This document shows, one piece after another, positions 1 through 26,667 of a stretch of 26,667 nucleotides of DNA. How positions within the stretch are numbered: position 1 is the stretch's first letter; the number at the start of each line of letters is the position of its first letter. This DNA comes from a virus: the IMG/VR virus record IMGVR_UViG_3300031857_016370, positions 1-26,667 of that record. The stretch is one strand, 5' to 3'. The translations under genes and the position numbers were made by a program. The notes under the pieces were generated by a model. That model did not search any database, was not told the origin of the DNA, and saw only the letters and a program-made list of their open reading frames with translations.

Positions 1-27
1 TTGGAAAAATAAAAACTTATTAGAGAA

Positions 28-1350
28 ATGAAAAAATTAATATTACTTATTATTTTATTTATTCCTGTGATATCTTATTCACAGGAAGTTGACTACAGTG
101 ATACATTAGTTGATGGTATTGATGCTAGTTGGACTAATAACTTAGAAATTAATGGTGATAGTATTCAGGTTGCGGAAATGAATATAAAAGAAATTGTTAC
201 CACTTGGATTGCTCCAGAACCTGAACCTGTTGATGTTACTAAACTTTCAGAAGGTGATTTAGCAAGTATTGCTGAGGATGTTAAATTCTTGGATGAATTA
301 CCAAAGTCATATAATGATTTACCTAAAGAAGATTTGAGAAATGTTTTAGTTCAAATTGATAATAAACTTGCCAAACTTACAGCAGAACGTGATTCATTAT
401 TAGCTCAAGCGGTTAGAAATGAAGAACTTATTAAATCTAAAGAAAATACAATTAGTTCGTTAGGTAAAGAAAAAAATATTATTGGTTTGACTTTGGAAAC
501 AGGTAATTTAACTGATGAAAATGGAAACTTAATACACGAAAAAACTGATTTAGAAAAAGAAAGAGAAACTTTAAAGAAATATCTTTACACTGCTTTAGGT
601 GTTTTGGCGCTATTTGGTTTAATATTAGCAATTGTTCTTCAAAGAAAAAGAATACAAGTACAAGATGTTGAAATTGAACAACAGATTAATGACATTGCTA
701 AAAAGAATAGTTACTTAGAGCATGCCGCAAGAATCATCCGTCACGATATGCACTCCGGTATTAACACATATATGCCAAGAGGTATTACTTCACTAGAAAA
801 GAGATTAACCAATGAAGACATCCAAAGATTAAAGATTGAAGGAGCGTTAAAGATGGTTAAAGAAGGGTTGAGTCACACACAAAAAGTTTATAAGAGTGTT
901 TATGAATTTACTAATCTTGTTAAACAAAATGTTGTACTGAATAAATCTTTGGTTAACACTAAAGATTTGATATGGAAATATATTTCACCAAATTCTTATA
1001 GTACACAAGTTGAGATATCTGATTTAACTGATATGGAAGTTAACGAGACTTTATTCTGTAATGCGGTTGAAAACTTAATCAAAAATGGACTATCTTATAA
1101 TGACAGTGAAGTTAAAAAAATTAAAATATATAACGAAGAAGAGTATTTAATAGTTGAGGACAACGGTAGAGGATTCTCACAAAAAGATTTTGAAAAACAT
1201 TTAAAGAAGTATTCAAAAAAAGCAGATGTCACAGGTGACGAGAAAGGTCTTGGATTGAATATATCTGTTGCGATATTAGAAGAGCATGGTTTCAAATTAT
1301 CTTGTGAGAAAACTGAAAATGGAACCAAAATGAAAATAAAAATAAAATAA
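28..1350 (+). CDS. Membrane sensor histidine kinase
   Basis: A 440-residue protein with the parts of a two-component sensor kinase in order. Residues 1-19 form a signal peptide ending in SYSQ. Residues 20-185 would be extracytoplasmic and are coiled-coil-like at 105-185. A transmembrane segment lies at about 186-205. The cytoplasmic part has a short coiled coil, then an H-box (IIRHDMHSG) whose His239 is the probable phospho-acceptor. The HATPase_c domain shows the N-box (NAVENLIKNG, about 345-354), G1 box (VEDNGRGF, 376-383) and G2 box (EKGLGLNIS, 405-413). All catalytic motifs look intact, so it should autophosphorylate. It is the first gene of a tight operon; the receiver-domain gene starts 14 nt downstream. 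I see no known ligand domain. Sensor kinases are very rare in phages, so this is probably a captured host module. Family confident, signal unknown. Confidence 0.9.
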   Translation: MKKLILLIILFIPVISYSQEVDYSDTLVDGIDASWTNNLEINGDSIQVAEMNIKEIVTTWIAPEPEPVDVTKLSEGDLASIAEDVKFLDELPKSYNDLPKEDLRNVLVQIDNKLAKLTAERDSLLAQAVRNEELIKSKENTISSLGKEKNIIGLTLETGNLTDENGNLIHEKTDLEKERETLKKYLYTALGVLALFGLILAIVLQRKRIQVQDVEIEQQINDIAKKNSYLEHAARIIRHDMHSGINTYMPRGITSLEKRLTNEDIQRLKIEGALKMVKEGLSHTQKVYKSVYEFTNLVKQNVVLNKSLVNTKDLIWKYISPNSYSTQVEISDLTDMEVNETLFCNAVENLIKNGLSYNDSEVKKIKIYNEEEYLIVEDNGRGFSQKDFEKHLKKYSKKADVTGDEKGLGLNISVAILEEHGFKLSCEKTENGTKMKIKIK

Positions 1351-1364
1351 AGAAAGAAAAAAAC

Positions 1365-1796
1365 ATGATTGATTCAATTTTGTTAGTGGATGATGAGGAT
1401 TTATTCCACTTGGTTTTTGAGGACAGTTGCTCCTTGTTAGACATTACTTTGTCATTAAAAAGTTTAAATAGTTCTGACGAAGCGGCTAAATTATTTGCTG
1501 AGTGGCAGAAAAACCCTGACGGAAGACCTGAGTGTGTGTTTGTTGATTTGAACATTATAGGTTCATCATTTGATGGTATTGAACTTATCCGTAAGGTTAA
1601 TTTCGAGTACGGTAACCACGTGGTTATTGGAATTATTTCTTCAAGTAACGAACCTGAAGAACAAGCTAAAGCTATTCAGGCAGGTGCCCAATTCTGGATT
1701 ATCAAATCAGATGATATTGAACCAAGATTAGAAGAATTTAAGAAAGATTACGATTTATACAAAAAGAGAACAGCACCATTCAAAGTATATAAATGA
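1365..1796 (+). CDS. Single-domain response regulator (receiver only)
   Basis: A 143-residue protein consisting of one CheY-like receiver domain. It shows the acidic pocket in LLVDDEDL (Asp9, Asp10), the phospho-acceptor Asp61 in VFVDLN, the Ser92 region after beta-4 (IGIISSSN), and the conserved Lys114 in FWIIKSDD. There is no DNA-binding or enzymatic output domain; about 25 charged residues follow the receiver fold. It starts 14 nt after the histidine kinase stop and overlaps the next gene by ATGA (1793-1796), so the two are translationally coupled. The natural inference is that the upstream kinase phosphorylates it and that it acts through protein contact, perhaps with the coiled-coil membrane proteins encoded next. 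The N-terminal loop after beta-3 (IIGSSFDG) is longer than usual. Confidence 0.88.
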   Translation: MIDSILLVDDEDLFHLVFEDSCSLLDITLSLKSLNSSDEAAKLFAEWQKNPDGRPECVFVDLNIIGSSFDGIELIRKVNFEYGNHVVIGIISSSNEPEEQAKAIQAGAQFWIIKSDDIEPRLEEFKKDYDLYKKRTAPFKVYK

Positions 1797-2479
1797 TTGT
1801 TTTAAGTAAAGATACCAAAAAAGAACTAATTGAACTCCTCCAATCCAAGAACATTGGGTTGGAAGGGAACATAGTTAAACTTATTGACCCTGAGGATGAT
1901 GAGGAGTTTAAAACTTACTTGAAACAATGTGTTGATAAGGATATTTCGGCGAGGAGAAAACGTTTGGAAATGACAAAACAAGTCCAATCTCAAAATGCTG
2001 AATTAACCAAACTAAATGAGGCCAATCAGACAATGATGGAAGAACTCCAAGAGACATTAAAAAATGTTGAGGAGTCAAAACTAACATTTGAAGTTCAGAA
2101 CAGAGAATTAAATGAATGGAAACAGGAGAATTTGAGACTGACAGACGAACTCCAACAGGAGATGGTTAAATCGGAACAAGCAAGAATAACCGCTGAAAAC
2201 GCTAAAAATGAGGCGGAAAATAATTTAGATTTAATACAAAAGAAAACTCAGTTTGAGTTGATAAACAACATTGTTAGGGTTGCTCTTTATGTAATCATAG
2301 GGGTTGGAACCATAACTACTGGAATATATGTTTATTCTATGACAATAGGAATGGATACTGATATTATTGGTTCAACTTGGAGTAATATGTTTGGTATTCT
2401 GTTAACAAATAGTTTCAGTATCGTGGGAACAATACTCGGTGTGAAATATGGTGCGAGTCCTAACAAAGATGATAAATAA
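1793..2479 (+). CDS. Coiled-coil protein with two C-terminal membrane segments
   Basis: A 228-residue protein of unknown family. Residues 1-55 are a charged globular stretch. Residues 56-155 are a long heptad-rich coiled coil. Two hydrophobic segments at about 160-182 (VRVALYVIIGVGTITTGIYV) and 196-218 look like a membrane hairpin, and the tail is short and charged. The start overlaps the receiver gene stop by ATGA, so the two are made together. Context suggests a membrane-anchored scaffold or output partner of the two-component pair, but no motif proves this. No catalytic residues were recognised. Confidence 0.75.
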   Translation: MIVLSKDTKKELIELLQSKNIGLEGNIVKLIDPEDDEEFKTYLKQCVDKDISARRKRLEMTKQVQSQNAELTKLNEANQTMMEELQETLKNVEESKLTFEVQNRELNEWKQENLRLTDELQQEMVKSEQARITAENAKNEAENNLDLIQKKTQFELINNIVRVALYVIIGVGTITTGIYVYSMTIGMDTDIIGSTWSNMFGILLTNSFSIVGTILGVKYGASPNKDDK

Positions 2480-2498
2480 ACAAAAAAAAATAAAAAAA

Positions 2499-2990
2499 AT
2501 GTCAAACCTAAAAAAACTATTAATTGGTGAAAGCACTTATGTTAAAGTAGAAGATAAAAATCGTTTCTACTACATGTTACAACAAATGCAATCAAATCGT
2601 TGGAAAATTACAAGTATCGTATTATTCTTGTTTTTCTTCATTATTGCAGGTATAAATTCGGCAGTATTCTTTGGAGTATCTATTGAAGAGAACTGGAAAG
2701 AAATGTTATTAATCCTATTAGGAGCATTTGTCGGTAACTTAAATAAAGTTGTTGATTATTGGTTCAATTCAGAAGATAGAGATAAGATGTTAATTCAAAA
2801 AGTTGATGAAGAAGACGGAACATCATTATCTAATGTTGCTGAATACCCAACAACACCAAGACCACCACAAGGTCCAGTTGTCGTAGTTAATCATGTTAAA
2901 GAAGAAACTACTGTGGTTGAAGAACCAATGACTTATACTGAACCTGAAGTATATGAGGAACCAACACAAGAAGGTGAAGAAAATATCTAA
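2499..2990 (+). CDS. Small membrane protein with Pro/Glu-rich tail
   Basis: 163 residues from the ATG at 2499, which follows an A-rich leader typical of Bacteroidota starts. An in-frame ATG at 2448 would extend it back into the previous gene and adds only a Lys/Arg-rich stretch, so 2499 is preferred. It has two hydrophobic segments (about residues 34-58 and 66-82), then a cytoplasmic-type charged region, then a low-complexity tail rich in Pro, Thr, Val and Glu (PTTPRPPQGP followed by TEPEVYEEPT). Last gene of the signalling operon; a strong terminator follows 20 nt later. Function unknown. The tail could be a binding or linker segment. Confidence 0.7.
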   Translation: MSNLKKLLIGESTYVKVEDKNRFYYMLQQMQSNRWKITSIVLFLFFFIIAGINSAVFFGVSIEENWKEMLLILLGAFVGNLNKVVDYWFNSEDRDKMLIQKVDEEDGTSLSNVAEYPTTPRPPQGPVVVVNHVKEETTVVEEPMTYTEPEVYEEPTQEGEENI

Positions 2991-3010
2991 TAAATTAAGA
3001 TAACATTAAA

Positions 3011-3038
3011 AACCCCACTCTCTCAAGTGGGGTTTTTT
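3011..3038. terminator. Bidirectional intrinsic terminator
   Basis: A 9-bp stem (AACCCCACT / AGTGGGGTT) with loop CTCTCA is followed by six T on the plus strand and preceded by an A-run, so it can end both the plus-strand signalling operon and the minus-strand synthetase-like gene that stops at 3043. Confidence 0.9.
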
Positions 3039-3042
3039 ATTT

Positions 3043-3894
3043 TTAATATCCTGTAGATTCAGTTTCCCAAACTTCTTCTTTAAGTTTTTTATTTAACTCA
3101 TAAGCTCTAGCCAAACGAGTCATTCCTATTCCACCACCAAAACGTGGGAAGAAATTATGAGATAAAAACTCTCCCAATTCTTTTTCTACTCTTTCTTTAC
3201 CGAATAATTCAAACAACTTAGCAGAATAACCACCATTTTCTATCGTGTAGAAGTTATTTCTCATTTCCTCAACATTGGAACTTCTTTCTGCGGAACCTAT
3301 AGTTTCCTGACCAAACAATATTACATCAACTTTGTTGAATATTTTGTTTTTACCTTCTCTCATATTCCAAAATGGATTTGTTCTGTACGGGAAGTTCTGT
3401 AGAGATACTACTGAACCTTTCTCTTCCCACATTCTTGTTTCGTGTTCGTTTTCTAAAATTTGAACTCCACCATATTCTTCACAAACATCGTCATAATTCA
3501 CTTCAACCGGGTTATTAAACCCAAGATAATCTAAAAGTTCCGATTCAAGTTTTAACATTTCTTTCATTCCACCTTTTGATTCAAATTCAAACATTGGGAA
3601 AATCATTTCGTGACGACCTGGAATTGGGTCTTTCTCTTGTCTATAAGACGTTGAAATACAATATACACCGTCCCATTCAGGATTCTTAAGAAGTTCGTAT
3701 TCTAACCACATTTGACCCGTCTGTGGTAGTGGCCAAACCTCCCCCTGATAATTAAATGTTGTTATTGAGTGTGGATTTTCACACGCTGCCAAGATTGACA
3801 ATCTTGATTGGGTTGGAACTTCTTTAAATCCTTTGTTTTGGAAGAATGTTCTCATCTTTTGAACTAACTCGTTGTAAGTTTCTGTGTTTTTCAT
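3043..3894 (-). CDS. Class II aaRS-like protein, probable asparagine synthetase A (archaeal type)
   Basis: A 283-residue catalytic core of the AspRS/AsnRS subclass of class II synthetases without an anticodon-binding domain. Motif 2 is seen as SYRQEKD then GRHEMIFPMFEFES, and motif 3 as FPRFGGGIGMTRLARAY with the ATP-binding arginine. Stand-alone cores of this size are known as archaeal-type asparagine synthetase (aspartate + ammonia + ATP to asparagine), which evolved from AspRS; this is the best guess. The alternative is a truncated AsnRS/AspRS paralogue that aminoacylates something else. It is transcribed alone on the minus strand, convergent with the signalling operon and divergent from dnaK. 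Its leader contains a terminator-like hairpin 40 nt upstream of the start. Family confident, exact reaction less so. Confidence 0.8.
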   Translation of the reverse strand: MKNTETYNELVQKMRTFFQNKGFKEVPTQSRLSILAACENPHSITTFNYQGEVWPLPQTGQMWLEYELLKNPEWDGVYCISTSYRQEKDPIPGRHEMIFPMFEFESKGGMKEMLKLESELLDYLGFNNPVEVNYDDVCEEYGGVQILENEHETRMWEEKGSVVSLQNFPYRTNPFWNMREGKNKIFNKVDVILFGQETIGSAERSSNVEEMRNNFYTIENGGYSAKLFELFGKERVEKELGEFLSHNFFPRFGGGIGMTRLARAYELNKKLKEEVWETESTGY

Positions 3895-3933
3895 TTTTTT
3901 GTTTTTTTTATTTATTTTATTTATTAAAAGGGC

Positions 3934-3959
3934 AAAAAAAATCCTCCCGAAGGAGGATT
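3934..3959 (-). terminator. Terminator-like hairpin in the leader of the minus-strand gene
   Basis: On the minus strand an 8-bp stem AATCCTCC / GGAGGATT with a UUCG tetraloop is followed directly by a T-run: a textbook intrinsic terminator. It lies upstream of the synthetase-like gene start at 3894, so it either ends a short minus-strand transcript from 3960-4150 or acts as an attenuator of that gene. The T-run is much weaker in the plus direction. Confidence 0.7.
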
Positions 3960-4051
3960 ATTTATATATTTTTGTGTTATTCGTTATCATATTTAAGAAT
4001 AAATACGTTAATTTTTCACAAAATAAAGTTTTTTTTAAAAAAAAATACTAT

Positions 4052-4075
4052 ACTGACATTTTGTCAGTTTTTTTG
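4052..4075 (+). terminator. Short plus-strand terminator upstream of dnaK
   Basis: Stem ACTGAC / GTCAGT around ATTTT, followed by seven T. No plus-strand gene I can support lies between 3895 and 4050, so it would end a short untranslated transcript or read-through. dnaK starts 84 nt further on. Confidence 0.6.
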
Positions 4076-4098
4076 TTTTGGCACATTGTTTAATAATC

Positions 4099-4116
4099 GG
4101 GGTCGGACTTGACTCC
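4099..4116 (+). promoter_or_regulatory. Hairpin in the dnaK leader
   Basis: GGGGTC / GACTCC can form a 6-bp stem (one G-U) with a six-base loop, 43 nt before the dnaK start, in a leader otherwise almost pure A/T. It is not a CIRCE element (no TTAGCACTC repeat). Role unknown. Confidence 0.35.
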
Positions 4117-4158
4117 ATAAAATAAAATTTATATTATTAAACAAAAATTAATTAAACT

Positions 4159-6024
4159 ATGGGAAAAATTATAGGAATTGACCTTGGAACAACTAATTCA
4201 TGTGTTGCCGTAATGGAAGGTAACGAACCAGTTGTGATTACAAACAGTGAAGGAAAAAGAACCACCCCTTCAATTGTGGGTTTCTTAAATGGTGGTGAAA
4301 GAAAGGTTGGCGACCCGGCTAAACGTCAGGCGGTTACTAATCCTGATAAAACTATTTCATCTATCAAGCGTTTCATGGGAAGTAGCTTTGATGAAAGTAA
4401 AAGTGAAATAAAACGTGTACCTTACAAAGTAGTTAAGGGTGATGGTGGGACTCCTCGTGTTGAAATTGAAGACAGAAAGTATTCTCCACAAGAAATTTCT
4501 GCGATGGTTCTTCAGAAGATGAAACAAACTGCTGAAGATTATTTGGGAAGTGAAGTTACTGAAGCAGTTATCACGGTTCCGGCTTACTTTAACGACGCTC
4601 AACGTCAAGCTACGAAAGAAGCTGGCGAGATTGCGGGATTAAAAGTGATGAGAATTGTTAACGAACCAACTGCCGCAGCACTTGCTTACGGTCTTGACAA
4701 ACAATCTAAAGACATGAAGATTGTTGTGTTTGACTGTGGTGGTGGAACTCATGACGTATCAGTTTTGGAGTTGGGTGATGGCGTATTTGAAGTATTATCA
4801 ACTGATGGTGATACACATCTTGGTGGTGATGACTTTGACCAAGCAATCATTGACTGGTTGGTAACTGAGTTCAAAGATGAAAACGGAATTGACTTGACGA
4901 AAGATGCGATGGCTCTTCAACGTCTTCGTGAAGGTGCTGAGAAGGCGAAGATTGAATTATCTTCTTCACCATCTACGGAGATTAACTTACCATACATTAT
5001 GCCTGTTGACGGTATACCTAAACACTTGGTAAGAACATTGTCTAAGGCTAAATTTGAACAACTTGTTGATAGTTTGGTTGAAAGAACAATCGCTCCTTGT
5101 AAGTCGGCTTTGAAAAATGCGGGACTTAAGACAACTGATATTGATGAAATCATTTTGGTTGGTGGAACAACACGTATTCCGGCAATTCAAGAAGCGGTTA
5201 AGAAGTTCTTTGGTAAGGACCCATCAAAAGGTGTTAATCCTGATGAGGTTGTTGCTCTTGGGGCAGCTATCCAAGCAGGAGTATTGGCAGGTGATGTTAA
5301 AGATGTGTTATTGTTAGACGTTACACCACTATCACTTGGTATTGAAACAATGGGTGGAGTATTCACAAAATTAATTGAAGCAAATACCACAATCCCAACC
5401 AAGAAATCACAAGTATTCTCAACCGCAGTTGATAACCAACCGTCTGTTGAAATTCACGTATTACAAGGTGAGAGAGCAATGGCTAAAGATAACCGAACCA
5501 TTGGACGATTCCACTTGGACGGTATTCCACCATCAATGAGAGGGGTTCCACAAATTGAAGTTACTTTTGATATTGATGCGAATGGTATTATTAATGTATC
5601 GGCAGTTGACAAAGGAACTGATAAGAAACAAACTATTAGAATTGAGGCTTCTTCAGGACTTTCAAAAGAAGAAATTGAAAACATGAGAAAAGAGGCTGAG
5701 ATGAATGCAGAATCTGATAAAAAAGCGAAAGAAGATGCTGAAACAATAAATCAGGCGGATTCACTAATCTTTTCAATTGAAAAAACATTAAAAGATTTAG
5801 ATGATAAACTAACTGAAACTCAAAAATCAGATATCAATACCGCACTTGATGAATTGAAAAAGTCACATTCTGAAAGAAATGTTGAAGATATTAAGGTGAA
5901 TATGGATAAATTGAATTCAACATTCCAAGAAATAAGTTCAACACTTTATGGTCAAGGTGATGAAAACATGACTGAACAAGATTCTGAAGTATCTGATGTT
6001 GATTTTGAAGAAGTTAAGAAATAA
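4159..6024 (+). CDS. dnaK: Hsp70 chaperone DnaK
   Basis: A 621-residue, full-length DnaK. The nucleotide-binding domain (about 1-385) has the first phosphate motif [11 protein letters not shown] at 5-15, a second phosphate motif reading [13 protein letters not shown], and the adenosine motif [13 protein letters not shown]. The interdomain linker is [13 protein letters not shown]. The substrate-binding domain and helical lid follow, and the tail ends in the acidic FEEVKK typical of DnaK, which recruits partners such as GrpE- and DnaJ-assisted clients. In most DnaKs the second phosphate motif is DLGGGTFD; here Leu is Cys and Phe is His, a small oddity. GC content and codon use are more host-like than in the neighbours. 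No dnaJ or grpE is nearby, so host co-chaperones are presumably used. Start chosen by homology; leader is A-rich without a Shine-Dalgarno site. Confidence 0.97.
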
Positions 6025-6045
6025 CTTAAAATTTTATAAAATAAG

Positions 6046-6078
6046 ACCCTCAAAATTTTGGGGGTTTTATTTTTTTTA
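6046..6078 (+). terminator. Terminator after dnaK
   Basis: A 10-bp stem ACCCTCAAAA / TTTTGGGGGT (one G-U pair, almost no loop) is followed by T-rich sequence. It overlaps the -33 part of the next promoter. Confidence 0.75.
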
Positions 6079-6087
6079 GTATATTTG
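6058..6087 (+). promoter_or_regulatory. Bacteroidota-type promoter for 6091 gene
   Basis: TTG at 6058-6060, a 19-nt spacer, then TATATTTG at 6080-6087, matching the -33 TTG / -7 TAnnTTTG consensus. The ATG at 6091 is only three bases after the -7 box, so the mRNA is probably leaderless or nearly so. Confidence 0.7.
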
Positions 6088-6090
6088 TGT

Positions 6091-6270
6091 ATGATTGGAT
6101 TTTTTATCAACTGTTTAATATTCACGTCTTTTAGCCGATTTATGGATTACTATAAAAGGGACGCTAAATTTGAGGGAATACAAGAAGAAATTGCAAACCT
6201 AATAGGTACGTTTTTAGTTGGACTAGTGGTAATTGGTATTTTTTATTTAATTTTATTTTTAATACTTTAA
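6091..6270 (+). CDS. Small two-span membrane protein
   Basis: 59 residues from the ATG at 6091. It has a hydrophobic N-terminus (MIGFFINCLIFTSFSRF), a central hydrophilic part (DYYKRDAKFEGIQEE) and a second strongly hydrophobic segment at the C-terminus (GTFLVGLVVIGIFYLILFL). An upstream in-frame ATG at 6058 lies inside the dnaK terminator and before the promoter -7 box, so it is rejected. Function unknown. The next gene starts two bases after its stop. Confidence 0.55.
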   Translation: MIGFFINCLIFTSFSRFMDYYKRDAKFEGIQEEIANLIGTFLVGLVVIGIFYLILFLIL

Positions 6271-6271
6271 T

Positions 6272-6433
6272 ATGAAAATAGTTACAAGAGTTTACGAAGA
6301 TGAAGAAACAATATCAACATGGACTTATGATTTAGATAAGTTCAAGAACGGACCAATTTCTGTTGATATCAAATACAAAAACGAACCTGTAAAAAAACGT
6401 TCAGGTAGAGAAAAAAACCCAAATAAAAAATGA
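6272..6433 (+). CDS. Small charged hypothetical protein
   Basis: A 53-residue ORF in a tight run: it starts directly after the preceding stop and its own stop overlaps the HAD gene start as ATGA (6430-6433). The N-terminal part looks like a short beta-rich fold (MKIVTRVYEDEETISTWTY). The last 15 residues are basic (VKKRSGREKNPNKK). Junction structure and codon use support it as real; no family recognised. Confidence 0.6.
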   Translation: MKIVTRVYEDEETISTWTYDLDKFKNGPISVDIKYKNEPVKKRSGREKNPNKK

Positions 6434-7002
6434 AAACAATATTTTTAGACCACGATGGAGTTATCTGTCTGTCCACTAATTGGGGGTCACGATTTAAAAA
6501 ACAAAAAAAATATAGAAAAAAATTGAGTCAATCAGTAATGACAATGCCTCTTGATGCTCGTTTTGATAACTTTGATAAGAAATCAATCAAGGTATTGAAT
6601 GAAATCTTGGAACAGACCGGCGCAGAAATCGTTGTATCTTCTGATTGGAAAGTTTGGTGTTCAGTTGAGGAAATGGGTGATTACTATGAGAAACAAGGTA
6701 TCATCAAACGACCAATTGATTTCACAACAAATGTGATTGATGGTGAAAAAGTTACATGGTACCGAAATTGGGATTTGGAAGGAACAAGAAGTATACAAAT
6801 CCAAGAATGGTTAAAAGAACATCCTGAGGTAACACATTGGGTGGCGATTGATGATTTGGATATGGGCAAGACCGGACTACATTACGGAATGGAATTTGAA
6901 CACGAATGGGGGTTGGATAACTTTGTCTTAACACCTTTGAACAATGAAGGTATTAAACAAGTAGGGGTTAAAGAAAAGGTTTTATCTTTCTTGGAAGGAT
7001 AA
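6430..7002 (+). CDS. HAD-like hydrolase (phosphatase or RNA-repair type)
   Basis: A 190-residue HAD-superfamily protein. Motif I is FLDHDGVI with the nucleophile Asp7 and the acid/base Asp9; motif II is IVVSSDWK; the acidic motif IV is VAIDDLDMG. It lacks a clear cap domain and resembles the HAD type found in 'Swiss Army Knife' RNA-repair proteins and in stand-alone phage proteins. In T4-like phages related phosphatases heal tRNA or nucleotide 3' ends; that role is only inferred here. It is coupled to the preceding small gene through ATGA. Catalytic residues look intact. Confidence 0.75.
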   Translation: MKTIFLDHDGVICLSTNWGSRFKKQKKYRKKLSQSVMTMPLDARFDNFDKKSIKVLNEILEQTGAEIVVSSDWKVWCSVEEMGDYYEKQGIIKRPIDFTTNVIDGEKVTWYRNWDLEGTRSIQIQEWLKEHPEVTHWVAIDDLDMGKTGLHYGMEFEHEWGLDNFVLTPLNNEGIKQVGVKEKVLSFLEG

Positions 7003-7010
7003 TATTTATT
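7003..7010 (+). promoter_or_regulatory. TATTTATT motif before the 7015 start
   Basis: TATTTATT ends four bases before the ATG at 7015. It belongs to a series of TATTTATA/T sequences placed just upstream of genes from 7.0 to 15.5 kb (see findings). Confidence 0.4.
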
Positions 7011-7014
7011 CTAT

Positions 7015-7362
7015 ATGAAGTATATTATTACAGAGTCACAATCTAAATTGCTCCAACCGACAATTCAATCATTAATTGATTCTGAACTTGATTCATTACG
7101 TACAGAATCTGAAGACTGGGGGATGGAAGATATGGATGCAATTCATGAAGTGCAATCTGTAGACAAAATAGTTATTGATAGAATTGTAACAGTATCCAAA
7201 ATAAAAGTTTACGTTAACATTTATACTAATTCAAACAGAAACGATTTTGACAATTTAAGGGCTGAGATTCAATATAGAATAGAAGATTGGCTTCCAAACA
7301 TTGAATTGTATATTGAAAACATAATAGACGACAGGGAATTTGGACCTGGAATTGATTGGTAA
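7015..7362 (+). CDS. Hypothetical protein with ITE leader motif
   Basis: A 115-residue protein of unknown family. It starts MKYIITESQSKLL, with the I-T-E tripeptide ending at residue 7. That is the form of the T4 prohead-protease site (I/L-x-E), and similar leaders recur in this block. The rest is acidic with predicted alpha/beta content and no membrane segment; it ends GPGIDW. A TATTTATT motif lies immediately upstream. Possibly a head-packaged protein, by inference from the leader only. Confidence 0.65.
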   Translation: MKYIITESQSKLLQPTIQSLIDSELDSLRTESEDWGMEDMDAIHEVQSVDKIVIDRIVTVSKIKVYVNIYTNSNRNDFDNLRAEIQYRIEDWLPNIELYIENIIDDREFGPGIDW

Positions 7363-7373
7363 TTAAATTATAT

Positions 7374-7796
7374 ATGAAAAATATTAATGTATTGTTTTTT
7401 ATCTTACTATTCACATCTTGTGCTAGTTTTGAAAATCTAACTGATGACAGACATAGACCTGAAGATGATGAAATGTATTGGAATAGAACTGAAGAGTTTT
7501 GGGTAACACACCACGAACCAAAATCAAGACCAGAATCGTCTGAAGATTATTATGGTAACAGACCAGTTTTACCTCCAACTTATTACAACAACTATCCTGA
7601 CTATAACTACTATAATAGAAACAACAACTATTACCCAACGTATAACTATCAACAGACGACATTACCGTTACCACCACCTCCACCACAACACAACAACCCT
7701 TCACCAACTATTAACACACCTAAACCAAATGTAACTCATTATAAAAGAACTAATGAACCACAAAGAGGTAATGGTAAACCAGGTGTTAGAAGATAA
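7374..7796 (+). CDS. Lipoprotein with Asn/Tyr/Pro-rich low-complexity region
   Basis: 140 residues from the ATG at 7374. An ATG 18 nt upstream would put extra charged residues before the signal and overlaps the previous gene, so it is rejected. The signal peptide MKNINVLFFILLFTSC ends in a lipobox with the lipidated Cys16. The mature part is hydrophilic, with Asn/Tyr-rich stretches (YYNNYPDYNYYNRNNNYY), a five-proline run and a basic tail. It would be attached to a host membrane as a lipoprotein, perhaps blocking superinfection or aiding release; that is speculation. It is followed directly by a terminator. Confidence 0.75.
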   Translation: MKNINVLFFILLFTSCASFENLTDDRHRPEDDEMYWNRTEEFWVTHHEPKSRPESSEDYYGNRPVLPPTYYNNYPDYNYYNRNNNYYPTYNYQQTTLPLPPPPPQHNNPSPTINTPKPNVTHYKRTNEPQRGNGKPGVRR

Positions 7797-7800
7797 AAAA

Positions 7801-7820
7801 AACCCCATTTGGGGTTTTTT
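7801..7820. terminator. Bidirectional terminator
   Basis: AACCCC ATTT GGGGTT stem-loop with six T after it and an A-run before it, between convergent genes ending at 7796 (plus) and 7819 (minus). Confidence 0.85.
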
Positions 7821-8130
7821 AATTTATTTCAGGTTGGTCTTCATCAGTTGTTGGTAAATTCTCTTCTTTCTTTTCTTTTTGAATTTGATTAATTATATAT
7901 CCTGATACTGCAAATTCAACACCAGTCCACATTATTAAATCAGTTATTGACATAGCTGAATGTTTTTCCAATAGGAAAAAAATCATACCCCATTGGGCAA
8001 TAATAAAAGCAACACCTGATTCAATTCTTTTTTTTGAGAAAAATGAAGGTTTACTTGAATACATTTTACCTAATTCAGAAATAACCCATTTAATATTTTC
8101 CCACCCAAAGAAAAATTTCTTGTTTTCCAT
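7819..8130 (-). CDS. Two-span membrane protein, holin-like in size
   Basis: A 103-residue protein with two hydrophobic segments (about 38-56, SGVAFIIAQWGMIFFLLEK, and 61-82, ITDLIMWTGVEFAVSGYII) joined by a short loop and followed by a charged, acidic tail. The pattern KKRIESGVAF before the first span recalls small phage membrane proteins with holin topology, but no endolysin is adjacent, so a holin role is unproven. It lies 18 nt downstream of the small basic gene at 8149-8277 and is probably in the same minus-strand transcript. Confidence 0.65.
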   Translation of the reverse strand: MENKKFFFGWENIKWVISELGKMYSSKPSFFSKKRIESGVAFIIAQWGMIFFLLEKHSAMSITDLIMWTGVEFAVSGYIINQIQKEKKEENLPTTDEDQPEIN

Positions 8131-8148
8131 AATTTTAATTTTTTTGGT

Positions 8149-8277
8149 TTATCTACCTTGACCTTTGTAGTTTTTTGGTTTTTGTTCTTTCGGTCCGTAT
8201 TTTTTCTTTGATACGCCTTCTCTTCTTTTTCCGAAAGTTTCTTTTACCCCGTTAGTTGAAAGTTTTCCTTTTGCCAT
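8149..8277 (-). CDS. Small basic protein
   Basis: A 42-residue, strongly basic ORF (about 14 Lys/Arg) starting MAKGKLSTNGVKETFGKRR and ending NYKGQGR. Size and charge suggest nucleic-acid binding or a structural decoration peptide. It sits first in a two-gene minus-strand transcript with the holin-like gene, and a TATTTATA motif lies 33 nt upstream of the start. No family recognised with confidence. Confidence 0.6.
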   Translation of the reverse strand: MAKGKLSTNGVKETFGKRREGVSKKKYGPKEQKPKNYKGQGR

Positions 8278-8310
8278 TTTAACTATTTACTTTTTAAGTT
8301 GGTTTATTAT

Positions 8311-8318
8311 TATAAATA
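8311..8318 (-). promoter_or_regulatory. TATTTATA motif (minus strand) before 8277 gene
   Basis: Reads TATTTATA on the coding (minus) strand, between the 8903-8373 gene terminator and the start at 8277. A member of the repeated putative promoter motif. Confidence 0.4.
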
Positions 8319-8334
8319 GTTTTTAAAATAAAAA

Positions 8335-8355
8335 AAGGGACATCAGTCCCTTTTT
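8335..8355. terminator. Bidirectional terminator
   Basis: GGGAC ATCA GTCCC, extended by an A-run on one side and a T-run on the other. On the minus strand it ends the 8903-8373 gene. Confidence 0.8.
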
Positions 8356-8372
8356 CAAATTTGTTAGAATTA

Positions 8373-8903
8373 TTATTTTCCTTTAACTAATTCCATACAT
8401 CTTTTCAAGTATTCTTTAGCTCTTGGTGATGGTGTAAATTCATCATCTTTAGTTTGTAATGATAATACTTTTTCAATGTCTTTAACTAACTCAGTACCAT
8501 GTTCATTTTCCTTATAAAGTTCAATTACTTTATCCATCGCTTTATTACATTGACCTGAAGTTTCATCAAAATAATTTTTATTTCTGAAATTGTTTAAATT
8601 TTGTAACATTTCGTAAGACAAATGTTCACCACCATCTGTAACGTCTTTAAATAATCTTAGGTTATTTAAAATACCTAATGTATCCACTAAAGAGTTAACA
8701 CCATTTTTTCTTTTTGTGATACTTGGAGTATATTCCATAAAATTTTCAGCTTCTCCAGTAAGTTCTGTTAATGGCAAAGAATTAGTAGTTAAACATCTTG
8801 GTTTCTTTTCTACGATTTCACTTTTTTCTGACATTTCTTGTTCTGAAATGTATTTTTTAAGTGTATTACGAATAATATCGGAGTTAATACTTCTTTTTTT
8901 CAT
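8373..8903 (-). CDS. Hypothetical protein with ISE leader motif
   Basis: A 176-residue hydrophilic protein of unknown family. The N-terminus (MKKRSINSDIIRNTLKKYISEQ) is a basic amphipathic helix ending in I-S-E at residues 19-21, matching the (I/L)-x-E leader of other proteins in this block. A second possible site is LPLTE near residue 47. The rest is mostly helical with a few cysteines. It has its own TATTTATA motif upstream and a terminator downstream, so it is monocistronic. Possibly a packaged head protein. Confidence 0.65.
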   Translation of the reverse strand: MKKRSINSDIIRNTLKKYISEQEMSEKSEIVEKKPRCLTTNSLPLTELTGEAENFMEYTPSITKRKNGVNSLVDTLGILNNLRLFKDVTDGGEHLSYEMLQNLNNFRNKNYFDETSGQCNKAMDKVIELYKENEHGTELVKDIEKVLSLQTKDDEFTPSPRAKEYLKRCMELVKGK

Positions 8904-8921
8904 AAAATGACTATTTTTCTT

Positions 8922-8929
8922 TATAAATA
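8922..8929 (-). promoter_or_regulatory. TATTTATA motif (minus strand) before 8903 gene
   Basis: TATTTATA on the coding strand 18 nt upstream of the start at 8903. With the plus-strand copy at 8963-8970 it forms a divergent pair in the 120-nt gap. Confidence 0.45.
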
Positions 8930-8962
8930 CTTATAGATGTTAAATTATTCAGTATTTCAAAT

Positions 8963-8970
8963 ATTTATAA
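8963..8970 (+). promoter_or_regulatory. TATTTATA motif before the 9024 operon
   Basis: TATTTATA on the plus strand in the divergent intergenic gap, 53 nt before the ATG at 9024. Confidence 0.4.
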
Positions 8971-9023
8971 AATGATAATTCCATTTGAATGAATCATAAA
9001 TAGTAAATCCGTTAATATGGAAG

Positions 9024-9242
9024 ATGGAGATAGTACACAGAACTTGGAAAAAAATATTTTTAGAAAATATTTCCGTAAAACTTTTAATGTTAGGAATGTT
9101 CTTCAATCCACTTGGGTTCGATGCTGTTCAGTATTGGCTTATTTCACTAACAGGGAGTTTGTGGTACGCAAATCTAACTTTGTATTTTATTTCGGGTTTT
9201 TTCTTTGGGTTATCTTTTTTATTCAAAAAATATTCTAAATGA
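9024..9242 (+). CDS. Small two-span membrane protein
   Basis: A 72-residue protein with two hydrophobic segments: residues 20-40 (LLMLGMFFNPLGFDAVQYWL) and 44-66 (ending YFISGFFFGLSFLF), with a Lys-rich C-terminus. Two long overlapping frames exist here. This one is chosen because it forms a regular membrane hairpin and its stop overlaps the PPK2 start as ATGA; the frame from 9017 has no such coupling. The first 19 residues are less regular and the true start may be a later Met. Function unknown; co-expressed with PPK2. Confidence 0.6.
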   Translation: MEIVHRTWKKIFLENISVKLLMLGMFFNPLGFDAVQYWLISLTGSLWYANLTLYFISGFFFGLSFLFKKYSK

Positions 9243-10306
9243 GAAATTTAAATAGACACTTATTAAGTGAAGAAAAGACAAAATCAGAATCACATATTAA
9301 ACGTATTGTGGACATTCTTAGATATAGTGATGTATACAGTGCTCAATTACAAAAAGATTTAAATCAGGTAATTGATTACTCAAAAAACCAAATTGTTGAT
9401 TTCAATTTGTTAGAAAGAGGTATAATGAAAGTCCTTAAAATGAAAGGGGATAAGAGTAAAAATATCCTTGAATTTTTTAAAAAATTATTAAAGTCACTTA
9501 AAAAACGAGAAAAGAATATTATTTTACAGGAACCTGAAAAAGATGATTTACCACAGTTAGAACCACAAGAACCTTCAGTAATTCCAAAGAAAGTTTATAG
9601 AGAAGAACTTTATTATTTACAAGTTGAGTTATTAAAATTACAAGAATGGTTAAATCAAACAGGTAAAACTGTGATTATTGTTTTTGAAGGTAGGGACTCA
9701 GCGGGTAAAGGTTCAACAATTAAAAAATTTGTTGAATATATGAACCCAAGATTTTATAATATAATTGCTTTAGGTATACCATCACCCGAAGAAAGAAAAA
9801 ATTGGTGGGATAGATATAGAAGTCAAATACAATCTGGTAAAGTTAATTTATTCGATAGAAGTTGGTATAACAGAGGATTAATAGAACCTGTTATGGGTTA
9901 TGGTTCGGCTGAAGAATATGAGGATTTTATGGATAATGTTGAAGATTTTGAACAGGGATTAGTTAAAGACGGTGATTACCTTTTCAAACTGTGGTTTTCA
10001 ATAGATAAAGTAACTCAAGCTAAACGATTTGAGATGAGACAACAATCTCCTTTAAAATATTGGAAATATTCACCTAATGATGAAAAGATGCAAGATTTGT
10101 GGGATAGATTTACTGAATTTAAAGAAAAACTATTTGATAAGACATCAACAGTTAATCATCCTTGGGTGATTATTGATTCAAACGATAAAAGAATTTCAGG
10201 TTTAAATGCGATTAGATATGTTTTACAAAACATACCATATAAAAATAAAAATGAAGAAATTTTAGATAAAAGCTTTCCTGAAGCATTAACTGTATTAAAA
10301 CCGTAA
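9239..10306 (+). CDS. ppk2: Polyphosphate kinase 2 family protein with N-terminal extension
   Basis: A 355-residue protein. Residues 118-345 are a PPK2 domain, which moves phosphate between polyphosphate and nucleotides. Visible are the Walker A loop FEGRDSAGKGST (149-160), the Walker B-like VNLFDRSWYNRG (202-213, Asp206), the lid arginines around 183-195, and the C-terminal HPWVIIDSNDK. The first 115 residues are not part of PPK2: a leader MRNLNRHLLSEE with L-S-E at 9-11, a helical region, and a Pro/Glu-rich linker. The leader matches the putative prohead-protease motif of neighbouring proteins, so the enzyme may be packaged in the head. Start fixed by the ATGA overlap with the preceding gene. 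PPK2 is known in bacteria and archaea and is unusual in phages. Family confident; substrate preference (NDP or NMP) not readable. Confidence 0.92.
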   Translation: MRNLNRHLLSEEKTKSESHIKRIVDILRYSDVYSAQLQKDLNQVIDYSKNQIVDFNLLERGIMKVLKMKGDKSKNILEFFKKLLKSLKKREKNIILQEPEKDDLPQLEPQEPSVIPKKVYREELYYLQVELLKLQEWLNQTGKTVIIVFEGRDSAGKGSTIKKFVEYMNPRFYNIIALGIPSPEERKNWWDRYRSQIQSGKVNLFDRSWYNRGLIEPVMGYGSAEEYEDFMDNVEDFEQGLVKDGDYLFKLWFSIDKVTQAKRFEMRQQSPLKYWKYSPNDEKMQDLWDRFTEFKEKLFDKTSTVNHPWVIIDSNDKRISGLNAIRYVLQNIPYKNKNEEILDKSFPEALTVLKP

Positions 10307-10310
10307 ACAG

Positions 10311-10871
10311 ATGAAAAACAATAAAATAATATCAGAAGGTTTAAAATATCATTTGGACTATGAAATTCCATTAACCGAAAATGTTTACCGACCTCTTTCT
10401 GAAAACTTTTTTAAATTAATTAACGAAGTAAGAGAATTATATAAAAACGGTATGATTGACTTAAACGAAGATGAAATAGATATTGTTGAATCTGACATGG
10501 GAGAAACTGTTACCTTATCTGATGGAAGTGTTATTTATCTTGATGTACCATTTATTGAAGAAAATTTAAATGAAGCGGAATACAAAGGAAGAAAAGTACA
10601 ATTAGGAAAACCTATGAGAAACTCAGGTGGTGGAAAAAAATATGTTGTTTATGTTAAAAACCCATCAACAGGTAATGTCAAAAAAATCTCATTTGGTGAT
10701 GTTCATGGTGGTTTAACTGCTAAAGTATCTAATCCAAAGGCTCGTAAAGCATTTGCTTCACGTCATCAATGTGCTAAGAAAAAAGACAGAACAACTGCCG
10801 GTTATTGGGCGTGTAGAGTTAATAGATTTGGACACCTTTGGGGTGGTAAAACATATCCAGGATATTGGTAA
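10311..10871 (+). CDS. Phage protein with basic ASRHQC-type C-terminal domain
   Basis: A 186-residue protein four bases downstream of PPK2. The N-terminus MKNNKIISEGLKYHL carries I-S-E at 7-9, and a second L-T-E is at 21-23. Residues 25-90 are acidic. The C-terminal 90 residues are basic: SGGGKKYVVYVKNP, then KARKAFASRHQCAKKKDRTT and GYWACR. This last region matches a C-terminal domain seen repeatedly in large-phage proteins (R-x-FxxRHxCxxK...A-x-YWxC), whose cysteine and histidine may bind metal. The role is not established; a virion role is plausible from the leader motif. Confidence 0.75.
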   Translation: MKNNKIISEGLKYHLDYEIPLTENVYRPLSENFFKLINEVRELYKNGMIDLNEDEIDIVESDMGETVTLSDGSVIYLDVPFIEENLNEAEYKGRKVQLGKPMRNSGGGKKYVVYVKNPSTGNVKKISFGDVHGGLTAKVSNPKARKAFASRHQCAKKKDRTTAGYWACRVNRFGHLWGGKTYPGYW

Positions 10872-10874
10872 TTT

Positions 10875-11150
10875 ATGAGTGAAGATACTAAACCATATGA
10901 GGATATCATTTTAACTTCAAATGAAAAAGAAAGAACATTTGAAGAAAATGTTTCTGATGGTGAGTTACTTTGGCATCGTGATAGAGAAGATAGGATAATT
11001 GAAGTTCTTGAAGGGGATGATTGGAAACTTCAAATGGATAATGAATTACCTGTAATTTTAGAAAAAAGTAAAAAATACTTTATACCAAAAGGTGTGTATC
11101 ACAGAGCTATTAAAGGAAAAGATAAACTAAAAATTAAGATTCAGTTTTAG
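10875..11150 (+). CDS. Cupin-fold small protein
   Basis: A 91-residue single-domain protein with a beta-rich pattern: LLWHRDREDRIIEVLEGDDW, then KLQMDNELPVIL, YFIPKGVYHRAIKG and LKIKIQF. His-x-Asp-Arg-Glu-Asp and the later Tyr-His fit a small cupin (RmlC-like) with possible metal binding. Similar stand-alone cupins occur in large marine and Bacteroidota phages without assigned function. It lies four bases after the preceding gene and overlaps the 3' end of the convergent thioesterase gene by 17 nt. Confidence 0.65.
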   Translation: MSEDTKPYEDIILTSNEKERTFEENVSDGELLWHRDREDRIIEVLEGDDWKLQMDNELPVILEKSKKYFIPKGVYHRAIKGKDKLKIKIQF

Positions 11151-11550
11151 AATTTTTCTCAATTAAACTTGTGATTCTTCTTCTAGCCTTTTCACCTAAA
11201 GGAATTGGATTACCGTCCTCATCAATACTTACAAATTTAATATTTGTTCTTAAAACTATAACTTGATTACCTGTGTAAACATTATGTGCTCTTGCTTCCA
11301 TATATAATGTTACAGATGTTATTCCTAATTTTGATGGGTACCCGTAAATCTTTAAAAGTTGACCTTCCTTTGCAGGTTTTTCAAAATAACATTTATCAAT
11401 AGATACGGTTACCATTCTTGGGGTATCACAAATTTGCATTGAGTATCCTGCAGCTGCGGCATCAGCCCAAGCTAATAATTTTCCTCCAAATAAGTTTCCG
11501 TGAAATCCTAAATCAGATTTTTTTACGGGATGTGTGTTTAATAGTTCCAT
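11134..11550 (-). CDS. Hot-dog fold acyl-CoA thioesterase
   Basis: A 138-residue protein with the hot-dog signature of the YciA/Acot type. The first helix region reads GFHGNLFGGKLLAWADAAAA, where the Asn and Asp are the catalytic-site positions of this family, followed by strands MVTVSIDKCYFEKPAKEGQ and VTLYMEARAHNVYTGNQ. It would hydrolyse acyl-CoA thioesters in the cytoplasm. Length is normal for a single hot-dog domain. It is a lone minus-strand gene between plus-strand phage genes and overlaps the cupin gene tail-to-tail. Lipid-metabolism enzymes are unusual in phages; it may alter host membrane lipids or clear acyl-CoA. Family confident, substrate unknown. Confidence 0.85.
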   Translation of the reverse strand: MELLNTHPVKKSDLGFHGNLFGGKLLAWADAAAAGYSMQICDTPRMVTVSIDKCYFEKPAKEGQLLKIYGYPSKLGITSVTLYMEARAHNVYTGNQVIVLRTNIKFVSIDEDGNPIPLGEKARRRITSLIEKNSKTES

Positions 11551-11589
11551 AAATGGAATTATAATTAAAAATAAAGTAATTTGAAATAG

Positions 11590-11597
11590 TATTTATT
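11590..11597 (+). promoter_or_regulatory. TATTTATT motif before the 11601 start
   Basis: TATTTATT ends three bases before the ATG at 11601, the same placement as at 7003-7010. Confidence 0.4.
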
Positions 11598-11600
11598 AAT

Positions 11601-12608
11601 ATGAATTATGAAAAATTAAATCATGTCTTCAACGAACAAGTTTTTGAATACAATGGTCCTGTTTTTACAATAGAAGATAAGAATAAGATTAGTTTTAAAT
11701 TTAATATTGTTGGAACTAAAGATTTGATACATATTGGTGATTGGGTTAAGTTTTATTTAGTTGATGTTGAAATTGTTAAAATAAATAAACCTTTGTTAAC
11801 TTATTTATATCTTAGCGGTCCCTCTTCTATTGAAAATTTAGATATCTCAAAAATTAAAAGTGGGAATATAAAACCTAATGATTTAGATTTTGATAAAATT
11901 TCGGAAAAATTTACAAAAACCAATCTTATTACATGGGGATTGGAAACCGAAATTGAATCTTTATTAAAATTTGCCAATATTGAACATGTAAAAATAAATA
12001 AAATAAATTTTAATTTACCTAATAAAAATTTTTTAACAGAACAAAGAATGAGTCGTAAGGCAACTAGAGATGTTGTTAGAGATATTGTTAATATTTTGAA
12101 AACTAACAAAAAGGGAAAGTTTATTTTACCTGGTGATGAAGATTTTTATACTTTTAAAAATTATCCTTTAGAATTTATAGTTGAGTTAGATGTACGTCAC
12201 GATAAAAAAATGGAAGGATTTAAGATTAACGGTAGTTATGTTCCTGAAGAAGAGATTGTTGAGTTATTAATCATATGTAATCCTAAAACATTAAAACGTG
12301 ATTTTTACAATATCATTGGTGAGTTAAATGAAATACTCACTCACGAATTAGAACATGGTAGACAGGAGTATAGGGGTGATTTGGATGATGTTAGTTTAGA
12401 CACCGAGAATAATTTAGAATATTATTTACAACCTCACGAAATACAAGCTCAAGTTAAAGGTTTTAAAAGATTATCAAAACTAAAGAAAGTACCATTTATA
12501 GATGTTGTTAAACATTGGTTTAACACACATAAAGATATTCATGGTTTAACAAGTGATGAGGAAAATATTTTAATAGATACTTTAGTTGACTACAATTCAA
12601 AAAATTAA
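11601..12608 (+). CDS. Zincin-like metalloprotease with internal LTE site
   Basis: A 335-residue two-part protein. Residues 1-140 form an uncharacterised beta-rich domain. A linker with F-L-T-E-Q-R (L-T-E at 145-147) is followed by a protease-like domain containing the zinc-binding motif THELEHGRQ (HExxH at 248-252). A possible third ligand is in PHEIQAQ near 279-283. HExxH followed by a His/Glu helix is the pattern of gluzincin-like phage proteases. The L-T-E between domains resembles the maturation sites of neighbouring proteins, so the protease might be released by cleavage. It converges with the next minus gene with a 4-nt overlap. Target unknown. Confidence 0.7.
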   Translation: MNYEKLNHVFNEQVFEYNGPVFTIEDKNKISFKFNIVGTKDLIHIGDWVKFYLVDVEIVKINKPLLTYLYLSGPSSIENLDISKIKSGNIKPNDLDFDKISEKFTKTNLITWGLETEIESLLKFANIEHVKINKINFNLPNKNFLTEQRMSRKATRDVVRDIVNILKTNKKGKFILPGDEDFYTFKNYPLEFIVELDVRHDKKMEGFKINGSYVPEEEIVELLIICNPKTLKRDFYNIIGELNEILTHELEHGRQEYRGDLDDVSLDTENNLEYYLQPHEIQAQVKGFKRLSKLKKVPFIDVVKHWFNTHKDIHGLTSDEENILIDTLVDYNSKN

Positions 12609-13234
12609 TTTTTGAATCTTTCTAACATTTTATTAACTAACTCTCTAATAATCAAACTAGAAACTGTTAAAACTCCAAAAGAAGCTAATCTGGTTGATAT
12701 TTGTGATATATCAGAATCGGTGAATGTCCCGTTATGTCCCAATTCAAACAATTGAGGTATTAAAGGAACAATAAAAGTATAACTCATTATGTTGATTATT
12801 TTATGAGTTGTTAAATTCAAAGATTTAATAAATGTTAAAAATACATTTTTAAGTTCTTCACCTTTTTTTAACGTGGTTTTAAAAATGTCTTCTAAACCTT
12901 TTTCTTTAATTTTTTCTAAAATTGTTTTGATTAATTTTTTATTATCAAAATAAATTACGGCAATTACACCTGTTAATAACAAAGACATTTCAACGTCACT
13001 AATTTCAGGAGAAACTCCCATAACAAAATCATTAAGTGGACCAACTAAACCGCCAATCGTCGCTCCCCAAGTGATAGCAAATTCTAAATTAACACCTATT
13101 TGTTCTGACGTTTTTTTTAAAATATCTTTCACAAATTCGTAATTTTCTTTCACTATCTCACCTAATTCTGAACCAATTGATTCATTAATTATTAATTTTT
13201 TTTGTTCTTCAGTAATAATAAAGTTAGAATTCAT
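12605..13234 (-). CDS. Multi-span membrane protein with ITE leader
   Basis: A 209-residue protein. The N-terminus MNSNFIITEEQKKLIINESI has I-T-E at 7-9 and I-N-E at 16-18. Hydrophobic segments follow at about 52-70, 82-96, 150-166 and 186-200, separated by amphipathic helices with many Lys/Glu. No family recognised. A membrane-active protein with a cleavable leader could be injected with the DNA, as internal proteins of some phages are; this is inference. It shares the palindromic TATTTATATAAATA with the divergent gene at 13278. Confidence 0.65.
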   Translation of the reverse strand: MNSNFIITEEQKKLIINESIGSELGEIVKENYEFVKDILKKTSEQIGVNLEFAITWGATIGGLVGPLNDFVMGVSPEISDVEMSLLLTGVIAVIYFDNKKLIKTILEKIKEKGLEDIFKTTLKKGEELKNVFLTFIKSLNLTTHKIINIMSYTFIVPLIPQLFELGHNGTFTDSDISQISTRLASFGVLTVSSLIIRELVNKMLERFKN

Positions 13235-13247
13235 ATTTATATAAATA
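13234..13247. promoter_or_regulatory. Palindromic TATTTATATAAATA between divergent genes
   Basis: A perfect 14-nt palindrome presents TATTTATA on both strands, directly at the start of the minus gene (start 13234) and 30 nt before the plus gene (13278). It fits a shared bidirectional version of the repeated motif. Confidence 0.5.
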
Positions 13248-13277
13248 TTAGTTAATATTTAATTATAAAGGCATAAA

Positions 13278-13868
13278 ATGATAAATCCTGAACTTAAAGT
13301 TGGTGACAGAGTAATTCTTCTACATATGGAAGATGAGTATAGTAATGTCCCACCAACGACTGAAGGTATTGTTACGAATGTTAATGACGTAATGGGTGAG
13401 ACAATTTATTCAGTTAAATGGGATAATGGTTCATCTTTAAATCTAATTTCTACAACTGATTTGTGGAAAAAAAAGAATGAAGATTTGAAAGAATCTTTTA
13501 ATAATGCCGAGTGGCAAAGAACTGAAGAGTTAATTAAAAATATTGATGTTTTTAAGTATTTTAACAGTAAATTTTTAAGAGGTTACTTGAAAAAACTAAG
13601 AGAATGTAGTTTGGTAAATATGGCTGGTGCTGCACCATACTTATATATGGGTAGGGATAGAATTAAAGCTGACATTTTCCTTAAAAATCATGAAAATGAA
13701 TATTGTGACGAAGTTTTAGAAATGGCAAATCAAGCACAATCAGAGATGATTTCAGGTGTGATAAAATTTTTAGAAAAAAACGACAAGGAAATTAATTTAG
13801 AAAATATTAATAGATTTCTACATAGATTATCCAGTAAAGTTTTATCTGTATATATTTTAACTTTCTAA
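13278..13868 (+). CDS. DUF4314-like SH3-fold protein
   Basis: A 196-residue protein. Residues 5-65 match the small SH3-like DUF4314 type: KVGDRVILLHMEDEYSNVPP, TEGIVTNVNDVMGE and YSVKWDNGSSLNLI. The remaining 130 residues are helical with no recognised family. Such domains are common as short phage and plasmid proteins of unknown role. It ends with a 12-nt tail-to-tail overlap with the minus-strand gene 13857-14153. Confidence 0.7.
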   Translation: MINPELKVGDRVILLHMEDEYSNVPPTTEGIVTNVNDVMGETIYSVKWDNGSSLNLISTTDLWKKKNEDLKESFNNAEWQRTEELIKNIDVFKYFNSKFLRGYLKKLRECSLVNMAGAAPYLYMGRDRIKADIFLKNHENEYCDEVLEMANQAQSEMISGVIKFLEKNDKEINLENINRFLHRLSSKVLSVYILTF

Positions 13869-14153
13869 AAATTCAAAACTCCAAGAATTATTTGTAAAAA
13901 CAGGTTTGATGGGTATATCTAAAAATACTGCGTTTTGTTCACCTGCGTAAAGACCAAGTATGTTATAATCATAAAATTCTTCAGATTCTTCCATAGTCAT
14001 TGAATCTCTTTCACAGAGTATTGATAGAATCTTTGGTTTTGAATATAAGATTCTTCTACCATTACCAAATTCTTCAACAATACCAATTATTGCCGATTCT
14101 AAACCATCTAAAAGGACTGCCCCTTCGGCATACTCATCAATATCAACTTTCAT
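13857..14153 (-). CDS. Small conserved phage-type hypothetical
   Basis: A 98-residue acidic protein with a recognisable phage-type pattern: AVLLDGLESAIIGIVEEFGN, then RILYSKPKILSIL, DSMTMEESEEFYDYNILG and YAGEQNAVF. Proteins of this form are frequent in T4-like and other large phages, without a known function. It is convergent and overlapping with the DUF4314-like gene, and divergent from 14213. Confidence 0.7.
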   Translation of the reverse strand: MKVDIDEYAEGAVLLDGLESAIIGIVEEFGNGRRILYSKPKILSILCERDSMTMEESEEFYDYNILGLYAGEQNAVFLDIPIKPVFTNNSWSFEFLES

Positions 14154-14190
14154 ATTATAATTGTAATTAAATTATTCTTCTTAATCAACA

Positions 14191-14198
14191 TATTTATA
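14191..14198 (+). promoter_or_regulatory. TATTTATA motif before the 14213 start
   Basis: TATTTATA 14 nt upstream of the ATG at 14213. Confidence 0.45.
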
Positions 14199-14212
14199 TT
14201 TAAAACAATATT

Positions 14213-14773
14213 ATGAACGCATATTTTACAAGTATAACACCCGAAGAGAGAGCAAATATATTAGATAAACACAAAACAGTTTATGATGGATTTGCTACAA
14301 ACTATGCACAACCAAATCAACAACCTTTATATGTCCAAGATTTGGCAAACGATAAAGGTGGAATCACTGTGAGTAACAAAAATAATGTTACCACATATAA
14401 GAACATGCATATTAATGAAGACGTTTACAATGGGACAGCTTATGATGCTGAAGAGACATTTGAGTCTTTAGATATGATTGGTGATGGTTCTGATGATTTA
14501 GAATATGGAACATTTGGTCAGTCTGAATTAGAAGATTGCCAGTTTTGTAATGGTTTAGGTAGAGATGAATTTAATGATGAAGAATGTGAATGGTGCGAGG
14601 GAACAGGATTTAAAGATACTAGTTCACATCACTACGACATTGAAGTTGAACCTGAATTTAGTGATATTGATAATTTAGATTTAGAAGATGAGATGGATGA
14701 TGAGATGATTGGTCCATTGCAAGAACAAGTGAATAAGTCACTTGATATGTTTAGAAGATTTAATAGAATTTAA
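14213..14773 (+). CDS. Acidic protein with a DnaJ-like CxxC zinc motif
   Basis: A 186-residue acidic protein. The N-terminal ITPEERANILDKHKTVYDGF is a helical motif found at the start of several phage proteins. Residues about 104-122 hold CQFCNGLGRDEF and CEWCEGTG, two CxxCxGxG-like knuckles spaced as one zinc site of the DnaJ cysteine-rich domain; only one pair is present, so it is half a DnaJ zinc domain. The rest is very rich in Asp/Glu. No J-domain is visible, so it is not a DnaJ. Virion or regulatory role unknown. Confidence 0.65.
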   Translation: MNAYFTSITPEERANILDKHKTVYDGFATNYAQPNQQPLYVQDLANDKGGITVSNKNNVTTYKNMHINEDVYNGTAYDAEETFESLDMIGDGSDDLEYGTFGQSELEDCQFCNGLGRDEFNDEECEWCEGTGFKDTSSHHYDIEVEPEFSDIDNLDLEDEMDDEMIGPLQEQVNKSLDMFRRFNRI

Positions 14774-14821
14774 TCTGTATTTTTTAAAATTTTGTGATAT
14801 TTCTTAACTAAAGATAAGATA

Positions 14822-15145
14822 ATGGAAATTAACGAATTGGTTTCATTTTATATAAATGAATCTTCCCAAACATTAGAATTCACATTTAGAACTATTGAAG
14901 ATTCTGAAGATGAAATTAGAACAGGGTCTATTGAATTTGACGAAATTAAAAATTTTGGTTACGATTTTTTAGATGATATTACAAATTCTTTCAAAACATT
15001 AGAAGATGATGGTCTTTTTGATGATGACTATGAGGATTTTGGTGACTTATTTGATGATGAGTTTGATGAACAAGAGTTCATTTCTTTTCTAAATGAATAT
15101 TATTTGGTTAATCCAAAAAAACTACCAAAGTCAGAACTTTTTTAA
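14822..15145 (+). CDS. Strongly acidic hypothetical protein
   Basis: A 107-residue protein with a very acidic second half (a run of Asp/Glu with Phe, e.g. LFDDDYEDFGDLFDDEFDEQ). Strong acidity suggests a DNA mimic or a binder of basic proteins, but no family is recognised. It lies 48 nt after the preceding gene and probably in the same transcript; codon use matches neighbours. Confidence 0.6.
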   Translation: MEINELVSFYINESSQTLEFTFRTIEDSEDEIRTGSIEFDEIKNFGYDFLDDITNSFKTLEDDGLFDDDYEDFGDLFDDEFDEQEFISFLNEYYLVNPKKLPKSELF

Positions 15146-15169
15146 ATGATGATTTTTTAAATAAAAGGC

Positions 15170-15177
15170 TATTTATA
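15170..15177 (+). promoter_or_regulatory. TATTTATA motif before the 15182 start
   Basis: TATTTATA ends four bases before the ATG at 15182. Confidence 0.45.
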
Positions 15178-15181
15178 ATGT

Positions 15182-15427
15182 ATGAGAAACGATGTTGATT
15201 ACATCATCAATATTTTAAAAAAATATTCGACAAATGATAATGGAACACCTGAAGAATTAGGTGAAGATGAAGCGGCGGCTTCAGGTTCAGGAGCGAAACC
15301 CGCTTACCCAACAGTTACTAAATGGGAGTCAGGAGTGTCCAGAACAGGTCCGGCAAATCAAATAGGGTTAACTAAATGGAGAGATATTGTTAAAATTAAT
15401 AGAGGGAAGGCTAATACTTTGTTATGA
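15182..15427 (+). CDS. Small phage-type protein ending GKANTLL
   Basis: An 81-residue protein. Residues 1-15 are helical (MRNDVDYIINILKKY), the middle is acidic then Ala/Gly/Ser-rich (EDEAAASGSGAK), and the C-terminal half, AYPTVTKWESGVSRTGPANQ followed by KWRDIVKINRGKANTLL, is a conserved block I recognise from large-phage hypothetical proteins. The role is not known. Short length and a flexible middle suggest a small structural or packaged protein. Confidence 0.65.
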   Translation: MRNDVDYIINILKKYSTNDNGTPEELGEDEAAASGSGAKPAYPTVTKWESGVSRTGPANQIGLTKWRDIVKINRGKANTLL

Positions 15428-15432
15428 TTTAA

Positions 15433-15440
15433 TATTTATA
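15433..15440 (+). promoter_or_regulatory. TATTTATA motif before the 15448 start
   Basis: TATTTATA seven bases upstream of the ATG at 15448, immediately after the stop of the preceding gene. Confidence 0.45.
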
Positions 15441-15447
15441 TGATATT

Positions 15448-16758
15448 ATGAATAAAAATATTTTACAAGAAGAAATAAATAAGAGTAAAGTTTTAATGGG
15501 TTACAACTCTAAAAAAACTTTAACTGAAAATCAAAACCAACTATTAAACTCTAATGGTATTGATGTAGTTTTCACCGATTGGTTATCTCCTGATGAAAAA
15601 TTTATCATTTTTTTAGATGAGGTATATGATTTAGAAAATAAAGTTAGATTAGGAAACATTTGGGAAAATTTTGACTTATTTAAGAATTTCATCAGACATT
15701 CATTTGATGTTGCAACTAATGTCCCACAAGTAGTTAAAGAATCTATAAATAATTCTTTGAGTAAGTTAATTTTAACTGAATCTACTCAAGACATGACTAA
15801 ATTAAAACCTTTTGTTAGACAAATGTTATCCGAAGAAGGAACATGGAACCCATTCAACCAAGACTTTTGGAGTATGAAGAATGCAGGTGAATTAGGTACT
15901 GAATTTGCGGATTGGACAGTGAAACAAGCTAAAGATGCATATGAAGGTACAACTGATTTTTTACAGACTTCATGGGAAGGTTTGAAAAAGGCGGGTGTTG
16001 CAATTTCAAAAGGTGAATGGGAAGAATTAATGAACTTAATAGGCAAAGGAGCGTTATATGTTGCAAGAAAATTAAGGGCCGCTTTATATCACCCAATAGG
16101 TATTACAATTGATGCAATTTTAATTGCAACAGGTATTGGTAAAGGTGTACAATGGATTCCTTGGGCTATTGTTGTTGCACTTGATGCTTATGAAGTTATT
16201 ACAGGTGATTATGAAGACCCTGATTTACCAACATGGTTAAGGGTACTATTTTATGGTCTTGATATATTAGGTTTAGTTTTAGCCGGAGCCGCCGCAAAGG
16301 CAGGAAGAGTAGGTCTTGAAACAGCAACTGCGGGAGTAAAAACTGAAGCGGAAATGGCGGAAGTTTTAGCTAAAAACCCTGAACTTAGAGGGACTGTTGA
16401 AACAATGGCTAAAAGTGCTGAAAAGACACCAGGTCTATTAAGACAAGGTGTTGATTATTTGAAAAATACTTTCCCTGCGGGAGCTAAATTTATTGAATTT
16501 ACATTAGGAAGTATCGAAAAATTTATAACTTTTATTGTTGATGGGATAAAAAGTATTTTACCATCAGGTAAACAAATTGTAAAAGGTACAGTTGCTGGTG
16601 GTAAAAGTTTAGGGACTTATTTTGGTATTGAAAAATTAATCCATTCTTACCAAGAAAAACAAGCAGAAAAACAAGAAAAAGAATTAGAACAAAACGTAGA
16701 TAAACTAACAGGTGGTCAAGCCGACTACTCTGATGATATACCAGCACCAATACGATGA
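15448..16758 (+). CDS. Large membrane protein with LTE leader, probable packaged protein
   Basis: A 436-residue protein. The leader ILQEEINKSKVLMGY then SKKTLTENQ (L-T-E at 25-27) is almost the same as the leader of the next gene. Two further sites, LILTES and QMLSEEG (about 109-130), precede an amphipathic region. Hydrophobic segments lie at about 210-250 (IGITIDAILIATGIGKGVQW, then IPWAIVVALDAYEVITG) and 264-288 (VLFYGLDILGLVLAGAAAKA). The C-terminus is Lys/Glu/Gln-rich. The central region resembles pore-forming or polymorphic-toxin pre-domains (helical, Ala/Gly-rich, paired spans), but no catalytic domain is seen. I infer an internal head protein that could insert in the host membrane during infection. 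Family not recognised. The stop overlaps the next start by 4 nt (ATGA). Confidence 0.65.
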   Translation: MNKNILQEEINKSKVLMGYNSKKTLTENQNQLLNSNGIDVVFTDWLSPDEKFIIFLDEVYDLENKVRLGNIWENFDLFKNFIRHSFDVATNVPQVVKESINNSLSKLILTESTQDMTKLKPFVRQMLSEEGTWNPFNQDFWSMKNAGELGTEFADWTVKQAKDAYEGTTDFLQTSWEGLKKAGVAISKGEWEELMNLIGKGALYVARKLRAALYHPIGITIDAILIATGIGKGVQWIPWAIVVALDAYEVITGDYEDPDLPTWLRVLFYGLDILGLVLAGAAAKAGRVGLETATAGVKTEAEMAEVLAKNPELRGTVETMAKSAEKTPGLLRQGVDYLKNTFPAGAKFIEFTLGSIEKFITFIVDGIKSILPSGKQIVKGTVAGGKSLGTYFGIEKLIHSYQEKQAEKQEKELEQNVDKLTGGQADYSDDIPAPIR

Positions 16759-18119
16759 AACAGAATTTATTAGAAGAAATAAATAAAATGAAAATGATGT
16801 TCAGTTATGACAATAAAAAAACTCTAACTGAAAACATAACTATTGAAGAACAAAGAGGGGCTTTAAGAGATTTGGTAAAACTTGATAAAGAATTTTTAAA
16901 CGCTAATAGAGCTGAACTTGAAAACATTTTATCAAAATCAGTTGGAGGTTTAAAAGATATTAACGGTAATAGTCTTAAAACTGCCGATGAATTATTAACC
17001 GCAATAAAAACTGATAAATTAGCACCTGCGGCATTAGGAAAAGTTAATAGAGGTCTTTTGAGAAGTACTGGTTCTAGTAGAGAAGTTAAAGAAGCGGTGG
17101 CTAAAGATATTGGTGAATTCATGTATACTAGGAAAGCCGATTATGAAGGTGCAACTCGTGAAACAATGAAAGACGCTTTAATTAAACAAAATGGTTATTC
17201 TCCTGAAGAAGCTGAAATGATTCTTAAAGCATATGAAAATAAAGGTGGATTTATCAAAGACGGTAAAGTTTTAGATGACGCTAAAGAGCTTGAAAGACAA
17301 AAAGAACTTGACAAGTTAAAAGAAAAAAATAAAAAGGCTGAGTTAGATAGACAAAAAGAACTTGACAAGTTAAAAGAAAAAAACAAAAAGGCTCAGTACG
17401 AAAAAGAAATTGAAAAATATAAAGTACCTGAAGGGGAATCCGGTAGATGGAAAAAATTTAAATCAAGATTAAAAAAAGTTGGATTTGTAAAAGGATTACT
17501 TATTTTAGGAGGTCTCGGATTGGCAGCATACTATCTATATGATTGGTTTATGAATGATGATGAAAATGTAACATTTCCTGACTGTTTAAAAAATAAAGTT
17601 AGTAAAGATGACTGGGATGCAACTATTAAAGACGGTAAATCTTTAATAGTTAAGTTTACAGGTAATGATAAAATAGATTCAATCGGAGGTGGTAAGTTCT
17701 ACGAAGGTGGAAACTTTAAGTCAGGTGATGAATCACAACAAGGTACATGGAGTGAAGAAGACGGAAATGTTATAATAAAAATAGGTTCAGATAAATATGT
17801 ATTACCTTGTGAAGGAGCTCCAAATCCTGACGATGATATGACTGAAGAAGAAGAATTATTAGAAGATTCAGACGTTACTTTTGGACCATGTGATAATTTC
17901 CCATTGTCTAAAGGTTGTACCGGTGAATATGTAAGAAACATTAGAGAATGTTTAGGTTTAAAAGGAAATCATTTTACAAGTCACTTAGAAAGAAAATTAA
18001 TATCTCAAGGTTATGACATTATTGTAACTGTAGATATTTATAATATGATAATGAAAAAATGTGGTAAACAAGGATATTATGATATGAAGTTTAACACATA
18101 CTCAACTCGTGAAATTTAA
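16755..18119 (+). CDS. Membrane protein with LTE leader and C-terminal peptidoglycan-binding-like domain
   Basis: A 454-residue modular protein. The leader LLEEINKMKMMFSYDNKKTL-TEN carries L-T-E at 24-26, paralogous to the leader of the upstream gene. A helical region (30-180) follows. Residues about 177-215 form a Lys/Glu helix made of two 18-residue copies (54-nt tandem DNA repeat). A transmembrane segment is at about 240-258 (GLLILGGLGLAAYYLYDWFM). A small beta domain follows, and residues about 378-445 resemble a peptidoglycan-binding fold (PLSKGCTGEYVRNIRECLGL, LERKLISQGYD, VDIYNMIMKKCG). The combination suggests a virion protein that contacts the cell wall or spans the envelope. No lytic active site is visible. 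Start set by the ATGA overlap with the previous gene. Confidence 0.65.
   Translation: MKQNLLEEINKMKMMFSYDNKKTLTENITIEEQRGALRDLVKLDKEFLNANRAELENILSKSVGGLKDINGNSLKTADELLTAIKTDKLAPAALGKVNRGLLRSTGSSREVKEAVAKDIGEFMYTRKADYEGATRETMKDALIKQNGYSPEEAEMILKAYENKGGFIKDGKVLDDAKELERQKELDKLKEKNKKAELDRQKELDKLKEKNKKAQYEKEIEKYKVPEGESGRWKKFKSRLKKVGFVKGLLILGGLGLAAYYLYDWFMNDDENVTFPDCLKNKVSKDDWDATIKDGKSLIVKFTGNDKIDSIGGGKFYEGGNFKSGDESQQGTWSEEDGNVIIKIGSDKYVLPCEGAPNPDDDMTEEEELLEDSDVTFGPCDNFPLSKGCTGEYVRNIRECLGLKGNHFTSHLERKLISQGYDIIVTVDIYNMIMKKCGKQGYYDMKFNTYSTREI
17295..17393 (+). repeat. 54-nt tandem duplication inside a coding region
   Basis: Two nearly identical in-frame copies with a 54-nt period (AGACAAAAAGAACTTGACAA begins each, at 17295 and 17349) encode RQKELDKLKEKNKKA twice, extending a charged helix by 18 residues. 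Few differences suggest a recent duplication. Confidence 0.85.
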
Positions 18120-18123
18120 AATT

Positions 18124-19263
18124 ATGAAAAAATACATTACAGAAGAACTAGACGCTGACATAAGAGCAGTTTTAGATAAATTCAAAGATTCACCATCTGA
18201 TATTCAATTGGCAATAGAATTTGCTAAAGAATGTTTCCCTAATTTAGATTTGAATTCAATCGGACCTGCGGGATATCCGAATGACAAAAGTAAGAATTGT
18301 ATGAAGTTTAAATCTACAAATCCTGCGAATTCTGCAAATCCTATTGGATATATTTGTGATTCAAATAATGGACCGTTAGTTTTTTTAACACAAGATGCTG
18401 ATAACAAAAAATCTCAGGGTCTTGAGTATATCCCAGCTAAAAAAACTACTTGGACTTGTTCATCTCTTTCTGAATATAAAAACGCATATTCTAGTCCTGA
18501 ATTACAAAAAATATACGATGCGTTAAAGACAGTTCTTAAACCTGAAAATATAAAAGATTATACTGAGTTAACTAAAACACAAGCATTACAACAAGGTTTT
18601 TATTTACAATCTTTAGATGATATTTATACCGCTAATAAACAAGCTTTAGACAGTATTGCTAAAGATGTTAAATGGCAATTTAAAATTTCTAATAAACCTT
18701 TTTACTTTTGGAGAAAAGGAACAACGGTTGATTTGAAACAAGATATATCAGCATCAATTGTTTCAGATATGGAAACTATTGGAGCAACACCCGGTAAATG
18801 CTCAACTCTTGAAAAAGAAAGAGGAACTTGTTTTGATATTGATTTAAATCAAATGTATCCTGGTGAATTTCAAGGACCAAAATATTACCACTACAACGCA
18901 ACAAACGCTGTGGAGGCTAGAACAAAACTTAAATCAATTAGAAAAGAAACTGCGGATTCATACGGTAAAAGAGATTGTAAAAAGGTATTTAGAGAATATG
19001 TTGATTTAATTAGAACATGTGGTCAAGGACAATCTCAAAATGAAATTAATATGTTTAAACCGGCGGTTCAAGCTTGTATTAACACACAAAGAGATAAGTT
19101 TCCTGATGAGGTTAAAATTATTAATAACCCAATCAAAGGTAAGCATACGACAATGAGTTGTACTAAAGATTTTAGATTAACTCAAACTGAATCACAATCA
19201 AGATTGAAAAATATTATTAGAGAAAACTTAATTAAATTAAGCATCCGTAAAGGATTAATCTAA
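18124..19263 (+). CDS. Cysteine-containing hypothetical protein with ITE leader
   Basis: 379 residues from the ATG at 18124. An in-frame ATG at 18109 overlaps the previous gene, but the 18124 start gives MKKYITEELDADIRAVL, matching the short leaders of the block (I-T-E at 5-7). The protein has many cysteines spread along it (for example CFPNLD, CMKFKS, TWTCSS, GKCSTLEKERGTCF, and RTCGQGQ), so disulfides or metal sites are possible. The C-terminus QTESQSRLKNIIRENLIKLS is a helix with an ESQxRLKxIIRE pattern typical of phage proteins bearing maturation motifs. No enzyme family recognised. Last gene of a three-gene unit; a terminator follows. Confidence 0.65.
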   Translation: MKKYITEELDADIRAVLDKFKDSPSDIQLAIEFAKECFPNLDLNSIGPAGYPNDKSKNCMKFKSTNPANSANPIGYICDSNNGPLVFLTQDADNKKSQGLEYIPAKKTTWTCSSLSEYKNAYSSPELQKIYDALKTVLKPENIKDYTELTKTQALQQGFYLQSLDDIYTANKQALDSIAKDVKWQFKISNKPFYFWRKGTTVDLKQDISASIVSDMETIGATPGKCSTLEKERGTCFDIDLNQMYPGEFQGPKYYHYNATNAVEARTKLKSIRKETADSYGKRDCKKVFREYVDLIRTCGQGQSQNEINMFKPAVQACINTQRDKFPDEVKIINNPIKGKHTTMSCTKDFRLTQTESQSRLKNIIRENLIKLSIRKGLI

Positions 19264-19339
19264 TAAGGATACCATTTGGAGTAGTATCCAAAGTGGGATA
19301 AACCAATTAAAAGAAAGGGGGTATTCCAAATCTACAGGA

Positions 19340-19361
19340 AGATGTCGAAAGACATCTTTTT
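19340..19361 (+). terminator. Intrinsic terminator with GAAA loop
   Basis: AGATGTC GAAA GACATCT followed by TTTT. It ends the plus-strand block whose last gene stops at 19263. The minus strand has no T-run here. Confidence 0.8.
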
Positions 19362-19363
19362 GT

Positions 19364-19855
19364 TTAGAAGAAGTTTTTTTGGAATTCGTTCCAAACTGAT
19401 TCGATATTAGGATTAATAACGTCCGAAAAGAAAGATGGTTCAAATGGTTTTTGAATCATTTTCATACCTGCTTCAGATGGTGTTTTATCTCCCTTAACTT
19501 TATTACAATGAGAACAACAAGTAACTAAATTTACCCATGTGTTTTTTCCACCTTTTGATTTAGGAATTACATGGTCAATTGTTAATGTTTTGTTACTACC
19601 ACAATAGACACATTTATATCCGTCTCTTCTAAAAATACGATGTCTATTAATTTTAAGTTTGTGAATACGGTATTTTACATAATTTAGAAGGCGTATTATT
19701 AATGGGCGAGAATATTCTTTCGTTTCTGTAACGATAGGTTTTTCACCTGACTTTAATATTTCAGCCTTTCCTTTAACCACTAAATTAAACCCCCTGTAAA
19801 CAGAGGTGACATTAAGTGGGGTGTAGTCGGCATTTAAAACTAAAACTTTGTCCAT
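19364..19855 (-). CDS. HNH endonuclease
   Basis: 163 residues from the ATG at 19855. An upstream in-frame ATG would add a hydrophobic 12-residue stretch (MFLNFFIIIIFI), which does not fit the family, whose members begin with VLVLNADYTPLNV-type sequence as here. The HNH core is complete: zinc knuckles CVYC (82-85) and CSHC (114-117), IDHVIP with His95, VNL with Asn109, and a Lys after NK. Such stand-alone HNH proteins occur in many bacteria and phages; it may be a homing or genome-processing nuclease. It is a single minus-strand gene flanked by plus-strand units. Family confident, target unknown. Confidence 0.88.
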   Translation of the reverse strand: MDKVLVLNADYTPLNVTSVYRGFNLVVKGKAEILKSGEKPIVTETKEYSRPLIIRLLNYVKYRIHKLKINRHRIFRRDGYKCVYCGSNKTLTIDHVIPKSKGGKNTWVNLVTCCSHCNKVKGDKTPSEAGMKMIQKPFEPSFFSDVINPNIESVWNEFQKNFF

Positions 19856-19936
19856 TATAAAAATAATAATAATAAAAAAGTTTAAAAACAAATTTGATTT
19901 TATATGTTAATCATTTTATACTTATAAAAAAAAGTT

Positions 19937-20113
19937 ATGTTTGTAATTATTAAACACATTAAAAATTTACAGGGGGTTGAAATGCCTGTAATCATTTTAA
20001 ATATTCATGATGAGATATTAGAATTTGATACTTATGAAGAAGCGGAAATAACAAAAGAGTTATTTGTGAAAAATTCTGATTCAGGACATAGATATACTGT
20101 AAAGAAACTTTGA
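19937..20113 (+). CDS. Small hypothetical protein
   Basis: A 58-residue ORF just upstream of the tRNA-Arg promoter. The first 20 residues are basic and hydrophobic (MFVIIKHIKNLQGVEMPVII). The second part is acidic then basic: NIHDEILEFDTYEEAEITKE, ending HRYTVKKL. The pattern (short beta strands, an EEAE helix, YxVKKL end) looks like a small folded domain, and the codon pattern fits the neighbours. A start at the internal ATG (19982) is possible and would follow the better leader GGGGGTTGAA. No family recognised. Confidence 0.55.
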   Translation: MFVIIKHIKNLQGVEMPVIILNIHDEILEFDTYEEAEITKELFVKNSDSGHRYTVKKL

Positions 20114-20140
20114 TATTGTCACAAATTTAATCTATATTTG
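20109..20140 (+). promoter_or_regulatory. Bacteroidota-type promoter for tRNA-Arg
   Basis: TTTG at 20109-20112 and TATATTTG at 20133-20140, spaced by 20 nt. The tRNA-Arg starts 12 nt after the -7 box. Confidence 0.7.
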
Positions 20141-20152
20141 TGACAGATAAAT

Positions 20153-20226
20153 GCCTCCATAGCTCAGCTGGATAGAGCAACAACCTTCTAAGTTGTGGGT
20201 CACACGTTCGAATCGTGTTGGGGGTA
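20153..20226 (+). tRNA. tRNA-Arg (TCT)
   Basis: 74 nt. Acceptor GCCTCCA/TGGGGGT, D-arm AGCTCAGCTGGATAGAGC, anticodon loop CTTCTAA (TCT) on a CAACC..AGTTG-type stem, and T-loop TTCGAAT. CCA is not encoded. It has its own promoter and a terminator 5 nt downstream, so it is transcribed apart from the main tRNA array. Confidence 0.93.
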
Positions 20227-20230
20227 CAAT

Positions 20231-20261
20231 AAAAGAGAAATTAATTTTTCTCTTTTTTTTT
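20231..20261 (+). terminator. Terminator after tRNA-Arg
   Basis: AAGAGAAA / TTTCTCTT stem followed by a T-run. Confidence 0.7.
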
Positions 20262-20289
20262 GGTGGATTGAGAAAAAGTTGTATATTTG
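20260..20289 (+). promoter_or_regulatory. Bacteroidota-type promoter for the metzincin gene
   Basis: TTG at 20260-20262, a 19-nt spacer and TATATTTG at 20282-20289; the gene starts at 20316. Confidence 0.7.
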
Positions 20290-20315
20290 TAATCTAATCA
20301 ACAAACAAATAAACT

Positions 20316-20939
20316 ATGAAAACACTTATCAAATACGCTTTAATCATCTGTGGTTTAATCTTCATTGTAAACAGAGGTTCGGATTTTTTAGGTGGATTAA
20401 CTGACATCAATCCCAAAGATGTTAAAGATAAAATTGATGGTTTATTAAGTGCAAACCAAGAAAGTTCATCTGTTGGAAAAATTGGGAGTGGTACTATTCA
20501 CATTGTTGGTTTGGGTGAATATAATCAATCAGATTTGGTTAAAGCTAAAAAATACGTTGAGGAGTTCTATGGTTTTAGTTGTGTTGTTGATGGTGGTGTA
20601 CCGACTAAACCCTCAATGTATATTGAGAACTCAATCACTTTGAATGTTACACAGTGTCTTGGTGAACTTAGTGTACCTGGTCAAAAAACAATCTATGTGA
20701 CAAAAGAATCCCTATATTCAAAAGAATGGGGTATGTTGAGAGGTATGACACACATGAGAGGTAATACTGTGGTTGTTAAAGGTGGAGAACACTTACAAGA
20801 AACTGTTATTCACGAACTTGGTCACACTTTAGGATTGGGTCACTGTGATAATAAACAATGTATCATGGCAGTTCATAATGACGCAGAAGATACAGGACAA
20901 TTTTGTTCAAAATGTAAGAATCAATTAAAAAACCAATAA
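20316..20939 (+). CDS. Archaemetzincin-type zinc metalloprotease, membrane-anchored or exported
   Basis: A 207-residue protein. The zinc motif HELGHTLGLGHC (166-177), followed by CIM (182-184) and a CSKC pair (197-200), reproduces the archaemetzincin (M54) signature HExxHxxGxxHC-x4-CxM...CxxC; the spacing from the Met to the last CxxC (12) is shorter than in typical members. The catalytic Glu167 and three zinc His are present. Residues 5-18 are hydrophobic (IKYALIICGLIFIV), a signal anchor that would place the protease outside the cytoplasm. Archaemetzincins are found mostly in archaea, vertebrates and scattered bacteria. It heads a small operon with the next acidic gene, from a TAnnTTTG promoter. 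Substrate unknown. Confidence 0.88.
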   Translation: MKTLIKYALIICGLIFIVNRGSDFLGGLTDINPKDVKDKIDGLLSANQESSSVGKIGSGTIHIVGLGEYNQSDLVKAKKYVEEFYGFSCVVDGGVPTKPSMYIENSITLNVTQCLGELSVPGQKTIYVTKESLYSKEWGMLRGMTHMRGNTVVVKGGEHLQETVIHELGHTLGLGHCDNKQCIMAVHNDAEDTGQFCSKCKNQLKNQ

Positions 20940-20944
20940 AATAT

Positions 20945-21223
20945 ATGCCGAATATTACAGCTTATAATGTTGATGTTGATGTAGACATTGATATTGACGA
21001 TTTCTTATCCGAGTGTTCAAGTAGAGAGATTAACGAATTAGTTAAAGCCCTTACTGAAGACGGATACTTAGTTAAAAACCCACTTGTACTTGACCCAAAT
21101 AATAAGTTAAGTAAAATGGAAGAAGAGTTTTTAAATAAACTCCATATTTTGTCAACCAAGTATTACTCAATGAGTGATGAAGAACTTGAAATGATTGAAA
21201 AACTTTTTGAAAAATACCGATAA
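20945..21223 (+). CDS. Small acidic phage-type hypothetical
   Basis: A 92-residue protein starting MPNITAYNVDVDVDIDIDDF, then LSECSSREINELVKALTEDG, ending with a charged helix (MSDEELEMIEKLFEKY). The DVDVDIDIDDFLxxCSxREIxEL pattern is one I recognise from Bacteroidota phage proteins of unknown function. It lies five bases after the protease gene and is probably co-transcribed with it. Confidence 0.65.
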   Translation: MPNITAYNVDVDVDIDIDDFLSECSSREINELVKALTEDGYLVKNPLVLDPNNKLSKMEEEFLNKLHILSTKYYSMSDEELEMIEKLFEKYR

Positions 21224-21228
21224 TTTAT

Positions 21229-21259
21229 TTGGTAATTTAAGATAAAATATCTATATTTG
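21229..21259 (+). promoter_or_regulatory. Bacteroidota-type promoter
   Basis: TTG at 21229-21231, a 20-nt spacer, and TATATTTG at 21252-21259, eight bases before the ATG at 21268. It may also drive the structured RNA that follows that gene. Confidence 0.7.
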
Positions 21260-21267
21260 TAAAAGAA

Positions 21268-21663
21268 ATGAAAACACCAAAAATGAATATTATGAGTAAG
21301 AAAGACAAAAAACAAAACGCTGAATTGATTGAGAAATTGAATGAAATCCAATCACAATTAAATGAGGTTAAATCTGAGGCAGGTTTCGTAGTTGAAGATG
21401 CGGACATTGTATTTACAAGAGAACAATTAGAAAACTTCTTGGTTGAATACACCACCAAAATAAACGAACTTATCTTTGATGAGATGTATAATTCACTTGA
21501 ACACGAAAATGTTGTTACATTTGACGTAGATGGTAATACAATTATACCAACCATTGATGAAGAATTGTTAAAAGATGCTTTCAATGAAGCAACCTACAAT
21601 GTTGAAACCAATGTGATAATGGATTTTGCTGACGAAGTAATGTCTGAGGTCGGAGTAATCTAA
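21268..21663 (+). CDS. Hypothetical protein with N-terminal coiled coil
   Basis: A 131-residue acidic protein. Two ATGs (21268, and 21292 after NIM) are possible; the first is closest to the promoter. Residues 10-40 are a charged coiled coil (KKDKKQNAELIEKLNEIQSQ), and the rest is alpha/beta and acidic (FTREQLENFLVEYTTKINEL, DADGNT-like DVDGNTIIP). No family recognised. Its stop is directly followed by the large structured RNA region. Confidence 0.6.
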   Translation: MKTPKMNIMSKKDKKQNAELIEKLNEIQSQLNEVKSEAGFVVEDADIVFTREQLENFLVEYTTKINELIFDEMYNSLEHENVVTFDVDGNTIIPTIDEELLKDAFNEATYNVETNVIMDFADEVMSEVGVI

Positions 21664-22136
21664 TTTGCAAAGAAGACCCCACAATACCGATTTATCTACG
21701 GTTGGACAGTGTGAACCTGGCGGGAAGGCTCCAAGGCTATGGGGGAGGCTACACAAACTTAAATCAGATACCCCAATTATGGATGGAAGGGGTGAGGGGC
21801 CTTAAATGGTTGTAATACAATCCACAAGTTGTAGAAATACTGGACAATTCTACAATACACACTCTTCTTACGAGTGAGACCATCCATGTAACTTTGGGGG
21901 TATGGAGAAGATGTCCTGAGGGTAGCACCTAATCGTTAATTGTAAGGCTTGAGGTCCGAAAGGATATCCAAATCCACAAGCACGATGGTGTAAGAGTAGA
22001 GGTCTTCGGTGGATGGTTACTACGGTCCCACTCTCTTGGGGTATATCCGAAGAAATACTATTGATGGTAAATACTAAAACCAAAGGTCGTCTCGTGAAAT
22101 ACCACACGGACAGGGAAGGCGACCTTTAACTTTTTA
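21664..22136 (+). ncRNA. Large structured non-coding RNA (about 470 nt), unidentified
   Basis: This 470-nt stretch has no plausible gene, is clearly richer in G and C than its surroundings, and is full of complementary segments. Examples: ATGGATGG (21779-21786) pairs with CCATCCAT (21880-21887). Inside it TTGTAGAA/TTCTACAA (21829/21848) and CACTC/GAGTG (21860/21872) form hairpins. TCTTCGG (22003-22009) pairs with CCGAAGA (22047-22053). GTCC-GAAA-GGAT is a GNRA hairpin near 21955. AAAGGTCG (22082-22089) pairs with CGACCTTT (22120-22127), followed by a T-run. It lacks RNase P and tmRNA signatures. Its length and place beside a phage tRNA array recall the ornate GOLLD and ROOL RNAs, but I cannot confirm identity. 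Confidence 0.75.
22082..22135 (+). terminator. 3' stem and T-run closing the structured RNA
   Basis: Perfect 8-bp stem AAAGGTCG / CGACCTTT around a 30-nt loop, followed by AACTTTTT just before the next gene start at 22142. Confidence 0.5.
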
Positions 22137-22141
22137 AACAG

Positions 22142-22663
22142 ATGAAATATAAAATATCAATATTCGGTAAGGGTTCAGAAACTTATGTTTTCCCAATCAG
22201 TGAGGAACAGAAACAAAAGTTTGTGGATATGAATATAGAAAATTCTAGTTTATTGTTAGATGATGTTCTACCTGTTTTAGGTATTGAATATTTGAGTGAT
22301 GGTGATATTTCATTTTTAGGAGCATATGCCGACCCTGAATTATATCAGATACAAGTTGAAAATGAGAGTGGTGAGGTTATTTGGGAAAGTTCAGAGTCAT
22401 TTTACCCTGATGATAATGATTTCCAATGTGTTTATGATGATGACAACTTCCTTTTAGTTGAAGACTATTGTAAAGGTACTTTCTTTACCTATGAGTTAGA
22501 GTTAGATGAAGATTTTAATCATGGACTTATTAACTTAATTGTGAAAGAAATTGGTGAGAAAGTTGAGTTATTAACAGGAATTACCTACAATGGTAATGAT
22601 ATTGAAGAAAATAAAGATTTTGGTGATACTTGGAGTAAAGGGATTTATTACCATTTAGTATAA
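22142..22663 (+). CDS. Acidic hypothetical protein
   Basis: A 173-residue acidic protein with a beta-rich start (MKYKISIFGKGSETYVFPIS) and strands such as YQIQVENESGEVIWESSESF and NFLLVEDYCKGTFFTYELEL, followed by an alpha/beta end (NLIVKEIGEKVELLTGITY). No family recognised. It starts seven bases after the T-run of the structured RNA and ends 11 nt before tRNA-Phe, so it may share a transcript with the tRNAs. Confidence 0.65.
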   Translation: MKYKISIFGKGSETYVFPISEEQKQKFVDMNIENSSLLLDDVLPVLGIEYLSDGDISFLGAYADPELYQIQVENESGEVIWESSESFYPDDNDFQCVYDDDNFLLVEDYCKGTFFTYELELDEDFNHGLINLIVKEIGEKVELLTGITYNGNDIEENKDFGDTWSKGIYYHLV

Positions 22664-22674
22664 CCTTATTATAT

Positions 22675-22748
22675 GAAGAAGTAGCTCAGAAGGTAGAGCA
22701 TAGGTTTGAAACACCTTGTGCCACGTGGTTCGAATCCCGTCTTCTTCA
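22675..22748 (+). tRNA. tRNA-Phe (GAA), irregular copy
   Basis: 74 nt. Acceptor GAAGAAG/CTTCTTC with discriminator A; D-arm GCTCAGAAGGTAGAGC; anticodon loop TTGAAAC read as GAA on a four-pair AGGT/ACCT stem with a T-T mismatch below. The T-arm needs a bulged T (ACG-T-GG / CCCGT). A second, regular tRNA-Phe (GAA) is at 25249. CCA is not encoded. The assignment could be affected by these irregularities. Confidence 0.75.
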
Positions 22749-22753
22749 CAAAT

Positions 22754-22838
22754 GGTTGGATGGTGGAATAGGTAGACACGCAAGACTTAAAATCTTGTGG
22801 ACATTGTGTCCGTGCGGGTTCGATTCCCGCTCCGACTA
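22754..22838 (+). tRNA. tRNA-Leu (TAA)
   Basis: 85 nt, class II with a long variable arm (GTGGACATTGTGTCCGT). Acceptor GGTTGGA/TCCGACT, anticodon loop CTTAAAA (TAA), T-loop TTCGATT. CCA is not encoded. Confidence 0.93.
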
Positions 22839-22847
22839 CTAAATTTA

Positions 22848-22921
22848 GCGCCCTTAGCTCATTAGGTTAGAGCAGCTGACTCATAATCAGCGGGTGACAG
22901 GTTCGATTCCTGTAGGGCGCA
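22848..22921 (+). tRNA. tRNA with CAT anticodon (Met or Ile2)
   Basis: 74 nt. Acceptor GCGCCCT/AGGGCGC with discriminator A, D-arm AGCTCATTAGGTTAGAGC, anticodon loop CTCATAA, T-loop TTCGATT. It lacks the initiator features (mismatched first pair, three G-C pairs in the anticodon stem). CAT may be elongator Met, or Ile if the C34 is modified to lysidine; the CCTTAGCTCA and GACTCATAATC segments resemble Ile2, but this is not decisive. Confidence 0.9.
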
Positions 22922-22943
22922 CTAAAAAAAATAAATAAATTTT

Positions 22944-22972
22944 TTGTAATTCAAATTATTTGATTATCTTTG
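22944..22972 (+). promoter_or_regulatory. Bacteroidota-type promoter for the DUF932 gene
   Basis: TTG at 22944-22946, an 18-nt spacer and TATCTTTG at 22965-22972; the gene starts at 22995. Confidence 0.7.
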
Positions 22973-22994
22973 TACTCACAAAACAATAAACACT

Positions 22995-23741
22995 ATGAAC
23001 ATACAAGATTTAAAAACAACAGTACCAGCACTTTTCCAAACAGAAAAACTTTCAAAATTGTCTGACCGTTACACAATGGTTCCAACCATTGAAGTAGTTG
23101 ACAAATTTATCCAAAATGGATGGGAAGTAAGTACAGCTAAACAAGTGGGTAAGGGTTTATTCGGTAAACACCAAGTACGTCTTCGTAATTCAGAATTACC
23201 ACAAGTTGGAGATTCATTACTTGAGGCGGTAATCACTAACTCACACAACGGGACATCAACCCTTCAAATCGGAGCAGGATTGTATCGTTTAGTATGTTCA
23301 AATGGTTTGACAGTTCCTGTATCAACCTTTGGGGATATGAGACAGTCTCACTTGAACTTGAGTATGAACGATGTTGAGATGATTACCGAGCAGTTTGTAT
23401 TGAACACTCCAAAAATTCAAAAGTCAGTTGACCGTATGATGGAAGTGAGAATGGATACTGAAAAAAAGGTTGACTTCGTATCTAAAGCGGTGGGTATCCG
23501 TTGGAAAAACACCGAAGATATCTCAACTTTGACTTTGGAGACAATCATCAACCCACTTCGTGACGGTGATGAGGATGATAACCTATGGAATACCTTCAAT
23601 ATCGTTCAAGAGAAGTTAATTCGTGGGGGATTCATCAAACAACAAGGTCGTAATGTTCGTACTGTAAAGGGTATTCAATCCTTAAACATGGATAACATGA
23701 TTAACACCAAACTTTGGGAACTTGCTGAAACATACGTTTAA
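22995..23741 (+). CDS. DUF932 family phage/plasmid protein
   Basis: A 248-residue protein with the DUF932 pattern: YTMVPTIEVVDKFIQNGWEV near the N-terminus, HQVRLRN, then the diagnostic GAGLYRLVCSNGLTVPV (about 93-109) and HLNLS. DUF932 proteins are common on phages and plasmids, without a firmly established role; some lie near recombination or anti-restriction genes. It is an isolated unit with its own TAnnTTTG promoter. Base composition is less AT-rich than the neighbours, with codon use nearer to dnaK, suggesting strong expression. Confidence 0.85.
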   Translation: MNIQDLKTTVPALFQTEKLSKLSDRYTMVPTIEVVDKFIQNGWEVSTAKQVGKGLFGKHQVRLRNSELPQVGDSLLEAVITNSHNGTSTLQIGAGLYRLVCSNGLTVPVSTFGDMRQSHLNLSMNDVEMITEQFVLNTPKIQKSVDRMMEVRMDTEKKVDFVSKAVGIRWKNTEDISTLTLETIINPLRDGDEDDNLWNTFNIVQEKLIRGGFIKQQGRNVRTVKGIQSLNMDNMINTKLWELAETYV

Positions 23742-23747
23742 AAAAAC

Positions 23748-23777
23748 TTGACATAACCGAAATTTATATTACTTTTG
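23748..23777 (+). promoter_or_regulatory. Bacteroidota-type promoter for the 37-codon leader
   Basis: TTG at 23748-23750, a 19-nt spacer and TACTTTTG at 23770-23777; the small ORF starts at 23807. Confidence 0.65.
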
Positions 23778-23806
23778 TAAAACAATCATATATTTAATTA
23801 GAAACA

Positions 23807-23920
23807 ATGAAACAGAACTCAACACATAACGTAAGTAATCTCCCGACAAACGTGGGCCAATCATGGTTTACGATTAAGGGGCAGGATTGCCGTAAGTTCA
23901 GGGTTCTTAATAAGATGTAA
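23807..23920 (+). CDS. 37-residue small protein or leader peptide
   Basis: A short ORF preceded by a good TAnnTTTG promoter and an A-rich leader. The peptide starts MKQNSTHNVSNLPTNVGQSW and ends with a basic CRKFRVLNKM. It is far less AT-biased than the surrounding non-coding DNA. Its 3' end contains the first copy (23894-23905) of a 12-base sequence that recurs in the terminator downstream, so translation could affect folding of the transcript. It may be a real small protein or a regulatory leader peptide for the tRNA array that begins about 100 nt later. Confidence 0.55.
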   Translation: MKQNSTHNVSNLPTNVGQSWFTIKGQDCRKFRVLNKM

Positions 23921-23943
23921 TTGTATCATCAAATATATAAGGA

Positions 23944-23978
23944 AACCCTGGACTACAAAAAGTTCAGGGTTTTTTTTT
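23944..23978 (+). terminator. Terminator with a possible alternative (antiterminator) partner
   Basis: AACCCTGGAC (23944-23953) pairs with GTTCAGGGTT (23962-23971), and eight T follow. The identical 12-mer AAGTTCAGGGTT also occurs at 23894-23905 inside the small ORF and could capture the same AACCCTGGAC, preventing the terminator. Confidence 0.75.
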
Positions 23979-24017
23979 GGTGTTACAAATAATGTTCTTT
24001 GACATATTGGGAAAAAT

Positions 24018-24089
24018 GGTGATGTAGCTCAGAGGTGGAGCATCTGACTGTTAATCAGAGGGTCGGGATTTCGAAATTCCCCATCACCG
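24018..24089 (+). tRNA. tRNA-Asn (GTT)
   Basis: 72 nt. Acceptor GGTGATG/CATCACC with discriminator G, D-arm GCTCAGAGGTGGAGC, anticodon loop CTGTTAA, T-loop TTCGAAA. CCA is not encoded. First tRNA of the second array segment. Confidence 0.92.
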
Positions 24090-24099
24090 CAATTTTAAT

Positions 24100-24174
24100 G
24101 ACTTCGTAGCTCAGCTGGTTTAGAGCACCTCACTTTTAATGAGGGAGTCGTGGGTTCGAGTCCCACCGGAGTCA
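24100..24174 (+). tRNA. tRNA-Lys (TTT)
   Basis: 75 nt. Acceptor GACTTCG/CGGAGTC (one G-T pair) with discriminator A, anticodon loop CTTTTAA on CCTCA/TGAGG, T-loop TTCGAGT. CCA is not encoded. Confidence 0.93.
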
Positions 24175-24181
24175 CTTATAC

Positions 24182-24261
24182 ACGTCAGTGGCAGAATGGT
24201 TATGCAACGGTCTCCAAAACCGTGAACATGTTCTATGGGGGTTCGAGTCCTTCCTGGCGTG
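24182..24261 (+). tRNA. tRNA-Trp (CCA) with an enlarged variable arm
   Basis: 80 nt. Acceptor ACGTCAG/CTGGCGT with discriminator G. The anticodon arm ACGGT-CTCCAAA-ACCGT is that of a Trp tRNA (CCA). The variable region is about 13 nt and contains a GAAC-AT-GTTC hairpin, as in class II tRNAs, and the D-stem is only GCA/TGC. T-loop TTCGAGT. Trp tRNAs are normally class I with a short variable loop, so the shape is unusual. Confidence 0.82.
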
Positions 24262-24267
24262 CAACAA

Positions 24268-24338
24268 GCCTCTATAGTTAAAAGGTATAACGATTGATTT
24301 GTAATCAATTGTTCTTGGTTCGATTCCGAGTAGAGGCT
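24268..24338 (+). tRNA. tRNA-Thr (TGT)
   Basis: 71 nt. Acceptor GCCTCTA/TAGAGGC with discriminator T, D-arm GTTAAAAGGTATAAC, anticodon loop TTTGTAA, T-loop TTCGATT. CCA is not encoded. Confidence 0.9.
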
Positions 24339-24344
24339 CTAACA

Positions 24345-24421
24345 TTCTCACGTAGCTCAGTTGGCTTAGAGCATTTGACTGATATTCAAAAGGTCGTTGG
24401 TTCGATTCCAACCGTGAGAAC
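24345..24421 (+). tRNA. tRNA-Ile (GAT)
   Basis: 77 nt. Acceptor TTCTCAC/GTGAGAA, D-arm GCTCAGTTGGCTTAGAGC, anticodon loop CTGATAT, T-loop TTCGATT. CCA is not encoded; the base at 73 is C, unusual for Ile. Confidence 0.88.
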
Positions 24422-24427
24422 TTAATT

Positions 24428-24502
<75 letters not shown>

Positions 24503-24601
24503 CTATAACTTTTTAGTTCAGTTAATAATACTTAAATTCAAATTAGGTAAATTAATTTTTTTTTATTAGATTTGTAATATTATTGATTTAAAAAAACAAA
24601 T

Positions 24602-25210
24602 ATGGAATGGTTTGATAATCAAATATTCATCTCAATGGTTAAAAATAATTTACCCAGATTATTTAAAAAGGCTGAAATTGAAAGTATGAGAGGGGGTAAG
24701 ATAGGTATGGAAGTTGGGGTGTTAAGGGAGCGTATTTTGATTGCGTTATTACTTAAATCATTTGGGGAGGAAAATGTGAAATTTGATTTTTCATCAACTG
24801 ACAACTCAAAAGACACTCAAGTATTTGATGATATTCTATCAATTAAAACTTTTATGAATAATGGGTATGGTGGTGTAAAAGTTTTTTGGGCATCTGATAA
24901 TAAAACAGTAAAAAATGCCGTTGATAACTACATTCCACAAAACCACATTTTAATTTCCAATATTAATTGGGGTACAAAAAATGGAGGATTGTATTTGATT
25001 AGTTTAAACACACAATTAAAAATTTTTAATACTATTGGTGTTGAAAATTATCTAAAAATAAATAATGGTAATAATAGAGGTATATCAATTCAAACAGAAG
25101 TATTGAAAACTTTATTATCTCACCAAGAAACAAAACATATTACTGTTGATTGGGTTGAACCTAACCTCAATTATAACATATATGAAAGATGGATAAACGA
25201 AATGAACTAA
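24602..25210 (+). CDS. ThaI-type restriction endonuclease, orphan
   Basis: A 202-residue protein recognised as the ThaI restriction-endonuclease type. ThaI cuts CGCG; the specificity of this protein is not known. The N-terminal block PRLFKKAEIESMRGGKIGME, then VGVLRERILIALLLKSFGEE, is the family hallmark. DDILSIKTF (76-84) supplies the acidic residue and Lys82 of a PD-(D/E)xK nuclease centre. The later INWGTKNGGLYLISL and a C-terminal LLSHQETKHITVDW also fit. No methyltransferase lies in the window, so it is an orphan here. It sits inside the tRNA array between tRNA-Pro and tRNA-Phe, behind a weak TAGATTTG box (24567-24574). Possible roles are attack on host or competitor DNA, or selfish mobility. 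Confidence 0.78.
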   Translation: MEWFDNQIFISMVKNNLPRLFKKAEIESMRGGKIGMEVGVLRERILIALLLKSFGEENVKFDFSSTDNSKDTQVFDDILSIKTFMNNGYGGVKVFWASDNKTVKNAVDNYIPQNHILISNINWGTKNGGLYLISLNTQLKIFNTIGVENYLKINNGNNRGISIQTEVLKTLLSHQETKHITVDWVEPNLNYNIYERWINEMN

Positions 25211-25248
25211 AATATCTATAAACTATATGTTTATTCCAATAGTTTAAT

Positions 25249-25321
25249 GGTACCATAGCTCAGTTGGTAGAGCAAAGGACTGAAAATCCTTGTGTCGGTG
25301 GTTCGAATCCACCTGGTACCA
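25249..25321 (+). tRNA. tRNA-Phe (GAA)
   Basis: 73 nt. Acceptor GGTACCA/TGGTACC with discriminator A, D-arm GCTCAGTTGGTAGAGC, anticodon loop CTGAAAA on AGGA/TCCT, T-loop TTCGAAT. Regular in every arm, unlike the copy at 22675. Confidence 0.94.
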
Positions 25322-25476
25322 CGAGGTCCTGAATTAACAGGACAACCCTCACCTCCGATATGGCAGTCGGTCCGTTAATCCGACGAAGATGGGGTTTTTA
25401 AAAAGTGTCTCGGTACGCTCTGACGAAAGTCAACGACGAGGTCTCGGTGGACAGAAGGCCTCTGATTCCACCCAAA
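25322..25476 (+). ncRNA. Structured spacer RNA (about 150 nt) inside the tRNA array
   Basis: No gene fits here, and the stretch is GC-richer than the genome average. Hairpins seen: GTCCTG-AATTAA-CAGGAC (25326-25343); GTCGG-TCCGTTAAT-CCGAC (25366-25384); TGAC-GAAA-GTCA with a GNRA loop (25421-25432); and GGTGG/CCACC (25446-25472) enclosing CAGA/TCTG. The loops of the first two hairpins contain ATTAA and TTAAT and could form a kissing pair. A GGGGTTTTT at 25392-25400 may be a weak internal terminator. Not a tRNA, and no known RNA family recognised. Confidence 0.6.
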
Positions 25477-25478
25477 CT

Positions 25479-25551
25479 GCAGGTGTCGTATAATGGCTTA
25501 TTACTTTAGTCTTCCAAACTGAAGATGCGAGTTCGATTCTCGCCACCTGCT
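25479..25551 (+). tRNA. tRNA-Gly (TCC)
   Basis: 73 nt. Acceptor GCAGGTG/CACCTGC with discriminator T, anticodon loop CTTCCAA (TCC), T-loop TTCGATT. CCA is not encoded. Confidence 0.92.
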
Positions 25552-25560
25552 CAATTTTTT

Positions 25561-25634
25561 GGGACATTAGTAGAGTTGGTCACAATGCCACCCTGTCACG
25601 GTGGAGGTCACGGGTTCGAATCCCGTATGTCCCG
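25561..25634 (+). tRNA. tRNA-Asp (GTC)
   Basis: 74 nt. Acceptor GGGACAT/ATGTCCC with discriminator G, anticodon loop CTGTCAC on CCACC/GGTGG, T-loop TTCGAAT. CCA follows directly (25635-25637), unlike almost all other tRNAs here. Confidence 0.93.
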
Positions 25635-25651
25635 CCAAAGAGGAATAACTT

Positions 25652-25691
25652 GCGTAGGTGCCTCAGGGGACTGCAGCCCCACTACGCTCCA
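25652..25691 (+). ncRNA. tRNA-like minihelix ending in TCCA
   Basis: GCGTAG (25652-25657) pairs with CTACGC (25682-25687). Inside, GGGG/CCCC (25666-25669/25677-25680) closes a 7-base loop ACTGCAG. TCCA follows the outer stem as the discriminator and CCA tail of a tRNA would. Between tRNA-Asp and tRNA-Gln. It has no T-arm or normal D-arm, so it is not a standard tRNA; the TGCA loop and T73 recall tRNA-Cys. It may be a degenerate tRNA-Cys or a processing or charging mimic. Confidence 0.5.
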
Positions 25692-25694
25692 TAT

Positions 25695-25765
25695 TGTCCT
25701 GTAGTGAAATGGCATCACACAACATTTTGGATGTTGTATTTCTGGTTCGAGTCCAGACGGGATAA
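25695..25765 (+). tRNA. tRNA-Gln (TTG)
   Basis: 71 nt. Acceptor TGTCCTG/CGGGATA with discriminator A, a U1-A72 first pair as usual in Gln tRNAs, anticodon loop TTTTGGA (TTG) on CAACA/TGTTG, T-loop TTCGAGT. Last tRNA of the array. Confidence 0.92.
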
Positions 25766-25772
25766 CTATTTT

Positions 25773-25803
25773 TTGTTTTATTAATAAATTTACCTTACAT
25801 TTG
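25773..25803 (+). promoter_or_regulatory. Bacteroidota-type promoter for the 25808 operon
   Basis: TTG at 25773-25775, a 20-nt spacer and TACATTTG at 25796-25803. The ATG at 25808 follows after four bases, so the mRNA is nearly leaderless. Confidence 0.7.
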
Positions 25804-25807
25804 TCCT

Positions 25808-26242
25808 ATGAAAAAAGAATTTGTTACATACGAAATTGCTTTGGAACTCAAAGAACTTGGATTTAATGAACCTTGTTTTGGCAGATATGACGGAAGAGGT
25901 AAAAACAAAGGTAAAATTTGGTATGAAATGCCAAATTCAGGACAAGATTCTATTGCTATTGGAGATGTATTATCACCACTCTACCAACAGGTATTCAGAT
26001 GGTTTGAAGAGAAGTATTCATACTTTGTGGATGTTAAAACTGACACCACACCGAATGAGATTTTGGGATTTGATTATTATATCAAGAGTTGGAAGTTTGC
26101 ACCAAAATATTTTAATTTCTTCAAAGAAAAGGGGGAAGGTAACATTAAGGTTATCAAGATAATGATTGAGATGGTGAAGAAAGAGAAACAAAAGGAAGCT
26201 CTTATTGAGTTGATGGATAATGATAAAGATTTAGATAAATAA
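25808..26242 (+). CDS. Conserved phage/mobile-element hypothetical (PLYQQ-FRWF type)
   Basis: A 144-residue protein with a pattern I recognise from Bacteroidota phages and mobile elements: TYEIALELKELGFNEPCFGR near the N-terminus, then IGDVLSPLYQQVFRWFEEKY and a C-terminal charged helix. The conserved PLYQQxFRWF block is typical; the function has not been established. It overlaps nothing but is followed one base later by the next gene, so the two form an operon from the TACATTTG promoter. Confidence 0.75.
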   Translation: MKKEFVTYEIALELKELGFNEPCFGRYDGRGKNKGKIWYEMPNSGQDSIAIGDVLSPLYQQVFRWFEEKYSYFVDVKTDTTPNEILGFDYYIKSWKFAPKYFNFFKEKGEGNIKVIKIMIEMVKKEKQKEALIELMDNDKDLDK

Positions 26243-26243
26243 T

Positions 26244-26549
26244 ATGACACAGAAACAACAAGATGCAATTGATAACATAATGGACTACTTCAAGTTTGAA
26301 CAAGTCCGAAAAGTAATGGAAGTGTTGAATTGGGAGTGGGCGGCTTCTGACGAAGGTATTCCAACTGTTCCTGAATTGAGACAAGAAGCGAGACGATTAT
26401 TAAAGATGGCGTTTGAAGAGAAAACAGACGTATCAACAGGTGGGTTCCACGTAAGATATGAATCGGACGCTGATGGTTGCGAGTTTATTCAATTAATCTT
26501 TGCGGTTGAAGAATGGTACGAAGATGTGGAAAAAGATTTATCAGAATAA
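26244..26549 (+). CDS. Conserved phage-type hypothetical
   Basis: A 101-residue acidic, mainly helical protein. Recognisable blocks are KVMEVLNWEWA, IPTVPELRQEARRLLKMAFE and STGGFHVRYESD, ending in FAVEEWYEDV. Similar proteins occur in many Bacteroidota phages, with no known role. Second gene of the operon that starts at 25808. Confidence 0.75.
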   Translation: MTQKQQDAIDNIMDYFKFEQVRKVMEVLNWEWAASDEGIPTVPELRQEARRLLKMAFEEKTDVSTGGFHVRYESDADGCEFIQLIFAVEEWYEDVEKDLSE

Positions 26550-26556
26550 GAAAAAT

Positions 26557-26619
26557 ATGGCATCAGGCATTGTAATTGGAATCTTCATAGGATGGTTAAT
26601 ATGGGGAAGAGAAGAATAA
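26557..26619 (+). CDS. 20-residue hydrophobic microprotein (possible)
   Basis: An ORF of 20 codons, MASGIVIGIFIGWLIWGREE, seven bases after the preceding stop. It is a single membrane span with a charged C-terminus, and the A-rich leader fits local starts. So short an ORF can occur by chance, but its amphipathic ends and position in the operon make it worth recording. Confidence 0.4.
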   Translation: MASGIVIGIFIGWLIWGREE

Positions 26620-26627
26620 AAAAAGAT

Positions 26628-26658
26628 TTGGTAGATTGAAAAACTTACCATATCTTTG
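26628..26658 (+). promoter_or_regulatory. Bacteroidota-type promoter reading out of the window
   Basis: TTG at 26628-26630, a 20-nt spacer and TATCTTTG at 26651-26658. It should drive the next feature beyond 26667, which is not visible. Confidence 0.6.
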
Positions 26659-26667
26659 TCGGAGTCA

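Follow-up and report, generated by a model that had tools for sequence, protein, structure and literature searches.

A two-component cassette of uncultured large phages and its possible role in host lysis

Bacterial two-component systems have conserved His and Asp sites, N and G boxes, and adjacent kinase and receiver genes. All of these recur in the locus described here, which lies at one end of a linear 26.7-kb IMG/VR record with 14 tRNA genes (IMGVR_UViG_3300031857_016370; the whole stretch of 26,667 nucleotides was analyzed and is called the window), and the model of its kinase matches solved histidine kinases. The phage family differs from the bacterial systems in having a DHp motif of its own (RHDMHSGIN) that is unmatched by Pfam HisKA, a receiver without an output domain, a fixed membrane partner (CC) and a linkage to an endolysin gene. 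In the DivJ/PleC-DivK-DivL system of Caulobacter, a single-domain regulator acts by contact on a kinase-like protein. Of the known systems it comes closest in logic to the one proposed here, with a receiver-only regulator in both cases. The similarity extends to a Bacteroidetes MAG, in which a kinase with the N-terminal domain of CC follows the receiver, as a likeness of logic for which no homology to DivL is claimed; the presumed phage output, in contrast, is a protein with two transmembrane (TM) segments and not a kinase.

Lysis timing is mostly viewed as a holin clock, and T4-type lysis inhibition is the classic case driven by a sensor. The latter relies on direct periplasmic binding between antiholin and holin (antiholins RI and RIII, holin T; PMC11413866, PMC8385771). 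In function it is the closest analogue of the present system, the likeness being the proposed purpose of setting the lysis time by a sensed signal; phosphotransfer is proposed here whereas there is none in T4. The two are compared by function only, and no homologue of T, RI or RIII was identified in the phages studied here.

Phage genes of related kinds have been described separately. The temperate, 54-kb phage phiCDHM1 carries agr genes of the quorum-sensing type (AgrD, AgrB, and AgrC), and no response regulator was found in that phage (PMC3901668). It thus shares a histidine kinase gene with the phages studied here but lacks the regulator that they possess. The receiver-like cRec of jumbo phages is described as never linked to a histidine kinase (PMC7824862, PMC9503650) and is defined by a position beside NAD/ADP-ribose or RNA-repair genes (PMC7824862). 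Our receiver likewise represents a receiver-like domain in large phages, but it falls outside cRec since almost every locus has a kinase next to it. ‘Two-component’ genes are also among those listed in large inventories of viral auxiliary genes (PMC9636769). In the open-licence literature, neither a phage-encoded histidine kinase nor a phage-encoded two-component pair turned up under those phrases, nor did a paper joining lysis timing, holin and histidine kinase or one tying a phage two-component pair to lysis; none of these terms occurs in the huge-phage paper PMC7162821.

The cassette in the window

The features of the window that concern the cassette are the following.

28..1350, plus strand: sensor histidine kinase, 440 aa (ORF, HATPase_c, orthologue alignment, structure model)
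1365..1796, plus strand: receiver-only response regulator, 143 aa (PF00072), with phospho-acceptor Asp61 (codon 1545-1547)
1793..2479, plus strand: CC, 228 aa, proposed output protein, with a conserved N-terminal domain (about residues 1-60), a long coiled coil and two C-terminal TM helices
2499..2990, plus strand: M4, 163 aa, two-TM protein with an acidic proline-rich tail (conserved Met start, relatives)
3008..3037, both strands: terminator-like hairpin with a T-run, between M4 and an AsnRS-like gene
7819..8130, minus strand: c18, 103 aa, small membrane protein; in L055, L056, L066, L071, and L163 a relative lies immediately after CC

The kinase and receiver genes are 14 nt apart (1351-1364), the receiver and CC genes overlap by ATGA (1793-1796) and a single terminator follows, all as given in the preliminary description. 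The ‘complete’ operon of that description cannot be maintained. The kinase ORF begins 27 nt inside the contig edge, leaving the operon start beyond view, and in close relatives a further kinase and a coiled-coil protein that is secreted are encoded 5' of the window-type kinase. Locus L004 shows the downstream order of the window (M4, then the minus-strand AsnRS-like gene, then DnaK) and, upstream, a divergent endolysin gene, a PAS-type kinase, the secreted coiled-coil protein and then the window-type kinase. Given the cut in the contig and the extra upstream genes of relatives, the operon of the window probably begins farther upstream and is likely incomplete here.

The four genes are real, intact and phage-borne. 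Bacterial origin of the contig, or a kinase and regulator that are not conserved, had been named beforehand as grounds for abandoning the idea, and the evidence speaks against both: pairwise dN/dS against relatives ranges from 0.03 to 0.13 (kinase 0.09-0.11, receiver 0.03-0.04, CC 0.09-0.13, M4 0.05-0.08), in line with purifying selection, and records of relatives carry terminase and sheath genes. Recurrence of the gene order in 90 distinct receiver loci, together with these dN/dS values, marks the arrangement as more than a chance one.

The kinase consists of a signal peptide, a helix-bearing periplasmic stretch, one TM segment (186-204), a DHp domain with His239 and a HATPase_c domain (PF02518, 4e-11) with the N box from residue 349, G1 from 378 and G2 from 407. 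The Pfam HisKA profile gave no match to the DHp domain. The initial reading of an intact kinase is confirmed by the alignment of 17 orthologues, in which His239 (codon 742-744), Asp240 and key residues of the N and G boxes are invariant, and solved histidine kinases, HK853 and CpxA chains among them, match the structure model (mean pLDDT 67). Judged by its HATPase_c and DHp features, the protein is a sensor histidine kinase, with phosphorylation as a predicted activity. Kinases of relatives have the core RHDMHSGIN in common and differ in their front parts, which comprise a signal peptide plus periplasmic stretch (the type of the window), two TM segments plus PAS, GAF plus PAS, or soluble forms; many loci encode two kinases. 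The sensor is therefore not in every case the envelope sensor originally proposed, as relatives carry PAS/GAF modules. Because the kinases differ in front while receiver and CC persist, the latter two are the fixed core and the sensor the variable part. This swapping of sensors (periplasmic, PAS, GAF) over a constant receiver and CC is a new point.

The receiver matches PF00072 alone (3.4e-8, above the cut-off) and is bare, without an output domain, as had been noted. Residues D9, D10, D61, S92, and K114 are invariant among 18 receivers, so that by alignment the protein has the acidic pair, the acceptor Asp, the Thr/Ser and the Lys of a receiver.

Both of the membrane proteins described earlier were confirmed, one of them with a coiled coil; each has two TM segments (M4 at a relaxed cut-off). 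The model of CC (mean pLDDT 82, pTM 0.32) contains a long helix (37-185), a second helix (190-220) and the two TM segments; a fold search against the PDB gave nothing below E 5. Across phages, the first 60 residues of CC are conserved, the length of its coiled coil varies and its second TM segment is near-invariant. The start of M4 was set at 2499 by a conserved Met instead of the mechanical ORF start at 2448. A common origin of CC and M4 as membrane parts was considered and is unsupported (hhalign E 0.054, probability 1%).

All phage loci encode a CC with two TM segments, and there are none in its counterpart in the Bacteroidetes MAG (locus L100). There, the gene directly after the receiver, which is 65% identical to ours, opens with the start domain of CC (E 3e-19, 39% identity over 125 aligned positions), which is followed by HisKA and HATPase_c in place of the TM helices. 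Since the domain is fused to a kinase instead of TM helices, this one fusion suggests, in its simplest reading, that the receiver is read by the N-terminal part of CC, with the remainder as the output. The earlier proposal of a membrane partner as contact output thus finds its best candidate in CC. A putative receiver-reading domain with two outputs, a bacterial kinase and a phage membrane hairpin, makes the mechanism directly testable.

Distribution among phages and bacteria

Two-component pairs had been described as very rarely reported in phages; this one is not rare in uncultured large phages. Receiver relatives are encoded by 399 viral contigs of up to 322 kb (80 of the 399 were kept), and the scan for CC yielded at least 558 contigs with relatives. 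The database searches proposed at the outset thus found many relatives in uncultured phages and further ones on Bacteroidota contigs but not in deposited phages, as none of the four proteins has a relative in 50,697 deposited (cultured-phage) records at 1e-5. We collected 90 distinct receiver loci, picked for carrying both receiver and CC; CC comes next and a kinase before, save in a few loci where, as far as checked, the contig ends. Only two CC loci are without a receiver, both starting less than 40 nt from a contig end. The conserved part of the four-gene order is kinase-receiver-CC; only some of the relatives also have M4, at times placed between CC and the endolysin.

Sixteen long cassette records (85-322 kb) were inspected. 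A terminase is encoded in 11 and a tail sheath in six of them, which identifies the carriers as large tailed phages. In 15 of these records one receiver, and no more, passes PF00072 (the receiver of the sixteenth was found by tblastn), and all but two of their HATPase_c matches lie inside the cassette. On the evidence of these contigs, the system is common in uncultured large phages.

Across 84,980 bacterial and archaeal species, a scan based on just two peptide patterns, which divergent bacterial copies could escape, returned three loci (L098, L099, and L100), of which two are clearly bacterial. L098 is a 16.8-kb MAG contig (CAJQGZ010000002.1) with kinase-receiver-CC and phage-like genes, among them, by our reading, a PhoH-type ATPase; with the cassette beside such genes, this may be phage DNA that was binned into a MAG. 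L099 encodes a PAS kinase and a receiver, without a CC match, on a 967-kb Bacteroidetes contig. The CC domain, the kinase motif and the receiver also served to probe genome samples (395 from a single class, 395 from a single phylum, and 196 from a single family), which gave only the seed genomes. The receiver tree, whose bootstrap had not settled, places both Bacteroidota copies outside those of the phages.

Endolysin linkage and proposed function

We clustered all neighboring ORFs of 50 loci with more than 5 kb on each side (49 viral loci and the L100 MAG). The commonest gene outside kinase, receiver and CC encodes an endolysin (PG_binding_1 and GH19; phrog_181 endolysin, 1.7e-68), which flanks the cassette in 30 of the 49 phage loci. 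In nine loci it follows CC immediately, with 10-23 nt between the two genes; in eight it is the second to fourth gene after CC; and in eleven, of which ten have it divergent, it is the nearest gene on the upstream side of the kinases. The position right beside the endolysin is the usual holin slot. An amidase-type endolysin lies upstream of the kinase in L145, and c11, found in ten loci, is distantly endolysin-like (phrog_33083, 3e-9). Strong phrog_181 matches occur in 17 records, 13 of which have the match within 6 kb of the receiver versus 2.0 expected; the resulting P of about 2e-10 ignores shared ancestry and is hence inflated, yet the several arrangements argue for repeated association despite this ancestry. 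The endolysin is 12-58 kb away in the other four, including three relatives of the type of the window (L013, L015, and L017). Other recurrent neighbors of the cassette are DnaK, a metallophosphoesterase and c4, so that part of the link may reflect general gene order. The correlations of divergence (rho 0.47 for receiver-CC, 0.64 for receiver-DnaK, and 0.41 for receiver-endolysin) are uninformative, as receiver-CC is not clearly above the other two.

Exportless endolysins need a holin, and these endolysins, with neither a TM segment nor a signal-like start, would need one as well. In some loci (for instance L052, L077, L088, and L168) CC is, the kinase aside, the sole two-TM protein among the nearest genes. 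Profiles for the endolysin, the spanin-like genes, c11, c17, and c22 found no match in the window, and that for c18 did. Proteins 61-68% identical to c18 are encoded by metagenomic phages of 635 and 642 kb, and c18 is a possible lysis partner. It was rejected as a proven holin, as it matches no family and, in the 635-kb record LR745206, is separated from the endolysin by about 38 kb. Two overlapping small genes (c33 and c34) found in four loci resemble a spanin pair by topology only.

On balance, we consider it probable that this phage-owned two-component system controls host lysis. With the cassette of most relatives beside the endolysin or in one gene string with it, the phage may choose the time of host burst by sensing a signal. 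On sensing a signal from the envelope or from metabolism, one or two kinases would phosphorylate Asp61, and the phosphorylated receiver would bind the N-terminal domain of CC in the cytoplasm. A change in the coiled coil would then open or restrain a membrane lesion through which the endolysin, having no export signal, could escape. The holin or holin regulator would be either CC or a partner with two TM segments, for instance M4. That CC is the holin itself is a tentative suggestion: it has two TM segments and adjoins the endolysin in nine loci, yet it has a cytoplasmic coil of 150 residues and matched no holin family in profile searches. We are similarly hesitant about a phosphorelay-gated holin, in which the phospho-receiver on the CC N-terminus would directly trigger or hold the lesion and the lysis time would be set via swappable sensors. 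If lysis control is correct, these phages apply bacterial-style sensing with interchangeable inputs to their most consequential decision. Among the three roles first guessed for the system, lysis timing is the one backed by the endolysin linkage; nothing beyond plausibility was found for a superinfection block or host rewiring.

The system might instead steer another process, such as envelope remodeling, superinfection exclusion or metabolism, with CC as a receiver scaffold at the membrane and the endolysin a neighbor by gene order. The varied PAS/GAF sensors would fit metabolic sensing, the recurrence of DnaK, metallophosphoesterase and c4 would fit a general gene order, and the endolysin is distant in some relatives; we nevertheless think this possible rather than likely, because the endolysin is the commonest neighbor, in several arrangements, and nine times sits in the same apparent operon right after CC. 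Feeding of host signaling by the phage receiver, which would pass phosphate from or to host kinases or bind a host kinase as in the Bacteroidota fusion, is improbable in our view. It could draw on that MAG kinase, whose CC-type N-terminal domain follows a 65%-identical receiver, and on single-domain regulators such as DivK that act on other kinases, but such bacterial systems look very rare, and in every locus long enough to show it the phage has a kinase, receiver and CC of its own side by side. That the contig is misassembled or misclassified bacterial DNA, or the cassette a passenger in decay, is by now largely refuted and highly improbable: two-component systems are ordinary in bacteria and a chromosomal relative exists on the 967-kb contig, but against this stand the hundreds of viral contigs, the terminase and sheath genes on cassette records, the low dN/dS and the separation of phage receivers from the Bacteroidota copies in the tree.

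Further genes near the cassette

Several other genes of the window were annotated. A shortened class II AsnRS-like protein (3043-3894, minus strand) is about 50% identical to the ‘tRNA ligase’ of Prochlorococcus phages P-SSM2/P-SSM7 and, to a similar degree, to proteins of metagenomic phage records of 484-735 kb. The window further encodes a full-length DnaK/Hsp70 (4159-6024, plus strand; 867 bits), which recurs beside the cassette in relatives, a HAD-type phosphatase domain of a kind known from RNA repair proteins (6430-7002, plus strand; PF18143, 5e-22), a polyphosphate kinase 2 (9239-10306, plus strand; PPK2, 9e-70), here on a phage contig, and a zinc-metallopeptidase-like protein (20316-20939, plus strand; PF07998, 1e-9). 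In the 322-kb phage (L059), an ORF resembling NusG by eye adjoins the kinase cassette (3077-3622, plus strand). A GIY-YIG/NUMOD3 homing-endonuclease gene is lodged between kinase and receiver in L004 (7330-8052, plus strand), and a similar ORF occupies the same place in L007.

Follow-up and report, generated by a model that had tools for sequence, protein, structure and literature searches.

Many otherwise unrelated proteins of the large phage analysed here, and of its relatives, begin with short leaders that probably act as capsid-targeting propeptides, i.e., they would bind the prohead core, be trimmed by the phage S77 protease (which would also cut at internal sites) and leave the cargo to be ejected with the DNA. 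These tags are shared and modular, they end in the same way as the capsid propeptide of the same clade, similar sites are conserved at domain junctions and the protease gene is present in relatives. An earlier note on this DNA had taken its recurrent (I/L)-(T/S)-E words for the leader of a packaged and trimmed set of proteins. Our comparisons support that interpretation, which was right in outline, although the phenomenon is larger than it stated; cleavage, packaging and delivery, as well as any role of PPK2 in the host, are what we infer from them.

The window and its leaders

The window, i.e., the whole stretch of DNA that was analysed (26,667 bases), is an entire virus record consisting of this one contig. 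There are 14 tRNA genes in it, and its protein-coding genes include dnaK, PPK2 and those for a thioesterase, an HNH protein, a metallopeptidase and a protein resembling class II tRNA synthetases. A capsid, portal or terminase gene was not seen, and neither the window nor the contigs of L001-L005 yielded an S77 protease. The order of the window's genes is found again in G004, where the proteins are about 63-99% identical, and in G018, and partly in G009, G010 and G011. The syntenic G018 encodes an S77 protease (PF03420, 79.6 bits against a curated cut-off of 27), a T4-type portal and a terminase, and has Ribosomal_S21 on the opposite strand among these genes (between protease and portal). Such a reverse-strand bS21 among head genes is given as a hallmark of the bS21 freshwater Bacteroidetes phages (PMC9723584). 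Because of these features of G018, the window most likely originates from a relative of this group with a T4-type head and, as it is a fragment without head genes, its own protease is attributed to it from its relatives.

Every motif named in the earlier note was present at its gene in the translated ORFs. They are given below with further sites, a slash marking the predicted cut.

7015..7035, plus strand: class D leader MKYIITE/ of the 115-aa protein encoded at 7015-7362; homologues begin MKYIVTE (G004) and MKIIITE (G018)
8841..8903, minus strand: leader MKKRSINSDIIRNTLKKYISE/ (residues 1-21, YISE at 18-21) of the 176-aa protein encoded at 8373-8903; [IL]xE at residues 19-21 kept in six homologues
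9239..9271, plus strand: leader MRNLNRHLLSE/ (LLSE at 8-11) of the PPK2 gene 9239-10306; a leader in 51/51 usable phage PPK2 N-termini
10311..10379, plus strand: leader of gene 10311 with predicted sites IISE/G (residues 6-9) and PLTE/N (residues 20-23), the latter site kept in homologues as TLSE (immuto), PLSE (G011), PLNE (G009), SLSE (G018) and PLIE (G012)
10563..10574, plus strand: predicted internal site NLNE/ immediately upstream of the phrog_7595 ("HVA1 family") domain (10575-10868); [LIMV]xE in 62/68 relatives
12030..12041, plus strand: predicted internal site FLTE/ (residues 144-147) between the N-terminal and zincin-like domains of gene 11601-12608; aligns with the G011 leader MSYKKILNE/
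13181..13234, minus strand: leader of gene 12605-13234 with predicted sites IITE/ (residues 6-9) and IINE/ (residues 15-18); both [IL]xE kept in most of six homologues
15448..15528, plus strand: class C leader MNKNILQEEINKSKVLMGYNSKKTLTE/ (TLTE at 24-27) of a 436-aa helical protein; class B in homologues
15769..15780, plus strand: predicted internal site ILTE/S (residues 108-111) of the same protein; eight homologues all have E111 and S112, amid variable surroundings
16755..16832, plus strand: class C leader MKQNLLEEINKMKMMFSYDNKKTLTE/ (TLTE at 23-26) of a 454-aa protein; near-identical to the 15448 leader, the proteins being different
18124..18144, plus strand: class D leader MKKYITE/ (YITE at 4-7) of a 379-aa protein; kept in G004, MRKNILKEN in L003

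Read against the relatives, these motifs prove to be the last part of N-terminal leaders that fall into at least four interchangeable classes: A (MKKVIRLTESDLxRIVKRVIxE), B (MKKFIITESEKKxILxLYxxITE), C (MKNLxEEIxRMKxMMGLxxE) and D (MKIIITE[SEN]Q), the last one being short and near the lower limit for a signal. The one short leader that the earlier note had proposed therefore has to be divided: a shared N-terminal leader does end in the motif, but there are several classes of it. The same applies to the word (I/L)-(T/S)-E, of which the [LI]xE end is kept between homologues and the identical words are not.

A short motif chosen by a reader after looking might be a product of chance, with hydrophobic, Glu-rich N-termini in an AT-rich genome generating it. 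We find this scarcely credible, since it is ruled out by shuffles that preserve composition, by interior controls, by the holdouts and by the unrelated phages alike, and the frequency of the motif was far above chance in the window, its relatives and the holdouts. Within residues 2-30, [IL][TSN]E was found in 13 of the 34 window ORFs (80 aa or longer, predicted with a simple longest-ATG rule that makes the counts approximate), against 3.6±1.7 in per-protein N-terminus shuffles, none of the 2000 reaching 13, and 2.4 predicted from protein interiors. The corresponding figures for residues 2-12 in G018 were 32/117 and 5.2±2.2 (z 12.4). When tagged proteins were counted with fixed, strict regular expressions for classes A-D, they amounted to 162 of 1706 over ten related contigs, with 31/117 in G018, 24/158 in G013 and 6/34 in the window (a lower bound, as the strict expressions miss 8903 and 16755), while shuffles gave 0.2-2 per contig and internal methionines 0-1.2%. 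A methylase (G010 155750) that scored as class D is probably a chance match. Two holdout contigs, picked through PPK2 without reference to leaders, had 15/266 tagged proteins against 1.6±1.3 in shuffles and 5/163 against 0.8±0.8 (G072). The cultured relative immuto, a Flavobacterium phage whose host is Flavobacterium sp. LMO8, has few leaders, 5/175 by regular expression against 0.6 in shuffles, and the loose motif was not significant there (z 1.3-1.4). Its gp083 and gp230 bear the leader MKKQILSEQFxRMQxLAGIITE/S, and gp099 also has a predicted cut site. Three proteins were tagged in T4 and none in the unrelated Bacteroidota phages crAss001 (0/89) and phi38:1 (0/60), i.e., 0/149. The tags are also selective within genomes: homologues of the immuto genes for core replication, metabolism, head and tail, 69 in all, carried none, with about 6.6 expected at the pool rate.

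That the tagged proteins are otherwise unrelated, as the earlier note held, is borne out by the 121 mature families (94 of them single) into which 170 tagged proteins from the contigs, immuto and two other phage sets fall; the 31 of G018, the nearest relative with head genes, represent 27 unrelated families. In five families the leader class has been swapped on homologous mature proteins. Thus, the 15448 family has class C in the window and class B in G018, G005, G007 and G012, and in the 8903 family the leader varies across the six homologues (class A in G010) around the conserved [IL]xE. One could also imagine that the leaders are shared by descent, as the only recognisable part of a fast-evolving paralogous family with no common function, and some tagged genes are indeed neighbouring paralogues (G018 84474-86378). 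We regard this as very improbable in view of the 121 families, which include PPK2, lysozyme and cell-wall hydrolase, and of the different leader classes found on homologues. Moreover, in phage PPK2 the motif becomes much rarer beyond the leader, being present in 0.82 of the 10-residue windows in the leader and in 0.20 of those in the adjoining linker. Short leader peptides used as tblastn queries against phage isolates gave no match even at E 10, probably owing to query length, and no leader strings in a phage context were found in the literature searched, subscription papers being mostly outside its coverage.

Protease, capsid and domain junctions

A gp21-like protease, on which the earlier interpretation depended, is encoded in the syntenic G018 and in most large contigs with these genes, if not in the window fragment itself. 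S77 was found in 8/8 leader-selected contigs >120 kb and 12/13 PPK2-selected contigs >100 kb, as well as in immuto and Melnitz. T4-type phages usually have S77, so this co-occurrence taken alone is weak. More telling for a prohead-protease substrate, as far as sequences go, are the end of the capsid propeptide and the motifs of the core protein. The propeptide of the major capsid protein ends in LINE/A in six contigs, in LINE/S or LINE/A in two holdouts and in IVSE/A in immuto. In T4, where the capsid propeptide has 65 residues (PMC5694885), the sites are FLTE/A at residue 65 of the capsid protein and FIAE/A and TITE/A in internal proteins. For the core protein (roughly 240 aa, encoded between portal and protease), seven contigs together gave 1690 aa with 29 strict motifs, 3-6 per protein, a density about fivefold that of the genome. 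This is what one would expect if a core protein, situated beside the protease, is chopped.

The junction in the 10311 protein provides a third type of evidence. Its last 98 residues are the phrog_7595 domain (HVA1 family in some records), and among 68 well-anchored relatives, all phage proteins, the residue before this domain was Glu in 64, within [LIMV]xE in 62; the entropy was 0.41 bits at P1 and 2.2 bits at P3, and other positions had 2.9-3.7. Among complete genomes, HTVC008M and C48C1 have S77 together with the site before the domain. No S77 was seen in Kolga, HTVC111P and CRP-901, where the domain is the whole protein and starts at the same residue (M/AKYQG, M/AKYKG and M/ATYKG, respectively). 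In CRP-6, in which no S77 was seen either, the domain has a short N-terminus and the site is absent at that place. Since phages lacking S77 start the domain at the predicted cut residue, the predicted cut product, which for the window protein would begin AEYKGRK, corresponds to the free-standing form. Other internal sites are similarly placed. In G011 the second domain of the 11601 protein has a free-standing homologue, whose N-terminal leader lines up with FLTE; the first domain occurs on its own in G010 and G013. In G062 one protein combines a leader with PPK2 and phage lysozyme. It contains three strict motifs in all: two lie in the leader and the third, LNE/T, in the linker joining the enzymes. 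The simplest reading of such sites at domain junctions would be polyprotein cargo.

The protease of the syntenic relative, the capsid and core motifs and the 10311 junction together point to the leaders being prohead-protease substrates. The alternative is that they are targeting or docking tags for a destination other than the head (a phage compartment inside the cell or a host complex, for instance), and that [LI]xE is part of the tag and not a cut site. Modular, swapping leaders would fit any address tag, and packaging is something that we infer. However, a docking tag would explain neither the same word at the end of the capsid propeptide, nor the density of motifs in the core protein beside the protease, nor the internal domain junctions where free-standing versions begin, and we consider it improbable.

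PPK2 and the other putative cargo

One cargo candidate is PPK2 (gene 9239-10306, Pfam PPK2 E 9e-70), with the domain at residues 117-339. We found 80 viral relatives, 79 of them with the upstream end, that provided 53 distinct N-termini; two were set aside because the start was probably misplaced, leaving 51 usable. All 51 had [LIV]xE at residues 5-12 and 50 also at 11-27. These leaders, shortened in the window copy, are mostly class C, and they were counted by site, the strict class C expression being an undercount (14). The residue after the predicted cut was E, A, S, D or G, more variable than in the T4 capsid and internal protein sites given above. Solved PPK2 structures match the phage proteins from about residue 98 onward, which leaves the leader and the greater part of the linker outside the enzyme. 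The literature searched, with subscription papers mostly outside its coverage, contained no account of phage PPK2 as virion cargo.

Pfam domains on tagged proteins comprised phage lysozyme, Hydrolase_2 (cell-wall hydrolase), PG_binding_1, TseH-like and CarboxypepD_reg, the first four as expected of ejected proteins. For the unnamed cargo of the window, Pfam gave nothing credible at E up to 5. A PADLOC match of the 15448 protein to Cas12a (E 0.0018, 13.9 bits) was taken as noise, and its structure prediction was unusable (pLDDT 39.5). The predicted structure of the 16755 protein (mediocre, pLDDT 63.1) had no PDB match at E 0.001, and a peptidoglycan-binding C-terminus suspected by eye was not confirmed.

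It could be argued that the tagged proteins are packed and trimmed but act inside the head, in core assembly or DNA condensation, rather than in the host; T4 IPIII, for example, affects head assembly (PMC9026906). This is a minor possibility that deserves some consideration, but PPK2, peptidoglycan hydrolases and metallopeptidase-like proteins make little sense as scaffold and the cargo differs from phage to phage. On the reading that we favour, each cargo protein would start with a tag, about 7-27 residues long, that, as in T4, would bind the prohead core. The phage S77 protease would then cut after [L/I/M/V]-x-E, where the tag stops and also internally where domains meet, and the trimmed cargo would stay in the head until ejected with the DNA into the host, by analogy with T4 internal proteins and Alt. 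A bolder proposal, for which we see the case as evenly balanced, is that, in a widespread uncultured Bacteroidota phage clade, a small set of interchangeable cleavable tags serves to pack each virion with ten to thirty different proteins, among them polyproteins diced by the prohead protease where domains join, and that a near-universal PPK2 is delivered to make nucleotides from host polyphosphate as infection begins.

Comparison with known systems and implications

In T4, tag residues target a protein to the core, gp21 removes the tag, and the IPs and Alt are ejected (PMC9026906, PMC5694885). The resemblance to the gp21-cut CTS of IPI-III and Alt (PMC9026906) includes an N-terminal propeptide, about 7-27 residues long and ending in [L/I]xE, on unrelated proteins, phages with S77, gp20 and gp23, and the same word at the end of the capsid propeptide (FLTE/A in T4, LINE/A here). 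T4 has four tagged proteins, whereas up to about 30 occur here per contig. Their leaders belong to four or more classes and are exchanged between homologues, some of the proteins have further sites at internal junctions, and the putative cargo includes enzymes such as PPK2. The T4 tag MKTYQEFIAE has only the cut motif in common with our leaders, which appear to work like the T4 CTS, descent from the T4 tag not being supported by sequence. The Kyanoviridae Melnitz and C48C1 have CTS-like starts (MQGFKTFLSEA, MKKFSEIIEA, MKKFKQYIDE) and C48C1 an LTE/A site before the phrog_7595 domain, but theirs is a T4-style short tag and few tagged proteins were seen in the stretch examined.

The inner-body and ejection proteins of phiKZ and SPN3US (PMC5694885, PMC9026906) are also many, packaged in the head, trimmed by a protease and ejected, as is proposed for the tagged proteins here, and share with our leaders the multiple sites in one propeptide. 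However, the phiKZ motif is S/A-x-E and P3 is here I/L/V/M, SPN3US propeptides mostly exceed 100 residues and the leaders here have 7-27, and these phages form a separate lineage that has a virion RNA polymerase. The bS21 phages share their bS21 arrangement with G018; leaders and packaged cargo are not among the topics discussed in the passages of PMC9723584 that were consulted.

The tags are most likely a new and much larger variant of T4 capsid targeting, present on many unrelated proteins in hundreds of relatives. Many unannotated phage genes thereby become a testable list of candidate virion-delivered proteins, recognizable from their first 30 residues, and the leader on phage PPK2 raises the specific question of energy supply at phage entry. 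If this is true, protease sites might be read as domain boundaries, the leaders would provide a natural set of tags for packing proteins into phage heads, and T4 capsid targeting, known for a few internal proteins, would be extended to a general way of loading proteins in freshwater phages.

Signalling-like, translation and restriction genes of the window

Consecutive genes at 28-2990 of the window encode a histidine-kinase ATPase-like protein, a 143-aa response-regulator-like protein and two small proteins that both contain hydrophobic stretches, a row that is in part common to the syntenic contig G018. At 3043-3894 there is a 283-aa protein that resembles the core of the class II tRNA synthetases (D, K, N), with 74.5% identity to its counterpart in the related contig G010. 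A type II restriction endonuclease, ThaI-like (24602-25210; Pfam E 4e-51), lies within the tRNA array, and no homologue of it was found in the other contigs compared. The Peptidase M54-like metalloprotease (20316-20939) has a hydrophobic N-terminus and carries no leader of classes A-D.

Head genes and protease of the relatives

In G018 a Ribosomal_S21 gene (L164 3425-3619) sits on the opposite strand amid portal, protease and terminase genes, a placement that links the clade to the bS21-encoding freshwater Bacteroidetes phages (PMC9723584). The 269-kb contig G068 has two S77 protease matches (31291-31773 and 233494-233940).

Tagged proteins of relatives and of a cultured phage

One 649-aa fusion in G062 (L417:6125-8074) joins leader, PPK2 and phage lysozyme, with LNE|T in its linker (the bar marks the predicted cut). 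Other tagged proteins, of 466-503 aa, share a FHQDLDGVT motif:

L018:1290-2789, tagged FHQDLDGVT protein
L012:2715-4226, tagged FHQDLDGVT protein
G062 192772-194172, tagged FHQDLDGVT protein

The motif resembles that of DHH-type phosphoesterases; the L018 protein, the one tested, had zero Pfam matches at E 0.001.

The leader MKKQILSEQF[KR]RMQxLAGIITE|S opens both gp230 (L006:25061) and gp083 (L008:11675) of the Flavobacterium phage immuto. This relative is cultured and bears the leader on two proteins, and the idea of a cleaved capsid-targeting leader is testable there.

Follow-up and report, generated by a model that had tools for sequence, protein, structure and literature searches.

The window, the whole stretch of DNA that was analysed, is a 26.7-kb virus fragment from IMG/VR and carries 14 tRNA genes, all on the + strand. 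A non-coding RNA of 456 nt lies between two ORFs, upstream of tRNA-Phe.

21268-21663: 131-aa ORF on the 5' side of the RNA
21673 to about 22128, + strand: the whole non-coding RNA, from its conserved edge AAGACCCC through the 3' hairpin, as delimited by nhmmer/MAFFT homologues and covariation
22142-22663, + strand: 173-aa ORF on the 3' side of the RNA, with no Pfam match
22675-22749, + strand: tRNA-Phe, 547 nt 3' of the RNA

A first-pass annotation had placed an ornate RNA at 21664-22136; the RNA gene is real, and the RNA proper lies slightly inside that span. Its description of the stretch as GC-rich in an AT-rich genome was correct (GC content of the RNA, 0.39-0.46, versus about 0.31 around it), as was its placement next to a tRNA array, given the same-strand tRNAs and the downstream tRNA-Phe. 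In the window, the 173-aa ORF separates the RNA from tRNA-Phe; this ORF is missing from relatives such as L003, and tRNA-Phe follows the RNA immediately in L002, L003, L050, and L118. The tRNA array of the window also harbors a gene for a ThaI-like restriction endonuclease (24602-25210, + strand; Pfam PF15514, E 4e-51). Four other proteins, encoded at 3043-3894 (-), 4159-6024 (+), 6430-7002 (+), and 9239-10306 (+), were assigned jointly: among them are a class II aminoacyl-tRNA synthetase-like protein and a HAD_SAK_2 RNA-repair-type HAD protein, together with DnaK-like and polyphosphate kinase 2-like proteins recognized by eye only. The closest named relative of a neighbouring DUF932 protein is found in Flavobacterium phages (31% identity), and a Bacteroidota host is only a guess from this likeness.

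The + strand of the RNA stretch contains no gene-sized ORF. The longest ORF lies on the - strand (79 aa, 21868-22107); neither a codon pattern nor a third-position excess was found in it, and its counterparts in relatives occupy shifting places. The stretch is thus gene-free, as first described, and a coding signal with a conserved frame was looked for among the relatives and not found. The folding energy of the window RNA was ordinary (z = -0.73), so the impression gained from a single sequence proves nothing and the case rests on comparison.

Protein-anchored retrieval yielded the first 11 full-length relatives, and IMG/VR was then scanned with three motifs of the RNA itself, plus a fourth. 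The RNA was present in about 71 phage contigs besides the window, as 50 or more distinct sequences of 420-560 nt, and nhmmer supported all motif matches except one. Two independent motifs recovered 63 and 66 contigs, mostly the same ones, which suggests that sampling of the family is close to saturation for members this divergent. Blastn of three different members against 50,697 named phage records gave no real match, and an exact-motif scan of 84,980 prokaryote genomes of GTDB found no RNA: its sole match was a chance one within a coding stretch, where the remaining RNA is absent. A weak covariance-model match in phage G010, inside an ORF resembling a glycosyltransferase, was likewise rejected as chance. 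A search of 192 genomes of the phylum of G023 found none and is uninformative, because it lacked a positive control and the phylum had not been selected as a host. No description of the RNA was found in a literature search, which reached a minority of preprints and subscription papers.

The carrier contigs include ones of 304, 299, 294, 269, 219, 209, 196, and 185 kb. Eight carrier phages of 140-304 kb each have a single copy of the RNA and 24-37 tRNAs, whereas four relatives without the RNA have 0, 1, 15, and 16 tRNAs; this association of the RNA with large tRNA sets is suggestive only, because the records are not known to be complete. L038 has no RNA and retains a hairpin like its 3' stem, and in L051 about 320 nt of the RNA has been deleted, leaving a remnant at 5399-5552 with the internal deletion at AAGACCCC|GAGGTCTT.

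We aligned 48 distinct full-length sequences. The resulting model has 92 pairs, 17 helices, and five pseudoknots; 96.2% of cells are paired, compared with 81.6% after shuffling and 36-48% with slid partners, two-sided changes occur at 64 of the 92 pairs (in none of 500 shuffles), and double-change cells number 668 against 206 +/- 13 expected, counts that lean towards the model since it was derived from an alignment of largely the same sequences. In a second test, our own R-scape-like procedure compared each helix with all possible helices of equal length under a tree-preserving null. Nine helices were significant on their own (P4, P5, P8, P9, P10, P11, P12, and pseudoknots A and E); P1, P2b, P3, and pseudoknots B (p 7e-5) and C (p 0.001) gained support singly only; P0, P6, P7, and pseudoknot D are conserved, with too little variation for proof. 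The helices of the model, all on the + strand, are as follows.

21677-21744, + strand: P0, CCCC 21677-80 with GGGG 21741-44, closing the 5' domain; near-invariant, with no formal significance, and with compensatory changes in L122 (to U-A) and L123 (to G-U)
21686-21702, + strand: P1 hairpin, 21686-89/21699-702; two-sided changes at 3 of 4 pairs, per-helix p 1.6e-5
21716-21736, + strand: P2 hairpin, CCUGG/CCAAGG; 98.8% paired, AU/GC swap in 16 sequences
21727-21750, + strand: pseudoknot C (tentative), P2 loop 21727-30 with 21747-50; GC/UA swaps at one pair, per-helix p 0.0012
21760-21765, + strand: insertion point of an optional stem of about 66-80 nt, present in alignments of L044-L046, L062, L069, L113, and others and absent in the window
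21771-21792, + strand: P3 hairpin, CCCC/GGGG, with an invariant UUAUGG loop; 100% paired, CG/UA swap in 11
21780-21824, + strand: pseudoknot D (tentative), P3 loop UGGAU with AUCCA 21820-24; 99.2% paired, 3 compensatory changes
21798-21811, + strand: P4 hairpin; E 0.03 under the tree null
21828-21856, + strand: P5, 9-bp hairpin GUUGUAGAA/UUCUACAAU; two-sided changes at 7 of 9 pairs, E<0.02
21842-21916, + strand: pseudoknot B, P5 loop GGACA with UGUCC 21912-16; two pairs changed two-sidedly, in 4 and 19 sequences, per-helix p 7e-5
21860-21901, + strand: P6 (21860-64/21872-76) and P7 (21879-86/21895-901) hairpins, enclosed by pseudoknot B; 99.6-100% paired, few changes
21925-21991, + strand: P8 and variable domain, with length variants and a short hairpin instead in some members; E<0.02 under the tree null
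22004-22052, + strand: P9, CUUCGG/CCGAAG, elsewhere CACCG/CGGUG or CCCGA/UCGGG; two-sided changes at 5 of 6 pairs, E<0.02
22025-22042, + strand: P10 hairpin; two-sided changes at 6 of 6 pairs, E<0.02
22032-22116, + strand: pseudoknot A, P10 loop 22032-36 with 22112-16 in the 3' hairpin; two-sided changes at 5 of 5 pairs, E<0.02
22065-22104, + strand: pseudoknot E, UGGUA 22065-69 with UACCA 22100-04 in the loop of the 3' hairpin; two-sided changes at 5 of 5 pairs, E<0.02
22083-22126, + strand: P11/P12, the 3' hairpin (22083-92/22117-26; 22093-96/22105-08); two-sided changes at 14 of 14 pairs

The RNA is modular, with the optional 66-80 nt stem past 21761 and, in several members, a short hairpin in place of the variable P8 domain, and it has many invariant unpaired positions (UUAUGG, CACAAG, GUAACU, GGUUACUA). 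Many members carry U runs 3' of the P11/P12 hairpin, which is therefore terminator-like. Two elements drawn in the first-pass annotation, the 22003/22047 helix (CUUCGG/CCGAAG) and the closing 3' stem with its T-run, proved to be among the best covarying helices. Its 8-bp helix 21779-86/21880-87 fared otherwise: apart from three pairs that never vary, no more than 3-24 of 48 homologues are able to form it, and it shows no covariation, which marks it, on the alignment, as a coincidence of the window sequence; its bases take part in other helices. RNAalifold on 11 sequences proposed a long closing helix (AAGACC/GGUCUU), which failed to hold in the 48. The proposed search for covariation among homologues thus gave a positive answer under shuffle, slide, and tree nulls, and this covariation indicates a true structured RNA.

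The genomic surroundings were compared across 57 representative loci, in which 528 of 531 tRNAs are on the strand of the RNA. Of the loci whose flank extends for 1 kb or more, 31 of 40 have a downstream tRNA no farther than 1 kb away, in 17 of the 40 the distance is at most 60 nt, and 13 of 47 have an upstream tRNA at 150 nt or less. AAGACCCC starts 0-2 nt past the 3' end of a T-arm and acceptor in about a dozen loci. The neighbours themselves vary: a protein gene, a tRNA, or a small RNA upstream, and tRNA-Phe, -Asp, -Ile, -Thr, -Pro, -Glu, -Met, or a protein gene downstream. A shared protein neighbour was sought across the 57 loci, and the best one occurred in 16. Such free exchange of both flanks suggests that the RNA does not serve one particular neighbour gene and argues against a riboswitch for one gene. 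The Bacteroidota-type promoter TAnnTTTG occurred in 3 of 48 upstream stretches, not above background.

Small elements adjoin the RNA in some loci. A conserved element of about 65 nt lies directly 5' of it in L092 (8709-8777, -), L073 (4500-4568), L093, L088, and others, with the motif GAGAACCGTGAGT..GCGGATGGAAACAAC..ACGAGCATACGTCATA and a covarying closing stem (AAGTAGAG/CTCTACTT, AAATAGAG/CTCTATTT, AAGTAAAG/CTTTACTT, AGTGGAG/CTCCACT). It was seen only abutting the RNA and may be an optional 5' domain. A second element, with a core of about 70 nt (AGTAGGATGAGGC.GCAATCGGATTCC...CGCGTGAGGGGC.GCTTTCACGATGTGGC), occurs in tRNA arrays, adjoining the RNA or up to 7 kb away (L085:4883-4989 (-), L102:7550-7660, L100:188-257, L104:12280-12349 (-), L082:5968-6038 (-), L084:6113-6178); in a gathering-level Rfam scan of three of its carriers (L085, L100, L104), only tRNA was among the matches listed. 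On either side of the RNA in L073, L092, L062, and L122 are tRNA-like genes with a normal acceptor stem and T arm and an abnormal anticodon region or large inserts, which ARAGORN misses or calls tRNA-???. In L112, a tRNA with a CUA anticodon (tRNA-Pyl according to ARAGORN), a possible amber suppressor, ends 0 nt before the RNA.

GOLLD forms a homo-oligomeric nanocage (14-mer), ROOL is an abundant transcript that forms a nanocage, OLE is an RNA of extremophile bacteria with protein partners, and GOLLD and ROOL are both RNA-only. Rfam searched at E<=10 with the window, L113, and L102 gave no real family match, GOLLD, ROOL, RNase P, tmRNA, and group I included, and at the gathering threshold in 12 loci only tRNA was among the 150 matches listed of 152. 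The search suggested at first reading therefore returned no match even with permissive thresholds and divergent members, in agreement with the absence of an RNase P, tmRNA, or group I intron core noted then. GOLLD, a large structured RNA, is found in phages and prophages, frequently within or beside tRNA arrays, and requires no protein partner; ROOL, also a large phage RNA, lies near tRNA islands and has several pseudoknots and no known protein partner; both self-assemble (PMC12286853). Our RNA resembles GOLLD as a phage RNA in or adjoining tRNA arrays, and ROOL in its several pseudoknots (A and E significant, B-D weaker) and lack of a common protein neighbour, a likeness of niche and not homology. 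Unlike GOLLD, many members of which exceed 800 nt, it is 420-560 nt long, with no cmscan match and no sequence or helix pattern found in common with it; unlike ROOL, to which cmscan also gave no match, it has its own set of invariant motifs. It is large and ornate like OLE, whose size and conservation are taken as a ribozyme hint (PMC11332333), but OLE was not matched by the Rfam search. With RNase P RNA, tmRNA, and the group I intron it shares size, pseudoknots, and a tRNA-related context; however, no RNase P model matched in Rfam, ARAGORN and Rfam found no tRNA-like domain or ends and no tag ORF of a tmRNA, and, unlike a group I intron, it has no P4-P6 insertion and only 5 nt from the P5 strand to the pseudoknot B strand. 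Because it fails the Rfam test of every known family, we do not assign it to GOLLD or ROOL. Of the two options first raised, membership of GOLLD or ROOL falls and a new class stands: the RNA represents a new class in the niche already occupied by these two, and unrelated to them by every test made.

What such an RNA does can be weighed against its fold and its setting. That the stretch is an untranslated spacer or a decayed gene is extremely improbable: folding energy is ordinary and one relative is without the RNA, but the covariation is far above shuffle, slide, and tree nulls, which refutes this reading unless the covariation is an artefact of the alignment, and the RNA is kept across phages whose neighbour genes are otherwise exchanged. 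Its terminator-like 3' hairpin with U runs, locked to the upstream fold by the covarying pseudoknots A and E, and the tRNAs often found downstream would suit a cis-acting attenuator or riboswitch of the tRNA operon, with the hairpin as a regulated terminator. We nevertheless consider this quite unlikely, since the downstream genes vary (no tRNA is within reach in L086, L112, L059, and L098, and a protein gene comes next in the window), the RNA can lie mid-array, 3' of other tRNAs, and the model contains no obvious anti-terminator. Large phage tRNA sets have been linked to evasion of tRNA-cleaving defences (PMC10264068, PMC11555353), and the RNA co-occurs with such sets; it might accordingly be a decoy, or a ribosome- or tRNA-binding RNA, against host defences that cleave tRNA or shut down translation. 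The case is purely contextual, the Rfam scans having shown no direct link in sequence to tRNA or rRNA, and we regard it as very unlikely.

A new ribozyme for cleavage, splicing, or tRNA processing, encoded beside the tRNAs that it would process, is unlikely but has more in its favour: size, multiple pseudoknots, many invariant unpaired bases, and a location within tRNA arrays. Against it, no model of RNase P, of a group I or II intron, or of a small ribozyme matched in Rfam, the order of helices at pseudoknot B is unlike that of group I, and comparison with L038 and L051 revealed no clean intron junction. The absence of a protein partner, the large size, and the pseudoknots are traits of GOLLD and ROOL and favour a trans-acting structural RNA. 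We give about even chances to the reading that large tRNA-rich phages have here a new class of non-coding RNA, structural and trans-acting, which most likely works like GOLLD and ROOL. The invariant unpaired positions would equally fit a ribozyme or a ligand- or ribosome-binding RNA, and the loss in L051 and absence in L038 suggest that the RNA is dispensable in some lineages; both speak against this reading.

The RNA is a conserved, folded, non-coding RNA that lives in tRNA arrays as a single copy and has no Rfam kin. From this we infer its transcription, processing, action in trans, assembly or oligomerization, and role. It would be transcribed within the tRNA array as a single gene, and in some phages it would be fused to an upstream tRNA at a distance of 0-2 nt; the strand-consistent position and tight abutment suggest co-transcription and release by tRNA processing. 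Release would probably be carried out by tRNA-processing nucleases, or the end would be set by its own 3' hairpin. The transcript would adopt a compact fold with some 13-15 helices and as many as five pseudoknots, with no obvious protein partner, giving an abundant self-folding and possibly self-assembling RNA produced during infection. Its role may be in phage takeover of translation, or in RNA storage or protection.

Few large bacterial or phage RNAs are equally elaborate. A catalytic or machine-like RNA class, whose fold is unlike known families and which performs a hitherto undescribed RNA-based step in phage translation or in tRNA biology, is a tentative and rather doubtful prospect. The RNA offers a compact target mapped by covariation, whose firmly supported helices and pseudoknots make the model directly testable. 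If it is truly a third unrelated class in the niche of GOLLD and ROOL, large phages would repeatedly keep big structured RNAs beside their tRNAs.
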